Positions 1 to 64,000 of a stretch of DNA of 64,000 nt are shown one piece after another; position 1 is the first letter of the stretch, and each line of letters opens with the position of its first letter. The position numbers and the translations under genes are program-made. The notes beneath the pieces are model-generated. The model did no database searches. It was not told the DNA's origin and worked only from the letters and a program-made list of their open reading frames with translations. The stretch is taken from assembly GCF_022024115.1 (NCBI RefSeq), contig NZ_CP091792.1, positions 3,286,001 through 3,350,000 on the forward strand, in the 5' to 3' direction. The stretch comes from Prevotella communis. GTDB lineage: Bacteria; Bacteroidota; Bacteroidia; Bacteroidales; Bacteroidaceae.

Positions 1-146
1 TAAAGAATCTGATTGCGCTGGCTATGGCCTTAGGCTATACTTCGGAAATCAAGAATCTGTTTGCAACTCCCAAATACACCACCATGGAAGAACTGACGCA
101 GATTCGCAAGAACACCAACAAGAAGAAAGCATATAAGAAGCAATGA
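1..146 (+). CDS. HipB-like antitoxin, C-terminal fragment
   Basis: Partial gene entering from the left edge; the frame is open from base 3 to a TGA at 144-146. The visible 47 residues hold a short helical segment (ALGYTSEIKNLF) and a basic Asn/Lys tail (RKNTNKKKAYKK), as in the C-terminal ends of small XRE-type HipB antitoxins of Bacteroidetes. The stop overlaps the start of hipA by the classic ATGA arrangement, so the two are translationally coupled. In known HipBA modules the HipB dimer binds operators and neutralises the HipA kinase. The helix-turn-helix itself lies outside the window, so the assignment rests on the tail and on the neighbour. Confidence 0.6.
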   Translation, partial: KNLIALAMALGYTSEIKNLFATPKYTTMEELTQIRKNTNKKKAYKKQ

Positions 147-1267
147 AAAGTATAGATCGTCTGACTGTAAAATATCACAATGGGGTCGTTGGCATATTAT
201 CGCTGACACCCGATGATAAATTCTGTGCTTTCGAATACGACAAAAGCTGGTTGGCTGATGGTTTCAGCATCTCGCCACTCGAACTACCCCTACATCAAGG
301 ACTATTCATCGCCAAGCCACAGCCTTTCTATGGCAACTTCGGCATTTTCGAGGATAGTCTGCCTGATGGTTATGGGCGCTATCTGCTCCACAAAGCTTTA
401 ATGCGTGAGGGCATCAACGACACTAACCTTTCCTCACTTGACAGGCTAAGCCTCGTAGGAAATGGTGGCATGGGGGCGCTCACCTATCATCCTGAAACGC
501 ATATTCAATTAAGCAACGGTGCGACAGATTTGGACATGCTGCAACAGAAGGCTCTTGAAGTCCTGAAAGAACAGCAAGACACTGACGCAGGATTACTACT
601 TTATAATAGCGGTAATAGTGGAGGCGCACGGCCCAAAGCCATCTTCCATGATGAAGAAGGACATTGGCTGGTAAAATTCCGCCACACCTACGACCCCAAG
701 GATATAGGCCAGCAGGAATTCCATTATAACGAGGTAGCAAAACATTGTGGCATCAAAGTTCCAGATTTCAAACTGATGAACGGACGCTATTTCGCTTCAC
801 GTCGCTTTGATATCAACGAAGACGGACAGCGTATTCATACTGCAACTGCAGGGGCATTACTCTGTTTGTCGCTGGCCAATCCTGTTCTTGACTATAGCAA
901 CCTCCTGGCATTAACTGGCTATTTAACCCAAAGCAGCAAGGAAGTTGAGGAGATGTTCCGTCGTATGGTGTTCAACTATCTGACTGAGAATAAAGACGAC
1001 CACTGCAAGAACTTTAGTTTCTTAGTCATCCAGGAACCTACAGGTCGTTATGTCTGGCATCTTGCTCCAGCCTATGACCTGACGCTCTGCACAGAAGGTT
1101 ATAACGGTGAACACGCTACATCAGTCAACGGAACAGGCGATCCCACCTTAGCAGATATGATTGCCGTAGGAACAAAGATTAAGATGAGAGAAGAGCGATG
1201 CCGAGAAATCTTCGAAGAAGTAGAAGCTGGCTGTGGTGACCTTTTGCTTCATCGCATAAAGAAATAA
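143..1267 (+). CDS. hipA: HipA family serine/threonine kinase toxin
   Basis: HipA kinases of type II toxin-antitoxin systems phosphorylate aminoacyl-tRNA synthetases (GltX in E. coli), causing growth arrest and persistence. The 374-residue protein has the family layout: an N-terminal HipA_N-like subdomain (about 1-115), an ATP-loop segment SGGARPKA (159-166), the catalytic loop NKDDHCKNFSF (283-293) with the likely catalytic Asp in DDHxKN, and a PAYDLT metal-binding segment (309-314). All key motifs are intact, so the kinase should be active. The start overlaps the upstream antitoxin stop (ATGA). An inverted repeat follows the stop. The physiological substrate cannot be told from the sequence. 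Confidence 0.93.
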   Translation: MKSIDRLTVKYHNGVVGILSLTPDDKFCAFEYDKSWLADGFSISPLELPLHQGLFIAKPQPFYGNFGIFEDSLPDGYGRYLLHKALMREGINDTNLSSLDRLSLVGNGGMGALTYHPETHIQLSNGATDLDMLQQKALEVLKEQQDTDAGLLLYNSGNSGGARPKAIFHDEEGHWLVKFRHTYDPKDIGQQEFHYNEVAKHCGIKVPDFKLMNGRYFASRRFDINEDGQRIHTATAGALLCLSLANPVLDYSNLLALTGYLTQSSKEVEEMFRRMVFNYLTENKDDHCKNFSFLVIQEPTGRYVWHLAPAYDLTLCTEGYNGEHATSVNGTGDPTLADMIAVGTKIKMREERCREIFEEVEAGCGDLLLHRIKK

Positions 1268-1269
1268 CA

Positions 1270-1318
1270 TGGGACAGATTTGACTCCACCCTTCTGGCAG
1301 AAAATCAAATCTGTCCCA
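1270..1318. repeat. 14-bp perfect inverted repeat after hipA
   Basis: Arms at 1270-1283 (TGGGACAGATTTGA) and 1305-1318 are exact reverse complements separated by 21 bases. It lies between the convergent ends of hipA and the DUF4468 gene, where a bidirectional terminator would be expected. There is no U-tract and the loop is long, so a dispersed palindromic repeat is equally possible. Confidence 0.6.
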
Positions 1319-1340
1319 ATAATGATTATTCGTATTGTCT

Positions 1341-2099
1341 TTACCAGTCTTCGTCCTCGTTGCCCACGATACCATTCTTGATGGCTTCTTCCACCTTATC
1401 CATGATAGCGTTGGAATAGGCGTGGGTCATCACGAGAGCCTTTGAGCAGGTACGCTTCTTATTATCTTTCTCCACAAAAGGATAATGCTTGGCAATCTCC
1501 CACTGCTCGTCATAGAGACGGCGATCGGTATTATCGCCCTTCAGGCGCTTGCCATCACCATAGACATTCTGACGGTCTGTACGGTTGGAACTGTTGTCAA
1601 GAATGCCACCAATCCAGCCAGCAGCCTCAGCCTTGAGGATGTCATAGTTTTGTACGGTATAAGTGACACGCACACGTCCTTCCTTGATATCAATCTTGAT
1701 AACGGGCGTGATGCTCACCACATAACGGTTGAGGGTACCTGTATGATCAGCGATACCATCGATAGAAGAAGAGATGATGATGCAGCCTGCATCCTTATCA
1801 TTGAGCGTGATAGCCTGCTTGTCCTTAAAAGTTGCCGTAGCCCAGTAGTTCAGCGCCACATAAAGCTGTGACTTCGTCTTACCAGGAGCCTCGATAACCT
1901 GCTGATAAGACAGCGACTCGTTCTTATCCAGCGTCAGTTCCTTGGCCAGGTTAGCAGCAGCATCGAGCCACTTATCACCATATTTCTCTTTAGCATATTT
2001 CTCCAAATCGGCTGCTTTCATCACTTGTGCCTGAGCACTCATAGCACCACAAGCAAGGATAGCGGTCAGCATCCAACAAAAAATCTTCTTCATATTCAT
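1341..2099 (-). CDS. DUF4468 domain-containing exported protein
   Basis: A 252-residue protein with a clear N-terminal signal peptide (KKIFCWMLTAILACGAMSAQAQ; cleavage about residue 25), so it is exported to the periplasm or beyond. The mature part resembles DUF4468 proteins with a TBP-like fold, common in Bacteroidales and of unknown function: beta-rich segments around VALNYWATATFKD and RVRVTYTVQNYDI, then a charged helical C-terminus. It starts 27 bp after the C26/M19 gene on the same strand and may be the third gene of the lrp transcription unit. An alternative ATG two codons downstream (2093) would leave the signal peptide intact. No catalytic motif is apparent. Confidence 0.72.
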   Translation of the reverse strand: MNMKKIFCWMLTAILACGAMSAQAQVMKAADLEKYAKEKYGDKWLDAAANLAKELTLDKNESLSYQQVIEAPGKTKSQLYVALNYWATATFKDKQAITLNDKDAGCIIISSSIDGIADHTGTLNRYVVSITPVIKIDIKEGRVRVTYTVQNYDILKAEAAGWIGGILDNSSNRTDRQNVYGDGKRLKGDNTDRRLYDEQWEIAKHYPFVEKDNKKRTCSKALVMTHAYSNAIMDKVEEAIKNGIVGNEDEDW

Positions 2100-2126
2100 C
2101 AGGTTTTTTATATAATTTTCAAACTT

Positions 2127-3890
2127 TCACCTTTCAACTCCTTGCACCTGCTGCATGACACGCAGGAAGTTGCCTCCCCATATCTTCTGGATATCGGCAT
2201 CACTATAACGACGAGCCAGCAGCTGGCGGGTGAAGTTGGTCAGCTCACTACTGTTTGCCAACCCACAGATACCACCATCGCCATCAAAATCGGTACCCAG
2301 TCCTACGTGGTCGATACCCATCACCTGAATAGCATGATCCAAATGTTGCATAGCATCCAAGATGGTAGCCTCGCCCTCTTTCTTCAGAAACCCATGATAA
2401 AGCGTTATCTGGCACACGCCACCCTTGGCGGCAAGGGCACGCATCTGGTCGTCGGTCAGGTTGCGCGGATGGTCACACAGGGCACGAGCCGAACTATGAC
2501 TGCATACGATAGGCGTCCTTGACAGTTCCAAGGCATCATAGAAACTCTTCTCGTGGGCATGACTCAGATCGACCATAATACCCAGTCGGTTCATCTCGCG
2601 GATAACCTCCTGCCCAAAGGCACTCACGCCACCATGGGTCTCAGAGCCACGGGCAGAGTCGCAGATGTCATTATCGCCATTATGACAAAGGGTGATATAG
2701 ACGATGCCACGGTCCTTGAAATGCTGAATATTGTGGATGTCACCATCAAGTGCCAAACCGTTCTCGATACCCATCATGATACTCTTGCGTCCGGCATGCT
2801 TATTATCCCACAACTGCTGAGGCGTACGGGCAAGCGCCAGATAATCGGCATTCTGTGCCACGATTTGTTCAATCTTATCAAAGATATCGTCAGCAAAAGC
2901 ACGTTTCTCGCCTTTAACGCCCTGCCATTGGTCACTCTGCTGAGGCAGATAAGCCACCATGATCGTGGCATCCTGGCGTCCCTCGGTCATCTTATGCAAG
3001 TCAACAAGGATACGTGGGTCGCGAGCGGCGAAGTTCACATCCTGAGGGAAGAACATCGGCGTGTCGCAATGGGTGTCGAGCGTCAAGGTGTGATGATGCA
3101 CACGCTTCACCTCCTTGAACTTCCGTGCCTCGTCCACCAGCCACTGAAAGACAGGCAGTCCGTCGGCACCCATACACTCCGGATGCCACTGCACACCCAG
3201 GATAGGCTTGAACTCGGTACTCTCAATAGCCTCTATCACCCCATCGGCAGCACGACCGACAACACGGAAACGAGGTCCGGCATCGCTCACCGCCTGATGA
3301 TGGAAGGAGTTGACATAGAGAGGGAAAAGTGAAGAGTGAAGAGTGAAAGACTTGCTACCGCTGTATATTTTATACAAGGTAGAATCTTTTTCAATGGAGA
3401 CAGAATGCGTAGGTTCTGAGCGATCAGCATCCTGTGAATGTTTCACGGTAGTCAACTTGATATCCTGCTCCACCTTGCCGCCCAAAGCCACAGCCAAGGT
3501 CTGGATGCCACGACAGATGCCAAGGATAGGCAACTGACGGTTATAGGCCATTCGGGCAATGAGCAGTTCGGGCAGGTCGCGCTCACTATTGATGCCTCCC
3601 AGGCCCGGCACAGGTTCCTCACCACAATAGAGGGGGTTGATATCGGCTCCGCCACTGAGCATCAGGGCATCAATACGGTCGAGCGTGTCGGCCAGCACTG
3701 TCTTGTCAGCCACAGGCGGAATAATCATAGGCACACCACCAGCAGCCACTATCTGTTTATAGTATCCCTCACCCAGTTTACAGGTCAGCTCACCATAGTT
3801 GCCTGTAATACCAATAACCGGCCGACGCTGCGCGACAGGGAATTCCTGATGAGCCTCGGCCAGTATAGCATTCAAATCAAAATGCCTCAT
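2127..3890 (-). CDS. Fused peptidase C26 (PuuD-like) and M19 dipeptidase
   Basis: A 587-residue two-domain protein without a signal peptide, so probably cytoplasmic. Residues 1-258 are a class I glutamine-amidotransferase-like peptidase C26 (gamma-glutamyl hydrolase/PuuD type): nucleophile Cys126 in LGICRGIQTL and the His236/Glu238 dyad in VQWHPE. Residues 265-587 are a membrane-dipeptidase (M19) domain: metal ligands HCD at 274-276, a Glu in GIENG, His in DLSHAHEKS and CSHSSARAL, and GTDFDGDGG. Family knowledge suggests cleavage of a gamma-glutamyl bond followed by hydrolysis of a dipeptide. The gene abuts the Lrp/AsnC regulator stop with no gap. A 10-residue loop, SFTLHSSLFP, is encoded by a 7-bp repeat tract. 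The substrate is not evident. Confidence 0.88.
   Translation of the reverse strand: MRHFDLNAILAEAHQEFPVAQRRPVIGITGNYGELTCKLGEGYYKQIVAAGGVPMIIPPVADKTVLADTLDRIDALMLSGGADINPLYCGEEPVPGLGGINSERDLPELLIARMAYNRQLPILGICRGIQTLAVALGGKVEQDIKLTTVKHSQDADRSEPTHSVSIEKDSTLYKIYSGSKSFTLHSSLFPLYVNSFHHQAVSDAGPRFRVVGRAADGVIEAIESTEFKPILGVQWHPECMGADGLPVFQWLVDEARKFKEVKRVHHHTLTLDTHCDTPMFFPQDVNFAARDPRILVDLHKMTEGRQDATIMVAYLPQQSDQWQGVKGEKRAFADDIFDKIEQIVAQNADYLALARTPQQLWDNKHAGRKSIMMGIENGLALDGDIHNIQHFKDRGIVYITLCHNGDNDICDSARGSETHGGVSAFGQEVIREMNRLGIMVDLSHAHEKSFYDALELSRTPIVCSHSSARALCDHPRNLTDDQMRALAAKGGVCQITLYHGFLKKEGEATILDAMQHLDHAIQVMGIDHVGLGTDFDGDGGICGLANSSELTNFTRQLLARRYSDADIQKIWGGNFLRVMQQVQGVER
3321..3350. repeat. 7-bp (GAGTGAA) tandem repeat inside the C26 domain
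   Basis: Three near-exact GAGTGAA-type units sit in a coding sequence. On the coding (minus) strand they are read as SFTLHSSLFP, between the strand ending KIYSGSK and the conserved VNSFHHQA of the C26 fold. Related gtgaa-rich tracts occur at 10341-10370, 11831-11855 and near 2130, which suggests a dispersed simple-sequence element tolerated in a surface loop. Confidence 0.6.
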
Positions 3891-4364
3891 TTACAATTCT
3901 ATTTCTTCGAAATGAACAGGTATTTCACGTTTGATGCTCTGTTCGAGCGAGATCAGCGTCTCTGTAGCCACCACGCCGGGAATTTCCTGCAGCTGGCCAT
4001 TGATGAGGTCCATCAACTGCTCATTGTCGCGCGCATAGAGTTTCACCATCATGGTATAAGGACCAGTGGTGAAATGGCACTCCACAACCTCAGGGACGAG
4101 TTCCAGACGCTTCACCACATCCTTGTACATAGAACCACGCTCCAGGGTGATACCTACATAGGTACAAGTGCGATAGCCCAAAGACTTGGGGTTAACGTCA
4201 AAGCCGCTGCCCGTGATAACATTATTATCAACAAGGCGCTGCACACGCTGATGAATAGCAGCACGCGACACACCGCAGTCGGCGGCAACATCCTTAAAAG
4301 GAATACGTGCGTTCTGTGACAAGATGCTCAGAATTTTCTTGTCTAGGTTATCAATTTTCTCCAT
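3891..4364 (-). CDS. Lrp/AsnC family transcriptional regulator
   Basis: The 157-residue protein has the AsnC layout: an N-terminal winged helix-turn-helix (LDKKILSILSQNARIPFKDVAADCGVS, then AIHQRVQRLVDNNVI, about residues 7-55) and a C-terminal RAM/AsnC ligand-binding domain (about 65-150). Such proteins form octamers that bind amino acids or related metabolites and often control their own gene and the neighbouring one. The stop directly abuts the start of the C26/M19 peptidase gene, so the two are cotranscribed, suggesting control by an amino acid or peptide linked to the fused peptidase. A perfect inverted repeat overlaps the promoter just upstream of the ATG. The ligand is unknown. Confidence 0.92.
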   Translation of the reverse strand: MEKIDNLDKKILSILSQNARIPFKDVAADCGVSRAAIHQRVQRLVDNNVITGSGFDVNPKSLGYRTCTYVGITLERGSMYKDVVKRLELVPEVVECHFTTGPYTMMVKLYARDNEQLMDLINGQLQEIPGVVATETLISLEQSIKREIPVHFEEIEL

Positions 4365-4366
4365 TT

Positions 4367-4424
4367 AAAAAGTGTACTTTTGCAATCTGATAGCAAAAGT
4401 ACACTTTTTTATTTAATCATGCAA
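4367..4424 (-). promoter_or_regulatory. lrp promoter with perfect 17-bp inverted repeat
   Basis: Arms 4367-4383 (AAAAAGTGTACTTTTGC) and 4393-4409 are exact reverse complements with a 9-bp spacer. Read on the minus strand, the distal arm contains a Bacteroidetes -7 box TACTTTTG (4394-4401) with a TTG -33 element at 4422-4424 after a 20-bp spacer, placing the transcript start about 20 nt before the ATG at 4364. The palindrome is well placed to be an autoregulatory operator. Flanking A and T runs mean it could also terminate the FKBP operon arriving from the right. Confidence 0.7.
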
Positions 4425-4447
4425 CTTTTTTCGGAAAAATTGATGAT

Positions 4448-5344
4448 TTATTTATCAATACCTACCAATTCTACGTCAAAAATTAAGGTAGAATAAGGAG
4501 GAATCTGTCCTGCAGCACGCTCGCCGTAACCCAGTTCCTGAGGGATAAAGAGCTGCCACTTAGAGCCAACAGGCATCATGGTGAGCGCCTCTGTCCATCC
4601 CTTGATAACCTGGTCGGGACGGAAGGTAGCGGGTTCGTTGCCATGCTTAGAAGAAGCATCAAATACGGTGCCGTCGATCAGTCGGCCCTCATAGTGCACC
4701 TTCACCTTGTCGGTCTTCTGAGGCACGATGCCATCGCCCTGCTTCAAGACCTTATACTGCAAACCGCTGGGCAGACAAATCACACCTTCCTTCTTGGCAT
4801 TCTCGGCCAGGAAAGCACGACCTTTCTCTGTCAGGGCAGCAATCTTGGCCTGACGGTTAGCCTCGGTCTTCTGACTAGACACGGTATGAGCCTTTGCGGT
4901 AGTCATCACCGTGGTATCACCCAGCAAAGCATCAGCAAAGCCACGGAAGAAGAGTTGCTCGTTGATGGAATCGGGAGCACCATCGGCCTCCTGCTTCAAA
5001 CCAGAGAGCATACGTCCGCTCACCTGCTCGGCAATCGTCACACCAGCCATACGCGCCTTCTGACGGGGATCCTTCAGTGCCTTGACAGCCTCTTCGAAAC
5101 CAGCCACGAAATCAGTCATGTAAGCGGTGTCAACACCCAGCTGAGACTGCAGATAGCCTACCAGGCCCTCGGTAACAGACATACCAACGGTATAGCTCAG
5201 CGAGTCACTGCTTGAGAGCAGCTTCACGGGAGCCTTCACCACCTCGGTCTTGTCGGCCTTCTTATCCTTCTTCTTTTTAGCATCCACGGTGCTAAAAGAA
5301 GCACTCACCACGAGGGCGAGTGCTATAGTCAGTATCTTCTTCAT
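4448..5344 (-). CDS. Exported FKBP-type prolyl isomerase (1)
   Basis: The 298-residue protein has an N-terminal signal peptide (KKILTIALALVVSASFSTVDA), a Lys-rich linker (KKKKDKKADK), an FkpA/MIP-like N-terminal dimerisation region (LSYTVGMSVTEGL onward, about 50-180) and a C-terminal FKBP domain (about 190-298) with VKVHYEGRLIDGTVFDAS, QVIKGWTEALTMM and LIFDVELV. It should act as a periplasmic peptidyl-prolyl cis-trans isomerase and chaperone. It is the last of three tandem paralogues and starts 7 bp after the previous stop. Target clients are unknown. Confidence 0.9.
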   Translation of the reverse strand: MKKILTIALALVVSASFSTVDAKKKKDKKADKTEVVKAPVKLLSSSDSLSYTVGMSVTEGLVGYLQSQLGVDTAYMTDFVAGFEEAVKALKDPRQKARMAGVTIAEQVSGRMLSGLKQEADGAPDSINEQLFFRGFADALLGDTTVMTTAKAHTVSSQKTEANRQAKIAALTEKGRAFLAENAKKEGVICLPSGLQYKVLKQGDGIVPQKTDKVKVHYEGRLIDGTVFDASSKHGNEPATFRPDQVIKGWTEALTMMPVGSKWQLFIPQELGYGERAAGQIPPYSTLIFDVELVGIDK

Positions 5345-5351
5345 ATCAGAA

Positions 5352-6221
5352 TTACTTCACTTCAACAAGTTCTACCTTGAAAATCAGGGCAGAGAAAGGA
5401 GGAATCTGACCAGACTGGTTGGCACCGTAGCCCAACTCCTGAGGAATGTAGATCTCCCACTCTGAACCAGCAGGCATAGCCTTCAGAGCCTCCTGCCAAC
5501 CCTTGATAACACGGCCAACCATGAACTCGGCGGGCTGGTCACCATGACGGTTAGAAGCGTCGAACACAGTACCGTCAACCAGACGCCCCTCGTAGTTAAC
5601 CACTACGGTAGAGGTATCAGCAGGCATAGCACCGTTGCCTTCCTTAATCACCTTGTACTGAACACCGCAAGGCAGGGTCTTCACACCTTCCTTCTTGGCA
5701 TTCTGAGCCAGGAACTTCTCACCGGCAGTCTTGTTGGCACCAAACTGCTTCTCCTGAGCCTTGGCCTTGATAGCCTCGAACAGAACATTGGCAACTGAGT
5801 CAGCCTCCTGAACAGTCATCTTGCCGTCGCCCTTTACACCATTGACGAAACCTGCAAGGATATTGCGGAGAGATACGGTCTGAGTAGAATCCTCACCGAA
5901 GAGCTGATAGTTCAGACCCTTCACCATGTTGTTGGAAATCTGCTGACCAATCTCGATACCAGCGAAATAAGCAGCCTTCTTAGGATCATCAGCGGCATTG
6001 GCACCGTCGTTAACACCCTGCAGGAACTCTGCGATGTAGGTGGTGTCAACGCCCTTGGCACGTGACAGATAATCCATGAGACCCTGACTCTGACTCATAC
6101 CGACAGCATAGCTCAGGGTATCAACATCAGTTTTCAAACTTGCCTTAGGCGAGTTTCCGTTGCATGACATCATGCCAGCAACAGCAATGGCTGCAACAGC
6201 CATAGAAAAAATCTTTTTCAT
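5352..6221 (-). CDS. FKBP-type prolyl isomerase, lipoprotein (2)
   Basis: A 289-residue FkpA-like protein. The N-terminus (MKKIFSMAVAAIAVAGMMSC) ends in a lipobox, so it should be a lipoprotein anchored at Cys20. The N-terminal dimerisation region (LSYAVGMSQSQGLMDYL) is followed by the FKBP domain (about 180-289) with VVVNYEGRLVDGTVFDAS, VIKGWQEALKAMPAGS and ALIFKVELVEV. It is the middle gene of the FKBP trio, 42 bp after the first-transcribed gene and 7 bp before the next. It differs from its neighbours in localisation: one is a cleaved periplasmic form and one lacks a signal. Confidence 0.9.
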   Translation of the reverse strand: MKKIFSMAVAAIAVAGMMSCNGNSPKASLKTDVDTLSYAVGMSQSQGLMDYLSRAKGVDTTYIAEFLQGVNDGANAADDPKKAAYFAGIEIGQQISNNMVKGLNYQLFGEDSTQTVSLRNILAGFVNGVKGDGKMTVQEADSVANVLFEAIKAKAQEKQFGANKTAGEKFLAQNAKKEGVKTLPCGVQYKVIKEGNGAMPADTSTVVVNYEGRLVDGTVFDASNRHGDQPAEFMVGRVIKGWQEALKAMPAGSEWEIYIPQELGYGANQSGQIPPFSALIFKVELVEVK

Positions 6222-6263
6222 TTTTGTTTTAAATTTTTATTGTGTTATTTGTCGATATACCAA

Positions 6264-6869
6264 TTACATCACCTCGATGAGCTCTACATCGAAAATCAAG
6301 GTAGCAAAGGGAGGAATCATTGCACCTGCACCACCCTCGCCATAAGCCAGGCGGTAAGGGATGAAGAAGCGGTACTTGCCACCCTCAGACATCAGCTGCA
6401 GACCCTCGGTCCAGCCAGCGATAACCTGCTGCAGACCGAATACGGCGGGCTCGCCACGCTGTACACTGCTGTCGAACACGGTACCGTCGATGAGGAAACC
6501 CTCGTAGTGACACTTCACAGAATCCTTGGCGGTAGGCTTCTTACCGTTACCCTCCTTCAGCACCTGATACTGCAGGCCGCTGGCAGTCGTGATAACACCT
6601 TCCTTCTTGGCATTCTCAGCCAGATATTTCTCGCCCTCTTCCTTAGCAGCCTTGCCCTTCTCGGCACGCTCTGCATTCATAGCGGCTTCCTTCTTTGCAA
6701 AATATTCCTGCACAATCTGCTGGGCATCACGATGTGACACCTTCAGCTCAGCACCTGCGAGCACATCCTTGATTGACTGTGCGAAATCATCTACATTCAG
6801 ATCTGTAGCACCCATCTGTGCCAGCTGCTGTCCGATGCCCAAACCCAGGGCATAACTTACTTTATCCAT
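6264..6869 (-). CDS. FKBP-type prolyl isomerase without signal peptide (3)
   Basis: A 201-residue FklB/FkpA-like protein that begins directly with the dimerisation region (MDKVSYALGLGIGQQLAQM) and has no signal peptide, so it is probably cytoplasmic. An alanine/lysine-rich helix (about 60-95) connects to the FKBP domain (about 97-201), with VKCHYEGFLIDGTVFDSS, QVIAGWTEGLQLMSEG and TLIFDVELIEV. First gene of the three-gene FKBP operon, with a candidate promoter at 6913-6920, divergent from miaB. A prolyl isomerase/chaperone role follows from family membership. Confidence 0.9.
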   Translation of the reverse strand: MDKVSYALGLGIGQQLAQMGATDLNVDDFAQSIKDVLAGAELKVSHRDAQQIVQEYFAKKEAAMNAERAEKGKAAKEEGEKYLAENAKKEGVITTASGLQYQVLKEGNGKKPTAKDSVKCHYEGFLIDGTVFDSSVQRGEPAVFGLQQVIAGWTEGLQLMSEGGKYRFFIPYRLAYGEGGAGAMIPPFATLIFDVELIEVM

Positions 6870-6912
6870 GCTTTTTTATTATATAATAATGTGTATTGTC
6901 AAAAATTGCGTG

Positions 6913-6920
6913 CAAAATTA
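6913..6920 (-). promoter_or_regulatory. -7 box of the FKBP operon
   Basis: TAATTTTG on the minus strand matches TAnnTTTG and lies 43 bp before the ATG at 6869. No good -33 element at the usual spacing. Confidence 0.4.
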
Positions 6921-6996
6921 AACATTTTCTACGACACATGTGCCAACTGTGGATAAAAATTAGTTTTATTTAAGGCTATATGCAGAAAAAAGTTCG

Positions 6997-7004
6997 TACC
7001 TTTG
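6997..7004 (+). promoter_or_regulatory. -7 box of miaB
   Basis: TACCTTTG matches the Bacteroidetes consensus and lies 19 bp before the miaB ATG. The -33 element is weak. Confidence 0.55.
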
Positions 7005-7023
7005 CACCCGGATTTAAATTAAT

Positions 7024-8355
7024 ATGATGAAGAAACTATTTATAGAAACTTATGGCTGTCAGATGAATGTGGCCGATTCTGAGGTAGTGGCCTCAGTAAT
7101 GCAAATGGCTGGTTATGAGACTTGTGAAAGTCTGGAAGAGGCCGATGCTGTATTTTTGAATACTTGTTCGGTGCGCGATAATGCCGAACAGAAGATATAC
7201 CATCGTTTGGAGGCACTGGGTGCCATCAAGCGCAAGCGTCCGTTGGTTATCGGCGTGCTGGGCTGTATGGCTGAGCGCGTGCAACAGGACCTGCTGGAGA
7301 ATCATGGGGCCGACCTCGTGGCCGGACCCGATGCCTATATGACCCTGCCCGACCTGGTGGCCCAGGCCGAACTGGGACATAAGGCCATGAATATCGAACT
7401 GTCTACTTCAGAGACCTATAAGGACGTTGTGCCTCAGCGCATTGGCCTGGGTCATAAGATTGGCGGTTTCGTGAGCATCATGCGTGGCTGTAACAACTTC
7501 TGCCACTACTGCATCGTGCCCTACACCCGTGGTCGTGAGCGCAGCCGCGACGTAGAGAGCATCCTGCGTGAGGTACGCGATCTGCGTGACCGTGGCTTCA
7601 AGGAGGTAACGTTGCTTGGACAGAATGTGAACTCATACAAGAGTGAAGTCGTGAAGGAGGGTGGCAATGAAGAAGTCACTTTTGCCCAGCTCCTCAGACT
7701 GGTGGCCCACGAGGCACCTCAGATGCGCATCCGCTTCACTACCTCACATCCCAAGGATATGAGCGACGAGACATTGCATGTCATTGCGGAGGAACCCAAT
7801 GTATGCAAGCATATCCACCTGCCCGTACAGAGCGGCTCTGACCGTATCCTGAAACTGATGAACCGCAAATATACCCGTGAGTGGTATATGGACCGTGTGG
7901 CTGCCATCCGCAGGATTATACCTGACTGCGGGCTGTCCACCGATATCTTCGTAGGCTATCACGACGAGACAGAGGAAGACCATCAGCTCAGTCTCAGTCT
8001 GATGCGCGAGGTAGGCTATGACTCTGCCTTTATGTTCAAATATTCTGAGCGCCCCGGCACATACGCCTCAAAACATCTGCCCGACAATATCGCAGAAGAA
8101 GAGAAGATTCGCAGACTGAATGAGCTCATTGCCCTGCAGACGGAGATTTCTGCCCAGCAGAACAAGAAGGACGAGGGCAAGGAGTTTGACGTGCTGGTAG
8201 AAGGTTTCTCCAAGCGCAGTCGTGAGCAGCTCTGCGGTCGCACGGAACAAAATAAAATGGTGGTCTTCAACAAAGGAAACCACCATATTGGAGAAACAGT
8301 ACGGGTGCGCATCACAGGCAGCACCAGCGCTACTCTTTTCGGCGAGGAAGTATAA
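7024..8355 (+). CDS. miaB: tRNA-2-methylthio-N6-dimethylallyladenosine synthase MiaB
   Basis: Radical-SAM methylthiotransferase that adds the 2-methylthio group to i6A37 of tRNAs reading UNN codons. The 443-residue protein has the UPF0004 N-terminal domain with cluster cysteines at 12 (ETYGCQMN), 48 (NTCSV) and 81 (LGCMAE), the radical-SAM motif CxxxCxxC at 156/160/163 (RGCNNFCHYC), and a C-terminal TRAM domain (about 380-441). The length is normal and all six cluster cysteines are present. Two adjacent ATG codons (7024 and 7027) are possible starts. Monocistronic, with its own promoter divergent from the FKBP operon; the next gene converges from the right. Confidence 0.97.
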   Translation: MMKKLFIETYGCQMNVADSEVVASVMQMAGYETCESLEEADAVFLNTCSVRDNAEQKIYHRLEALGAIKRKRPLVIGVLGCMAERVQQDLLENHGADLVAGPDAYMTLPDLVAQAELGHKAMNIELSTSETYKDVVPQRIGLGHKIGGFVSIMRGCNNFCHYCIVPYTRGRERSRDVESILREVRDLRDRGFKEVTLLGQNVNSYKSEVVKEGGNEEVTFAQLLRLVAHEAPQMRIRFTTSHPKDMSDETLHVIAEEPNVCKHIHLPVQSGSDRILKLMNRKYTREWYMDRVAAIRRIIPDCGLSTDIFVGYHDETEEDHQLSLSLMREVGYDSAFMFKYSERPGTYASKHLPDNIAEEEKIRRLNELIALQTEISAQQNKKDEGKEFDVLVEGFSKRSREQLCGRTEQNKMVVFNKGNHHIGETVRVRITGSTSATLFGEEV

Positions 8356-8358
8356 GGA

Positions 8359-9729
8359 CTACTTCCGCATCCTCTCAGGATGCTTTGCCTTATACGCCTC
8401 GATTCGTTCGGCATACGCCCGGTCTTTCTTACTGGAAGGGTCGGGCGTATATTCCATATATTCAGGAATATCACGACCAAAGTCCAGGATATTCACACTA
8501 TCACCTTTCTTTACAATACGCAGGGAGTCATAGAGTGAGTGATGATAGGATTCATAGGTAGCCATCACCAATGTATCTCCCTTAATATCAACGGTTTGAT
8601 AATAGCGACTGGAGATACCAAACTTATCAAACTCATCATCAAACTGTATGCGATAATTCTTGGGTGAACAATGGCTCACGGTATAGACAGGCGTCGTTGC
8701 CTTGTCATTGTCATCATGGCGCGTCATGCGTCCATAGGCATGTTCGTGACCCTGCATCACCAGGTCAACCCCATACTCCTCAATCAGGTCATTGAACACC
8801 CATCGCTGAATCAGGTTGTTATGGCCTTTCAACGAGAAAAGAGGATGATGCAGAACCACAATCTTCCAACGTGCGCTGCTGTTCTGCAACTCACGTTCCA
8901 GCCAACTGCGCTGGGTCAGCAGGTAAGGCAGTTCACGGTTACTGTCCAACAGGAAGAACTGTGCAGAACCATAACGGACGGTATAGACCTGGTTATCCTC
9001 AATCTTGGAATCAAGGAAATAGGAATAAATCAGGGGGAAACGGCGTTCCAACGATACGATGACGCCCTTCAGATAGTCGTGATTACCCGTCACGGTGAGC
9101 AGGGGCATCGCCTGACAGATACTGTCCACATCACGGAAGGTCTCAGCCCAGCACTCATCTTTCGGACGATCCGTCAGGTCGCCTCCACAAACCAGGAACT
9201 CGGTCTGGGGATGATAAGCCAAGGCTTCCTTCAGAATACGGTTGGAAGCTCCGCCCACCGTATCCTGCACATCACCTACATACATGAACGACAGGTTGTT
9301 ACGGTTTTCCTTGTAGGTCTGGAAATGATACCATTGAGAGGCTTTCCCGTCGGTCACAGCACGATAAGCATACTGGGCATCAGGGCGCAACTGACGGAGA
9401 CGGGCCACATAATAGGCGGCCACGCCACTGCGTGAACGGAACACTTCGCCATAGGCCTCAATCCTTACCGTATCGCCATCAGGCAACTGGGCCAGCTCCA
9501 GATACGAGGGATGGAGGATACTGTCGGCCTGCCAACTGACATTTCTTGACGATTCCAGACTGTCACCAAAGGTGAGCAGCACGCGATGGGGTTCTGCCTC
9601 AGATACATAAGGCGCCTCTTCAGGATTACGAAACCAGGCATCCCAACGACTGGATGTCCAAAAACCAGCCCCTATCAACACTAGGAGAATAACGACTAGA
9701 GTCGTTCGTTTTGCTCTTTTTTTTGCCAT
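8359..9729 (-). CDS. Membrane-anchored metallophosphoesterase, PAP-like
   Basis: From the ATG at 9729 the protein is 456 residues. A basic start (MAKKRAKRTT) and one hydrophobic segment (LVVILLVLIGAGF) suggest an N-terminal membrane anchor or uncleaved signal. Next come a fibronectin-like N-terminal domain as in purple acid phosphatases (about 40-145) and a calcineurin-like phosphoesterase domain with MYVGDVQDT, CGGDLTD, VTGNHDYL, LHHPLF and MQGHEHAYGR, covering the two-metal site. It probably hydrolyses phosphoesters outside the cytoplasm. A longer reading from a TTG at 9750 would run through the -7 box and is unlikely. The substrate is unknown. Confidence 0.87.
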   Translation of the reverse strand: MAKKRAKRTTLVVILLVLIGAGFWTSSRWDAWFRNPEEAPYVSEAEPHRVLLTFGDSLESSRNVSWQADSILHPSYLELAQLPDGDTVRIEAYGEVFRSRSGVAAYYVARLRQLRPDAQYAYRAVTDGKASQWYHFQTYKENRNNLSFMYVGDVQDTVGGASNRILKEALAYHPQTEFLVCGGDLTDRPKDECWAETFRDVDSICQAMPLLTVTGNHDYLKGVIVSLERRFPLIYSYFLDSKIEDNQVYTVRYGSAQFFLLDSNRELPYLLTQRSWLERELQNSSARWKIVVLHHPLFSLKGHNNLIQRWVFNDLIEEYGVDLVMQGHEHAYGRMTRHDDNDKATTPVYTVSHCSPKNYRIQFDDEFDKFGISSRYYQTVDIKGDTLVMATYESYHHSLYDSLRIVKKGDSVNILDFGRDIPEYMEYTPDPSSKKDRAYAERIEAYKAKHPERMRK

Positions 9730-9736
9730 ATGACTG

Positions 9737-9744
9737 CAAAAGTA
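9737..9744 (-). promoter_or_regulatory. -7 box of the metallophosphoesterase gene
   Basis: TACTTTTG on the minus strand ends only 7 bp before the ATG at 9729, which predicts an almost leaderless transcript. No clear -33 element. Confidence 0.45.
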
Positions 9745-9798
9745 GTACAATTTTTTGAAATAAAGCCTTTACTACGCTGATTTTTCGTAAATTCTTCG

Positions 9799-9806
9799 TA
9801 CTTTTG
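9799..9806 (+). promoter_or_regulatory. -7 box of the nine-gene glycan operon
   Basis: TACTTTTG lies 12 bp before the ATG at 9819. It is the only recognisable promoter upstream of the operon running to 21521. The -33 element is weak. Confidence 0.5.
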
Positions 9807-9818
9807 CACCTTTAAAGT

Positions 9819-11837
9819 ATGAAAAGTACATTTACAAAAATGAAAAGTTCATTTTATAATCATCCCGTAATAGCACTGGTTGGCAACTTAGGCATTGTCT
9901 ACCTGATGTTCACATTCTGCCGACTGGTATTCCTACTGCTGAACTGGGGTATGTATGCTGACACCATGACATGGGGTCACGCCCTTGACTTATTTGGCGC
10001 TGGACTGATTTTTGATACCACAGCCATTCTCTATACCAATGCCCTGGTCATTCTGATGATGCTATTCCCCCTGCATTGGAAAGAGCGTAAAGGCTACTAC
10101 AAAGTAGTCAGGTGGATTTACGTTATCTGTAACTCCGTTGCCATCTGGGCAAATCTCTGCGACTGTGTATATTTCCCCTTTACGGGCAAGCGCACCACAA
10201 CCTCGGTTTTCTACGAGTTCAGTAACGAAGGCGTGGGCGGCATGACCAAGATTATGGGCGAGCAGTTTATTGCCAACTGGTACCTGGTACTGCTGGCATT
10301 CCTGCTGTCGTGGGTGCTGTGGAAGACCTTCCTGCCAAGAGTAAAAGGAAAGGGGAAAAGTGAAAAGTCTGCTTTCACATCACCTCTGCTCAGATATTAT
10401 ATTGTGCAGACAGTAGCGTTACTGGTAACCATCCCCCTGACGGTGGCCGGTATGCGTGGAGGCTTTACCGCCGCTGTGCGTCCTATCACCATCAGCAATG
10501 CCAATCAGTTTGTAGACCGTCCTGCTGAGACAGGTATCGTACTGAACACGCCTTTCAGCATCTATCGCACGCTGAGCAAGAAACCACTCATCACACCCGA
10601 TTACATGAGCGAGGAAGAGGCCTTGGCACTCTACTCCCCTATTCATACGCCGGCCGACTCTGTAGCTTTCACGCCGAAGAATGTGGTTGTGTTTATTCTG
10701 GAGAGTTTCGGCAAACAGCATTTCGGCTATTACAACAAGACGCTGCGTAATGGCACCTACAAGGGATACACACCATTCCTTGACTCACTGATAGCCAACG
10801 GAGCCATGACATGGCAGTACTCCTATGCCAACGGACGAAGGAGTATCGAGGGTATGCCATCGGTACTGTCGTCGCTGCCCAACTATGTAGAACCGCTGTT
10901 CCTCACACCTGCATCCCTGAACCACATGTCAGGACTGGCACGCGAGCTTGGAGAGCAGAAAGGATACACCACGGCATTTTTCCACGGCGCACAGAACAAT
11001 TCCATGGGATTCCAGGCCTTTGCCCGTGCTACTGGCTTTAAGAATTATTACGGCAGAACGGAATATAATGAAGACCCCAACTTCCATGGCGACGATGATT
11101 TCGACGGCACCTGGGCCATCTGGGACGAGGAGTTCCTGCAGTTCTATGCCCAGCAGATGACCAAGATGCAACAGCCTTTCATGACTGCTGTATTCACGGC
11201 CTCATCGCATACGCCCTGCGTCGTGCCCGAAAGATACAAAGGGAAGTTCCCCAAGGGTGAAGACGACGTGATGGAATGCGTGGCCTATAGCGACAATGCC
11301 CTCCGCCTCTTCTTTGAGACTGCCAAAAAGCAGCCATGGTTCAAGAATACGCTCTTCGTGATTACCGCCGACCACACCAGTGGCGCCACAGACCCATTCT
11401 ACCGCACCACGCTGGGCAACTACTGCGTGCCTATCATCCTCTACGCTCCTGGCGACAAGGCCTTGCGAGGCTATGACACGCAGCACATCGTGGAACAGAC
11501 TGATATCATGCCCACCGTGCTCTCATACCTGCATTACGACAAGCCTTACCTGGCTTTCGGAAAGGACATGCTCAACACGTCAGCAGAAGAGAGCCACGCA
11601 CTCCACTGGGTAGCGAGCAGCAATGGCTATGAATTCGTGAAGGGCCCCTATGCACTGGAGTTTGACGGCGAACAGGTCACGTCAGCCTTCCATTATCGTA
11701 CAGACTCCACCTTTACGCACAATATACTGAAATCCATACCTGCCGACACGTTAGACCAGATGACGCGACAGATGAAGTCCATCATCCAGCAGTACATGCA
11801 GCGTATGAACAACGACCAGTTGGTAATCAAAAAGTGA
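9819..11837 (+). CDS. LtaS/EptA-like membrane sulfatase-fold phosphotransferase (1)
   Basis: A 672-residue polytopic protein. About five hydrophobic segments fill residues 15-210, followed by an extracytoplasmic alkaline phosphatase/sulfatase-fold domain (about 285-610). Motifs are VVVFILESFGKQHFGYY (metal-binding Glu), GRRSIEGMPSVLSSLP, where the Ser after Arg aligns with the nucleophile Thr of LtaS-type enzymes, and FVITADHTSGA (metal-binding Asp/His). Relatives transfer phosphoglycerol or phosphoethanolamine from lipids to surface glycans or lipid A; the donor here is unknown. First gene of a nine-gene operon. A gtgaa-rich tract encodes the KGKGKSEK linker at about residue 177. An alternative ATG is at 9840. 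Confidence 0.88.
   Translation: MKSTFTKMKSSFYNHPVIALVGNLGIVYLMFTFCRLVFLLLNWGMYADTMTWGHALDLFGAGLIFDTTAILYTNALVILMMLFPLHWKERKGYYKVVRWIYVICNSVAIWANLCDCVYFPFTGKRTTTSVFYEFSNEGVGGMTKIMGEQFIANWYLVLLAFLLSWVLWKTFLPRVKGKGKSEKSAFTSPLLRYYIVQTVALLVTIPLTVAGMRGGFTAAVRPITISNANQFVDRPAETGIVLNTPFSIYRTLSKKPLITPDYMSEEEALALYSPIHTPADSVAFTPKNVVVFILESFGKQHFGYYNKTLRNGTYKGYTPFLDSLIANGAMTWQYSYANGRRSIEGMPSVLSSLPNYVEPLFLTPASLNHMSGLARELGEQKGYTTAFFHGAQNNSMGFQAFARATGFKNYYGRTEYNEDPNFHGDDDFDGTWAIWDEEFLQFYAQQMTKMQQPFMTAVFTASSHTPCVVPERYKGKFPKGEDDVMECVAYSDNALRLFFETAKKQPWFKNTLFVITADHTSGATDPFYRTTLGNYCVPIILYAPGDKALRGYDTQHIVEQTDIMPTVLSYLHYDKPYLAFGKDMLNTSAEESHALHWVASSNGYEFVKGPYALEFDGEQVTSAFHYRTDSTFTHNILKSIPADTLDQMTRQMKSIIQQYMQRMNNDQLVIKK
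10341..10370. repeat. gtgaaaag-rich simple-sequence tract in coding region
   Basis: A purine-rich AAAGG/GTGAAAAG tract encodes the lysine/glycine linker before the last membrane segment of the phosphotransferase. It resembles the tract at 3321-3350 and the short spacer at 11831-11855, so it is probably another copy of the same dispersed element. Confidence 0.4.
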
Positions 11838-11854
11838 AAGTTGAAAAAAGATAA

Positions 11855-13684
11855 ATGAAAGAGTTTTTGAAAGTACTGAGGCGTTTCGTGCCTCCCTATA
11901 AGAAATACCTGCTCCTGTCGATATTCTTCAACGTGTCATCGGCAGTGCTCAACATTTTCTCATTTGCAGCCCTGATACCTATCCTGCAAATCCTGTTCCA
12001 GACCGGCGACGCAGAGGCTGCGACCTCCGTGATGGCATGGGACTGGGGAAATGTTCAGGAGGTGTTGATGAACAACCTGAACTATTATGTCAACGGCCTG
12101 ATAGCCGACTATGGCCCAACCACTACCTTGTTGCTCATCGGTCTGTTCCTGGCAAGCACAACCATGCTGAAGACGGGATTCTACTTCCTCACCTCAGCCT
12201 GTATCGTACCTATCCGTACCGGTGTGGTACGCGATATACGTAACCAGATTTATCAGAAGATCACGTCTCTCCCCCTGGGTTTCTTCTCTGAGGAACGAAA
12301 GGGAGATATCATTGCCCGTATGAGCGGCGACGTACTGGAGGTAGAGTCGAGCATTATGTCATCACTCGACATGCTGTTCAAGAACCCCGTACTGATTATC
12401 GCCTATTTCTCTACGATGCTGTTTGTATCGTGGCAACTGACCCTTTTCACCCTGATTATCGTACCCGTCATGGGATGGATCATGGGAATGATAGGACGTA
12501 AGCTGAAGCGCAAGAGTATCGAGGCTCAGGCCCTATGGAGCGACACGATGAGTCAGGCAGAGGAGACGCTTGGTGGCCTGCGCATCATCAAGGCTTTCTG
12601 TGCAGAGGAGAAGATGAACAAGCGTTTCGACAAGATCAACTCTTCTTATCGTGACCATCTGATGAAGGTTAATATCCGTCAGTCATCGGCTCACCCCATG
12701 AGTGAGTTCCTCGGTACCGTGATGATTGTCATCGTACTTTGGTTTGGCGGCATGCTGGTACTCAACAACCAGGCTATCACCGGCCCTACGTTCATCTACT
12801 ACATGGTGATTCTCTATTCTATCATCAATCCATTGAAGGAATTCTCAAAGGCCAGCTACAACATCCCCAAGGGACTGGCATCCATGGAGCGTATTGACAA
12901 AATCCTCTTGGCAGAGAACACCATCAAGGAGAAAGAGAATCCTAAGCATATCGGCTCTTTCGAACAACAGATTGAGTTCCGTCATGTATCCTTCCGCTAT
13001 GGCGACAAGTGGGTGCTTCAGGACATCAACTTAGTGATTCCAAAGGGAAAGACCATCGCGCTGGTAGGACAGAGCGGTGGCGGTAAGTCAACACTCGTAG
13101 ACCTGATTCCCCGTTACTACGACGTACAGGAAGGAGAAGTGCTGATTGATGGCATTAACGTGAAGGACCTTGGCATACACGACCTGCGCCAGCTGATAGG
13201 CAATGTCAACCAAGAGGCCATCCTGTTTAACGACACCTTCCGCAATAATATCGCCTTTGGTGTGGACAAAGCTACAGACGAGCAGATTGCCGAGGCAGCA
13301 AAGATTGCCAACGCCTATGATTTCATCATGCAGTCGGAACAGGGATTTGAGACTAACATCGGAGACCGTGGCGGACGATTGTCGGGTGGTCAGCGCCAGC
13401 GCGTGAGCATTGCCCGTGCCATCTTGAAGAATCCTCCCATCCTGATTCTCGATGAGGCCACATCAGCCCTCGATACAGAGAGTGAGCGACTGGTACAGGA
13501 TGCCCTGGAACGTCTGATGAAGACACGCACCACCGTGGCTATTGCCCACCGCCTGTCGACCATCAAGAATGCAGACGAGATATGCGTACTCCACGAAGGA
13601 CGTATCGTAGAGCGCGGCACCCACGATGAACTGCTCAGCATGGATGGCTACTACAAGAAACTGAACGACATGCAAAGTCTTTAA
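11855..13684 (+). CDS. ABC exporter, fused permease-ATPase (MsbA-like)
   Basis: The 609-residue half-transporter has an N-terminal six-helix ABC membrane domain (about 15-340) and a C-terminal nucleotide-binding domain: Walker A GQSGGGKST (about 405-413), signature LSGGQRQR (about 509-516), Walker B ILILDEATSALD (about 528-539) and the H-loop AIAHRLS. It is expected to dimerise and flip a lipid or lipid-linked molecule across the inner membrane. Its position between two LtaS/EptA-like enzymes and LPS genes points to lipid A or a glycolipid. It starts 17 bp after the previous stop. The family also contains multidrug exporters, so the substrate is inferred from context only. Confidence 0.93.
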   Translation: MKEFLKVLRRFVPPYKKYLLLSIFFNVSSAVLNIFSFAALIPILQILFQTGDAEAATSVMAWDWGNVQEVLMNNLNYYVNGLIADYGPTTTLLLIGLFLASTTMLKTGFYFLTSACIVPIRTGVVRDIRNQIYQKITSLPLGFFSEERKGDIIARMSGDVLEVESSIMSSLDMLFKNPVLIIAYFSTMLFVSWQLTLFTLIIVPVMGWIMGMIGRKLKRKSIEAQALWSDTMSQAEETLGGLRIIKAFCAEEKMNKRFDKINSSYRDHLMKVNIRQSSAHPMSEFLGTVMIVIVLWFGGMLVLNNQAITGPTFIYYMVILYSIINPLKEFSKASYNIPKGLASMERIDKILLAENTIKEKENPKHIGSFEQQIEFRHVSFRYGDKWVLQDINLVIPKGKTIALVGQSGGGKSTLVDLIPRYYDVQEGEVLIDGINVKDLGIHDLRQLIGNVNQEAILFNDTFRNNIAFGVDKATDEQIAEAAKIANAYDFIMQSEQGFETNIGDRGGRLSGGQRQRVSIARAILKNPPILILDEATSALDTESERLVQDALERLMKTRTTVAIAHRLSTIKNADEICVLHEGRIVERGTHDELLSMDGYYKKLNDMQSL

Positions 13685-13700
13685 AAGAGCATAGCGGATA

Positions 13701-15491
13701 GTGAAGAAACGACTATTATATCTCATCAGGTTCTACCTATTGACAGTTCTGATTTTCATGGCTGCCAAATGGGCATTCATGATATGTAATCATGCCGAAG
13801 GCACATTCTCTGTAGGTGATATGTTTGCCGTGTTATGGCATGGACTGAGCCTTGACTTGTCAACAGCTCTCTATTTCCTGATACTGCCATTCCTCATCAC
13901 CATGGTCAGCATCTGGGTCAGGATACCCAAATGGCTGATGAGACCTTATTATGCCCTGATAGCACTGGCTTTCGCCTTGGCATTCGTCAGCGACACCAGC
14001 ATGTATGCATTCTGGCATTTCAAGCTTGACTTCTCATGGTTGCAATACCTGGAATCGCCCAACGAGGTGATGGCCAGTGTATCCGTTGGTTATATGATTA
14101 TCAGGGTTATCGTCTTGGTTTTCAGCACAATTGTCTTCTTCTTTGCATACGACAGACTTGCAGGCGTACCTGCTTCGTCACGCGGCAACTGGAAAGAGCT
14201 GATTCTCTATGTCGTGACGGCCCCATTGATGGTCATTGGCATTCGCGGCGGATTTGGAGATGCGACAACCAATACCGGACAGGTATACTACTCGCAGAAC
14301 CAGTTCCTGAACCATTCTGCAGTAAACCCCATATTCTGTTTCTTCTATTCCATGTCTCACCAACTGGAAGATTTATCACAATACCAGTTCTTTGAGCCGG
14401 AAGAATGTGAAGAACTGCTCCAAGGGGTCTACACCACAGAGAGTCTGCACCAGGACACCCTCCTCACCACCGAACGTCCCGATATCCTCATCATCCTTCT
14501 GGAAAGTGCGGGAGAACAGTTTGCCAGTGTCATGCCACATCTTCAGGAACTGAAGAAAGAAGGCATCTATTTCAGTCAGTGTTTTGCCAACTCCTGGCGT
14601 ACTGACCGCGGAACGCTCTGCGTATTGAGCGGCTATCCTTCGTTCCCCGCCATCTCTATCATGAAGACGCCAGAGAAGAGTGGGTTCCTGCCCAGCATTG
14701 CCGGCAGATTAAAGGAAAAGGGCTATCAGACCAGCTATCTGTACGGTGGCGATGCCAACTTTACGAATATGCGCAGTTACCTGTTCTCCACAGGCTGGGA
14801 CCGGCTCACGGACATCAAGGACTTCTCGTTCAAGGAACAGCAGACTGGTCAGTGGGGCGTGCGGGATGATATCACTTTCCAGAGGATTTACAACCAGATG
14901 ATTCAGTCGTCACCAGATGTTCCTCACCTGTGGGGATACAGCACACTCTCCAGTCATGAGCCCTGGGAGGTACCCGTCAAGAAACTGGATGACGAGGTCG
15001 ATAACGCATTCTGTTATCTGGATGACTGCATTGATGATCTCATCAACAAACTGAAACAGACACCCCGATGGGACAACATGCTCATCGTGATGATTGCCGA
15101 CCATGGTATCATTCACGGAGAGATAGACCAGACAAAGCCCTTACAGAAGAACCACATCCCCATGCTATGGGTGGGCGGTGCCATTCGTGAACCACGAGTC
15201 ATCGACAGGCTCTGTAATCAGAGCGACCTGGCCGCTACCCTCTTCGGACAACTCCATCTGAACCACGACGACTTTATATTCAGTCGCGACGTGCTCTCAG
15301 AGAGCTATACCCTCCCAACAGTGGTGAACAACTACAGCAATGCCCAATGGATTTACAACGCCACTGGACAACAGCTCTATGATTTCGACTTGAAACGGCC
15401 CCTCATCAATGAGTGCGAAGATGCACAACAGATGACACGCCTGAACAAGGCCATCATACAGCAGACCACTACGGACTTGCAAAACAGATAA
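13701..15491 (+). CDS. LtaS/EptA-like membrane sulfatase-fold phosphotransferase (2)
   Basis: A 596-residue protein starting at GTG 13701, 16 bp after the ABC gene. About five membrane segments (residues 5-205) precede the sulfatase-fold domain (about 255-520) with ILIILLESAGEQFASVM (metal Glu), SWRTDRGTLCVLSGYPS (candidate nucleophile Thr after Arg) and MIADHGIIHGE (metal Asp/His). It is a diverged paralogue of the gene at 9819 with a Thr instead of a Ser at the candidate nucleophile site. It probably transfers a phospho-alcohol head group to a periplasmic glycan or lipid A. The two paralogues flanking the exporter may modify the same exported molecule at different sites. Confidence 0.87.
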   Translation: MKKRLLYLIRFYLLTVLIFMAAKWAFMICNHAEGTFSVGDMFAVLWHGLSLDLSTALYFLILPFLITMVSIWVRIPKWLMRPYYALIALAFALAFVSDTSMYAFWHFKLDFSWLQYLESPNEVMASVSVGYMIIRVIVLVFSTIVFFFAYDRLAGVPASSRGNWKELILYVVTAPLMVIGIRGGFGDATTNTGQVYYSQNQFLNHSAVNPIFCFFYSMSHQLEDLSQYQFFEPEECEELLQGVYTTESLHQDTLLTTERPDILIILLESAGEQFASVMPHLQELKKEGIYFSQCFANSWRTDRGTLCVLSGYPSFPAISIMKTPEKSGFLPSIAGRLKEKGYQTSYLYGGDANFTNMRSYLFSTGWDRLTDIKDFSFKEQQTGQWGVRDDITFQRIYNQMIQSSPDVPHLWGYSTLSSHEPWEVPVKKLDDEVDNAFCYLDDCIDDLINKLKQTPRWDNMLIVMIADHGIIHGEIDQTKPLQKNHIPMLWVGGAIREPRVIDRLCNQSDLAATLFGQLHLNHDDFIFSRDVLSESYTLPTVVNNYSNAQWIYNATGQQLYDFDLKRPLINECEDAQQMTRLNKAIIQQTTTDLQNR

Positions 15492-15500
15492 ATTAGAGCG

Positions 15501-16616
15501 ATGATAAAATTCTTAGACCTACAGCGCATCACGCAGAAATACGGAGAAGAGATTCACGAAGCCATCACACGCGTCGTGAACTCGGGCTATTATCTGCAAG
15601 GAGCGGAGAACAAACGCTTCGAGACTGACTATGCTGCCTTTATCGGCAGTCGCTATTGCGTGGGCTGCGGAAATGGCCTGGATGCCCTGATTTGGATTTA
15701 TCGCGCCTATATAGAGATGGGGGTGATGCAGCCAGGCGATGAAGTCATCGTGCCGGCCAACACCTTTATCGCATCCATTCTTGCCCTGACCGAGAATGGA
15801 TTAGTTCCGGTCCTGGCCGAACCTCGTTATGACACCCTGGAGCTGGATGACAGCAAGTTGGAAGCCCTCATCACACCAAAGACCCGTTCCATCCTGTTGG
15901 TTCACCTCTACGGCCGGTGTGCATATACGGAAGAGATTGGCAGATTATGCCAGAAACACAACTTAAAGCTGGTGGAGGATAATGCGCAGGCCCACGGCTG
16001 CAGATATACTGATGGCCGACGGACAGGCAGTCTTGGTGATGCGGCAGGACACAGTTTCTACCCAGGAAAAAACCTTGGCGCATTAGGCGATGCAGGAGCC
16101 GTAACCTGCAACGACAAGGAATTGGCTGATACCATCCGTGCGCTGGCCAATTACGGCAGTCAACAGAAATATATCTTCAAATATACAGGACGAAACAGCA
16201 GAATGGATGAGACACAGGCTGCCGTGCTGGATGTCAAACTGCATCATCTGGATGAAGACAATGACGCGCGCCGTGCCATCGCCAGGATTTACTATGAGGG
16301 AATCAGCAATCCTCTAGTGACTCTCCCCGATTACCTGGAAGATGAGCAGAACGTCTATCACATCTTCCCCGTATTCTGCGAACACAGGGATGAGCTACAG
16401 GAATACCTGAAAGAGCAAGGTATTCAGACACTCATCCACTATCCTATCCCGCCTCACAAGCAGGAATGCTACAGCCAATGGAACAGTCTGTCGCTTCCTG
16501 TCACGGAAAAGATCCACCGCCAGGAACTCAGTCTGCCCATCAGTCCTGTGATGACACCCGACGAGGCCCGTGAGGTGGTTAAGGCTCTCAATACATTTAA
16601 ACTAAAATCCAATTAA
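15501..16616 (+). CDS. DegT/DnrJ/EryC1/StrS family sugar aminotransferase
   Basis: A 371-residue PLP-dependent aminotransferase acting on nucleotide-linked keto-sugars. The PLP lysine lies in [19 protein letters not shown] at about residue 190. Other fold markers are [33 protein letters not shown] and [12 protein letters not shown]. Overall similarity is to the FdtB/QdtB type that makes 3-amino-3,6-dideoxyhexoses, although no dehydratase, isomerase or acetyltransferase partner is present in the window. It lies 9 bp after the previous stop and 2 bp before the next start. It likely supplies an aminosugar for the glycan assembled by this cluster. Confidence 0.92.
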
Positions 16617-16618
16617 CG

Positions 16619-17575
16619 ATGATGAAGAATCTCTTATATTATCTCCTGTATGGTTTCGCATACCTGATTTCCTTGTTGCCCTTCAAGGTGCTTTACGGAC
16701 TGTCTGACTGTATTTGGTTCCTGATGTATCGCGTCGTGAAATACAGGAGAAAAGTAGTGTGGAAGAACCTCAAGGCATCATTTCCTGAAAAGGACGATAT
16801 TGAGTTATCCTGTATAGAATACGAATTCTACCAGTGGTTGTGCGACTATATCGTTGAAACGATCAAGCTGTTAAGTATCAGCGACAAGGAACTCCTGAAG
16901 CATATTGAGTTCCAGAATGTAGAGGAACTGGAGAAATGCTACGACCGTGGTCAGAACTGCGCTGCCATCCTTGGCCATTACTGCAACTGGGAATGGCTGT
17001 CAGCTACAGGACTGGCCTTCCGTCGCTATCCCAACGCTGTGATGGGCCTTATCTATCATCCGCTCTATAATGACGCGTTTGACAAGCTCTTCATTGCAGT
17101 CCGTTCGGCTCATGGTGGCAGTTGCATTCCCAAGAAGGATGTGTTGCGCCACCTCATCACATGCAAACAGGAGCAGAAGCCCTATCTCTTCGGCTATATC
17201 AGCGACCAGGCACCACGTTGGATGAACATCCACCTGTGGATTAAGTTCCTGAATCAGGATACCGCTGTCTTCACGGGTGGAGAGCGCATCATGCGCAAGG
17301 CAAACGATGCCGTGTTCTATGTTGACATGTTCCGTCCACGACGCGGCTATTATACCTGTACGTTCCGTAAGATAACAGATGACATCAATTCACTGCCCGA
17401 GAACGAAGTGACCAAGCAGTTCTTCCAGCTACTGGAGAAAGCTATCTATCGTGCCCCGGTTTACTACCTGTGGACACACAACCGTTGGAAGCGCACAAAG
17501 GAGGAGTTCGACCGGGTTTATAACCTGGTGAACGGACGTACCATTCCCAAGGATCCCAATGTCACAGGCAGTTAA
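16619..17575 (+). CDS. LpxL/HtrB-like lysophospholipid acyltransferase
   Basis: A 318-residue inner-membrane acyltransferase of the lipid A biosynthesis (HtrB/LpxL) family. A hydrophobic N-terminus (about 5-25), the conserved VVKYRRKVVWKNLKASFP segment, and the catalytic HX4E motif in LGHYCNWEW (His about 120) support this. It would transfer a secondary acyl chain from acyl-ACP to lipid A. ATG codons at 16619 and 16622 are both possible; the gap to the previous stop is 2 bp. Its presence in the cluster links the operon to lipid A rather than to capsule alone. Confidence 0.9.
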   Translation: MMKNLLYYLLYGFAYLISLLPFKVLYGLSDCIWFLMYRVVKYRRKVVWKNLKASFPEKDDIELSCIEYEFYQWLCDYIVETIKLLSISDKELLKHIEFQNVEELEKCYDRGQNCAAILGHYCNWEWLSATGLAFRRYPNAVMGLIYHPLYNDAFDKLFIAVRSAHGGSCIPKKDVLRHLITCKQEQKPYLFGYISDQAPRWMNIHLWIKFLNQDTAVFTGGERIMRKANDAVFYVDMFRPRRGYYTCTFRKITDDINSLPENEVTKQFFQLLEKAIYRAPVYYLWTHNRWKRTKEEFDRVYNLVNGRTIPKDPNVTGS

Positions 17576-17591
17576 TCATAAAGACAAGACT

Positions 17592-18596
17592 ATGGAAGTA
17601 AAAAATGTACTCGTAGTACGATTCCGACAACTGGGCGATGCCGTATTGACCACAGTTATCTGCAACACCATCAGGAAGACTTTCCCTGATGCACGCATCG
17701 ACTATGTGCTCAATGATAACCTGGCTGCGCTTTTCGAGGGCCATCCCTCTATAGACCGCATCATCACCTTTACGAAGGAAGAACGTCACGATACGATGAC
17801 ATACCTGAAGAAGGTGTGGCGCATCATGCATGAGACCCGTTATGACGTCATCATCGACAAACGTTCGACCTTCAATACGACACCATTTGCCCTTTTCTCC
17901 TTGCACACACCCATCCGTGTGGCCTTGAAGAAGCCCTACACCTGGCTGTTGTATAACCACCGTGTCGGTTCGGTAGAGAACACACCAATGATTGACCACA
18001 TCCTGGAGCATCTGGAACCCCTGGAGCGTATCTGTCCTGTGCAATACGACCGGAAGATGACCCTCTGGGTATCAGAACAAGAGAAGGAAGACTTCAGGAC
18101 CTATCTCCATCAGCAGGGAATGGACCTCAGTCGTCCTATTGCCCTGATAGGTGTCACCGCCAAATTGGAGAATAAGACCTGGCCAAAAGAAAAGATGACC
18201 GAGGTACTTAAGCGTTTTATTGAGTGTTTCCCGGAGATACAACTCATCTTCAACTATGCCCCAGGCAAGGAGGAAGAGAATGCACGCGACATCTACCAGC
18301 GCCTTGGCGCACCGGCCTCCGTCTTCATTGACGTACAGGCCAGAAGCAGCAGACAATTGGCTGCCATGTGTGACGCCATCAACCTGTACTTCGGAAACGA
18401 AGGTGGGGCACGCCACATCGTACATGCCATGCAGAAGCCGTCACTGGTTGTCTGTTCACCAGTCGCCAATCCACAGGTATGGATACCCCAGGATGAAGTA
18501 CCAGCCGTAGCCATCCGCAACGAGGAAGCAACGGTAGACCATGTATGGCTGATGCTGAAAGAATTTACAACAAAACATATAAAGACACAACTATGA
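17592..18596 (+). CDS. GT9 family glycosyltransferase (heptosyltransferase-like)
   Basis: Start chosen at ATG 17592 (MEVKNVLVVRFRQLGDAVL), because the GT9 N-terminal strand and RxxxLGD loop follow directly. An in-frame ATG at 17559 would overlap the acyltransferase gene by 17 bp and add a polar tail. The 334-residue protein is a GT-B enzyme with the GT9 C-terminal Rossmann half around IALIGVTAKLENKTWP and FGNEGGARHIVHAM. Relatives add heptose or other sugars to the LPS inner core from ADP-activated donors. The stop overlaps the next gene (ATGA). Confidence 0.9.
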   Translation: MEVKNVLVVRFRQLGDAVLTTVICNTIRKTFPDARIDYVLNDNLAALFEGHPSIDRIITFTKEERHDTMTYLKKVWRIMHETRYDVIIDKRSTFNTTPFALFSLHTPIRVALKKPYTWLLYNHRVGSVENTPMIDHILEHLEPLERICPVQYDRKMTLWVSEQEKEDFRTYLHQQGMDLSRPIALIGVTAKLENKTWPKEKMTEVLKRFIECFPEIQLIFNYAPGKEEENARDIYQRLGAPASVFIDVQARSSRQLAAMCDAINLYFGNEGGARHIVHAMQKPSLVVCSPVANPQVWIPQDEVPAVAIRNEEATVDHVWLMLKEFTTKHIKTQL

Positions 18597-19594
18597 GTGA
18601 TTTGAAACGCAAGTTCTATTATACTTTCCACAGCGGAAAGAACCCGAAATTCATCTACTACCTGGTGAATTTCGTTCGTCAGGCTGTACCAAAGCCATTA
18701 CTCAACGCCATGCTGGACCATGAGCTCCGCAAGCTTGACAGTCGTCCTGACAAGGAATATATCCTGAGTCGTGTGGACTACTATTGCAGGCTGACAGCCG
18801 AGACGCCCTATGACCGCGAGGCCTTTTTGAAAGCATCAACAGAACTGCGTCATACGAAAAAGACCGGTGCATCCGTCTACTATTACGATGCGCTGGAGTT
18901 CTCCCGTTGGTTCAACCAGTCCCTGCGCTGGATTCTTCAGGCTGGCGATATAGACTATGCCCTACCCCTGCCGTCTATTGTGAAGAGCCGCCTCATCGAA
19001 GGCGACATGACGAATAATGTCATCATGAAGCTTGAGAAGGTACGCCACTTTATCTTTGTGAAGGACCGTTTGAAATTTACCGACAAGAAGGATATGGCCA
19101 TCTTCCGTGGAAAGATTGGTCAGGCCAATAGCAAGGAGATGAAACGTAACCGCTACGACTTTGCCTGCAAATACTTCGGCCACCCGATGGTTGATGTAGG
19201 TGAGATAGGTGGTGTGGAACCCAAATGGCAAGTGCAGAAGATGACCATCCCAGAACATCTTGACTATAAGTTCATCATGTCACTCGAAGGTAATGACGTT
19301 GCGTCAAACCTGAAATGGGTGATGTCGTCCAACTCTATTGCCATCAGTCCGAAGCTGCGCTGTGAGACCTGGTTCATGGAGGGTACGCTGAAACCCGACT
19401 ATCACTATATCGGCGTGGAGGAAGACTATAGCGACCTCATCGACAAGATGGAATATTACATAGCCCATCCGGAGAAAGCACAGGAGATTATTGACCATGC
19501 CCACGAGTATATAGACCAGTTCCGCGACCGTGAGCGTGAGAAGCTCATCTCTCTCCTGGTACTGAAACGCTATCTGGATATTATGAACCCCTAG
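18593..19594 (+). CDS. GT90 (CAP10/LpsA-like) glycosyltransferase
   Basis: A 333-residue protein with its start at 18593 in an ATGA overlap with the GT9 gene; a longer reading from 18545 would overlap GT9 by 50 bp. The C-terminal half carries GT90/CAP10 features: MSLEGNDVASNLKWVMSSNS, CETWFMEG, Y-IGVEEDYSDL and HPEKAQEII, as in bacterial LPS core glycosyltransferases. Central basic residues and the KDRLKFTDKKD region fit nucleotide-sugar binding. It probably extends the LPS core or attached glycan. The transferred sugar is unknown. Confidence 0.85.
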   Translation: MSDLKRKFYYTFHSGKNPKFIYYLVNFVRQAVPKPLLNAMLDHELRKLDSRPDKEYILSRVDYYCRLTAETPYDREAFLKASTELRHTKKTGASVYYYDALEFSRWFNQSLRWILQAGDIDYALPLPSIVKSRLIEGDMTNNVIMKLEKVRHFIFVKDRLKFTDKKDMAIFRGKIGQANSKEMKRNRYDFACKYFGHPMVDVGEIGGVEPKWQVQKMTIPEHLDYKFIMSLEGNDVASNLKWVMSSNSIAISPKLRCETWFMEGTLKPDYHYIGVEEDYSDLIDKMEYYIAHPEKAQEIIDHAHEYIDQFRDREREKLISLLVLKRYLDIMNP

Positions 19595-19606
19595 GCCATC
19601 AGACAG

Positions 19607-20662
19607 ATGAAGAACGTACTTGTTGACTTTTCCAATTATGATGCGCTGAGTGGCTTTGGCGAGATAGTACGCAACTATTGTCGCCGACTGGCCGTGGCTG
19701 ATGTGCCCGATATGCATTTCATCTTTATCATCCCAAAGAAACATATCGGAGAGTTCGGTCCGCATATTGACTATATAGCCACCGAGAACCGCAAGCGGGA
19801 AATACGTCGTTATCCTAACCATATCGACCTGTGGCATGCCACGGATCAGCAGTTCGGCTACCGTCGCCATACAAAAGGCACCCTGCAACTGCTGACGGTG
19901 CATGACCTGAACTACCTCTACGAGAAGCACGGCATCCATCTGTTACGTCACAAGATAGAGATGCCATGGCTTATCCATCGCAGCGACGCCATCACGGTGA
20001 TTTCTGAATACGTAAAGAAAGATGTGGAGCAACACATTCCTTTCCTTGACAAAGAGCCACAGGTTATCTATAATGGTATAGACGACGTGGAGGCCCACCC
20101 TCGCAAGCAACCATCATTCGTCAAGGATGAGCATGCTCCCTTCTTCCTTTGCATAGGACATGTCAGGGAGAAGAAGAACATCCATACCGTGGTGCCCATG
20201 ATGAAATACTTCCCCAATCATCATCTTTACATCTGCGGCGCAAACCACTGGGCTTATGCTGACAAGATACGCAGCATGGTAGCCCCGGAGGATAAAGACC
20301 GCATTGTATTGACAGGAAAGATTGCGGATGAGGAGAAATGCTGGCTCATGGCTCATGCCGATGCCCTATTATTCCCCAGTAAGCTGGAAGGGTTTGGCAT
20401 CCCTGTCCTCGAAGCCATGCGTTTCGGCACGAAAGTATTCTCGTCACGCTTCAGTTGTCTGCCAGAGGTCTGCAGCACACATGCCTCCTACTGGGACAGC
20501 TATGAGCCAGAGGCTATGGCAGAGGTAGTAAGGAAAGGACTGGAAGGATGGAGCAGAGACGGTCAGGAAGCCGTGGATGCCCGTGCTTACTCACGCACCT
20601 TCAATTACGACCACTATACTGAACAGTATATCGCTCTCTATCGTCAATTACTCCATATTTAA
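19607..20662 (+). CDS. GT4 family glycosyltransferase
   Basis: A 351-residue GT-B glycosyltransferase. The N-terminal half begins with VLVDFSNYDALSGFGEIVRNY and contains LLTVHDLNYL. The C-terminal nucleotide-sugar binding half has FLCIGHVREKKNIHTV and the EX7E retaining motif in FPSKLEGFGIPVLEAM (about residues 260-275). It lies 12 bp after GT90 and 10 bp before the first licD gene, so it belongs to the glycan operon. Linkage and donor cannot be read from the sequence. Confidence 0.92.
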   Translation: MKNVLVDFSNYDALSGFGEIVRNYCRRLAVADVPDMHFIFIIPKKHIGEFGPHIDYIATENRKREIRRYPNHIDLWHATDQQFGYRRHTKGTLQLLTVHDLNYLYEKHGIHLLRHKIEMPWLIHRSDAITVISEYVKKDVEQHIPFLDKEPQVIYNGIDDVEAHPRKQPSFVKDEHAPFFLCIGHVREKKNIHTVVPMMKYFPNHHLYICGANHWAYADKIRSMVAPEDKDRIVLTGKIADEEKCWLMAHADALLFPSKLEGFGIPVLEAMRFGTKVFSSRFSCLPEVCSTHASYWDSYEPEAMAEVVRKGLEGWSRDGQEAVDARAYSRTFNYDHYTEQYIALYRQLLHI

Positions 20663-20672
20663 GACTCAACAT

Positions 20673-21521
20673 ATGCGACTCTATAACGAAACAAATTACG
20701 ATATCCATATCCTGCAACAGAAGATAATGGGTAACCTCAAGGCTATTGACCAGGTATGCCGTAAACATGGACTGCGCTACTATCTGTGGGCTGGCAGCAT
20801 GTTGGGTGCCGTTCGTCATCAGGGCTTTATCCCTTGGGATGACGATATGGACATCTGCATGCCACGTCCGGACTACGAGAAGCTGTTAGCGCATTGGAAA
20901 GAGTGGCTCCCGGCACCATACGAGGTGATCAGCGCCGAGAACGACCCCACCTATCCTTATCCGTTTGCAAAGATTGAAGACGCTTCGACAACAGTCCTGG
21001 AACGTCCAGACTTTCCGTTCCTTGAGGGTATCTATATAGACGTCTTCCCCATTGACGGTGTTCCTTCTGATGAGAAGGAAAGACAAAAGCACTTCAAGCG
21101 CTATAAGTTCTGGCGCCATTTGCTCTTCCTACGTGGTCGCAACCCATTCAAGCATGGCTACGGGCCACGCTCATGGTATCCTTGGCTGCTGCATCAGGTC
21201 TTCTCTCTAGAGGATCTGCAGAAGCGTGTAAAACGCCTGATGACGAAATATGACTATGACAGTTCGGAATATGTGGCCGACTACGATGACGGTGTTCGCG
21301 GAGCAATCAAGAAGACCATCTTAGGAACGCCTCAGCCATACGCTTTTGCTGATACGACATTCATGGGAGTAGAACGTGCTGATGAGTATCTCTCAAACAA
21401 ATATGGTGACTATATGCAACTGCCACCAAAAGAGAAGCAGATACAGCATCATTTCTTCCGTATGGATCTGAATCAGCCATATCGGGAAACAACAATAGAG
21501 GAAGTAAGAGCTAAAGTTTAA
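20673..21521 (+). CDS. LicD family phosphotransferase (1)
   Basis: Start taken at 20673 (MRLYNETNYDIHILQQ); an upstream in-frame ATG at 20577 would overlap the GT4 gene. The 282-residue protein has the LicD nucleotidyltransferase-fold core WAGSMLGAVRHQGFIPWDDD with the metal-binding DDDMD (about residues 50-53), then GIYIDVFPIDG. LicD proteins transfer phosphocholine or related phospho-groups from CDP-activated donors to surface sugars. No licA/licC-like gene for making CDP-choline is in the window, so the transferred group is open. Last gene of the operon; its end overlaps the convergent kinase gene by 11 bp. Confidence 0.9.
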   Translation: MRLYNETNYDIHILQQKIMGNLKAIDQVCRKHGLRYYLWAGSMLGAVRHQGFIPWDDDMDICMPRPDYEKLLAHWKEWLPAPYEVISAENDPTYPYPFAKIEDASTTVLERPDFPFLEGIYIDVFPIDGVPSDEKERQKHFKRYKFWRHLLFLRGRNPFKHGYGPRSWYPWLLHQVFSLEDLQKRVKRLMTKYDYDSSEYVADYDDGVRGAIKKTILGTPQPYAFADTTFMGVERADEYLSNKYGDYMQLPPKEKQIQHHFFRMDLNQPYRETTIEEVRAKV

Positions 21522-22233
21522 ACCTCCGATGTTCAAAACGGTCGAGCAGTGCAACAGCCTGTTGGACCGTTTCCTTTTCATCCCACCCTCTTTGACGTGC
21601 ATAACTGGCAACGAGATATTCATAAAGGTCTCGCCGATGGGTTGTCCTCACCAGATTCTTCAGACATTCCTTGTTGGAGGGATAACCGTCACAGAAACGG
21701 GAACGGTTGATGTCAATCATATTAAAATAATAGTTGCCAGACTTCTCTGTACAGAGGAAGTTCGACAGGTTCAGATCACCATGCAGGATGCCTTTGCTAT
21801 GCATCAAAAGAGTCTGTTTCATCACGGCATCAGCCAACTGAGGACTGAACTCTTTCACCTCTCTCAGCAACAGATGGCATTCCGTTCCCTCAACCTCCTT
21901 ACTGACGAAATAGCCTTTCAGGAACAAGCCACAGCGTTTCTCTTCCAAAAAGGCAATACGCTGGGGTGTGTTGATTCCCCGACTGGCAAATTCTCCTGCA
22001 AAGAGAAAGGCCCGCTCAGCCTTAGACTTACGGAAGAAGGTGTAGACAATCTGCTGGATGATGTTCACGCGCTTGAAACACTTCACCATCATCGTCTCTC
22101 CTTCATATTCCAGTCTTACTACCTTATTACGCCCATCATACACGGTAGTGCCAACACCGTCTTCTATCAGACGAGGTATCTGTCTGATAAAGTTTTCGTA
22201 CTTCTGGAACTGCTGATCAATGACAACCTTCAT
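21511..22233 (-). CDS. WaaP/Kdo-kinase-like lipopolysaccharide kinase
   Basis: Start set at ATG 22233 (MKVVIDQQFQKYENF); the longer frame runs into the promoter region. The 240-residue protein has a small kinase fold: an MMVKCF segment with the likely ATP-binding Lys, the catalytic loop LHGDLNLSNFL (HxDxxxxN, about 152-162), and MIDINRSRF as the DFG-equivalent. Such proteins phosphorylate Kdo or heptose of the LPS inner core. It lies between two licD genes on the opposite strand and converges on the first with an 11-bp overlap. Confidence 0.86.
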   Translation of the reverse strand: MKVVIDQQFQKYENFIRQIPRLIEDGVGTTVYDGRNKVVRLEYEGETMMVKCFKRVNIIQQIVYTFFRKSKAERAFLFAGEFASRGINTPQRIAFLEEKRCGLFLKGYFVSKEVEGTECHLLLREVKEFSPQLADAVMKQTLLMHSKGILHGDLNLSNFLCTEKSGNYYFNMIDINRSRFCDGYPSNKECLKNLVRTTHRRDLYEYLVASYARQRGWDEKETVQQAVALLDRFEHRRFKL

Positions 22234-22257
22234 TCGTTCTCCATTTCTTGAGTTATG

Positions 22258-22265
22258 CAAAAGTA
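22258..22265 (-). promoter_or_regulatory. -7 box of the LPS kinase gene
   Basis: TACTTTTG on the minus strand, 25 bp before the ATG at 22233. No good -33 element. Confidence 0.5.
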
Positions 22266-22319
22266 CAAATAAAAATGCAACTCTCTGCACAAATCGTCTT
22301 AAAATTAAAGAAAAATATG

Positions 22320-22327
22320 TAACTTTG
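22320..22327 (+). promoter_or_regulatory. -7 box of the second licD gene
   Basis: TAACTTTG, 24 bp before the ATG at 22352 and divergent from the kinase promoter. The -33 element is weak. Confidence 0.55.
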
Positions 22328-22351
22328 CACGCAAGAAACACATCTTACACT

Positions 22352-23191
22352 ATGGCGAATTACGACATCAGACCCTTACAATTACATATACTCAACATAC
22401 TTTTAGCTGTTGACAAAGTCTGTCGTGAACATGATTTGCGATATTATCTTTGGGCAGGCACCATGTTAGGCGCAGTGCGACATGGTGGGTTCATTCCCTG
22501 GGACGATGATATGGATATCTGTATGCCACGTCCCGATTACGACCGTCTGATGGCTCACGCACACGAATGGCTCCCTGCTCCATACGAAGCTGTCAGTGCT
22601 GAGACCGACCCGCTCTATCCAGGTCCGTTCGGGAAGATCCAGGACAGTTCCACAACATTAATAGAGCGTGCCCACATCAATTATATCGGAGGCCTCTATA
22701 TTGATGTATTCCCACTCGATGGTGTACCACAACAGTCATGGAAACAGCGTTTTCAGTTCTCACACTACGAGATTCAGAAACGCATCATATATTTTCTTCA
22801 TCGCGATCCTTTCAAGCATGGTCATGGTCCTTCATCATGGATACCCTTATTGTGTCAATGGCTGACAAGCAATGCTGCCGTACAACGTCGCTTGCGCAAT
22901 ATCATGACACGCTACCCATTTGATGATTGCACACTGGTGGCCGACTATGATGACGGCATGAACGGTATCTGCGACAAATCTGTATTAGGCCGTCCTACCC
23001 CCATTGAATTTGAAGGAAAAACCCTGATGGGAGTTGAGCACGCTGATACTTATCTCACGCAGAAATACGGTGACTACATGGTCGTACCTCCTCACGATCA
23101 TCAGCGTCAGCACAACTTCTTCTATCTCGACTATAACCTCCCCTATCGCGAATATGACGACAAACGGGTGTTCATGAAACAGGACACCTAG
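22352..23191 (+). CDS. LicD family phosphotransferase (2)
   Basis: A 279-residue close paralogue of the gene at 20673: WAGTMLGAVRHGGFIPWDDD, then GLYIDVFPLDGVPQ, VADYDDGMNG and KYGDYM align throughout. Start taken at ATG 22352, behind its own -7 box; the longer frame crosses the divergent promoter region. It probably also transfers a phospho-group to a surface glycan, with a different acceptor or position. Its end overlaps the convergent GT2 gene by 4 bp. Confidence 0.9.
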   Translation: MANYDIRPLQLHILNILLAVDKVCREHDLRYYLWAGTMLGAVRHGGFIPWDDDMDICMPRPDYDRLMAHAHEWLPAPYEAVSAETDPLYPGPFGKIQDSSTTLIERAHINYIGGLYIDVFPLDGVPQQSWKQRFQFSHYEIQKRIIYFLHRDPFKHGHGPSSWIPLLCQWLTSNAAVQRRLRNIMTRYPFDDCTLVADYDDGMNGICDKSVLGRPTPIEFEGKTLMGVEHADTYLTQKYGDYMVVPPHDHQRQHNFFYLDYNLPYREYDDKRVFMKQDT

Positions 23192-24078
23192 TCTTCCCAG
23201 ATATTCTTGATACGTACATCACGGAATATTGTCAGCAGACGTTTCAGACGACTGCGCAGCAAGTCTGCCTTCAAACGTGAAGACGGAGCATCAAGCTGGC
23301 CGTTCCATTTTTCGCCCCGGTGAAGCACGTCACGGATAAACGATGCAGATGTAATACCCCACTTGCGGAGGAACTGAGTAGAACCGTCGTTCTTAATGAT
23401 GCGATGTGTTGAACGTGCCTCAAAATGATATACACGACTACGACTCACGCCTTTGAACAGTCTGACACCAGCCTTCCACAGCTTGGCAGAAAAATCAGGG
23501 TCGCTATACATGCCCGGGCTATACTCTATGCTATATCCTCCCACTAAGTCCCACATATCACGGTGTACCACATTAGGAGGCCATGTTGCGCCCTGCCAGT
23601 CATCATGTTTCAGCTCCTGATATTCCTTTAACAGACGTTCTTCCTCAAAGGACTCAACCGTCTGACCATAGTCTGCCGGAGCTATGACACTCTTACAGAA
23701 GAAAGGACGAGGCTGTATGAGTGTGGCTGACAAGAAGAACCTGTTATGGCCAATGGCCGTAATCTCCTCATCAAGAGCCGTATCCCATCCCGGACACACA
23801 TACATGTCGTCGTTCATGAACAGCACATATTCCGTTGTCATCAGCGTGCGAAGACCATTAAGGGCATAGCACACACCTATATTCTCATCAGAATGCGTAT
23901 ATTTAATATCGCTTTGCGCCTTGACCCACGCCAAAGTGCCATCACTACCATCATTGACATGAACCAATATCTCATGATCTATGGCTGAATTCTTTCTGAT
24001 GCTCTGAATACACAGTTGCAGAAAAGCCAAGTTATTCCAAGTAGGGATAAGTATCGAGAATCGTCTTGGGGTACCCAT
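23188..24078 (-). CDS. GT2 family glycosyltransferase
   Basis: A 296-residue GT-A protein: N-terminal FSILIPTWNNLAFLQLCIQS, NDGSDGTL (donor binding), and the DXD-type metal motif in VLFMNDDMYVCPGWD (about 88-102), followed by the acceptor-side segment PPNVVHRDMWDLVGGY. A basic C-terminus (about 255-296) may bind the membrane. It is the second gene of a two-gene minus-strand unit, 19 bp after GT25, and likely adds a residue to the same surface glycan. Linkage unknown. Confidence 0.92.
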   Translation of the reverse strand: MGTPRRFSILIPTWNNLAFLQLCIQSIRKNSAIDHEILVHVNDGSDGTLAWVKAQSDIKYTHSDENIGVCYALNGLRTLMTTEYVLFMNDDMYVCPGWDTALDEEITAIGHNRFFLSATLIQPRPFFCKSVIAPADYGQTVESFEEERLLKEYQELKHDDWQGATWPPNVVHRDMWDLVGGYSIEYSPGMYSDPDFSAKLWKAGVRLFKGVSRSRVYHFEARSTHRIIKNDGSTQFLRKWGITSASFIRDVLHRGEKWNGQLDAPSSRLKADLLRSRLKRLLTIFRDVRIKNIWED

Positions 24079-24097
24079 ATTTTTATATCATTTGTGG

Positions 24098-24814
24098 TTA
24101 TCTTAACCAATAAAGAAATCGTTTGTAATTTTTCTTAAATATCCAACGCAACTTGATCATCCGGTCATTGCGCTTTGAGAGCGACGAGCCAAAGACACCC
24201 ATAAACGACCCTTGGGTGGCCATGGCTGGCTGAGCCCATAGGCATTGAATAAGACCACGACTCATCAATAGGTTGTGATAGTGGTCAATCGGGATTCTGC
24301 AACGCTCTGTCTTCAAACTGTCAATGATAGCCTGACAGGCCTGCTTATTCACATAATAGGCACCTGCCATGCGGCCTTTCTCTGCTGGGTAAAGCATTTG
24401 TCCCTTAGTGCGTTGACTACGAGGGACAAACCGCAAAGAACTATCCTCTAATGAAATCAGGATCGGGCTGTCGGCATGATGCTGCTGATACTCGCTCATA
24501 CACCTTCCAAAAAGCGATTGGAAATCCTTGTGCAGGACGATGTCGTCCTCCAATATCAAAGCACCGTCATCATGAGCCTCCAGGACTTTCTCGCAGGCTA
24601 TAAAATGTTTGATGGTACACGATGCCGTTGATAATTTCTCACGCATCTTTTCCGGTCCATCAGCAAGATAACGGTTCATCAGCTCATCGGTCAACAGGTC
24701 ACGGTCAGCCTCCGCTATGAACTCATACTCCAGCCCCATGCCTTTCAGCATTCGGTCTATGTGCTCACCACGTTCTTTCAATGAAGCTGCGTGTATAACC
24801 AGAATCCTCGTCAT
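24098..24814 (-). CDS. GT25 family glycosyltransferase (LPS biosynthesis)
   Basis: Start taken at ATG 24814 (MTRILVIHAASLKERGEHI); a TTG five codons upstream is the only longer option. The 238-residue protein has GT25 features: IKHFIACEKVLEAHDDGALILEDDIVL with the EDD metal-binding motif (about 92-95), and GAYYVNKQACQAIIDSL. GT25 enzymes include LgtB-type galactosyltransferases of lipooligosaccharide. It is the first gene of the GT25-GT2 unit, with a -7 box at 24853-24860. Basic C-terminus. Confidence 0.88.
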   Translation of the reverse strand: MTRILVIHAASLKERGEHIDRMLKGMGLEYEFIAEADRDLLTDELMNRYLADGPEKMREKLSTASCTIKHFIACEKVLEAHDDGALILEDDIVLHKDFQSLFGRCMSEYQQHHADSPILISLEDSSLRFVPRSQRTKGQMLYPAEKGRMAGAYYVNKQACQAIIDSLKTERCRIPIDHYHNLLMSRGLIQCLWAQPAMATQGSFMGVFGSSLSKRNDRMIKLRWIFKKNYKRFLYWLR

Positions 24815-24852
24815 TCTATCAAATCTCAAGTCTTTTTTATACTATTTGTATG

Positions 24853-24860
24853 CAAAGGTA
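24853..24860 (-). promoter_or_regulatory. -7 box of the GT25-GT2 unit
   Basis: TACCTTTG on the minus strand, 39 bp before the ATG at 24814. No clear -33 element. Confidence 0.5.
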
Positions 24861-24904
24861 TGAAATAATTATGAATTATAACACTACGTCTGTGATTTAT
24901 TTCG

Positions 24905-24912
24905 TACCTTTG
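24905..24912 (+). promoter_or_regulatory. -7 box of the GT4 gene at 24921
   Basis: TACCTTTG, 8 bp before the first ATG and 20 bp before the alternative ATG at 24933. Divergent from the GT25 promoter. Confidence 0.55.
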
Positions 24913-24920
24913 CCGAAAAT

Positions 24921-26036
24921 ATGAATAAAAGCATGATTATAGGCTTCGATGCAAAAAGAATTGTCAGCAATGGCACAGGATTGGGAAGTTACGGGCGGAC
25001 ACTTATCAATGATCTTGCACAGGATGACTCCTTGTCCCTTCGTCTGTATGCCCCCAATTCCGGACGTACGAATCTAAGGGGACAGATTATTGAGCGCCCC
25101 AACGTCACTTTCTGTTACCCCGGCCAGGGACTTTCCGGACTACGTGCTGCCATCTGGCGCAGCCGCGGCATCACCAACGACTTGAAACGCGATGGTGTTC
25201 AGCTATATCACGGTCTTTCCGGCGAGCTGCCTATCAACATCAGCAAGAGTGGCATCAAGAGCATTGTCACCATCCACGACCTGATATTCATGCGTCATCC
25301 TGAGTTCTACAACTGGATTGACGTCAAGATATACACCTGGAAGTTCCGTCAGACAATCCGTGAGGCCAGTCATATCGTAGCTATCAGCGAATGTACCAAG
25401 CGGGATATCATAGAACTTGGCGGTGTTGACGAGAGTCGCATCTCTTTGGTCTACCAGAGCTGTTCCCCAAAATTCCAGCGCTCAGCCTCAACAGACAGGC
25501 ATGGACTGCCCTCTCGCTATATCCTCAATGTGGGCACCATAGAACGACGTAAGAACATACTGTTGGCAGTCAAGGCTCTGCCTTTATTACCCGAAGATTT
25601 GTCGCTCGTCATCATTGGCCGTCAGACGCCCTATGCCGATGAGGTAAAAGCCTATGCCAAGAAGCATGGACTCGGACATCGTGTTATCATGCTCCATGCT
25701 GTCAGCAACCCCGAACTCGTGCCCTATTATGCCAATGCAGAAGCATTTGTGTACCCATCCATCTATGAAGGTTTCGGCATTCCTATCATCGAAGCCATCA
25801 GTTCCGGTCTGCCAGTTGTAGCTTGCACAGGTTCCTGCCTCGAGGAAGCAGGCGGTCCCGACGCTTTCTATGTGGCGCCAGATGATGCTGAGGGCATGGC
25901 GCATGCCATCATGGCAACACTACACGGCGCTGAAGGCCGCGAACAGCGCATAGAACGCAGCATGCAATACATTAAGCGCTTTCAAGGGAACAGTGTCGCC
26001 AGTCAGATGGCTGATATCTACCGCGAGCTCATTTAA
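24921..26036 (+). CDS. GT4 family glycosyltransferase
   Basis: A 371-residue GT-B enzyme. The N-terminus MIIGFDAKRIVSNGTGLGSYGRTL follows four extra residues, so the true start may be the ATG at 24933. SIVTIHDLIFMRHPE and YILNVGTIERRKNILLAV are characteristic, and the EX7E motif lies in YPSIYEGFGIPIIEAI (about 280-295). It resembles mannosyltransferase-type GT4 enzymes of O-antigen and EPS clusters. It has its own promoter and is followed after 25 bp by the exported flavodoxin gene. Confidence 0.92.
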   Translation: MNKSMIIGFDAKRIVSNGTGLGSYGRTLINDLAQDDSLSLRLYAPNSGRTNLRGQIIERPNVTFCYPGQGLSGLRAAIWRSRGITNDLKRDGVQLYHGLSGELPINISKSGIKSIVTIHDLIFMRHPEFYNWIDVKIYTWKFRQTIREASHIVAISECTKRDIIELGGVDESRISLVYQSCSPKFQRSASTDRHGLPSRYILNVGTIERRKNILLAVKALPLLPEDLSLVIIGRQTPYADEVKAYAKKHGLGHRVIMLHAVSNPELVPYYANAEAFVYPSIYEGFGIPIIEAISSGLPVVACTGSCLEEAGGPDAFYVAPDDAEGMAHAIMATLHGAEGREQRIERSMQYIKRFQGNSVASQMADIYRELI

Positions 26037-26061
26037 ATCAACCCATATAAACTAAAAACTT

Positions 26062-26859
26062 ATGAGAAAACTATTTTCACTTATCGTCATGATGGCAACA
26101 ATGACAACAAGTTATGCACAAAAGCAGCTGGTGCTGTATTATTCTGAGACAGGAACAACGAAGACCATTGCTCAGGAGCTGCAGAAACAGTTAGGAGCCG
26201 ATATCGAAGAGATAGAGGCTGTAGTGCCCTACTCTGGCAATTTCCAAGAGACAATCCAACGCGGACAACGCGAGATGCAGAGCGGCGAGATGCCAGCTAT
26301 TAAGCCTTTAAAGAAACAGATTGCCGACTACGACATCATTTTCCTAGGCTACCCCATTTGGTTTGGCACCTATGCCAATCCAATCATCACGCTAGTAAAA
26401 GAGCAAGACTTTGCCGGTAAGACGATAGTGCCATTCTGTACTTTCGGCAGTGGTGGTCTGAACACCTCTTCAGATGCGCTCAAGAAAGCATTACCAAAAG
26501 CCACTATTGCAAAAGGCTATGGTGTACGCACTGCCCGCGTAAATGCCGCCGCAAAGGAACTTGACCGTTTCCTGAAAGAGAATGGTTACAAGAAAGGGAG
26601 CGTAGAGAAGTTGCCCGACTATTCCGCACAACAACCGGTTACTGATGCAGAACGACAGATTTTCGACGCCGCCTGCTCCAGCTATCAGTTCCCCTTGGGC
26701 ACACCACAAACAGTAGGCAAGCGTCAGACACCCGATGGCACCGATTACAAATTTACGGTTGCCAGCCGTGGCATGAACGGTGGCGGTGAGACAACATCCA
26801 TTATCTACGTCACCGTAGGCAAGGATGCCAAAGCTGAGTTTACGGAAGTAGTACGTTAA
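26062..26859 (+). CDS. Flavodoxin-like protein with signal peptide
   Basis: A 265-residue protein with an N-terminal signal sequence (RKLFSLIVMMATMTTSYA), then a flavodoxin fold (about 20-175). The FMN phosphate loop is YYSETGTTKTIA, with FLGYPIWFGTYANP and FCTFGSGGLNTS as the flavin-contacting loops. A separate C-terminal region (about 200-265, IFDAACSSYQFPLGTP to SIIYVTVG) is beta-rich and unassigned. An exported flavodoxin would need FMN outside the cytoplasm. It might act in extracytoplasmic redox, and it converges with a thioredoxin-like gene (20-bp overlap). The redox partner is unknown. Confidence 0.83.
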   Translation: MRKLFSLIVMMATMTTSYAQKQLVLYYSETGTTKTIAQELQKQLGADIEEIEAVVPYSGNFQETIQRGQREMQSGEMPAIKPLKKQIADYDIIFLGYPIWFGTYANPIITLVKEQDFAGKTIVPFCTFGSGGLNTSSDALKKALPKATIAKGYGVRTARVNAAAKELDRFLKENGYKKGSVEKLPDYSAQQPVTDAERQIFDAACSSYQFPLGTPQTVGKRQTPDGTDYKFTVASRGMNGGGETTSIIYVTVGKDAKAEFTEVVR

Positions 26860-27625
26860 GCTGACTGACAATCTGCTGTAACGACCCGTCCTTGACGACA
26901 ACCCGCTTATGGGCATCCAAGAGATAAAGCGACGGTAACGCTGGCAAATAAAAAACCTTCATCACATCGGGATTCAAGTTCGTATCAATATAAACGACCT
27001 TGAGTCCCGATGTTTTTTGCAACAAAGGCTCACGTTTTATCTGAGGCATTTGCTCCTGACAATGCTCACATTGAGGGTCAAAGAACACAAGGAGGACGTA
27101 TTGGCTTTGGATATCATAAAGACGCACCCTGTTACCTTCTGCATCAACAAAGGAACAGTCTGCCGACATCATTCCCGGTTGATTCAGGGATAACTGATGA
27201 ATGAGGAACTGCCGCTGAGGCGATGCAGGAAAAGCGCGTAGCAGATGGCAATACACCATGTCGTTGCGAAGCGGAGACTGTGGGTTCTCCAAATAATGAC
27301 GAGCCAACTCTTCAAAGAAGTTCAGTCTTTGTTCCGAAGATATCACACCCTCTGCAAAGATGCCCGCAGCCTTGGCACAAGTTGCAGAATCAGCATATGC
27401 CATTAGATTGGCAAAGTCAACAAAACCCTGTTCGCCAATCTGATGGTTGGTTTGCGAAGAGTTTCTAAAGTCATAGTTTTCCCAGAAATGTTCCAACGTA
27501 TAGGCTAACCGTGCTTTCTCGTCTGTCAGCGATACCGGTATCTCTGGATACGGGAATGCATTCTCCTGTGTCCATCCTTTCACAGAACAGACAAAAAACA
27601 GCAGCAATATGGTCCATCTACGCAT
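26840..27625 (-). CDS. DUF5106/thioredoxin-like exported protein
   Basis: A 261-residue protein from the ATG at 27625, with a signal peptide (MRRWTILLLFFVCSVKGWTQ). A DUF5106-like helical region (about 25-140) is followed by a TlpA/thioredoxin-like domain (about 150-261) with the CxxC motif in FFDPQCEHCQ (EHCQ context), the strand LKVVYIDTNLN, and the cis-Pro equivalent in YLPALPSLYLLD. It likely acts as a periplasmic disulfide reductase or oxidase. The start is coupled to the preceding giant gene by a TGATG overlap, making it the last gene of the 33-kb fimbrial run. The end overlaps the convergent flavodoxin gene by 20 bp. Confidence 0.82.
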   Translation of the reverse strand: MRRWTILLLFFVCSVKGWTQENAFPYPEIPVSLTDEKARLAYTLEHFWENYDFRNSSQTNHQIGEQGFVDFANLMAYADSATCAKAAGIFAEGVISSEQRLNFFEELARHYLENPQSPLRNDMVYCHLLRAFPASPQRQFLIHQLSLNQPGMMSADCSFVDAEGNRVRLYDIQSQYVLLVFFDPQCEHCQEQMPQIKREPLLQKTSGLKVVYIDTNLNPDVMKVFYLPALPSLYLLDAHKRVVVKDGSLQQIVSQLNVLLP

Positions 27626-30600
27626 CACTTTCCTATTTGCACATTTGTATTACCTGTAACCACAGCAGTAGAACCATATCCACCGCCATAGATACTTCCA
27701 CGAATGTCCACACCCTTCACCTCATGGGTACGGTCCTCAGAAGTCGTGATCACCTCTATATTGTTCACCGTTTTCGTAAAGGGCGTATTAAACACAATGC
27801 TCTCACCAACCTGTGTTCCGATATTCACATAGGTATCACCATCCACCTTGGCACCATAACCGCCACCATAGACATTCTGAATAGCACCTATTTTACCCTG
27901 TACGTGGGGAGGAATAATCACCTGATGACCATCAATGGTCTTTTCCGTGCCTTCATAGCCATTTGCAGCATACTTACCTTCCGTCACATTGATGTTCACA
28001 TGCGGGTTGCCCACCATGACAGCCGTCTCACCATATCCACCGCCATAGATACTACCGATACTGGTAAACGACCTGACATTTACCTGAGGATCAGCAGCAA
28101 GCACAGTGCCCGGTTCCTGTCCGTCTTTTGCCTCACGAGGCAACCACACGTCATCCACTTTCTTATAACCGTATTTAGAATAGCCGGCCAGATTACCACC
28201 ACCATAGAGTTCACCGATGATAAGTGGTCGGCAGCCAGTCTCCTCAATATTCACGACGATAGAACCACGGATGGTACCACTCTCATTATTTCCACCAAAT
28301 ATACGGTCGAAGGTACCATTAGTGATATTGAGCACCACATCACCCTGGATGTCGGCAGCGCGAGCGCCACCATAGGCAGCCTTCAGACCTGGGATACAAG
28401 CCATCAGCAGCTTAGCCTCGGCATCCATCGGTGCACTCTTACCACCACCGTATGCTTCATCCACGCAGAAGTCACATCCGCTGTTCTCGTCCAGCAGGGT
28501 GACAGCGCTCTTTCTCACATTACCCTTGGTGTTAGAACCACCAAAGACACGGTGAATGGTACCGCCGAAGACGTTTACAGAAGCCTGGCCGGTGCCATAG
28601 ACGATAGCACTGGCTTCTGCTGTTCGTTCTTCTTTCGTATCATAAGCAGGGTCATCCTTGGCAATCCATTTGTCCTCCCCGTCTTTCTCGTAAATCGTAT
28701 AGTTCTTGTAACCCACGTTAGCACCAGGGTTAGGTCTGCCGTCGGGAAGATTATCAAGACCGTTACCACCACCGAAGAGCTCCAGGATTTCGTAGGTGCC
28801 ATTGACCTCCACATTGGTAGCAGGTGTAGAAGCAGCGTTACCACCACCATAGACCTGACGGATGCTCGTCAGTCCGCAACCATCGATGATGACCTTGGTA
28901 GACTTATTGGTGTTCTTGCCGCCTTCAGGCTCATAAGCAGCCAGGCTGCCACCGCCATAGACAGCCTCGACGTCAAACGTCTCAGTACCCTTAGCCGGTT
29001 TGGTGCTGATGTTGTCCTTGTCAGGAGATTGTGTGGCATAGACGTGTACGGTGACGGTGCCCTTTGGCGTTCCGTTGATGTTGTTGCAACCGAAGACCTG
29101 TCCAACTACACAACCCTTCGCATCCGCATCGATGGGTGAGCCTGTATCGCCTGATGATGTGGTACCATTCAGGTCAATCAGTACGTCACCCCATACATAG
29201 GCAGGTTTGCCGGCTTCTCCCAGTCCACCGCCAAAGACATCTTCACCGATACGTCCGCCAGTCAAACGAACGGTAGTGGTATGGAGTGCAGATTTCTTTT
29301 CTGCGTCAGCCCAGCCACCCGCATTTTCATTAGCAGTAGCATCCCAGTTGTCGGTCTGCGTGTCAGCCAAGGCACCACCGCCATAGACGTCTTTCAGAAT
29401 CAGACCACCCGTCATGTTGACGGCTACGCTTCCCTTGACAGTACCGGCCTCGCCGCCACCGAATACAGTACCGGCGATGAGCTGAACATTCTTGTCGGCA
29501 TTGTCTGCCGCAGGTGTTGTTGTATAGTTGATGTTCACTGAGGTCTCCCTGACGTTAGCGAGACCTGAAGCAGCAGTGCTCACGCCATACTCACCGCGGG
29601 CAGCACCAAATATATGACCATTTCCGTCACCATCATAACCGATACGGCCACCAGAAATGTTAATGGTAGTCTTTCCGCTTGCGGCATCAGCACCACCGCC
29701 CACAGAACCCATAGCACCAGCGCCATAGACATTATGCACTACGTGACCACCGGTGATGTTGACAGTGGTCGTACCCTTTACAATACCAGCCAGCGGGTTG
29801 TACGCATCCTTTATATCATCACCGTCAGAGTCATACTTGTCCGTACCGCAACCACCGCCATAGACATTGCCGCGATACGCATAAGCAGCACCTCCGTCAG
29901 TGCCGGTATCGGTAATACCAATAATACCTTTATTTATATCTACAATAGTATTCTGGAAAGTGTGACCATTCTCACCACTACCATAGACAGAACCTTTAAT
30001 CGTAGGACTCGTTGCAGCACCGGCATCGCCAATGGTGACATGCGTGCTGTAAACCCACGCCATGCGATCATTGGGGTCAACAGCAGGGTCGCCCTCTGGA
30101 GTGGCTACGTCACCTCGTGATGAACCGAACACCATACCGTTCTCCTTACCATCCCAACCGAAGGTGCCACTTTGAATATTGACGGTGCAACTACCTGTAT
30201 TTTCAGCACAAGCCGTAGGCATACCTGTTGTGCCATCGTAAGTAAAATCACCCACAGAGCCGTAAGCACCACCGCCATAGACATTGTGATAGATGGTTGT
30301 AGGTTTGTCTGCTGATGCCTGACTGATGTTAACTGTCGTATTACCCTTAACGTAGCCAGCCACCTTGTCACCAACCTTACCTTTGCCACCGCCATAGACG
30401 TTGCCATACTCAACACCACCCTGGCCCTGACTACCAATGGTACCGCTGGTGACATTCACTTCAGTATCGCCAGCTACACCGGATTCCTCACCACCGCCAT
30501 AGACACTTTTACCAACAGTGGTTGTGCCGTTGATGGTGAGAGTTGCCTTACCAGTGACAGAACCGAGACCTTCAAGAGATACATCAGTATGGATGTAATG

Positions 30601-33600
30601 CTTTCCATCTTCATCTGTAAATGGGTCTGCATTGGTGCCGTAGGTGTTACTCCAGGTATATACATCAAATTGGTCGTTATCCTTAGGAGTCTTAACGTTG
30701 GCATTATTAAATACGTTAGCCGTGCGGTTATAGGTTGGTTTAGGAGTCAGAAATGCTCCTGTATTCCATACTTCAACCGTTGGTACTGATGCAGAGAAAC
30801 CAGCTCCAAATGCGCTACCTGTAACAGTACAGTTCGTAAGCGTAGAATTGACATCGCCATTAACAGCTCCTAAACTACCTCCACCATAGAAAGTTCCAAT
30901 GGTGCAACCTGATAGCGTGTTTGTGACATTTCTTGTAGAAGCCAATGACAGAGATGCATAGTTTACAAAGAAACGTGCTACAGTCTGGTTTCCGTCGGAG
31001 TGTAAGATAAATTCATAATCATAGTTAGTACTGATGCCGCCATTACCTTCATCATATGCTCGTTTATAGTATTTAGTTACCCAAGAATCCCAACCGCGGC
31101 TGTTGTCAGTTTTACTGTCGTCTTCGCAACCTACACGGTTGAATGCCGTTCCGCCATAGCCTGCTCCGAAGAATTTACCAAAATGGCAGTCTGTCGCATT
31201 GGTAGTGACAGTTTTTTCTTCGTACATATCTCCAAACTTTGGACCTCCATAGAATTCATCGACATTACTGTTGCTGATGGTAGTGCTGATACTACCGGTA
31301 ATAGGCTTGGTTGCATTGATGCCACCGCCAAAGAAACTTGTAATGTCTGCAGCATTAATAAGCCATGTGACATCACCTTTAATTTGCTGCATACCAGCAC
31401 CAGCTACCTCAGTAAAGCGTCCGCCGTCAATATAGCATTCTGCGTTTTCTACATTTTCATTAGTATTTGGCTGATAAATTCCTGTGAGATAGAAATTAGT
31501 ATAATCACCACCTGCTACATTAATAGGTACTTTCGGGGTTGTGTTTGCCTGTGCCGTGTGGCAACCATTAGCAAAATTCTTGAACCAGGCATTGCTACCA
31601 ATAAGCAGGTAGTTGGTGTTTTGGGCATTGGCTCGCGTACATGACACGAACTGCTCATAAATTCCGCCCTGCAGAATAAGAGGTGCCATATTATCTTTCG
31701 TGTCTCCATTGTTTCCTCCAGCATATTCAAACTGACCAAAACGGATGAACACGGTATTGGTTATTTCAAACCATCCTCGTGGTTTAAAGATGCCTGGCTC
31801 TGGATCCATAGTAGCATCGTAGGTGCGCTTTACCATACCTACACCAGGTATGTTGAGGAAATCAAAACGTATCGGAGATACTCTTTTACGCTGATTGTGA
31901 TAATAGAACAGAGTGTTATCCGGCTCGTCGTCTCCATCAAGGTCGGCACTCATAAAGGTTACAGGTTTATTATCTTTGACAAGTGCATCATTGGAATACT
32001 GATGATAGTTTCCTACTAATACAACAGCATAGTCATAAACGGAATGTGAGGCATTGCTACCTAAAGCAGTCATAGCGCTAGATACAGAATTATACACCTG
32101 CTGTCCATTATAAGTCGAAGGACAAGAGCCTCCTACAGTAACACCATATTTTGATGTTCCGTTGTATGTGACGTCGTAGTTGGCATCACTCAGATAGACA
32201 GCTTTTGCCCAATATGGCTCGATGGTGATGGATTCCACGCCATCAGGCACTTCCCAATATGCGCCTTGTGCAAACACACGATTACTGCCGCCTGTTCCAT
32301 AGAGGTCTTTGTTAGTGCATTTTCGGTCGACATAGTTGAAGGAAGGATAGTCATAGGTGTCGGTAGTAAAACTGCCAGGTGTTCCTCCCGTGATTGATGT
32401 AATCTTCCATCCTGTCACTACGCGACCGTCTGTATAGTTGCCTTTACCCACCTCATTATAGTAAGGCAACTGCACTTTCTTGTAGTTGTAGTTGAAGTTG
32501 TCATAGTCCTTATCGGTGATGTTAAGAGTCAGGTTGTCGGTTGTGAGTGAAGCTCCTGATGGTGCAGTGAATTGCGCACCGCCTCCTACGCCACTAATGG
32601 TAACAGACAAGGTGCCCAACAATCCACCTTTATTCCTGTCAGTCTGTGCTGTGGCATGAGCGGCATCAGGATTGACAACCGAAGGATATTTGCCTTGTGT
32701 TTTGAGTATAGGATAAGGTGCAATGCTCTTGTCAAGCACCCACTTAGCCATTTCGTCCTTCTGAGTAGCATCTCCTGTGACATAGAATGCCGCCATATCG
32801 CGCGTAGAGTTCAGTGTCATTCGGAAGAACTCAAAGCGATTTAAGTAGCGTTCCTCGGCACCAAGTGCACCATGATATTTATCATTAGCAATCTCTTTTA
32901 CATAAGGAACTTTCTCTTCATCATACAGGAAGTAGCAGTAATTATTAAGACCTGTATTGTTTGCATTGGAATATTTGTTGTGGATTATTTCTCCACCATA
33001 GATAGGAGCAGCGTTTCCACCTGTAATGTTACCATAGAACATACAGTTCATCACCATAGTCTGCAAGTTGCTGCTGGTGGATGCCACTCGGTTGTACCCT
33101 ACAATACCGCCGCAATTATTTCCGCTTTCAATGTTGGCATAGTTGTAGCAGTTAATAACACGTGATAAGCCTTGCAGTTCACCCGCAATGCCTCCTACAT
33201 TGTCATCACCACTGATAGAACCATCTAATACTCCACAATTATAGATTCTCGTTGATCCTTTTGCTGTATTTACGATGGCTCCCGCATTGCCTGAGCCACT
33301 TATGTTAGCACTACTGATGATAATATTCTTGATGATAGCTCCATCGGCCACGTCTATAAAGGCTTGACTAAGAGAGAAGGTTATGTAGTTGCCGTCAATG
33401 GTACCACTAAAAGGATTTTCTGAAGTACCTATAGAAACATCAGAACTGAAATCTGACGCCAGTGAATAATTGCCATTCATGTCTGTTATCTCACTCGAAA
33501 AAGAAACTTCTGTTGGAGGCAACAGAGCGGTCTCATTGGAGTTTACATAACCTACTTTTGTGGCAATGGCTCTGATTTCATTAGCGCTGCCCTTAGCAAA

Positions 33601-34650
33601 TGGTCCAGTATAGACAGTTGAAGATGATGTGGCGTGGGTACCATCTGTTGTATAATGAATCGTAGCACCTTCAGTAGTGCAAGTGATGGTAACATAACCA
33701 CCACTAACAGAAATAGAAGGTCTTTCGCAGTTGGGCAGGTTGTATGTAGTAGCAACCGTAGGGTAATAATCACTTTCCACCTTGGCAATCGCCTTAATGA
33801 CTGTCATGCTCTCCGTCTGGTTGACATTAACGGAAGTAGTACCAGTACCTGCATAAGATTCTGTGGTTGGCGTGCTGCCATCAGTAGTATAATATATGGT
33901 AGCGCCAGTCGCTGCCGCAATGGTTATTGTGCCATCAAAATTATTGGTAATGGTAGGAGGGTCGATTGATACTGCAGATTCAAGGTAAAACTTGCCACTT
34001 CCTGAACTTTCAGAATTACCAGCTGTCCATAGACCAATGATACCACCAGTCAAAATCGCCTGGGTTTTATCAGCATCCGTTCCTGCAAGGGACTGTTGGT
34101 TTCCTTTGTTAATATTTAGATATTTTCTTGGCTTATTACTATCGGGGTCGATATTATTGTCCGAAGCATATTTAGAAATGATTTCATAAGAAGATGTATT
34201 GTCGTAGTAGTTAATATAAAACAATGCGTAATCATTATTAGAAGGTGATTCTTCAAGATGAAAACGTACACGCCCCATGTTCGTTAAAAAGCCAGCATTG
34301 TAAGTTAGATATTTCCCATCAATAGCATGCTTGATATAATAGCAATCTAAACTAGGGTGCTTCTCAATAACCCACAGAGCTTTCCTTTCATTATACCCTA
34401 CAGTACTTCGGCAATTGTAGGTAGTAAGGAAAGGCATGCCATTATCTACGTTAGTATAGTATGGGGATGTAGATTGATAATAATAATATCCTTCCGTGGG
34501 ACATAGATAGAAGTTATTGGTAGTACTTTCGGTACTATGAGTTACAGTACCGATATAATACACTCCCGAATAGTCAGTTTGTCCCCACACATTACCGCTT
34601 CCTAATGTGAGCATCAGGAGCATGGATATAGTGAGCCGTAATCTCGTCAT
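27625..34650 (-). CDS. Giant YGGG-repeat surface protein without T9SS signal
   Basis: From ATG 34650 the protein is 2,341 residues with a typical signal peptide (MTRLRLTISMLLMLTLG...VWGQ). The frame is open back to an ATG at 34896, but the extra 82 residues come from 11- and 22-bp repeats. Visible modules are: a ricin-like region (about 25-210), two chitobiase-C-like repeats with IYYTTDGSTPT and IHYTTDGTHAT (about 230-350), GLUG-like NVGGIAGE and CGGIVGYN (about 445-520), an unassigned region (about 550-1100), then about 20 or more [VI][YF]GGG units to the end (NVYGGGAYGSVG, TVFGGGEAGTVKG, SIYGGGYGSTAV). The last residues are repeat sequence, with no sorting domain. I infer a large beta-helical adhesin partner of the 4,027-aa protein. 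Function unknown. Confidence 0.72.
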   Translation of the reverse strand: MTRLRLTISMLLMLTLGSGNVWGQTDYSGVYYIGTVTHSTESTTNNFYLCPTEGYYYYQSTSPYYTNVDNGMPFLTTYNCRSTVGYNERKALWVIEKHPSLDCYYIKHAIDGKYLTYNAGFLTNMGRVRFHLEESPSNNDYALFYINYYDNTSSYEIISKYASDNNIDPDSNKPRKYLNINKGNQQSLAGTDADKTQAILTGGIIGLWTAGNSESSGSGKFYLESAVSIDPPTITNNFDGTITIAAATGATIYYTTDGSTPTTESYAGTGTTSVNVNQTESMTVIKAIAKVESDYYPTVATTYNLPNCERPSISVSGGYVTITCTTEGATIHYTTDGTHATSSSTVYTGPFAKGSANEIRAIATKVGYVNSNETALLPPTEVSFSSEITDMNGNYSLASDFSSDVSIGTSENPFSGTIDGNYITFSLSQAFIDVADGAIIKNIIISSANISGSGNAGAIVNTAKGSTRIYNCGVLDGSISGDDNVGGIAGELQGLSRVINCYNYANIESGNNCGGIVGYNRVASTSSNLQTMVMNCMFYGNITGGNAAPIYGGEIIHNKYSNANNTGLNNYCYFLYDEEKVPYVKEIANDKYHGALGAEERYLNRFEFFRMTLNSTRDMAAFYVTGDATQKDEMAKWVLDKSIAPYPILKTQGKYPSVVNPDAAHATAQTDRNKGGLLGTLSVTISGVGGGAQFTAPSGASLTTDNLTLNITDKDYDNFNYNYKKVQLPYYNEVGKGNYTDGRVVTGWKITSITGGTPGSFTTDTYDYPSFNYVDRKCTNKDLYGTGGSNRVFAQGAYWEVPDGVESITIEPYWAKAVYLSDANYDVTYNGTSKYGVTVGGSCPSTYNGQQVYNSVSSAMTALGSNASHSVYDYAVVLVGNYHQYSNDALVKDNKPVTFMSADLDGDDEPDNTLFYYHNQRKRVSPIRFDFLNIPGVGMVKRTYDATMDPEPGIFKPRGWFEITNTVFIRFGQFEYAGGNNGDTKDNMAPLILQGGIYEQFVSCTRANAQNTNYLLIGSNAWFKNFANGCHTAQANTTPKVPINVAGGDYTNFYLTGIYQPNTNENVENAECYIDGGRFTEVAGAGMQQIKGDVTWLINAADITSFFGGGINATKPITGSISTTISNSNVDEFYGGPKFGDMYEEKTVTTNATDCHFGKFFGAGYGGTAFNRVGCEDDSKTDNSRGWDSWVTKYYKRAYDEGNGGISTNYDYEFILHSDGNQTVARFFVNYASLSLASTRNVTNTLSGCTIGTFYGGGSLGAVNGDVNSTLTNCTVTGSAFGAGFSASVPTVEVWNTGAFLTPKPTYNRTANVFNNANVKTPKDNDQFDVYTWSNTYGTNADPFTDEDGKHYIHTDVSLEGLGSVTGKATLTINGTTTVGKSVYGGGEESGVAGDTEVNVTSGTIGSQGQGGVEYGNVYGGGKGKVGDKVAGYVKGNTTVNISQASADKPTTIYHNVYGGGAYGSVGDFTYDGTTGMPTACAENTGSCTVNIQSGTFGWDGKENGMVFGSSRGDVATPEGDPAVDPNDRMAWVYSTHVTIGDAGAATSPTIKGSVYGSGENGHTFQNTIVDINKGIIGITDTGTDGGAAYAYRGNVYGGGCGTDKYDSDGDDIKDAYNPLAGIVKGTTTVNITGGHVVHNVYGAGAMGSVGGGADAASGKTTINISGGRIGYDGDGNGHIFGAARGEYGVSTAASGLANVRETSVNINYTTTPAADNADKNVQLIAGTVFGGGEAGTVKGSVAVNMTGGLILKDVYGGGALADTQTDNWDATANENAGGWADAEKKSALHTTTVRLTGGRIGEDVFGGGLGEAGKPAYVWGDVLIDLNGTTSSGDTGSPIDADAKGCVVGQVFGCNNINGTPKGTVTVHVYATQSPDKDNISTKPAKGTETFDVEAVYGGGSLAAYEPEGGKNTNKSTKVIIDGCGLTSIRQVYGGGNAASTPATNVEVNGTYEILELFGGGNGLDNLPDGRPNPGANVGYKNYTIYEKDGEDKWIAKDDPAYDTKEERTAEASAIVYGTGQASVNVFGGTIHRVFGGSNTKGNVRKSAVTLLDENSGCDFCVDEAYGGGKSAPMDAEAKLLMACIPGLKAAYGGARAADIQGDVVLNITNGTFDRIFGGNNESGTIRGSIVVNIEETGCRPLIIGELYGGGNLAGYSKYGYKKVDDVWLPREAKDGQEPGTVLAADPQVNVRSFTSIGSIYGGGYGETAVMVGNPHVNINVTEGKYAANGYEGTEKTIDGHQVIIPPHVQGKIGAIQNVYGGGYGAKVDGDTYVNIGTQVGESIVFNTPFTKTVNNIEVITTSEDRTHEVKGVDIRGSIYGGGYGSTAVVTGNTNVQIGK

Positions 34651-34696
34651 GAGTGAGCCGTAATCTCGCCATGAGTGAGTAGTAATCTCGTGACCG
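34631..34696. repeat. Three tandem 22-bp repeats at a giant-gene start
   Basis: Units at 34631-34652, 34653-34674 and 34675-34696 share gtgagccgtaatctcg. The ATG favoured for the 2,341-aa protein lies on the minus strand in the first unit; the second unit carries another ATG in a different frame. Confidence 0.75.
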
Positions 34697-34761
34697 ACGA
34701 GCCGTCGCTCGAGCTCTGCTCGCTTGCTACTGAAAGGACGCAAGAACCTCGTTGTAGGCGA

Positions 34762-34851
34762 GGCATACTTTAGCCATACTCTAGCCATACTCCAGCCATA
34801 CTCTAGCCATACTCTAAGCATACTCATGAGTATGGCTATAGTATGGCTATA
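34762..34851. repeat. 11-bp tandem repeats with internal palindrome
   Basis: At least five tandem units of about GCCATACTCTA (34762-34816), a degenerate sixth (34817-34827) and two inverted copies GTATGGCTATA (34830-34840, 34841-34851). A 16-bp perfect palindrome CATACTCATGAGTATG (34819-34834) sits where orientation flips. The period is not a multiple of three, so copy-number change would shift the frame of the longer N-terminal reading of the giant gene. Confidence 0.8.
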
Positions 34852-34927
34852 GGCTTGCTGATTCCTTGTTACTCCCTTCTCATATATTTTGTTCATATCA
34901 GATGTATTTTTATTTCAGCGGGTGTTG

Positions 34928-37900
34928 TTATTTTACTGCCAGCTTCTTTTTATGGCGTCCGTCAGCACTCTGAACGAGATAGACGCCACGATTGGTCATT
35001 CTGGTCTCGACAGTCTGACCCGGTTCTACCGTGACGGTATTCAGCGTGACACCCGCAGGTGTGATGATATTAACGTCAACAGTCTGCTTCAGCGTTGACT
35101 CTACCACAATCTTGTGCTTCTTGGTGAAGATATTCAGCGTACCGCTGTATTCATCATCCCTCGGGTCTCGATCATCAACACCAAACTTGCTGTTGGTCTG
35201 ACTGAACACTATCTGCTGAACCCTCTTTGCACGAGAACCGGCTGTGGCTGGTTTCGTGAAGTATGGACGGAAAGCAGCGATAGTCACCTCGCCGGGAGCG
35301 GTCTTGTTGAAACTGCTACCATCAGCATCCATCAGGAACACATCCCTACCCTCTGCTATCTCTGGATTATTCAGATAGGTTGACTTGAAGGTAAAGCCAT
35401 CTTCTGTCACACCAGTCTCGTCGCCGCTCAGAGTCTTTACCGTCTCCTCGTCGCTGACATGTATCTCCGCACCAGTAGCAGAAGCGAATGTGATGACCTG
35501 TTTACGCAGTTCCTTAGAACCACCGGGAGCAGTGTTTGCAGGAACAAAAGCGCCACTGAGGTCAAACTCATAGTAGGTAGCGCCCGGGAATCCGATGATA
35601 TATGGTTTACCCGATGTCAGACGCGCATATTTCTCATACTCACGCGTATTGCTATAGTAGGTCTGATAGAGATCACTATTGGCATCCTGGCGGTCATAGT
35701 CGGCCTTATAGTAGAAATCCCAAAGGAACGTGTTTGTCACCTCCTTGTCAGGATCGGTGCTGACAGAAGTAGGATAGGCAAAGTTGGCTGTATAGACCTT
35801 CTGGTCATCAGACAGTGTACCGCCATCCTTGAGTTCGCGCAACCAGTATTCATGTCCCACCTTGGTCTTTGTGGTCTCGTCCTCGGAGTTGCTTCCACTA
35901 TAGAAGTGTGTTATCTCACCCTTCGTATTAGTAGTAACGATGTCTGCAGTGAACGGCAGACTGACGCCCTCCCATCCCTTGGTTCGGTCAACATATCTGT
36001 CCGGCTTACGCTGATACCACATACGGTGGCTGTCGTCAAACTGATAGGCGATAGGTGCATTGAAGTCATGCTTATCCAACAGGAAATGGTCGAGTGAGGC
36101 GATATAATCCGTGCCCGACTTATATACCCAGTGACCGTGCATACCCTCATAGTTTGAGGTATAGTCCCATTCTGCCACAGTCTTATAATCGGCATCAGTC
36201 TCTATATAATCATAGTCATGCAACTTAGCGCTGATGACATTGGCCGTCTTCTGAGCCGGCATGAGTTGTGCGGCATCACTCTCTGCTTCCGTATATACCA
36301 GCAGGTTCTTCGTCAGGTTCACATTCTGGAATGCCGTCAGACCACCATCATCGAGCAATGGCGGATAGAACACGCCACCTTCGACATGGTTGTAAGGAGC
36401 AGCTGTTGTCCATTCTATCTGATAGCCATTAGATACGTCACCATAGCCAGTGAAGTCGATAGCTGTCATATCCTTATAGGCCACCTTGGCGGCATCGCCA
36501 TTCATGGTCTCTGCAAAGACGGCATTAGGATTGAAGTGGGCCATACGCATCTTACTGCTACGGAAGTAGGCTGGTGCACGATAGACACGGTTATTGTCAT
36601 CGGTGGTGAGCAGACGTTCATCAGACTTATTGATAACCGAAGGCAAATGCTGATGAGAGCGTCCGTCAACATAGCCATAACTCAGCGTCTGTCCAAAGAA
36701 CAGATAGTCGTCGGGCCATATAGGAGCCCACGCAACAATCGGGTTACCATACTCGTCGATGTCTTCACTCTCCCTTCTTCGTACGTTGTAGCCCTCAGGA
36801 ATCTGACCGGCGGCATAACGGAAGTCACCATCATAGAACCGTTGTTCCACATAGCCCATCTTTGGTGCCTGCGTAACCCCCTGTTTCAATGGTACGCCCT
36901 GCGGCGTGTAGTAAGCATACGAACTTGGATAGTAAGCCGTACTCGTCACATTTTTCGTGCCTTCCGTATTGGTAGGCAGCGTACCATCAACATGAGCGGG
37001 GAAGTATTCATACGCCTGTCCGGTGCCGAGGTGGATGCCATCGTAATAGCGTTTACACAAGTAGAAGCCATTCAGGTTGTAAGCCACTTCACCGTCATAG
37101 AAAGCCTTATCCGCCATCTTGCGGGCCTGACCGCCGGCATAGAGAGCCGCATTACTCTCCGGATAGTAGCAGTTCACCACCTGAACACAGTTAGGATTCG
37201 TCGGATCACTCGGATTGCCGAATACTGCATTCACCTTCTCCGCATTAGCAGGGAGGGATGTCGCAGACGTCTTTACCCAACAGTTCTCTACGAAGCCATC
37301 GCCCTCGTCAGCCACACCGGCAGAAGTAAATGAACCCGTCACCCCGAGGTTATACACATTACCGCAGAGTTTTCCGAAGAGAGAATTCGTCAGTCCTGTT
37401 ATCTGATGTCCGTCACCATGCATATTACCACCGAAACAGGTCTCGCCTGTGACAGGAGCTATGGCTTGACGGGCAGGAGAACCATCAGGCACAGAACCAT
37501 CAATATCTGTACGCAGGATGAACTCCAGATTCTGAGCACCACGGATATGACTACCCAGAGGAGCATGCCCCTGGAAGGTGCCCGTCTTGATGAGTCCATC
37601 CTCATCCAGCTCATCTTCAGATGGTGTGAGCAGACTCAAGTCGAAGAGGTTCTTCAGTTCGTCCAGGCCATTCTTATCCTTTCGCGGGTCATCATCACTT
37701 ACTGATGCATAGTTGTTAATATAAACCTTAGCCGGACGATCCACATCGGCACGATCAATATAAAGGTGGTTGTCCTTATAGCGTTCCATCACCTCACCCA
37801 AATCGTGATAGTTGGCCACCTTCACTGGCACACTATTAGAATAGGTCTTACCCAGATAAGTCTTCGAATAGAAGGCGATATAGTGATCGTTGTTCTGATA

Positions 37901-40900
37901 CCAGTAAACCGGCGTTTTGTTATTAGTGAAAGGTACTCCGTTACGATGATGGTCGGCATCATTCTTGTCGGCATAGAGTTCCCAACCATTGATAAGCACC
38001 TCATAGATACCGGCTCTTACCTCAGGTCTGTCCAGACCAACGGCACTACCCGGCAATACAATTGGCGGTTCGTTCAGCGTGCCGATAGAAGGTGCTCCAC
38101 TCTCCAACTGCAGGTGGATATTCACCACATGGAGTTCGTTGGTCATCTTGATATCACCATTATCACCATTCTCGTAGTAGGTGTATTGATATACCACCGT
38201 GACAATCTTTTCCTTGGTCAGATCGCGGATGTCACTCTCACGGTTCACAAAGAGCGTTGTGGTCTCAGTAGGCTCCTGTCCTTGGATGGTAAAGAACTTC
38301 TGATGGTCTATCAAATCGTTCTTATAGCGACTCTCATCAATTCTATCACCGACATTTATCATACTGCCTCCCTCCTGATGTGCTTCAAAACAGTAGTAGG
38401 TCGTTGAGTTTGGTGTCAGTCCCGTGACTTTATTTACCTTTCCGGCATGTGCGCTATAGACATCTGCATCTACCACCTGTCCCTTACCATACGGTGTTCC
38501 CTGAGCATCAGTAAAGTTGTCGATAGCCACATAGGCATCGGTATCTGTTGTTCCGGTCTCTATACGAGTATAATAACGTTTGTCGTTACGTATTCTCTCA
38601 AATTCGCCACTTGTAAGTACTGCTCCAGGTGTATTAGACGTGAACGTGCGTGTTGTTCCATCTGTAAACATCAACGTCTGTGTGTTATCTGAATTGTACA
38701 CTGCATTATATTCCACAGGCACCTGGTTACTATATGGCGCCCAGTAGGCCTGCTCCGTGGTCTTTTTCTCAGACGGGTTATAGAAGCCCAGATAGTTAGG
38801 ATCGGCGAAGAGGTCTAAGGCATCGTGGTTGAAGTCGAAGTGTTTACGGTCGTCTTCAGATAATGAGCACCACGAGTCCTTCGCACTATAGTTCATATTA
38901 GCCTCATAGGTCAGTCCGCCGTATTTTCCTGTCAGCGTACAGATATAAGCCTCCGTCATGATAGCATCTATCTCTTCTTCGTCTATCACATGATGGTACT
39001 TAGTCTTCAGTGCTGCTATCTGCGATGCAGTGAGCAGGTCGCCATTCAACAGATAGTCTTCTTCAGCCAGTTTCAAAGAACCGATACAAACCCAGGCCTT
39101 TCCGAAGCACTTCTTCTGTTCTGTGGTCAGTTCTCCATACTCCTTGGCAGGAATAGCGGTACCCGAATTAGCCGTCTTGTTCTGACCATGATAGGTATAG
39201 CTTACAGTCTCAAGAGCCACATAAGCTTCCTCCATATGCTCCTTACCATCGTCTGTATGATCATAGACCGCCTTTGTGATGATATCGCCCTCGGAATAGT
39301 CACGACGACCATAGACAGCCGTTGTCTGAGGACTGAAGGTAGGACCTTCCACCCAGTCTGACTTACTTTCTGGCGAGAGGGCGTCATACTCTTCCTTCGT
39401 CTTTCTAGTGGTGCTGACGGTATTACCATTGACGGTATAGGTGCTATTACCAGTAACAGGGCTATACCAGTCGCTCCAGATCTTTGGTGTGTCCATATCG
39501 AAGGTCAGCACATAACCAGTATCATGTCCGATATTATTTGATGTGCGGAACACATCGTCCACCACATCCGAATTACTCATAGGATGTCCATGGACATCAA
39601 CGAAAGGATGACCCTCAATGTCGGTGATTGTATGATTATCCGCTTTGAAGGTGCTCACATCCGTGGGCAACATCACATACTCTCCAATCTTATATTCCTG
39701 TCCGTCAATCTTGCACGACCTGCTGTTGACAACAGTCTCGGTAACAAAGAGTTTTTTATCAGACACACTCAGGTGATTCCAGTCCCACCAAGTGATAACG
39801 TCATTCAAGTGATACCTGTCGGCATTGTTATTGACCCATGCACTGCCATCATTTCCCTCTGTACCAATCTTCTTGCCTTCCTCAAAGTAGTAGGCATAGA
39901 GATTTGGTTTGACATCAAGTAACTTCAGGCGTCCGTTAGAAGCCGCCGTAATAGTAAGTGGCAGACGCACATCCTTGGAGTAGGCATTGGCACTACCAGT
40001 ATAGGCCGATACCACCTGTTTATAGACATATACCGAACCCTTTACATACCAGTAATGAGCCTTAGAGTAAGGATCAACACCGATGATGTAGGCATTATTC
40101 GTGGGATAACAGTCGTCGATAATACGCTTGTCGCTGGGATGAATGAAGTTACCAGATGTCTCAATAAGCTGTGGCTTATAAGCATTCTCCTCCACATCAC
40201 CACTAATGATATAACTGCCCGTACTGCTCCAGTCACCTTCCTGGTCTTCAGAATAGCGATACTGCTTATAGGTACGTGCATCGTCGCGTACTTCCTCGCC
40301 ATTGACTATTCTGGGCTTATTATATTCTGAGAGAACTACATTCTTCTTGTTGGGATAGAATCTTGGCACACGGTGTTCGTTCTTTGCATAGACGAAGCCA
40401 CCACCCTCTGTAGAACGTTTCACATTGATTAGGTCAAGTTCCACCACTCCGGTTATCAGACCATAGTCTTTCTCCTTATTTGGATTCTGTTCCGTCAGTT
40501 CAGTGGTCAGCTCCAGGAACACACCCGAGGCCAGTGCCACCTGGTTAGGACTCATGCCATAGTTTCTGTCATTACCCGTTGGGCGTGACTTCTTAAAACT
40601 GTAATAAGTATATGGCTTATTGGTTGTGAGGTCTGTTACCGGATTACCATTACTATCCACATAGTCATCACCAAATGCCACATCACTGGTCAGGTTACCC
40701 AGATAATTCACAATACTATAGATACCAAAGTAGTTGCCATGCAAAGCCTCACTACCGGTATCAGGATTACTGCCAGTATAACCAGCCGCATCGGTACGTA
40801 CCGAACGCTGTTTGTTCAATGACAACTCGCCGACACGGTTAATGGTATAATCGATATCCTCGCCTACCTCTGCCACACGGTCCTTAGCGCCCTGAAGCAC

Positions 40901-43900
40901 CATACGACTACCGAAGACAGCACAGAAGTCTGCTCTCTGGATGGTGTTCAGCAAGCGTCCGGCATAGATAGAACAGAATCCGAACTGTTCCCAGTTAGCG
41001 GCATTAAAACCAGATGATTTCTTCAGTTTTTCAAAGTCTTCCTCCTTGACACGCTGTCCATTCTCGTAGAAATCCCCATCTATATTGACACCATACTTAG
41101 TAACGCCATCCACCTCATGGGTCTCCGTACCATCCTTACAAACATATTCCAGTTGGAAGTAAGCATGCTCACGGTTCGACAAGTTACGGTATTCTTCCAA
41201 GGTGATACGACTAGACAGACCATAGTAGTCGGTACCATAGTTCGTGATATTCAACTCACGATAGCCATCACTTTTGGAAAGGTTTCCACCACCATAGAGG
41301 CCACCGGTATGTTCCGTACCAACGGTGATAAAGTCACGATGATAACAGTCATAGAGCGTGGCTGTGGTATTACCAAAGACTGTCGTAGCATTGGCATAAT
41401 GCGTATCACTGTTTGACGACACGTTGCCACCGCCAAACACAGCATTATGAATAAGCACGCCACGCTCCTCGGTATCACCTGGAACAGGATTGCCATTGGC
41501 ATCCTTATCGCCTGTAAACAAGCCAGCCCATGCCGATTTATCTTTCGGAAGTGTGTTCAGGTCGTTGGTCTCGAAATACTCATACTTGTTTTTTGTCTTT
41601 CCGTTGATTGTAGCCTGATCAGCCTTTACCTGCAGGTATGGTTCAACCACCACCTTACAGTCTTCTATCAGTTTATCCTCACCATTCTCCCTGTAATAAT
41701 AGTAGTAGTGCTGAGGAGAACCCGTAGTAATACCGGCCTGTTTGTCAGCCTTTGTCTTGGGATTATCGAAGCCTTTACTATAGACATAGCCCAGGTCTCC
41801 ACCGCCAAACACATTACCATAGTTCTTGCCTTCCTTTACAGCTTCTGCAGTACCAATCTCACCACCATGAATATAGACTTCCGTCTGACCGAATACATAA
41901 CCATCAGTATAGAGATCATTGGAGCCACCAAATCCTAAGACGTTATAGCCCTTACCTCCTCCAAACACATTACGCTTCACATGTCCATTATACATGGTCA
42001 CATGAGTCTTACCAGGCTTCGTAATCTTGCCGAACGTACGGATATGGTTCACCTCACCACTCTCAGTCGTCTCACCACGTCCGATAGCGGCAATCTCAGC
42101 ACCTCCGTGTACACTACCACGAACGATACCACCCCACATCACGACATTGGTCTCGTCTACATTACTCTTATCACTATAGCCGCCACCGAAGATGTTTCCA
42201 TAGTCCTTCAGGCGACCGATACTGTCGCTCACCGTCCAGGTCTCATCATTCAGTTTCTCAATGAAATCACCATTGATATAGTCATAACCGATATAGCCAT
42301 TGTTGAGAGTCACATTGGCCGTTCCATAGATAGCACCGCCACGGCCTCCCTTCTCAGTCTCACCCTCACCGCCGCCATAAACGTTACGCTGGATGGCAGG
42401 TACGCCATTAAAATAACCATACTGATAGTCATTCTCCGTATCGGTATCATAGCCATTAGTTGCAGCCTCATCCTTCAGGTATTTCATAGCCTTCTTCAGA
42501 CTTTCGGTTACCTGGTCCTTACGAATACCGATGATGATATTTGCCTGAGCAGGGATATCACCCTCGGTAGAGGCATTCAGATTAGCATCCACCTCTACCA
42601 TCAAGGGATTTCCCTGCTTGTCATTTATAGGATTACCTTCGTTATCCAACAAAGGTTCCGTAGTTTTGTGCTTACCCACGCTACCTTTGTATCCGCCACC
42701 AAACACATTACGGACAACACCTGCAGCGATATAGGCCGTAGTAGAAGCCTCGAAGGGATTATCGTACTCATCCGTCAGATTACCGTAACGGTCAAACACA
42801 GAACCGACAGAACCTGCAGCAACAACATCCTTCTCAACCAGTCCACCAAGCAGAGCGATATAGGTAGTGCCATTGACATCACCACTTCTGTTCTTACCAA
42901 CGGTACCCATGCCACCACCATAGGCATAGCCACCGCCAACCTGATAGCCACCCAAGTAAGAACCGACGACAGAGCCCTTGTTGATTATGACATTGGTATT
43001 ATATTTCCTGCCATCGTGACGTGGCTTTGCCAAAGGATTCTTCAAACCGTCTTCTTCGTAGTCTTTGCCAATAGCCAGTCCTTTATAGGTAGGATCATTA
43101 AATTCCTCCACCGACATCCTGCGGGCTGTAGCCACATTACAAACACGACCATTCTGACCACCACCGTAGATAATATAAGCCTGTGCCCCTTTATTGAAGT
43201 TCACCTCCGTATATTGTGACCACGTATCCTCACCACAGCCAGCACCAAAGACAGAAGCCATATACCCGGATGTCTTATTAGTCCAAACTGGTGCATTGAT
43301 ATTCACACGTCCATAGAGCGTTCGGCGTGCATTGTTGTTGCCACCAAAGATATATCCCACAAGAGCATCAGAACTATTCCAGTTCACATTCGTCTCATAG
43401 GCATCACAGATAGTGTCATTGCTCAAACCATAGGCACCACCGAAAAGTTTATTCAGACTGATGGTAGATTTCTCAGGCACATTCACTTCCGTACGACGGG
43501 TGAAGCCTTCCTGATAGCTGGCGCCATAGACAGCATTAATCTGACCACGAGGCAGGTCGATAATAGCCGACACCTTATCCAGGGCAGCTTTCTCCGTAGC
43601 ATTAGGTGTCGCTATAGGAGCTACGTATTCTCTCATGCCCAGTCCGCTCCATGCACCGGCACCAAAGACCTCCATCTGTTTGTAGTTCTCCATATCCTGC
43701 GGAATATCAATCAGGATATAACTACGGTCCTGCATGATATCACGGTCAGCATCACCTGGACTACCCTGTCCGGCACCATAGACCTTTGTCACAGTGTTAT
43801 TGGCATTATTCTTCAGGAGGGCTGTCGCTGTTGGCCGGAAATTCACGAAGGCATTATCCATTCGTGGTTTGGTATAGATAGCATCAGCAGTCACTTTTGC

Positions 43901-46900
43901 GATGCCATGTTCATCGAAGAATTTCCTGAACTGCAATTCCGTATAGTCATATGTACCGTAGCAACCAGCATAGATTCCCACCAGATGTCCCTGCGTATAC
44001 TCTGTATAAGCCGACACCTCCTTGGCTGCATTTATGCCTGGAAGCGTCAGGCCACTTACCCCCTGACGTATTCTGCTGGTGAAATCGGCCTTATTAAGAA
44101 TACGACCACCCAGGTCATTACCACCATATATATAGTCACGAACATAAGGGAATCCCTCTGTGAAAGAGCCGTCTGCATTCACTTGCCTACCCACGTAGGT
44201 CTCAGTATGACCAAGGATATCAGCATTACAAGAACCACCAAAGGTCTGGTAGACACGTCCCTTACCAAGGTTAATCACTGTGTTACCACAGATAGGACCT
44301 AAGAAGCCACCACCGTAGATATACTCACAATCGGCCATCTCATCGCTACTTGTGGCACTCTTTGGAACACCTTCCTTAGCACCTTTCAAGTTGACATAAC
44401 AACTGTAGTTCGGATGATATTGATAGCTCTTGCCATTGAAGGAATAAACACCATTGGCATAAGTACCATCAGGCTCTGTTGAGGTGCCAGTAGCTTCACC
44501 GATGATGCCTTCCTCACTACCACCGAAGATCTGGAACACATACGATTTCTCATTCAGGTTAATGGTGGTACTACCCCATATCTCGGTATCTCGTCCCTTA
44601 CCGCCGCCAAATACGTTGAGGCCCTTACCCAGCACGTCAATACCCTGCTGACCACGGATGACACCCGTGCGGCGTTCCTCAATAAAATACTTGTCGTTAC
44701 CAGGATGCAGCTCATCACTTGCAAAGAGTTTCTCTTCACCATTTGCATCCAAGGTCACCTTGTCGAAGAGAACGTTCGTATCTACCAGACTGGCATTGAT
44801 ATTGATAATCACATTACCATTCACATGACCACTATTATAGCAGCCGCCATAGATATTTCCACCAACAAGACGTCGGTTCAAGTCATCCGTAGTCGTATTA
44901 CCACCGCTTGTATCCGTCGCGCCTATCGTCGTCGGTGTTCCTGATTTCACACCCAGATTCGTATAGACATTCCATTCCAGCTGTGGCTTGCCATTATTAT
45001 CCAATATCAAGTTTCCATATGAGTCAGTCTTCCATCGCATAGGTCTGATTTCCAAACCGGAAAGGTTCAGCGTCAGCTTGTTTCCGATCTTTCCCTCCGG
45101 TGCACTGTCGGCATTGCCTATAAGTCCACCATTGTAAGCCGCATTATACTGCGTAGGTTTGATATAAGCGTTATTGCTGCCGCCCACCAGCTTGTCATAG
45201 ATAATCACACCATAGTTAAAGTCAATAGTGTTCATACCCTCAGTATTCACACTACCTCTGTTGCCGCCGCAGAAGAACGAGCCGAAATAGGTCTTTTTGT
45301 TCACATAATCAGGATCGAACACCACACGTGGTTTGATGCCCATCTCGCAGCCTTTCATATAGGTAGCAAACTGAGTGGCATCAAGAAGATTCATCTGACT
45401 GAAGTCGGCATCAGACGTGTTGTCAGTGGTGTTTCCATTCTCATCCACATACTTAGCCAAGCGCGCCAGCACACTCTCTGTCAGCATATTCTCACCATTA
45501 CTGCCCATGAACACCTGGTGAGCATAGACATTGGCACCAATTTTCAATTCAGCTCTTGCCGTACTACTCGTAGAACGTAGTGTTGCGCTATTGCCTCCAC
45601 AGTACACAGAACCGCCGATATAGGTTGGCTTTGCCTCCGTACCTATCAGACGTACAGTCACAGCCTCCGTATTTGGTCGGAACTGATAAAGTGCCTCAGC
45701 ACTCTCCTGTCCGGTAAAGACAGTATTACTATTATGCCCTAGGATATCATTGACATCGTAGAAATAATCACCATAGAGGTCGGATGTCTTCAGCTGTTTA
45801 TTATCTGTATATGGGTAAGAACCGTTACCGCCTCCGAACACATGTCCATTGACCGTGCTGTGGATACCCACTGCCGAACCGCCATAGACCATGCCCGAGA
45901 TATCATTACCGCCATAGACATTATAGATATTACCACCACCAATATGCACACGGGCTGCATAACCAGCCGGACAGAGCACACCTTCGATGGTTTCTTCATC
46001 GATAGCCTTTCCTGGATTCACGTCTGCCATACGACAGCCACCATAGACATTATTGATTTCCAAAGCGTCAGAGTTCACCGGCAGGAAGATACCTTTCTCG
46101 TATGTCATCGCACCACGGTTACCACCTGAATACAGGTTACGTATCTTACCACTGTTCAGGTGCCACTTAGGACGAATATCCATCGGTGCCTTATTATTTC
46201 CGCCAAACACACGAGAGAACTGGTAGGCATCACTCGTGGCCACATTTTCACCAGCACTGCCAAGAGCGAAAATACCCATGGCTTTCAGACGTTCGGTAGT
46301 CAGTTTACTATTACCTTTCTCATCTGTCATATCATAGGTAATTGCACTCTCATTATCAATACAAATATCTGTTGCCTCAGTCACTGTGGCATTGTTGCCA
46401 CCGCCATAGAGGATAACAATAGAACCGCCACGGATTTCCAGATACGCCTTTCTCAGTTCCGGCTTCACCATACCATAGAACTCACTCGTCTGCGAAGTAT
46501 AGTCATAGTCGCCATTACCACCGCCAAAGACCTGTCCAATATAAATCTTGTATGGCTGGGTTGAACCTACCATCTTCTCTTTTGTGGTGAGAACCAAGGA
46601 ATTATAAGAATTGTCAATACCATTTTCTTCTGCCTTTTTCAGCAGCGGCACCTCTTCATAGGTAATCTCATTGGTAGCCTGATTGATTTTCTGAACCGTT
46701 TTCGTTGGCAAGACCGATGTTCCAATCGTTCCTGCGATATCGTTACCACCATATACATAATTGATAAGGATATCGCCACTCATATTCTCGCCATCGATAT
46801 TGACGAAGGTATGACCGCCCACATTAGCCTGACGAGCACCACCATAGACCGAGCCATTGATATCGCCGGCACGCACGGTAACACTCGTCTTGCCGTTCAT

Positions 46901-47011
46901 ATCACCGGCATTACCACCGCCATAGACGTTACCACCAATGGTAATCTGTGCCTGAGCCGTCACGGCGCCCAGGAACATCATGAAGCCTATTATCGTATCT
47001 TTGATTCTCAA
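34928..47011 (-). CDS. Giant 4,027-aa YGGG-repeat protein with T9SS C-terminal domain
   Basis: Largest gene in the window. The best start is a TTG at 47011: an in-frame TAG lies just upstream, and only this start gives a full signal peptide (MRIKDTIIGFMMFLGAVTAQAQ). Residues about 23-1910 contain nearly 40 glycine-turn units, [VI][YF]GG[GN] followed by a short strand (NVYGGGNAGD, QVFGGGNGDYD, NVFGGGKGYN), suggesting a beta-solenoid. Residues about 1910-3190 are unassigned. A GLUG-like segment (GDGHQITGLTNSLFGKL) lies near 3190-3225. The last ~75 residues (VDVNIITPAGVTLNTVTV, GVYLVQSADGRHKKKLAVK) match a type A T9SS sorting domain, so it should be exported and attached at the cell surface. By analogy with Mfa5 it may be an accessory or tip adhesin of the pilus encoded upstream. 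Confidence 0.8.
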   Translation of the reverse strand: MRIKDTIIGFMMFLGAVTAQAQITIGGNVYGGGNAGDMNGKTSVTVRAGDINGSVYGGARQANVGGHTFVNIDGENMSGDILINYVYGGNDIAGTIGTSVLPTKTVQKINQATNEITYEEVPLLKKAEENGIDNSYNSLVLTTKEKMVGSTQPYKIYIGQVFGGGNGDYDYTSQTSEFYGMVKPELRKAYLEIRGGSIVILYGGGNNATVTEATDICIDNESAITYDMTDEKGNSKLTTERLKAMGIFALGSAGENVATSDAYQFSRVFGGNNKAPMDIRPKWHLNSGKIRNLYSGGNRGAMTYEKGIFLPVNSDALEINNVYGGCRMADVNPGKAIDEETIEGVLCPAGYAARVHIGGGNIYNVYGGNDISGMVYGGSAVGIHSTVNGHVFGGGNGSYPYTDNKQLKTSDLYGDYFYDVNDILGHNSNTVFTGQESAEALYQFRPNTEAVTVRLIGTEAKPTYIGGSVYCGGNSATLRSTSSTARAELKIGANVYAHQVFMGSNGENMLTESVLARLAKYVDENGNTTDNTSDADFSQMNLLDATQFATYMKGCEMGIKPRVVFDPDYVNKKTYFGSFFCGGNRGSVNTEGMNTIDFNYGVIIYDKLVGGSNNAYIKPTQYNAAYNGGLIGNADSAPEGKIGNKLTLNLSGLEIRPMRWKTDSYGNLILDNNGKPQLEWNVYTNLGVKSGTPTTIGATDTSGGNTTTDDLNRRLVGGNIYGGCYNSGHVNGNVIININASLVDTNVLFDKVTLDANGEEKLFASDELHPGNDKYFIEERRTGVIRGQQGIDVLGKGLNVFGGGKGRDTEIWGSTTINLNEKSYVFQIFGGSEEGIIGEATGTSTEPDGTYANGVYSFNGKSYQYHPNYSCYVNLKGAKEGVPKSATSSDEMADCEYIYGGGFLGPICGNTVINLGKGRVYQTFGGSCNADILGHTETYVGRQVNADGSFTEGFPYVRDYIYGGNDLGGRILNKADFTSRIRQGVSGLTLPGINAAKEVSAYTEYTQGHLVGIYAGCYGTYDYTELQFRKFFDEHGIAKVTADAIYTKPRMDNAFVNFRPTATALLKNNANNTVTKVYGAGQGSPGDADRDIMQDRSYILIDIPQDMENYKQMEVFGAGAWSGLGMREYVAPIATPNATEKAALDKVSAIIDLPRGQINAVYGASYQEGFTRRTEVNVPEKSTISLNKLFGGAYGLSNDTICDAYETNVNWNSSDALVGYIFGGNNNARRTLYGRVNINAPVWTNKTSGYMASVFGAGCGEDTWSQYTEVNFNKGAQAYIIYGGGQNGRVCNVATARRMSVEEFNDPTYKGLAIGKDYEEDGLKNPLAKPRHDGRKYNTNVIINKGSVVGSYLGGYQVGGGYAYGGGMGTVGKNRSGDVNGTTYIALLGGLVEKDVVAAGSVGSVFDRYGNLTDEYDNPFEASTTAYIAAGVVRNVFGGGYKGSVGKHKTTEPLLDNEGNPINDKQGNPLMVEVDANLNASTEGDIPAQANIIIGIRKDQVTESLKKAMKYLKDEAATNGYDTDTENDYQYGYFNGVPAIQRNVYGGGEGETEKGGRGGAIYGTANVTLNNGYIGYDYINGDFIEKLNDETWTVSDSIGRLKDYGNIFGGGYSDKSNVDETNVVMWGGIVRGSVHGGAEIAAIGRGETTESGEVNHIRTFGKITKPGKTHVTMYNGHVKRNVFGGGKGYNVLGFGGSNDLYTDGYVFGQTEVYIHGGEIGTAEAVKEGKNYGNVFGGGDLGYVYSKGFDNPKTKADKQAGITTGSPQHYYYYYRENGEDKLIEDCKVVVEPYLQVKADQATINGKTKNKYEYFETNDLNTLPKDKSAWAGLFTGDKDANGNPVPGDTEERGVLIHNAVFGGGNVSSNSDTHYANATTVFGNTTATLYDCYHRDFITVGTEHTGGLYGGGNLSKSDGYRELNITNYGTDYYGLSSRITLEEYRNLSNREHAYFQLEYVCKDGTETHEVDGVTKYGVNIDGDFYENGQRVKEEDFEKLKKSSGFNAANWEQFGFCSIYAGRLLNTIQRADFCAVFGSRMVLQGAKDRVAEVGEDIDYTINRVGELSLNKQRSVRTDAAGYTGSNPDTGSEALHGNYFGIYSIVNYLGNLTSDVAFGDDYVDSNGNPVTDLTTNKPYTYYSFKKSRPTGNDRNYGMSPNQVALASGVFLELTTELTEQNPNKEKDYGLITGVVELDLINVKRSTEGGGFVYAKNEHRVPRFYPNKKNVVLSEYNKPRIVNGEEVRDDARTYKQYRYSEDQEGDWSSTGSYIISGDVEENAYKPQLIETSGNFIHPSDKRIIDDCYPTNNAYIIGVDPYSKAHYWYVKGSVYVYKQVVSAYTGSANAYSKDVRLPLTITAASNGRLKLLDVKPNLYAYYFEEGKKIGTEGNDGSAWVNNNADRYHLNDVITWWDWNHLSVSDKKLFVTETVVNSRSCKIDGQEYKIGEYVMLPTDVSTFKADNHTITDIEGHPFVDVHGHPMSNSDVVDDVFRTSNNIGHDTGYVLTFDMDTPKIWSDWYSPVTGNSTYTVNGNTVSTTRKTKEEYDALSPESKSDWVEGPTFSPQTTAVYGRRDYSEGDIITKAVYDHTDDGKEHMEEAYVALETVSYTYHGQNKTANSGTAIPAKEYGELTTEQKKCFGKAWVCIGSLKLAEEDYLLNGDLLTASQIAALKTKYHHVIDEEEIDAIMTEAYICTLTGKYGGLTYEANMNYSAKDSWCSLSEDDRKHFDFNHDALDLFADPNYLGFYNPSEKKTTEQAYWAPYSNQVPVEYNAVYNSDNTQTLMFTDGTTRTFTSNTPGAVLTSGEFERIRNDKRYYTRIETGTTDTDAYVAIDNFTDAQGTPYGKGQVVDADVYSAHAGKVNKVTGLTPNSTTYYCFEAHQEGGSMINVGDRIDESRYKNDLIDHQKFFTIQGQEPTETTTLFVNRESDIRDLTKEKIVTVVYQYTYYENGDNGDIKMTNELHVVNIHLQLESGAPSIGTLNEPPIVLPGSAVGLDRPEVRAGIYEVLINGWELYADKNDADHHRNGVPFTNNKTPVYWYQNNDHYIAFYSKTYLGKTYSNSVPVKVANYHDLGEVMERYKDNHLYIDRADVDRPAKVYINNYASVSDDDPRKDKNGLDELKNLFDLSLLTPSEDELDEDGLIKTGTFQGHAPLGSHIRGAQNLEFILRTDIDGSVPDGSPARQAIAPVTGETCFGGNMHGDGHQITGLTNSLFGKLCGNVYNLGVTGSFTSAGVADEGDGFVENCWVKTSATSLPANAEKVNAVFGNPSDPTNPNCVQVVNCYYPESNAALYAGGQARKMADKAFYDGEVAYNLNGFYLCKRYYDGIHLGTGQAYEYFPAHVDGTLPTNTEGTKNVTSTAYYPSSYAYYTPQGVPLKQGVTQAPKMGYVEQRFYDGDFRYAAGQIPEGYNVRRRESEDIDEYGNPIVAWAPIWPDDYLFFGQTLSYGYVDGRSHQHLPSVINKSDERLLTTDDNNRVYRAPAYFRSSKMRMAHFNPNAVFAETMNGDAAKVAYKDMTAIDFTGYGDVSNGYQIEWTTAAPYNHVEGGVFYPPLLDDGGLTAFQNVNLTKNLLVYTEAESDAAQLMPAQKTANVISAKLHDYDYIETDADYKTVAEWDYTSNYEGMHGHWVYKSGTDYIASLDHFLLDKHDFNAPIAYQFDDSHRMWYQRKPDRYVDRTKGWEGVSLPFTADIVTTNTKGEITHFYSGSNSEDETTKTKVGHEYWLRELKDGGTLSDDQKVYTANFAYPTSVSTDPDKEVTNTFLWDFYYKADYDRQDANSDLYQTYYSNTREYEKYARLTSGKPYIIGFPGATYYEFDLSGAFVPANTAPGGSKELRKQVITFASATGAEIHVSDEETVKTLSGDETGVTEDGFTFKSTYLNNPEIAEGRDVFLMDADGSSFNKTAPGEVTIAAFRPYFTKPATAGSRAKRVQQIVFSQTNSKFGVDDRDPRDDEYSGTLNIFTKKHKIVVESTLKQTVDVNIITPAGVTLNTVTVEPGQTVETRMTNRGVYLVQSADGRHKKKLAVK

Positions 47012-47029
47012 TTGTCCATTCTCCTATTG

Positions 47030-48097
47030 TTATTCAGTTACCACCGTAGGACTGTCCAGATCCGGATCGGACAGGACATAAATGAAGGTTGGTTTCACTG
47101 TCAGTTTTATCGTTCTCCTCTCACCACGTTTGATAGTTTGCAGCACATCCTGCAGTTTATTCTCGCTGGTACAGTCTTTACGTACAAGGTTATTTTTCCT
47201 GTCGTACACATCATAGATACATTGCAGTTTCAGATTCACGCTGGCACCACTGGCGAAATAAGTTGGAACACCTAAGGTCTCATAGGTTGTTGTCAACTCA
47301 TGTTCGGTATCTAGCAGCATATATTCTCCCTTTGCCTCGTCTGTCGGTGTGTAAGTGATGCTGTTAATAGGTGTAGCACCCGGTTTCATCACGATATCAG
47401 CATTCACCTTTGATGTTGCACTGGATGTCAGCACGATTGACTTGATATGAATTTTCCGCATCTCCGCGTAATTCTGATCGACACGAATGCTGAATCGCAA
47501 GGCAGAATAGAGATGATCGAACAGCAGATAGACATGATTATGATTACGTCCCTTTGCCTGATAGAGGAAATTACCCGTTTTCACCTCAACATTGGCATCA
47601 ACACTCTCAGTACCCTTCACCCCGACTATCAGACTGATATCCTTATTCGAGAAAAAATCTATCCCCGACAAATGAAGCGTAGCACCCAGACTATAGTCGT
47701 CCTGGAAAGGAGATATCCCTACATCCTCTACCGCATTCATCGGCAGATAGCCATAGATATAATAGTCCACTCCGTCCTTCACGATGGCGTTGGAATGCCA
47801 GCGGTCTGTCTCATAGACAAAGCGTCGAAGACTTGCTTCTTGAGGCGCGACAGTCAGATACGTGCAGATAGCGTGTCCCTCTTCTGCCACCTCTGGATGC
47901 TGCACAGAATAAAGTTGATAGCCTGCAGGCACAGTAGCGCTGCGCGTTACGTCTTCAAACTCACGACTGTAGGAAAGCAGTTGCAACGTATCCCCGTCCA
48001 TAGGTTCATTATCATCAGAACATGACGACACACACCATATCATGAGCAGTAAGACTGTCCATAACAGATTATCATATATCGTCATTCTACGTTTCAT
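47030..48097 (-). CDS. Fimbrillin-like lipoprotein (Mfa_like_1 type)
   Basis: Start at ATG 48097, 11 bp after the previous stop; the longer frame begins at a TTG inside the gap. The 355-residue protein has a signal ending in a lipobox (CVSSC, Cys26) and a VTRSAT motif at Arg52. The body resembles the two-domain Bacteroidetes fimbrillin-like family, with YYIYGYLP, YLLFDHLYSALRFSI and IKSIVLTSSAT. It would be an outer-membrane lipoprotein or pilus subunit. It ends 18 bp before the 4,027-aa gene, making it the pilus-type gene closest to the giant adhesin. Its exact position in the fibre is unknown. Confidence 0.75.
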   Translation of the reverse strand: MKRRMTIYDNLLWTVLLLMIWCVSSCSDDNEPMDGDTLQLLSYSREFEDVTRSATVPAGYQLYSVQHPEVAEEGHAICTYLTVAPQEASLRRFVYETDRWHSNAIVKDGVDYYIYGYLPMNAVEDVGISPFQDDYSLGATLHLSGIDFFSNKDISLIVGVKGTESVDANVEVKTGNFLYQAKGRNHNHVYLLFDHLYSALRFSIRVDQNYAEMRKIHIKSIVLTSSATSKVNADIVMKPGATPINSITYTPTDEAKGEYMLLDTEHELTTTYETLGVPTYFASGASVNLKLQCIYDVYDRKNNLVRKDCTSENKLQDVLQTIKRGERRTIKLTVKPTFIYVLSDPDLDSPTVVTE

Positions 48098-48108
48098 CAC
48101 CACACTCC

Positions 48109-49245
48109 TTACCAATTATATAAATCACGTTCTCTCTCGGCCTCTTCCCATGAGCGGATATATACCTGAAGCATACGCAGTTCCTCACCTCCGAGATAAT
48201 ATACATAGACTATCCAGGAATGGTTTCTGCTGAAGTTATAGTTGCCAGGAACCTCGTTCATCTGGAAGTTCACCGTTTTGTTATACACCTGATTATTCTC
48301 CTCAATACGATAACCAATCGTACCCGACAGGCGTATGTCACTCTCACGGAAATAATATGGTCCTAATTGCGAGACCTCACCATCCGCTACAAACTTATCG
48401 AGGATATCCTCGTAGTCTTGTATCTGTTGCGACTTATACACAAGATCAAAAATACGCTCCGTCTTTGCCACGACAGCAGGAGGTGTGATGGATACAGGGT
48501 CTGTCACATATCCGTCGCTGATATAGTAGGGGTTGGCAGTCGTATTAAACACATGCTCCGTCTCAGGGAACTGGTTGCCATGCAACTGGATACTGGTGAT
48601 AGAGAACTGCGCATCCACATCTTTGTTCTGAGCCATCACGAAACGAATCTTTGATACGCAACGTGTCAGCTTCACCACGGGCAGGCTCAGAACAGGATAG
48701 GAGCCCTGAACAGAGATATTCTCCGCACAGCCCGCCATCGGCAGTCCGGCTGCAGAGATGTCCGTTGTCAGACTGGTTGTTCCGAAATAGCCGGACGCAA
48801 TCACCGCATCGCGTACCTCACTACGCTTGGAACTGCCATTCAAGGTGCCCAAGCCGATACTCTCTGCATTTGTCAGCACATAGACATCCACCTGATTGCC
48901 ATCACCTGTTATCGCTTTTACCTGCTCCTCCGTCAAAGCTATCTGAAACAGTTTTGCACGACTGCCCTGCAACTCTGGTTCTGCCGGCGCCAGATAGTGA
49001 AGCGGCAAGTCCGTGGCAGCACTTCCTGCATGCTTGAATATCCATATCTTCAGAGATTTCACCGCATTCTCCAAAACCTTTGCACTAATCAGTCCCTCGT
49101 CACCACGAGTCACCATCGGGTCGTCTGCCGGATAGACATAGATATTCAGCACGCCAGCATCTTTCAGAGAAGACGTAGTCTCTGAGTCATGCCCGCAAGA
49201 TGCAGCAAGCACTAAGGTCAGTATCAGTACTAAATATCTCATCAT
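48109..49245 (-). CDS. FimA-like fimbrial subunit lipoprotein
   Basis: A 378-residue protein from ATG 49245 (or 49242), one base after the previous stop. The signal MMRYLVLILTLVLAASC places the lipid on Cys17. The mature N-terminus (VLNIYVYPADDPMVTRGDEGL) has the FimA-type strand with an Arg at 47, followed by VKSLKIWIFKHAG and VDVYVLTNAES as in FimA-family N-terminal domains. The C-terminal part has SWIVYVYYLGGEE. It may polymerise or act as a minor subunit. It differs clearly from the four Mfa1-like paralogues upstream and resembles major-subunit type fimbrillins more. Confidence 0.78.
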   Translation of the reverse strand: MMRYLVLILTLVLAASCGHDSETTSSLKDAGVLNIYVYPADDPMVTRGDEGLISAKVLENAVKSLKIWIFKHAGSAATDLPLHYLAPAEPELQGSRAKLFQIALTEEQVKAITGDGNQVDVYVLTNAESIGLGTLNGSSKRSEVRDAVIASGYFGTTSLTTDISAAGLPMAGCAENISVQGSYPVLSLPVVKLTRCVSKIRFVMAQNKDVDAQFSITSIQLHGNQFPETEHVFNTTANPYYISDGYVTDPVSITPPAVVAKTERIFDLVYKSQQIQDYEDILDKFVADGEVSQLGPYYFRESDIRLSGTIGYRIEENNQVYNKTVNFQMNEVPGNYNFSRNHSWIVYVYYLGGEELRMLQVYIRSWEEAERERDLYNW

Positions 49246-49246
49246 A

Positions 49247-51142
49247 TCAATCCAGCAACACATTCGTTGTCGTGCTATGTGTCCATTTCATTTCCATCGA
49301 CACGCCAATCTCCAACTGCGGGTCACGTGTGTCGGGCACCACATTCCATGCGCCCTTCAGGTCACTCACCACACAGGTCACCTCTGTATAGCCATCCTGC
49401 GAGAACACACGGTTCATTGTGTTGTCGTCAGCATTATAGCCAGTAGCTTTCGCAGGGTCAAGTTTCGCTGTCATATAGAATTTCGAGCCATTCAAAATGA
49501 TACCATTAGCCCCGACAAAGTCAACGCCACTCCTGTTTTCAAACTCCAGTATCAGGTAGATCACCTCATCCTTTCTGGTAGGCAATACCAAGGTATTGGC
49601 ATAGGCCGTAGCGACATTATACGGTAACAAATAAATTGTCTTGTTATCTTCATCAATAATCCGTGGGTCATAAACCGTATGTTCGTCGGATGATGCCAAC
49701 GGGTCAAAATTATACGCCACATCATATTGCGGACCAACAATAAGTGCCGTCAGGGGGAAGTTCGTTCCAGTCAACATGATCTCATGTATATTTCCCCGGT
49801 CAAGCAATCTCAGCGGACTTTTTAAACAAACACGCAACTGGGCCACACCATAGTTGATAGCATCCTTGACGGCTATCGACTGTGTTTTTGAATTGACCAC
49901 AGCCGATGAATTCTGATATTCATCCAGAATCTGACTCCAGCTATTAGAAGACACATAATGCTCCTGTTCTGAGTCGGTATCCGATGTCTTGATACGGCTA
50001 TTGCCATAATAGCACAGTAATGGAGGATAACAGATACGACTGGCACTCAACACCTTTGCAGAAGCCTTTGTTTGCAATACCACCTGAAACTGTTGTGCAT
50101 CAGCATTCCACTGGATAGCAGCAGCGCCATCAGGCAGTTTGAGACTTGTAGGATACTGATTCCGAGGAGTCTTCAGACTAACGGTTACGTTACTTCCATA
50201 ACCGCTTAGTTGCACAAAATCCGAATTATTTATTGCTGTACGAATAGCTTTTGCCAGTTCTCTATATGGATAAATGGTGCCTACGGGTGTCGGAGCATTA
50301 CTGCTAACGTAATAACTCACTGCTGTAGGATCAGAGGTAGCCACCTGATAGAGTCTGTTATAAAGAGCTGTCAATAGGCAACTGACATGTTGTGAAGAAC
50401 CACCCATCACTCTATCGTCATTTGACAGAAGCGAGAAAGCATCAGCCAGCCCCTCATGCTCATAACTGTCTGGATTACTCCACACATAGACTGGATGACG
50501 CAACACGCGGTAGAAGATATCTCCATAATAGCCTTCCGGCAACTCATAACGAATCGTTGCAATACCCGTCAGGAAGTCAGCCAATTCCTGCGCTACAGAA
50601 GGAATTCCGGTTTCTGTATAGATAGGATTCAGCGAGAAGGTGATGTCGCTTGGCTTGGTATGGTTCTCAATATCTTCAAATCCAGAAAGAGAGCCATAAG
50701 CGAAAGGATCCGTGCCAGCAGGAGCATGTCCGAAAATAAGGAATGAAGCCGTCTTACGAGGTACGTAGACGGGCTTATAGAAGGCTGCATTGTTATTATT
50801 GATGAGACGCGTCTCACTGATATAACGCCCCAGTTCAATGTTCTTCTTCAGAGGGATGTCATTAGGCCCAATCACCCCTTCCGTGGCATAAGGAATCAGG
50901 AAAAAGTCTGATATTCCCCGAAAAGTGCCATTAGTCTGTGTGGCATTAGCAGACATACGTGTCTGTCCCGTATGTCCTTTCTCAAAACTGACTCCTAAAC
51001 CTACGGCAACAGAGTCTACGATTCCAAGAGGAGAGTTTTCAGAAGAATCGTCGATGGTCTGATCAACGAAAGTACACGCGCTGAATGCCTGCGCCAGAAG
51101 CACAGGCATCAGCAACATGCGATATAATCTTCTTCTAATCAC
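49247..51142 (-). CDS. Mfa1-like fimbrillin lipoprotein (4)
   Basis: A 631-residue paralogue. The GTG start at 51142 supplies the basic n-region (MIRRRLYR); the next ATG (51118) would leave an uncharged signal. The lipobox ends at Cys23 (AQAFSAC). The shared TRMSANATQ motif has Arg62, then TFRGISDFFLIPYA. The C-terminus ends with IGVSMEMKW instead of the WxEGL tail of the other three, which could mean a different role in strand exchange, for example a subunit at one end of the fibre. It lies 21 bp after the previous gene in the operon. Confidence 0.78.
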   Translation of the reverse strand: MIRRRLYRMLLMPVLLAQAFSACTFVDQTIDDSSENSPLGIVDSVAVGLGVSFEKGHTGQTRMSANATQTNGTFRGISDFFLIPYATEGVIGPNDIPLKKNIELGRYISETRLINNNNAAFYKPVYVPRKTASFLIFGHAPAGTDPFAYGSLSGFEDIENHTKPSDITFSLNPIYTETGIPSVAQELADFLTGIATIRYELPEGYYGDIFYRVLRHPVYVWSNPDSYEHEGLADAFSLLSNDDRVMGGSSQHVSCLLTALYNRLYQVATSDPTAVSYYVSSNAPTPVGTIYPYRELAKAIRTAINNSDFVQLSGYGSNVTVSLKTPRNQYPTSLKLPDGAAAIQWNADAQQFQVVLQTKASAKVLSASRICYPPLLCYYGNSRIKTSDTDSEQEHYVSSNSWSQILDEYQNSSAVVNSKTQSIAVKDAINYGVAQLRVCLKSPLRLLDRGNIHEIMLTGTNFPLTALIVGPQYDVAYNFDPLASSDEHTVYDPRIIDEDNKTIYLLPYNVATAYANTLVLPTRKDEVIYLILEFENRSGVDFVGANGIILNGSKFYMTAKLDPAKATGYNADDNTMNRVFSQDGYTEVTCVVSDLKGAWNVVPDTRDPQLEIGVSMEMKWTHSTTTNVLLD

Positions 51143-51163
51143 TCTCTGCCAGATTTAAATAAA

Positions 51164-53227
51164 TTAGATTTCTGGATTCAGAATCAATCCCTCCTGCCAT
51201 TCCAAGTCGACAGAAGTACCCAGTTCGATACCAGGACTTGTCAGGTCAGGCACACCATTGGTGGCGCCACCAAGTCCCTCGGGATTATTGGGCGCATCAG
51301 GATATTTTCCTGTCTCCTGATCAGGCGTCACATGGATATCCACCTCACCATCATTATCGATATCCCAACCGGGACCACCATGAACAGGGTCTGTGATGAA
51401 TACATCATCATTTCCGTCGCCATCGATATCGTAAGGATCCACTAATCCGTCGCCATCAACATCAACACCGGTGGGAACACCATTCTCGTCCTTGATATAG
51501 ACATCAGGCGTGCCATCATTGTTGCGGTCAACAGTAGCACCACCATTTTTGATAGTCACGGTCAACTTGGTAACGTGATCTTGCATCACGATCTTATTCA
51601 GATCATCATCGTCACCCAGATTCTTATAGTTCGAAGCGGTTGTAGGATCAAGCTTTACAGCCAGATAGAATGTGCCTCCATGAGGAATTATACCGTCGAA
51701 GCCCATAAAGGCATCACCATTATTTACAAGCTCAAGGGCAGCGTGTACCACCTGATTGCTCTTTGTCTCCAAGGCAAGTGTCTGATTGGCAGAAGTAGTA
51801 TAGTCGGCTTTGGCAATGATGCTGTTTGACGACATCATACAGTCATAGATAGCCATATTTTCATCACCTTTGGAAGCAAAGTCATACCCCACGCTGTTCT
51901 GTCCACCTATCAGGATACCTTTCAAGGTATAACCAGCAGAGACATTCACCTCCTTACTGTTACCGTCATAGAAGGTGCCACTTCCCATCTTCACCTTGGT
52001 CTGCAAGCGACCCACGCCATAATTGGCAGGGCTACGCAGGGCAATGGAACGCGTACCGGCTTCCACCTCATCCTCAGCACCACTATATACCGAATTAATC
52101 ACGCCACTCCATGTGCCTGCATTATCATATTGGTCAGATTTCTTCTCTGTGGCAGCCTTCAGCGGGGTATTGGCATAATACCACAGGGATGCAGGATATA
52201 CATAGTCGGTTATCTTCATCCGGAAGCCCTTGCTATAGTTGGCAGTGATATCCTCGTAGATCTTTGATATCTGATTCCAGCGTAAGCGAACGGCACCATC
52301 AGGCAGACCGATATTTCCAGGATAGCCGCTATAAATGCTTACCAGGTTCACAGGATCATTGTTGACTGGTTCTGATGCACAGGCAGACAAAATCTTATTC
52401 TTGATAGCATCGGCCAAAGGACGGGCAGGATCATTGCTCTTCACGATATCCATCGAGAAATAGAGTCTGCTCAACATGATAGCCATCGAATTGGAAGAAC
52501 CGGTTGTCAAGCCCAGGAAATTTTTATAGAGGGCTGCCAACGGCAAGTTATTGGTAGTGCTCCATTTATCATTAGGAGCAGCAACACCCGATACACTGAT
52601 ATTTGCCAGTTGTGTCAGGAATGCCACAATAGCCTGTCCTGTGGCGTCACCTGCCTGAGCAGCAGCATTGGTGTTGATCTGAACTGGCGAGAACAGGATG
52701 TCGTTGACAGTTGTAAACTCATCGTCCGACAAGCCTTTCGCATTCAGAATGCCATATTTGAACTTATCGCTTCGTAAACTGATAGCCTCATCGGCAGCAT
52801 TATCTATAGCCTTGCCATAGAACAGGAAGTACTTGGTACCTACTGGTACGAACTTATCACTATAGACCTTGTAGTTCACGGCACCAGGACTACTCAAGGC
52901 GGTGATGGAACTGAGTCGCATGATGTCGGTGAGCTTAGCAGATGACGTAGTAGGCTTCGCATCAAAAGGAATCAGACGGATATTATCGATGCCGCGGAAC
53001 TGGCTCACACTGCCGCTCTCCTGTGTCACATCGTTACTCATACGGGTAGTACCAACCACCGATCGGGGTATAGAGATGACAAACTCTGATTTTACGCCAG
53101 CCTGACCATTTTCATTATAAACAAGCTGCTCATTAATCGCATCGTCAGACGACGAGCAAGCGGTGAAAACCATCGAGCCACCAAGGACGACAGTCATCAT
53201 TGAGGTAAGTGTTTTAGATTTCTTCAT
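51164..53227 (-). CDS. Mfa1-like fimbrillin with Asp-rich calcium-type insertion (3)
   Basis: A 687-residue lipoprotein with signal MKKSKTLTSMMTVVLGGSMV and lipobox FTAC (Cys24), TRMSNDVTQ at Arg62 and QFRGIDNIRLIPFD as in its paralogues, and the C-terminal motif GVPDLTSPGIELGTSVDLEW. Residues about 567-655 carry DxNxDGxxD units (DRNNDGTPDV, DVDGDGLVDP, DIDGDGNDDV, DIDNDGEVDI) like thrombospondin type 3 or EF-hand-like calcium loops. They are inserted between the last two conserved strands and are absent from the other three copies. It is a probable pilus subunit whose stability may depend on Ca2+. Confidence 0.82.
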   Translation of the reverse strand: MKKSKTLTSMMTVVLGGSMVFTACSSSDDAINEQLVYNENGQAGVKSEFVISIPRSVVGTTRMSNDVTQESGSVSQFRGIDNIRLIPFDAKPTTSSAKLTDIMRLSSITALSSPGAVNYKVYSDKFVPVGTKYFLFYGKAIDNAADEAISLRSDKFKYGILNAKGLSDDEFTTVNDILFSPVQINTNAAAQAGDATGQAIVAFLTQLANISVSGVAAPNDKWSTTNNLPLAALYKNFLGLTTGSSNSMAIMLSRLYFSMDIVKSNDPARPLADAIKNKILSACASEPVNNDPVNLVSIYSGYPGNIGLPDGAVRLRWNQISKIYEDITANYSKGFRMKITDYVYPASLWYYANTPLKAATEKKSDQYDNAGTWSGVINSVYSGAEDEVEAGTRSIALRSPANYGVGRLQTKVKMGSGTFYDGNSKEVNVSAGYTLKGILIGGQNSVGYDFASKGDENMAIYDCMMSSNSIIAKADYTTSANQTLALETKSNQVVHAALELVNNGDAFMGFDGIIPHGGTFYLAVKLDPTTASNYKNLGDDDDLNKIVMQDHVTKLTVTIKNGGATVDRNNDGTPDVYIKDENGVPTGVDVDGDGLVDPYDIDGDGNDDVFITDPVHGGPGWDIDNDGEVDIHVTPDQETGKYPDAPNNPEGLGGATNGVPDLTSPGIELGTSVDLEWQEGLILNPEI

Positions 53228-53262
53228 ATCGTTATCATTTTGGTTATTTCATTATCATAGTT

Positions 53263-55092
53263 TTACCATATTACTGGCTCTAACGGAACATCATCATACC
53301 AGAGTCCCTCCTCCCATTTCAAATCAACACTCAGGCCAACCATCGGACGAGGTATCTGCATATTGGGTAAGCCATAGGTTGCCTCTGCCAGACTATTGAT
53401 TGTGATATTCACAGAGGTATATCGGTCTTTGCTGACAATCTGATTCAGCGTCTCACTATAGTTGATGCCATCCTGAGGCTTCATAGATGCCACCAGATAG
53501 AAGGTGGCCCCTTTTACTATCACGCCATCAGCTCCTTGGAAGTCATCACCATTGTTTACCAATTCCAAAGCAATGAGGATGGCTGTATTGGGAGCCGTAC
53601 CGAGTGCAAGGATATGATCCTGCTCAGTAAAATAACGGCGTTTCAGAGGTTGCGGTCCTCCGTTGACATCTGTATCATAGATGGCATAGGCACGACTGGT
53701 TGTCATGGGCTGAAAGTCATAGTCCACCTCATGCTGTCCGCCCACCACATAGCCTTTCAGGGTGAACATGCCATCAAAAGCAGGCACATAATTTCCTTTC
53801 GCATCATAGATGGTGCCAGTACCAATACGCGTTTTTACTGCTATACGTCCTACGGCATACTGCACCTGCTGAACCATCGCCACCGACTGAGTCGTTGGCT
53901 GAACGGTCTTGTCGGCACCGGCATAGCCATTGTTAATCAAGTCTGTCCAATTCTTGTATTGGGTTGTATCCGCGGTCAACGTATCGCTACTTGCAGGCTC
54001 AATCTTATTGATGACCTGCTCTTCAGAAGCCAGCAAATCAGAGAATACCTGATACTGCAGGTTCATAGGGTAGACATAGTCGGTGACTGACGTAGCATTA
54101 AGGTTATTACCATAAGTATAAGTGCTGGGCACCACGAAATGTTTCTCTGCTGCGTTCCAGCTGATGCGGGCAGCACCATCAGGCAGGTTGATGTCAGCAG
54201 GGAAGCCCAGATACTCATCTTTCAAGATAAGCTTTTTATTGGGCGAATCAGGCACCTCCACACAGCAACTGGCAATCTTCGCAGATATAGCCTCTGCCAA
54301 TTCCTTTCCCTGTTCATCGGGGCTTTCCATATTCATCATCCTATAGACATAATCCAGCATCGTCTGGATATGAAAAGAAGATAGCGTGGTCAGCTGCACC
54401 ATCTGCTGCCAGGCCTCATTCATGTAGAGATTGCCTGCCGTAGGCCAGCAGTTATTAGGAGCAGCCACATCCACGGTGGTATTCATCAGGTCATCCAGCA
54501 AACGGAGAAGAGCATGTCCTGCAGGACTGTCGCCCAAGCTGTCCCTCGATGTGCATATCTGTACAGGACGGAAGCGGATACCACTATTTCCCTGATAAGA
54601 ACTGCGACCTAAGCCCACCGTCTCTATCACACCATATTTCATACGCTCTGCGTGTGTCTTGGGCGCATCATCGGCACGGGCATAGAAACCAAAGTGCGAG
54701 GTACCCACGGGGATACTTATCTCCTGACAGAGGGAATAGTCTTCCTCTGTAACAGTATCGTTGACCTGACTGCCAGAGGTTTTAATATCAATAATGTTAC
54801 CCAGATTATTCGAGGACTGGGTAGGATACTGATTGAAGCAAAGCATGTGTACGTCGGACAGGCCACGGAAATCGTTCTCATCACTATTAGCCTGCACGAT
54901 GTCCGACGACATACGGGTGATGCGATGCATGTTGGCAATGCGTTTGGGCAGAGAGATTGTCAGGTTTGCATTCACCAAACGCAAGGGCTGGCCTGCCCCC
55001 TGATCATCATCAGAAGTGCAAGCCATCATCAGAAACAGCCCCATCAGTACTGCTCCCATCAACACCTTATTATAATAATATAGGCTCCTCAT
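53263..55092 (-). CDS. Mfa1-like fimbrillin lipoprotein (2)
   Basis: A 609-residue paralogue. The ATG at 55092 overlaps the stop of the Mfa2-like gene (ATGA). The signal ends in LMMAC (Cys25). Arg60 lies in ITRMSSDIVQ, followed by DFRGLSDVHMLCFN. The C-terminal motif is GLPNMQIPRPMVGLSVDLKW, then EEGL. The central region shares GRSSYQGNSGIRFRPVQICTS and the GxxDxYVYP-type segment with its neighbours. Predicted polymerising or accessory subunit of a type V pilus, transported as a lipoprotein precursor. The next gene follows after 35 bp. Confidence 0.8.
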   Translation of the reverse strand: MRSLYYYNKVLMGAVLMGLFLMMACTSDDDQGAGQPLRLVNANLTISLPKRIANMHRITRMSSDIVQANSDENDFRGLSDVHMLCFNQYPTQSSNNLGNIIDIKTSGSQVNDTVTEEDYSLCQEISIPVGTSHFGFYARADDAPKTHAERMKYGVIETVGLGRSSYQGNSGIRFRPVQICTSRDSLGDSPAGHALLRLLDDLMNTTVDVAAPNNCWPTAGNLYMNEAWQQMVQLTTLSSFHIQTMLDYVYRMMNMESPDEQGKELAEAISAKIASCCVEVPDSPNKKLILKDEYLGFPADINLPDGAARISWNAAEKHFVVPSTYTYGNNLNATSVTDYVYPMNLQYQVFSDLLASEEQVINKIEPASSDTLTADTTQYKNWTDLINNGYAGADKTVQPTTQSVAMVQQVQYAVGRIAVKTRIGTGTIYDAKGNYVPAFDGMFTLKGYVVGGQHEVDYDFQPMTTSRAYAIYDTDVNGGPQPLKRRYFTEQDHILALGTAPNTAILIALELVNNGDDFQGADGVIVKGATFYLVASMKPQDGINYSETLNQIVSKDRYTSVNITINSLAEATYGLPNMQIPRPMVGLSVDLKWEEGLWYDDVPLEPVIW

Positions 55093-56171
55093 GTCTCTAT
55101 TTCCAATCCATCTTTCCAGTCAAGCGTCACAGAGGTACTCACCTCCGAACTGCCACCATCCACCTCTATACCACCATTACTGCCTATCCTGCACTTGATA
55201 ATCTTCAACTGACCAGCACGCAGAGGCTCCTTCACTCGCAGTACTGTCTCTGTAATAGTGCCGTCTGATTGTGGCACATAAACACGGAGTTCCCACAAGG
55301 CATTCTCATCGGGCTGAGCGATAAACGGCTCTTCAGTCTCTATCACCGTACGGGTAGCCAATGGCTCTCGCGAAGGGAAGGTCACCGAACAGAAGGTGAG
55401 GTTATCATTCTCTGACTCCCTATGCAGCAGTTTTGTGCGTACTATAGGCGAAGGATTGCTGAACACGTAAGAACTGTCAGCAATATTAAATGCAGTGGCG
55501 AAGCCAGTAGAATAAACCTTGATGCCATCGGTGCTATGACCCTGCGGGTCCATCACCAAGGCAGCAGCACAGTTGGACATATACAACTTCACGTTAAAGG
55601 TCTGGTTAATACCCTCAATCATCTCCATGAGCTGACGGGCCGTAAACAGCCCCGTTGTCTGCGAGTCGATAGTGTCAGGAATCGACGTTGCTCCTCGTGA
55701 GGTAGCCAGGTCTCTCAAAGCCACCTGCGCCGTATAGCAGCGATCATCATACATCAGGTCAACAAGTGGGTCGTCCACAATATTGGCCACAGCCAGGTGC
55801 ATATACTTCTGGCGAGGGATGTACAGTGTGTAACTATGCTGGTTGGCATCCATGATATGCTCATCATGATGCAGGCGAGCGGAGTCACCCTTGGTATCGT
55901 AGAACGACAAGTCCACATCGTGGGCATAGTCGGTGAAGATATCCGACAAGTGAGCACGCAACACGGAAGCCACACTGACATCAGTCTCTGCCGTGAGTTG
56001 TGTCTGCACCTCCGTCGTCATATTCGTGATGAGTTGCAACTCATAGTCCAACTGCGTACAGTTGTCCAAGTTGTCGTCAATCATCGAGCAACTTGTGAAG
56101 AGGCATAGAACCAGTAGGCAAGGTGCCATCATCTTGCCTATCTGGTTCCATATGTTCATATACCTCTTCAT
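55089..56171 (-). CDS. Mfa2/FimB-like fimbrial anchor lipoprotein
   Basis: Start set at ATG 56171 (MKRYMNIWN); a GTG four codons upstream is possible. The 360-residue protein has a lipobox LFTSC (about Cys28), followed by SMIDDNLDNC, typical of the FimB/Mfa2 family. These proteins cap the base of type V pili, stay lipidated in the outer membrane and limit fibre length. No propeptide TRM motif is present, unlike the four Mfa1-like neighbours, which fits an anchor that is not processed. The C-terminal SVTLDWKDGLEIE resembles the ends of the fimbrillins. It overlaps the next gene by 4 bp. Confidence 0.85.
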   Translation of the reverse strand: MKRYMNIWNQIGKMMAPCLLVLCLFTSCSMIDDNLDNCTQLDYELQLITNMTTEVQTQLTAETDVSVASVLRAHLSDIFTDYAHDVDLSFYDTKGDSARLHHDEHIMDANQHSYTLYIPRQKYMHLAVANIVDDPLVDLMYDDRCYTAQVALRDLATSRGATSIPDTIDSQTTGLFTARQLMEMIEGINQTFNVKLYMSNCAAALVMDPQGHSTDGIKVYSTGFATAFNIADSSYVFSNPSPIVRTKLLHRESENDNLTFCSVTFPSREPLATRTVIETEEPFIAQPDENALWELRVYVPQSDGTITETVLRVKEPLRAGQLKIIKCRIGSNGGIEVDGGSSEVSTSVTLDWKDGLEIET

Positions 56172-56203
56172 ATTATTCGTCACGCATGTACGCGTACACT
56201 ATA

Positions 56204-58594
56204 TTATTGTCCGCCTCCAACATTTACATCACCGAACTTCAAGCCTTCACGCCAGTGGAGGTCAACGCTCAATCCAAGTGAGATCTGAGTAGAACGCAGG
56301 TCAGGCACAGCTACGAGGGCATACTTCAAAGAGTTCTCTGTAAGCACGAAGGTCACGTCTGTCATGTAGTCCTGCATGAATACGCGGCGTTCCTTAATGG
56401 TCTTGGAATCAAGGGTTGGATCATGAGCGGCATTTGCCTGATCTGTTGTGTAGTAAGGAGGCATTTCGTAGGTATCTGGCCAAGTAATACCGAGTGACTT
56501 GTCGTCAATAACCTGTTGTGCAGTCTTACCCTCAACTGAGACTGCATCCGGGTCAAGCTTGGCTGTGATGTAGAATGTACCTTCTTTGCGGATGAGGTTG
56601 TTCATTCCCCAGAAGTCCTTACCTGACATATTCTTAAACTCAAGGGCTACATATACCACACGCTGAGCCGAACCTTTGAGGTCGTCATCCCAGTTATCCC
56701 ACAAGAGGGTGTAGTTGTAGGCAGAGGCACCGCCACCAGCAGTACCTGTTGCCATTGGAATAGTTCCATCTGGGATAGCGCTGTCATATACCATACAACC
56801 GAACTTAGGTTTCTGTTCACCACTAGTACCATCAACGGTTGCGTCATATCGTGGCAGGAAGTTCCAGCCTACTGAGCGATTTACACCACCGATAGCAATA
56901 CCTGTGAGCTGAAACATACCTGCATTTGCCACGTTAATTACGTTATCAGGCTCGTTGGCGCCGTTGTTGCGCTCATACTGAATCTGGTGGTTATTATCCT
57001 TGAGGACATTAGTTCCGTACTTCACGTTCATTCTCAGCAGGGCGTTGGCATAATTGATGCAGTTGCGCATGGCAACTGAGCGTGTGGTAGACTTCACATG
57101 CGAGTTGTCTGCCCAATCGGACCATTGAGAATTGTCATTATCTACCCAGTTTGTTGTTCCGTCAGGATAATCAGCAGTACTCTTGGTTGCGTCAGTCACG
57201 CGGATTGGACTGTTGCCAAAGTACATAAGTTCCGGTGCATAAACCCAGTTTGAGGGGTCAAAGGCTGAGGTTGAGCCCGAAGAGCCACCCATTGCGTAAG
57301 TAGGAACGGCACCCATATAGGAGTACTCAGGAGCATTAATATCCAATGTCGGGTTATAAGAAATCTGGAGTATGGTTGCACCATAAGGTAAATTGAACTC
57401 AGTCTTTGGAAAATCTGTAAATTTCTCATCGTCGCCTATCTTGTCAACCTGAGCGGCAGTCAATTCTGTAAAGGTCTTAAGGTTAGAGTTCGCTTTCCAC
57501 TCACATCCAGCAGACGTGTCGAAACAAGTTGCGATATTGTTACAAACAACCCCTGCCAAACGTTTAGCCATTGTCTCCTCCACGTTAGTTGCAGATGCAT
57601 CCCTTACGGCAGCAATAGTAGTATAGAGGTCGTTCATCATACGCTTGATGGCTGGTCCTGAACCGGCACGGAGTTCGCTTTCTGAGTTTCTGACATAGAT
57701 TGTATTAAAGGTCACATAAGTATTTGCAAGGATTTCTCCCAAAGCTTTCATGGCAGGTGCCGACTCACCGCTCGGGTAGACTGGTTCTGTGGTCTTTGCC
57801 ACGATACTGGTGATTTTGGTTCCATCGGTTCCATCTCTTGTGATAGTCACATAGTCCTGCCACCTGACGGTCCTACCTGAAGGGATTGTTCTTCCGTCCA
57901 TGGTCAGGTCTGCCGGGAGAGTGTAACTTGAGCGGATAATCTTGTTCAGCACAGCAGATATCAAGGTTTCAGACTGAAGGAACTCTGTCTGCTTGTCTGA
58001 GCCGTCAGCAATAATTTTCTTGAGGCGGAAGAAATTGGCATTCATGTTACCATTTGCGCTAATTTCCATATCCACTGCACCCTGTGTCACGTCTGTTCCA
58101 TCTTTGATGGCCTTTCCGTAGAACAGGAGAGTGTTGGTCTCAACTGGGAGGTTCAGTTCCACCACACGGCGCGACTTAGTCTTGTCTGTGCTGGCAGGCG
58201 CGATTGAGCCCCTACCCATAACAGCTCCGAGGTCAAACATCTTCACAACCGGTGTTGGTGTTGGGGCGTATGCAATATGCCAGCCATCCTTTACACCACT
58301 ATTGTCAGTATTTCTGATTTTGTAAGTGAACAGTTTCGCATTGTCAATACCACGAAACAGTTCGGTTGATGAAGTGGTGATAGCAGCCTGAACGTTTTCA
58401 GAACTCATTCGGGTAGTAGATCCCGTACCTGTAGACACGTTAAACACGAAGTCGGCATTCACTTCATTGGTCTCTGGGTTGTAACCTGGGCTGGGGGTAA
58501 CCTCCTGTGTAAGGTTATCATCAGAGCAGGCTGTGATTCCTGTGCTTAGCAGTGCTATCGCTCCTGCGTAGGCTAGTAATTGAAGCTTTTTCAT
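56204..58594 (-). CDS. Mfa1-like fimbrillin lipoprotein (1)
   Basis: A 796-residue protein from ATG 58594, the largest of four paralogues. The signal ends in the lipobox TGITAC (Cys23). Arg62 lies in STTRMSSENVQ, followed by LFRGIDNAKLFTYKI. The C-terminal motif is VPDLRSTQISLGLSVDLHW, then REGL. In P. gingivalis FimA and Mfa1, cleavage after an Arg at a similar distance from the lipidated Cys releases an N-terminal strand and allows strand-exchange polymerisation. The matching position suggests the same mechanism here. It is the first fimbrillin gene of the operon, 32 bp before the Mfa2-like gene. Confidence 0.82.
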   Translation of the reverse strand: MKKLQLLAYAGAIALLSTGITACSDDNLTQEVTPSPGYNPETNEVNADFVFNVSTGTGSTTRMSSENVQAAITTSSTELFRGIDNAKLFTYKIRNTDNSGVKDGWHIAYAPTPTPVVKMFDLGAVMGRGSIAPASTDKTKSRRVVELNLPVETNTLLFYGKAIKDGTDVTQGAVDMEISANGNMNANFFRLKKIIADGSDKQTEFLQSETLISAVLNKIIRSSYTLPADLTMDGRTIPSGRTVRWQDYVTITRDGTDGTKITSIVAKTTEPVYPSGESAPAMKALGEILANTYVTFNTIYVRNSESELRAGSGPAIKRMMNDLYTTIAAVRDASATNVEETMAKRLAGVVCNNIATCFDTSAGCEWKANSNLKTFTELTAAQVDKIGDDEKFTDFPKTEFNLPYGATILQISYNPTLDINAPEYSYMGAVPTYAMGGSSGSTSAFDPSNWVYAPELMYFGNSPIRVTDATKSTADYPDGTTNWVDNDNSQWSDWADNSHVKSTTRSVAMRNCINYANALLRMNVKYGTNVLKDNNHQIQYERNNGANEPDNVINVANAGMFQLTGIAIGGVNRSVGWNFLPRYDATVDGTSGEQKPKFGCMVYDSAIPDGTIPMATGTAGGGASAYNYTLLWDNWDDDLKGSAQRVVYVALEFKNMSGKDFWGMNNLIRKEGTFYITAKLDPDAVSVEGKTAQQVIDDKSLGITWPDTYEMPPYYTTDQANAAHDPTLDSKTIKERRVFMQDYMTDVTFVLTENSLKYALVAVPDLRSTQISLGLSVDLHWREGLKFGDVNVGGGQ

Positions 58595-58744
58595 TATTTG
58601 CAAAGATTTAGTTAATATTTAATTCTTTTACTTTCTTCCGAAAATCACTTATTCTGGTTAGGGAATTCGTATTATTTGGTTAGAGATTTATACTCTTCTT
58701 CTGGTAAGGTTTTCTTTCTTGCTAGTTAAGGAGTATTTTCTTAA
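58595..58744 (-). other. Leader between the OmpA-like and first fimbrillin genes
   Basis: A 150-bp AT-rich gap, the longest inside the fimbrial run. No strong inverted repeat or full TAnnTTTG box is visible; AATCTTTG near 58601 is only a partial match. It may hold an internal promoter or a 5' leader that lets the subunit genes be expressed separately from the OmpA-like gene. Confidence 0.3.
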
Positions 58745-60070
58745 TTAAGGATTTTTTCGTTCAAGGTAAATACGCATATATCCAGAGTTACGCTGATCGG
58801 CCAGAACGTGCTCCTTGATATAGTTCCAGGTACGTCCGCCGTTGAGAACACGCAGGCGCTGTTCACGATGGTCGGCAGCGGGTTCATTATCTATGATACT
58901 GATGGCACGCTTCAGTTCAGCAACCGTAGTTCCCGACTTATCATCGTGCTTCTCTATCAGTTCGGCAATCTGGTCACGGAACTCAGCCCATGCCTCACCG
59001 CCATTGTTCAGTTCAAACATGGAGTCAGGCACTTCCACAGCATTCTGGATGTAGCGCTTCAGAGCAATAGCACGCTGTTCACCCAGCATCTCGTTGTGCC
59101 TGATTCGACCCTCGATAGAGGCGAAACCGATAATCTGAATCAGACGAACCTCTGCAGTAGAGTCGGCCACAATCTGACGCGTCAGACTGATAACACGATC
59201 CAGTGTTGCGGCATTCTGGCGGAAGTCACGCTTCAGGTCGTATTTATCCAATTCGAAGTGTACCAGCAAAGCGGCAGAGTCACGACGCATAGGTTTCGTG
59301 GGGTCGTAGGGTCGGTAATCCGAGATATCGCAAAGCACAGGATTCTCCGCCATCAACTGCTTGATGATATCAGGCTTCACTACAGGGATAGGTTCTGGTT
59401 TCATGGTATCCACTGGTATCACGACAACGGGTTCTGGCTCTGGTACAGGTTTCTTTCTTGGGTCAAATACCAGGTTCAGCGCCAACTTCGGCATCAGGAA
59501 TGCCTTGTCATTACGTCCCTCATACGTACCGCAATGTCCGCAGGCATACTGCTTACTCCATGCATAGCCACCACTCATGCCAGCCTCAGCCTCCATACGG
59601 AACAGTCGGCTCAGGCGCCAAGTATATCCAAACGACACGCCCAATGCACCCAAGTCGCCCTGCAGACGTTTGTCGCGCACATCGCTATACATGCCAAATG
59701 GGAATTTCACATCGGCCACGTTGTAATGGCTATAAATCAAGTTAAGTGCCCAGTAGGTAGAATGAGCCTCGAAAACACCTTTCGTCCAGTAGCGCAACTG
59801 AGGAGCAATCAGCAAATGACGCCATTTCTTGCTAACATCATCGCTTGTTGGCCAAGGATTGAAACCGGCACTCAGGCCTCCCGACCATTGGTCGCCTAAT
59901 TTCACGTCAATACCGAGGTTTGGTGTCAGCGTTAAGTCATAAAGCAGATTATTACGCACAGCCACTTTCTGGGCACTGATAGTTTCTGAAAACGCGACAG
60001 AAATTATCAGCACTACTAATAGGGCAACGCGTTGCTTTATTCTACTGTTTATGGCTCTACGCGTATACAT
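58745..60070 (-). CDS. DUF3575-OmpA fusion outer-membrane protein
   Basis: A 441-residue protein with a signal peptide (RVALLVVLIISVAFSETISA). An N-terminal DUF3575-type beta-barrel region (about 35-205, VRNNLLYDLTLTPNLGIDVKLG to PKLALNLVFDP) is joined by a Pro/Glu/Val-rich linker (PVPEPEPVVVIP, about 205-235) to an OmpA-like peptidoglycan-binding domain (about 270-400, with VHFELDKYDL and IQIIGFASIEG). DUF3575 genes commonly precede FimB/Mfa2-type genes in Bacteroidetes. It is first in the fimbrial run and probably links the outer membrane to the wall at the pilus assembly site. Confidence 0.82.
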   Translation of the reverse strand: MYTRRAINSRIKQRVALLVVLIISVAFSETISAQKVAVRNNLLYDLTLTPNLGIDVKLGDQWSGGLSAGFNPWPTSDDVSKKWRHLLIAPQLRYWTKGVFEAHSTYWALNLIYSHYNVADVKFPFGMYSDVRDKRLQGDLGALGVSFGYTWRLSRLFRMEAEAGMSGGYAWSKQYACGHCGTYEGRNDKAFLMPKLALNLVFDPRKKPVPEPEPVVVIPVDTMKPEPIPVVKPDIIKQLMAENPVLCDISDYRPYDPTKPMRRDSAALLVHFELDKYDLKRDFRQNAATLDRVISLTRQIVADSTAEVRLIQIIGFASIEGRIRHNEMLGEQRAIALKRYIQNAVEVPDSMFELNNGGEAWAEFRDQIAELIEKHDDKSGTTVAELKRAISIIDNEPAADHREQRLRVLNGGRTWNYIKEHVLADQRNSGYMRIYLERKNP

Positions 60071-60121
60071 AATTTACGCACTTTTACATTTTTAAAATAC
60101 AAATATAGTCTTTTTTGACTA

Positions 60122-60129
60122 CAAAAGTA
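60122..60129 (-). promoter_or_regulatory. -7 box of the fimbrial operon
   Basis: TACTTTTG on the minus strand, 52 bp before the ATG at 60070. The -33 region is poor, which could mean an activator is needed. It is the only good promoter seen for the whole 33-kb run. Confidence 0.5.
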
Positions 60130-60144
60130 CCAAAACAGAAGATT

Positions 60145-60176
60145 ATCCCGTTAAATTTTATTTATTTTAACGGGAT
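60145..60176. repeat. 11-bp inverted repeat upstream of the fimbrial promoter
   Basis: Arms ATCCCGTTAAA (60145-60155) and TTTAACGGGAT (60166-60176) with a 10-bp AT spacer. It lies 16 bp upstream of the -7 box, overlapping the -33 position, so it may be an operator. It also lies about 55 bp after the sirtuin stop and could help termination, but no T-tract follows. Confidence 0.55.
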
Positions 60177-60230
60177 TAACAAAAATTAATCAAACAAAAC
60201 GAGTTTTCTCTCTATTTCCACCAAATTACT

Positions 60231-60923
60231 TTACATCAGTAATTGCGTCAATTCGCGCATCCCCTCACTGGCTCCTTTTTGAATCTGCTTCACCTCACTT
60301 CCAGCACTCACAGGATTGGGGTCTATAAGATAAATAGGTACACCCGGGCGCACGTAATGCAGCAGTCCGGCAGCAGGGTAAACATTCAAGCTGGTGCCTA
60401 TCACGATGAAGATATCAGCAGTCTGAGCTTCTTCGGCGGCCACAGATATCAAGGGTACCGCCTCACCAAAGAACACAATAAAAGGACGCAGAAGAGAGCC
60501 GTCGCCAGCTTTTGTACCAGGCACAATCTCGCAGTTGTCAGGCGTCAGCGTCTGCTGGAAGCGCGGATTGTCCACATCACGACTGGAGCACACCTTCATC
60601 AGTTCACCATGCAGATGTATCACCTTGGTCGAACCGGCCTGTTCATGCAGGTTATCCACATTTTGCGTCACCACCGTGACCTCATATTTTTCTTCCAGGG
60701 CAGCCACCAGCTTGTGTCCCTCATTAGGTTTTACGCCCCAGCATTTCTTACGCAGCATGTTATAGAAATTTGTCACCAACGTCGGATTGGCCTCCCATCC
60801 CTCATGAGTAGCCACCTGCTGCACGGGATATTCCTCCCACAAGCCGTCAGCATCACGAAATGTACGCAACCCGCTTTCCACAGACATGCCAGCACCTGTC
60901 AACACAACAATTTTCTTCTTCAT
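60231..60923 (-). CDS. Sir2 family NAD-dependent protein deacylase
   Basis: A 230-residue sirtuin from the ATG at 60923 (a GTG lies three codons upstream). NAD-binding motifs are VLTGAGMSVESGLRTFR and TQNVDNLHEQAG; the catalytic His is in HLHGEL (about residue 110). FIVIGTSLNVYPAAG follows. The zinc-ribbon region between HGEL and RPFIVFFGE has only two Cys (KVCSS and DNCEI) instead of four, so zinc binding is probably lost, as I recall for related Bacteroidetes sirtuins. It removes acyl groups from lysines using NAD+; the class (deacetylase or desuccinylase) is not decided. Monocistronic, with a -7 box at 60956-60963. Confidence 0.92.
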   Translation of the reverse strand: MKKKIVVLTGAGMSVESGLRTFRDADGLWEEYPVQQVATHEGWEANPTLVTNFYNMLRKKCWGVKPNEGHKLVAALEEKYEVTVVTQNVDNLHEQAGSTKVIHLHGELMKVCSSRDVDNPRFQQTLTPDNCEIVPGTKAGDGSLLRPFIVFFGEAVPLISVAAEEAQTADIFIVIGTSLNVYPAAGLLHYVRPGVPIYLIDPNPVSAGSEVKQIQKGASEGMRELTQLLM

Positions 60924-60955
60924 AACACACACAGTCTTAATTGTTTATTTGAGTG

Positions 60956-60963
60956 CAAAGATA
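60956..60963 (-). promoter_or_regulatory. -7 box of the sirtuin gene
   Basis: TATCTTTG on the minus strand, 33 bp before the ATG at 60923. Confidence 0.5.
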
Positions 60964-61017
60964 ATTAATAAATCGTAAACTGAAACATATTATTGCAGTT
61001 TTATGCAGAAAAGATTG

Positions 61018-61025
61018 TAACTTTG
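61018..61025 (+). promoter_or_regulatory. -7 box of the DUF3737-PatB unit
   Basis: TAACTTTG, 25 bp before the ATG at 61051. A TTG at 60993-60995 sits 22 bp upstream, slightly far for a -33 element. Confidence 0.55.
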
Positions 61026-61050
61026 CACACGAAAAACCAACATACTAATA

Positions 61051-61896
61051 ATGGAATTAATAAAAAATCAGCATTTTGAGGGCGAACGCCCACTATTTGA
61101 GTCGCACCATCTGCGACTCGAGAATGTCACTATTGGCGATGGCGAGAGCGCCATCAAGGAATGTTCGGACATTGAAGCCGAGAACTGCCGTTTCTGGGGA
61201 AAATACCCCTTCTGGCATGTAGATAAATTCATCATACAAGACTGTCAGTTTGATGCCGGTGCCCGCTCAGCCCTTTGGTATAGCAGCTACCTGCTGATGC
61301 GCGACACACGTATCGATGCCCCAAAGATGTTCCGCGAGATGCACCATCTCCACCTGGACAACGTTGTTATCAATGATGCCGACGAGACATTCTGGCGATG
61401 CCAGTTCATTGAGGCAAAGAATCTTGAGCTGCATGAAGGCACCTATCCGTTCATGTTCTGTGACTTCGTACGAATCGATGGTCTGAAATGCGACTCAAAA
61501 TACGTGTTTCAGTATTGCAGGAACGTGGAACTGAGAAATGCGAACATCGTTACAAAAGACTCTTTCTGGGAATGCGAGAACGTCAACATCTACGACTCCG
61601 TGCTCGACGGTGAATACCTGGCCTGGCACTCTAAGAATGTACGCCTGGTGAATTGTCACCTCGTTGGCGAACAGCTCCTGTGCTATGCCGACAATCTGGT
61701 GCTCGAGAACTGTACCTTCGACAAATCGTGCGACCGCGTGTTTGAATACAGTCATGTCAATGCCGACATCCGCGGACATATTGAGAATATCAAGAACCCC
61801 TCAAGCGGACATATCGTGGCAGACAGCATCGGCAGCATCACCATCGACAAGAACGTGAAACAGCCCAACGACTGTGTGATAGAAACCAGACAATGA
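61051..61896 (+). CDS. DUF3737 family beta-helix protein
   Basis: A 281-residue cytoplasmic protein made of short repeated strands (for example IEAENCRFWGKYPFWHVDK, LRNANIVTKDSFWECENVN, LVLENCTFDKS), matching the DUF3737 family predicted to form a right-handed parallel beta-helix. No signal peptide. Its stop overlaps the start of the C-S lyase gene by 4 bp (ATGA), so it is translationally coupled to an amino-acid enzyme. DUF3737 genes often neighbour metabolic genes but have no established biochemical role. I would not assign one. Confidence 0.82.
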   Translation: MELIKNQHFEGERPLFESHHLRLENVTIGDGESAIKECSDIEAENCRFWGKYPFWHVDKFIIQDCQFDAGARSALWYSSYLLMRDTRIDAPKMFREMHHLHLDNVVINDADETFWRCQFIEAKNLELHEGTYPFMFCDFVRIDGLKCDSKYVFQYCRNVELRNANIVTKDSFWECENVNIYDSVLDGEYLAWHSKNVRLVNCHLVGEQLLCYADNLVLENCTFDKSCDRVFEYSHVNADIRGHIENIKNPSSGHIVADSIGSITIDKNVKQPNDCVIETRQ

Positions 61897-63056
61897 AATA
61901 CAATTTCGATGAAATAGTAGACCGTCGCGGCACAGGCTGTGTGAAGTGGGATGAGATGCCAAATGGGTCCGTCATACCCCTCTGGGTGGCCGATATGGAT
62001 TTCAAGGCAGCACCAGCCATTCAGGCTGCCTTGCGTAAACGGATGGAGCATGGCATCTTTGGCTATACTATTGTAGAAGAGCCGTACTACGGTTCTATTA
62101 TCTCCTGGTTCCAGCGTCGCCACCAGTGGACCATCCGCCGTGAAGAGATTCTCTACACCACCGGTGTGGTGCCTGCCATGTCGGTTGCCATCAAGGCGCT
62201 GACAATGCCAGGAGAGAAAGTACTTATCCTATCGCCCGACTACAACTGTTTCTTTTCCAGCATCCGTAATAACGGCTGTGAGGTATCAGAGAGCATACTG
62301 CAATTCAGCAGCAGCGACAACCGCTTCGAGGTTGACTGGCAGGATTTCGAGTCGAAATGTGCCGACGAGAAAACCACCGTGTTCCTGCTTTGTAATCCTC
62401 ACAACCCCACGGGTCGTGTATGGACAAAGGAAGAACTGGAGCGCATGAACACTATCTGCATGAAATATGGTGTCAAGGTGGTGAGCGATGAGATTCACTG
62501 TGAACTCATCATGCCAGGTCATCGTTTCCAGCCCTTTGCGGCTGTGAGCGAGGCCTGCCGACAGAACAGCGTCATACTGAACTCGCCCTCGAAATCATTC
62601 AACATAGCCGGTCTGCAGATTGCCAATATCATCTGCAGTCAACCCGAATGGCGCCGCCGACTGGACCGTGCCATCAATATTAATGAGGTGTGCGACGTGA
62701 ATCCCTTTGGTCCCGTAGCCCTGATGGCAGCCTATAACGAGAGCGAGGACTGGCTAGACGAACTCAACGCTTATCTCTGGGATAACTACACTGTTCTTTG
62801 CGATTTCGTCGCAAAGAACCTCCCCCAATGGAAAATGACGCCTCTTGAAGGCACCTACCTGCCATGGGTAGATATCACCGCCACCGGTCTCTCCTCTCAG
62901 GAATATGCCGACCACCTGCTGCAGAATGCCAAGGTGTGGGTGAACCCAGGCACCATGTATGGTCCCCAAAGCGGCGAAGGCTATATCCGCCTGAACATAG
63001 CGTGTACCAAGGCATTATTACTGGAAGCATTAAACAGAATAGCATCATGCAAATAG
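61893..63056 (+). CDS. MalY/PatB family PLP-dependent C-S lyase
   Basis: A 387-residue fold-type I PLP enzyme of the PatB/MalY group, which cleaves cystathionine or cysteine S-conjugates to thiol, pyruvate and ammonia. Markers are the N-terminal YNFDEIVDRRGTGCVKWD and PLWVADMDFKAAP, LLCNPHNPTGRVW, VVSDEIHCEL, the PLP Lys in NSPSKSFNIAGLQIAN, and the Arg of YIRLNIACTK. The start overlaps the DUF3737 stop (ATGA) and the end overlaps the next gene by 10 bp, so a three-gene unit is likely. It might also work as an aminotransferase. All key residues are present. Confidence 0.93.
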   Translation: MKYNFDEIVDRRGTGCVKWDEMPNGSVIPLWVADMDFKAAPAIQAALRKRMEHGIFGYTIVEEPYYGSIISWFQRRHQWTIRREEILYTTGVVPAMSVAIKALTMPGEKVLILSPDYNCFFSSIRNNGCEVSESILQFSSSDNRFEVDWQDFESKCADEKTTVFLLCNPHNPTGRVWTKEELERMNTICMKYGVKVVSDEIHCELIMPGHRFQPFAAVSEACRQNSVILNSPSKSFNIAGLQIANIICSQPEWRRRLDRAININEVCDVNPFGPVALMAAYNESEDWLDELNAYLWDNYTVLCDFVAKNLPQWKMTPLEGTYLPWVDITATGLSSQEYADHLLQNAKVWVNPGTMYGPQSGEGYIRLNIACTKALLLEALNRIASCK

Positions 63057-63520
63057 ACAGGGAACAACGTATCCGCAAGGCAGAGGAACTCTTTATGCAG
63101 GGTTTCAACTGCTCACAGTCAGTGGTGGCTGCTTTTGCCGATCTCTATGGTTATACCGAAGAACAAGCCCTGCGTATGAGCGCCGGCTTTGGCGGTGGCA
63201 TCGGACGCCTACGCCTGTCGTGTGGTGCCTTCAACGCATTAGCTTTACTAGCAGGACTGGATTGCGGTTCGGTGACCCCTGGCGATCGCGAGGGGAAGTC
63301 CTATAATTATAAAGTGGTACAGGAACTGGCAGCACACTTCAAGGAAGAGCACGGCAGTCTGATTTGTGCCGAACTCTTGAAACTCAAGAAGGGGGCACCC
63401 CTAACCTACGAAGCCTCAGAGCGCACCGCAGAATACTACAAGCAGCGCCCTTGCGTCAACCAGATTATCTCCGCGGCACGCATCTACTGCGACTACCTAG
63501 AGAAAAAGGAATCCATGTAA
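63047..63520 (+). CDS. C-GCAxxG-C-C family protein
   Basis: Start chosen at 63047 (MQIDREQRIRKAEELF); the open frame extends further left but only through the C-S lyase gene. The 157-residue protein has the family pattern GFNCSQSVVAAF, FGGGIGRLRLSCGAFNAL, a further Cys in SLICAELLKL, and RPCVNQIISAA near the end. Members are thought to be redox-active or metal-binding and often sit near thiol metabolism genes, which suits the C-S lyase upstream. No biochemical function is established. The stop lies inside the terminator hairpin. Confidence 0.85.
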   Translation: MQIDREQRIRKAEELFMQGFNCSQSVVAAFADLYGYTEEQALRMSAGFGGGIGRLRLSCGAFNALALLAGLDCGSVTPGDREGKSYNYKVVQELAAHFKEEHGSLICAELLKLKKGAPLTYEASERTAEYYKQRPCVNQIISAARIYCDYLEKKESM

Positions 63521-63538
63521 ACCACGGATTCCTTTTTT
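63503..63538 (+). terminator. Rho-independent terminator overlapping a stop codon
   Basis: Arms AAAAAGGAATCC (63503-63514) and GGATTCCTTTTT (63526-63537) form a 12-bp perfect stem with an 11-base loop and a T-run. The TAA stop of the C-GCAxxG-C-C gene is at 63518-63520, in the loop. The A/T symmetry would also let it work for transcription from the right. Confidence 0.85.
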
Positions 63539-63575
63539 CTGCGATAGAAACAAATCGCTGATTTCGTGTGCAGAG

Positions 63576-64000
63576 TTACGCATCCTTTTGCCTGGTACCC
63601 ATACGGGCCTCAACGACGTTGACCACATAGTCGCCCAACTTCTCACACTCGTTCACAAGGTCGATATAGATCGTACCTTCTGCATAGGTGTAAACCTGGT
63701 TGTTCACATCGATAATATTCTGAGCCTTCAACTGGTTGCGGTAGTTGTTGATCTCGTTCTCAATATTAAACGTGCGGTTCACGTCGTATGCCTCCTTGCG
63801 ACCCAGCATCAGCTTGTTCATCTGCGTAAGAGCCTGGTCGGTGAGCCCCATCATCTGATGCAGGTGATTATACTGCTTCTCAATGAAGTGATCGGACTTA
63901 GCCGCATATTTTCTATTAATCGTACGCGCCATATTGAAACAAGCATCACCGATAGACTCCAGCTCGCTGACCTCACGCAGCATGGCGCGAATCTTTCCCT
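63576..64000 (-). CDS. PhoU-domain C-terminus, probable Na/Pi cotransporter
   Basis: Partial gene whose frame stays open to the right edge (residues GKIRA continue before the Met at 63983). The visible 141 residues are helical and PhoU-like: SELESIGDACFNMARTINR, a long helix around HLHQMMGLTDQALTQM, ENEINNYRNQLKAQNI and NECEKLGDYVVNVVEARM. In Bacteroidetes this tail usually belongs to NptA-type Na+/phosphate cotransporters, where the membrane part would lie beyond the window. A free-standing PhoU is possible but less likely. Confidence 0.75.
   Translation of the reverse strand, partial: GKIRAMLREVSELESIGDACFNMARTINRKYAAKSDHFIEKQYNHLHQMMGLTDQALTQMNKLMLGRKEAYDVNRTFNIENEINNYRNQLKAQNIIDVNNQVYTYAEGTIYIDLVNECEKLGDYVVNVVEARMGTRQKDA

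Follow-up and report, generated by a model that had tools for sequence, protein, structure and literature searches.

A type V-like pilus gene set with two giant, putatively surface-exposed repeat proteins

We analyzed a 64,000-nucleotide stretch of DNA (the window) and propose, with a probability of about 0.6, that one of its operons encodes, besides the components of a type V-like Bacteroidales pilus, two secreted giants of beta-solenoid structure, here called G1 and G2, which would serve as a long surface adhesin. A preliminary description of this DNA had recognized one giant; a second one, encoded directly downstream on the same strand and built with the same repeats, had been missed. All genes of the set lie on the minus strand in the order DUF3575/OmpA gene, seven lipoprotein genes (F1 to F7), G1, G2, and a DUF5106-thioredoxin gene, with successive gaps of 141, 20, -4, 35, 21, -17, -7, 18, 31, and -4 bp.

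The fimbrial-type lipoprotein operon

The first gene of the set (58745 to 60070) encodes a DUF3575 outer-membrane barrel with an OmpA-like part, which matched PF12099 with an E value of 1.4e-43; its OmpA match (2e-4) was below the cut-off of that model. It is followed by seven lipoproteins, all of which (7/7) display a lipobox pattern. F1 (799 aa, 56204 to 58603), F3 (609 aa, 53263 to 55092), F4 (687 aa, 51164 to 53227), F5 (631 aa, 49247 to 51142), and F7 (361 aa, 47030 to 48115) are fimbrillin-like, F6 (384 aa, 48109 to 49263) is of the FimA/Mfa type, and F2 (55089 to 56183) resembles the Mfa2/FimB anchors. Gaps among F1 to F7 range from -17 to +35 bp, and F7 is located 18 bp upstream of G1.

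In type V pilins, the maturation arginine lies some 30 to 40 residues past the lipid cysteine, and it is absent from the anchor. We found a TR pair between aa 52 and 64 in six of the seven lipoproteins (aa 64 in F1, 59 in F3, 61 in F4 and F5, 52 in F6, and 57 in F7) and none in the first 110 aa of F2. Among relatives, the arginine of this site is fully or almost fully conserved; processing of type V pilins by Arg-gingipain is described in PMC5954841.

None of the F1 to F7 proteins of the window (0/7) passed a fimbrial Pfam model. F1, F3, and F5 had no Pfam match, F6 matched neither P_gingi_FimA nor Mfa2, F4 matched DUF5035 weakly (E value of 0.024), and F2 matched only SVA, below its cut-off. 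Among relatives, Mfa2 (PF08842) was matched by 8 of 16 F2 members, P_gingi_FimA by 10 and Mfa2 by 3 of 14 F6 members, and no Pfam family by any of the 36 members of the F1/F3/F4/F5 type. BLAST left 91 ORFs in the region upstream of G1 unassigned; 62 of them were searched with Pfam, and 32 of the 62 matched Mfa_like_1, 8 matched DUF5119, and four unrelated families obtained one match each. Profile searches against the PDB gave weak matches, F6 to Mfa3 and other fimbrial proteins (best E value of 0.022) and F7 to the fimbrial protein BF1861 as its top match (E value of 0.064). The seven fimbrial-type lipoproteins named in the preliminary description are supported by their lipoboxes, by TR sites in six of them, and by orthologues matching Mfa2, FimA, and Mfa_like_1, in line with a predicted type V-like pilus operon. 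We also observed that F1, F3, F4, and F5 (49247 to 58603) are mutually similar lipoproteins of 600 to 800 aa with a TRM...FRG pattern.

Two giant repeat proteins and their export signals

G1 is encoded by a 4,027-aa ORF that runs uninterrupted over positions 34928 to 47011 of the minus strand, as described before, and the mature protein would have a mass of about 440 kDa. In relatives, G1 is mostly one single ORF, with a length of 3,384 to 4,388 aa in 28 genes. According to the ORF finder, the start codon is TTG in the window (at 47011) and ATG in 40, TTG in 28, and GTG in 5 of 73 named relatives.

At the N terminus of G1 (46949 to 47011), we read by eye a hydrophobic signal that leads into AQA|Q, in keeping with the signal peptide noticed earlier, so that the mature chain begins with Q. 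This residue occupies a homologous position in 70 of 70 relatives, aligned after 3 of 73 had been set aside for their length, and a Q at +1 after the Sec signal peptide is given as a rule for T9SS substrates in PMC5837995. The predicted C-terminal sorting domain (34931 to 35113), which is T9SS type A-like, aligned to the end of the TIGR04183 model (Por_Secre_tail) with an E value of 3.9e-4 and 20.3 bits, slightly below the curated cut-off of 23 bits. Within the G1 family, 57 of 71 C termini matched TIGR04183 at an E value of ≤0.01 (best, 1e-8), and the other 14 did not. Pfam revealed no autotransporter-type C-terminal translocator barrel in G1, whose end is the T9SS-type tail. Furthermore, SprA, the T9SS component that we searched for, is encoded in the genome (TIGR04189, 2,626 bits). 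The T9SS-like C-terminal domain proposed earlier is thus probable in the window G1, and these data support the presence of predicted T9SS-type export signals in G1.

The YGGG array of G1 (40892 to 46948) begins at the first mature residue. Nearly 40 [VI][YF]GG[GN] units had been reported, a figure that has to be lowered: we counted 17 exact units and 32 with the looser motif [VIL][YF][GA][GA]. In 500 shuffles of the protein, the exact motif occurred 0.14 times on average and at most twice; the mean for the loose motif was 2.5. Structure prediction of a repeat block, which the preliminary description had called for, was carried out with AlphaFold for aa 22 to 420 only, and the start of the array was modelled as a beta-solenoid with a pLDDT of 93.9 and a pTM of 0.93. 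Foldseek returned nothing from the PDB at an E value of ≤0.1. By structural Z score, lyases and phage tailspikes were about equal to some adhesins, and a middling Z, by the tool's own caveat, may reflect merely a common arrangement. The view that the repeats do not belong to a described family agrees with our searches, since the YGGG parts of G1 and G2 matched no family in Pfam or NCBIfam; likewise, none of 54 aligned N-terminal parts of G1 proteins matched Pfam. Between the array and the sorting domain lies a conserved non-YGGG part (approximately 35132 to 40891) with 45% mean column identity in a 13-sequence alignment, for which Pfam gave nothing except the sorting tail in one member.

The second YGGG giant, G2, corresponds to a 2,423-aa ORF (27625 to 34896) whose long leader spans 11-bp and 22-bp arrays, and its true start is likely near 34650. 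By sequence or modelling, G2 comprises a Sec signal, a head of the beta-trefoil type, and an array like that of G1. The head (33910 to 34578) was assigned to the ricin-type beta-trefoils from its relatives: in an alignment of the window head with 30 of 35 heads chosen by a short pattern, 19 of 31 sequences matched PF14200 (RicinB_lectin_2) at an E value of ≤0.05 (best, 7.6e-9), and the window head did not at 0.05. When the head profile was compared with the PDB, it matched designed and natural beta-trefoils, with Mitsuba-1 on top at a whole-sequence E value of 7.6e-8, no single stretch passing alone. Between the head and the array is a CHB_HEX_C_1/Fn3_assoc region (PF13290, E value of 1.6e-18; PF13287, 1.3e-14) with two stretches for each model, the best one at 33538 to 33702. 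G2 contains 13 exact and 20 loose motifs, and its array lies at 27628 to 30579. The array includes a C-terminal module of 425 aa (aa 1999 to 2423; 27628 to 28902), which ends in a bare coil, shows 55% mean column identity and four invariant cysteines in 13 sequences (alignment A8), and gave a fair AlphaFold model (pLDDT, 77.1; pTM, 0.79). Neither Pfam nor NCBIfam detected a T9SS sorting domain in the window G2, whose C terminus is a solenoid coil. The idea that G2 is a truncated gene was rejected because its end is conserved in relatives.

The gene that follows (26840 to 27628) encodes a DUF5106 and thioredoxin-fold protein (PF17127, E value of 8.6e-28; AhpC-TSA, 3.6e-7) and overlaps the G2 stop by 4 bp. 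The G2 C-terminal module has four invariant cysteines, and this protein might be a disulfide helper.

In relatives, the G2 region consists of one to several ORFs of a few hundred to 11,862 aa, array ORFs reaching 6,260, 6,267, 7,101, 7,949, and 11,862 aa. The longest one, in genome G104 (contig C104, 35259 to 70847; L087, L088, L245, and L246), is uninterrupted on a draft contig and carries 195 [VIL][YF]GG motifs. By pattern, an ORF downstream of G1 ends in a Por-type C terminus in 9 of 54 loci. By eye, the G2 region of one relative shows block repeats about every 700 residues.

In the interval from G1 to the probable true start of G2, TRF detected 22-bp and 11-bp tandem arrays (34630 to 34825). 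The 22-bp unit was detected at this site only. The 11-bp unit, GAGTATGGCTA, occurs at 34764 to 34825 and in ten other clusters of the genome (11 in total) as short tandem arrays, and no ORF of at least 70 aa crosses it in any of the ten clusters outside the window; for these reasons, it looks like a dispersed intergenic repeat ahead of the genuine start codon of G2. On the same grounds, we set aside, without disproving it, a role of these arrays in phase variation of G2. Arrays were more frequent in G2-type ORFs, being located at the annotated 5' end of 15/40 G2-type ORFs, 6/28 G1 genes, and 28/507 other genes in one set and of 22/54, 22/73, and 53/252, respectively, in a second set. Many relatives have different 22-bp units near the G2 start, several of which appear palindromic by eye.

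Linkage and distribution

A search with the C-terminal half of G1 matched 46 of 301 genomes of the family and 5 of 295 genomes of the order, the latter comprising the window's own genome and four from two other families. Within the window's genus, two genomes of the same species matched in the family search and the 20 listed congeners did not. A scan of named genomes yielded 230 G1 relatives, and among the best 80 of these, the nearest was that of Prevotella communis E15-14 (97%). By raw count of the record titles of the same best 80 of 230, 26 refer to a ruminant or to one of its stomach compartments, 33 bear the label RUG, which denotes rumen genomes, and 21 are silent.

We then read the neighbourhoods of G1 in 26 of the 45 other matching family genomes, which together with the window provided 28 G1 genes. 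F7 was found upstream, by BLAST label, in 27 of the 28, a G2-like ORF followed G1 in all 28 (window included), and the DUF3575 gene was present upstream, within the genes examined, in 19; the other lipoproteins upstream of G1 vary in type and number. Similarly, among the 77 of the best 80 named loci with 700 bp or more of sequence ahead of the G1 ORF, F7 was found upstream in 76, in 74 of them as the best profile for one of the ORFs of four upstream genes and in L130 and L167 by six-frame translation; a fimbrial profile of any kind was matched by these ORFs in 76 loci. In the remaining locus (L180; 1/77), the six-frame check gave no fimbrial profile match upstream of G1. A preference of the relatives for sites away from fimbrial genes, which the preliminary description had named as evidence against its reading, was therefore not found.

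A profile of the G2 end also matched 46 of the 301 family genomes, 40 of which belong to the G1 set as well, compared with about seven expected by chance. At the level of gene content, F7, G1, and G2 thus occur together. Six genomes of the family had G1 only and six had G2 only. In the parts that we read of three G2-only genomes, no G1 ORF was seen, and the contig ends within the G2 ORF in two of them, whereas in the third this ORF starts 2.3 kb from the edge, so that missing assembly may be the cause of the G2-only genomes. In genome G235 (L056 to L060), two lipoprotein-F7-G1-G2 sets follow each other on one contig, the second G2 being split into two ORFs.

Known systems and candidate assemblies

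The gene set resembles that of the Mfa1 fimbria of Porphyromonas gingivalis and its Mfa5 subunit in combining lipoprotein pilins and a predicted anchor of the Mfa2 type with a candidate accessory protein that carries a T9SS-type C-terminal domain. Mfa5 is the sole fimbrial protein with such a domain and needs the T9SS for export (PMC7835359), and Mfa3 is thought to link Mfa4 and Mfa5 to the Mfa1 fimbria in P. gingivalis (PMC5954841). However, Mfa5 runs as a band of 120 to 150 kDa (PMC7835359) compared to about 440 kDa for G1, and, unlike Mfa5, G1 has a beta-solenoid at its start and a second giant encoded behind it. The window also differs from the Mfa1 set in its seven lipoproteins and DUF3575 barrel. 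No sequence match to a vWA or Ig-like domain was obtained in G1 or its relatives, and no Mfa5 chain appeared among the PDB profile matches. On these sequence searches, membership of G1 in the Mfa5 family was rejected, although a diverged domain may lie in the part of G1 beyond the AlphaFold model; the analogy with Mfa5 drawn earlier fits the gene position and the T9SS-type tail and is a positional one.

The beta-helical adhesins pertactin, Ag43, TibA, FHA, and L. reuteri SRRP differ from G1, which had no PDB sequence match and Foldseek E values above 0.1 only, and which ends in a T9SS-type tail instead of a translocator barrel. As a very large, T9SS-dependent surface adhesin, SprB, of several hundred kDa (PMC10202324), is similar to G1, whose T9SS export is predicted. 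However, according to the same paper, SprB carries a domain of type B and is moved by the gliding machinery, whereas G1 has a tail that matches the type A model and a pilus-gene neighbourhood. The G2 heads resemble the ricin-type beta-trefoil lectins through the PF14200 and PDB matches reported above, the former reached by relatives and not by the window head. In open-licence PubMed Central papers, we found no description of the YGGG repeat family or of the operon; a module of putative giant adhesins within an operon for a type V-like pilus is thus apparently new and its repeats apparently undescribed.

From export onward, we infer every step of the mechanism that the adhesin reading implies. 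Sec would export G1 and G2, and the T9SS would carry G1 to the surface, where it would be held by its C terminus with the solenoid standing out from the cell. F2 would act as an Mfa2-like anchor, and F1 and F3 to F7, as TR-type pilins, would assemble into a pilus resembling type V, with F7 joining G1 to it, as proposed for Mfa3 with Mfa4 and Mfa5. The lectin-headed G2, perhaps docked on G1, would add binding, its head possibly recognizing glycans on feed particles, in mucus, or on other microbes. Several findings argue against this explanation: the missing fimbrial Pfam matches in F1 to F7 of the window and in the 36 members of the F1/F3/F4/F5 type, the below-cut-off score of the window's sorting domain and the 14 of 71 C termini without a match, the negative Foldseek result and the similar Z scores of lyases and tailspikes, locus L180, and the lack of a T9SS domain in G2, which leaves the export route of G2 unexplained. 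Moreover, gene linkage is no proof of assembly.

In the strongest competing view, G1 and G2 act independently of the pilus, as surface adhesins or as an outer coat, and the pilus genes are adjacent only through shared expression. Clustering need not mean one assembly, and in P. gingivalis, mfa5 is transcribed apart from mfa1-4 (PMC5954841). The wide length range of the G2-region ORFs, set against the steady length of G1, also favors independence. On the other hand, F7 accompanies G1 in nearly all informative loci though the other lipoproteins vary, and we consider two independent adhesins a tentative and less likely reading than a joint one. Still less credible is a periplasmic G2, or a G2 that helps G1 export without being a surface protein. 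It would agree with the absence of a T9SS domain from G2 and with the overlapping thioredoxin-fold gene and the four invariant cysteines, but it is difficult to see what purpose a lectin-type head and repeats of thousands of residues would have in the periplasm, and the Por-type C termini downstream of G1 imply that T9SS substrates do occur at this place. We judge this reading improbable.

The preferred reading, a pilus set with two surface-exposed solenoid giants, can be extended, without conflict, by considering the ends of the two proteins. The first G1 motif lies exactly 7 residues past the mature Q in 59 of 71 proteins, window included (1.7% of random array cuts), and the chain of G2-type ORFs ends 20 to 27 residues past the last motif in 38 of 51 distinct 3' ends (12% of random cuts); as the ends are homologous across loci, these statistics describe conservation and not independent events. 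G1 therefore tends to begin, and G2 to end, at a coil boundary. The AlphaFold models show no helix before the first strand of G1 or after the last strand of G2. Natural solenoids reportedly carry caps or distortions, at one terminus or both, that keep them from polymerising end to end (PMC7034853). At an imagined G2-G1 junction, the summed spacing would be 27 to 32 residues in 15 of the 17 loci that offer both ends, within the range of the internal spacings.

The usually bare mature N terminus of G1 and the usually bare C terminus of G2 thus suggest end-to-end stacking, which we regard as a lead. In such a fibre, the C-terminal coil of G2 would dock on the N-terminal coil of G1, the products of separate genes would make up a single unbroken solenoid, G2 would exit bound to G1, and the lectin-type head would be outermost. 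Besides the homology of the ends, the phase of the junction speaks against it: its spacing is 29 to 30 residues in 10 of 17 loci, and the match is only approximate because this peak falls between the commonest internal spacings of 25 to 28 and 31 to 34. In addition, 13 of the 51 G2 ends deviate. Six do so by a short tail, and among the remaining 7 are the long ORFs of G104, G161, and G255, where a tail of some 50 to 60 residues past the last coil argues against simple stacking. We hold docking of this kind to be rather unlikely, somewhat more so than independent adhesins. A shade less likely again is the full structure one could imagine from it, a megadalton-scale surface fibre of stacked, uncapped beta-solenoids encoded by different genes, with a T9SS-anchored G1 base, optional middle ORFs as long as the 11,862-aa one, and a lectin-headed tip made of G2 or of the part of it that bears the head, in which G2 crosses the outer membrane bound to G1. 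If true, it would be a surface filament unlike donor-strand pili and single-chain adhesins.

Our analysis adds a repeat family to which our searches assigned no Pfam or NCBIfam model, with ORFs of up to 11,862 aa, that is linked with a pilus operon in numerous relatives of Prevotella, many of which are labelled as from ruminants. It raises the questions of how the T9SS exports very long solenoids and whether natural solenoid ends can act as docking faces, and it may bear on the attachment of rumen Prevotella to feed or to each other.

Adjoining the set, positions 9819 to 26036 of the window hold a cluster that appears, by eye, to encode sulfatase-type membrane enzymes, an ABC transporter, and sugar/glycosyl transferases.
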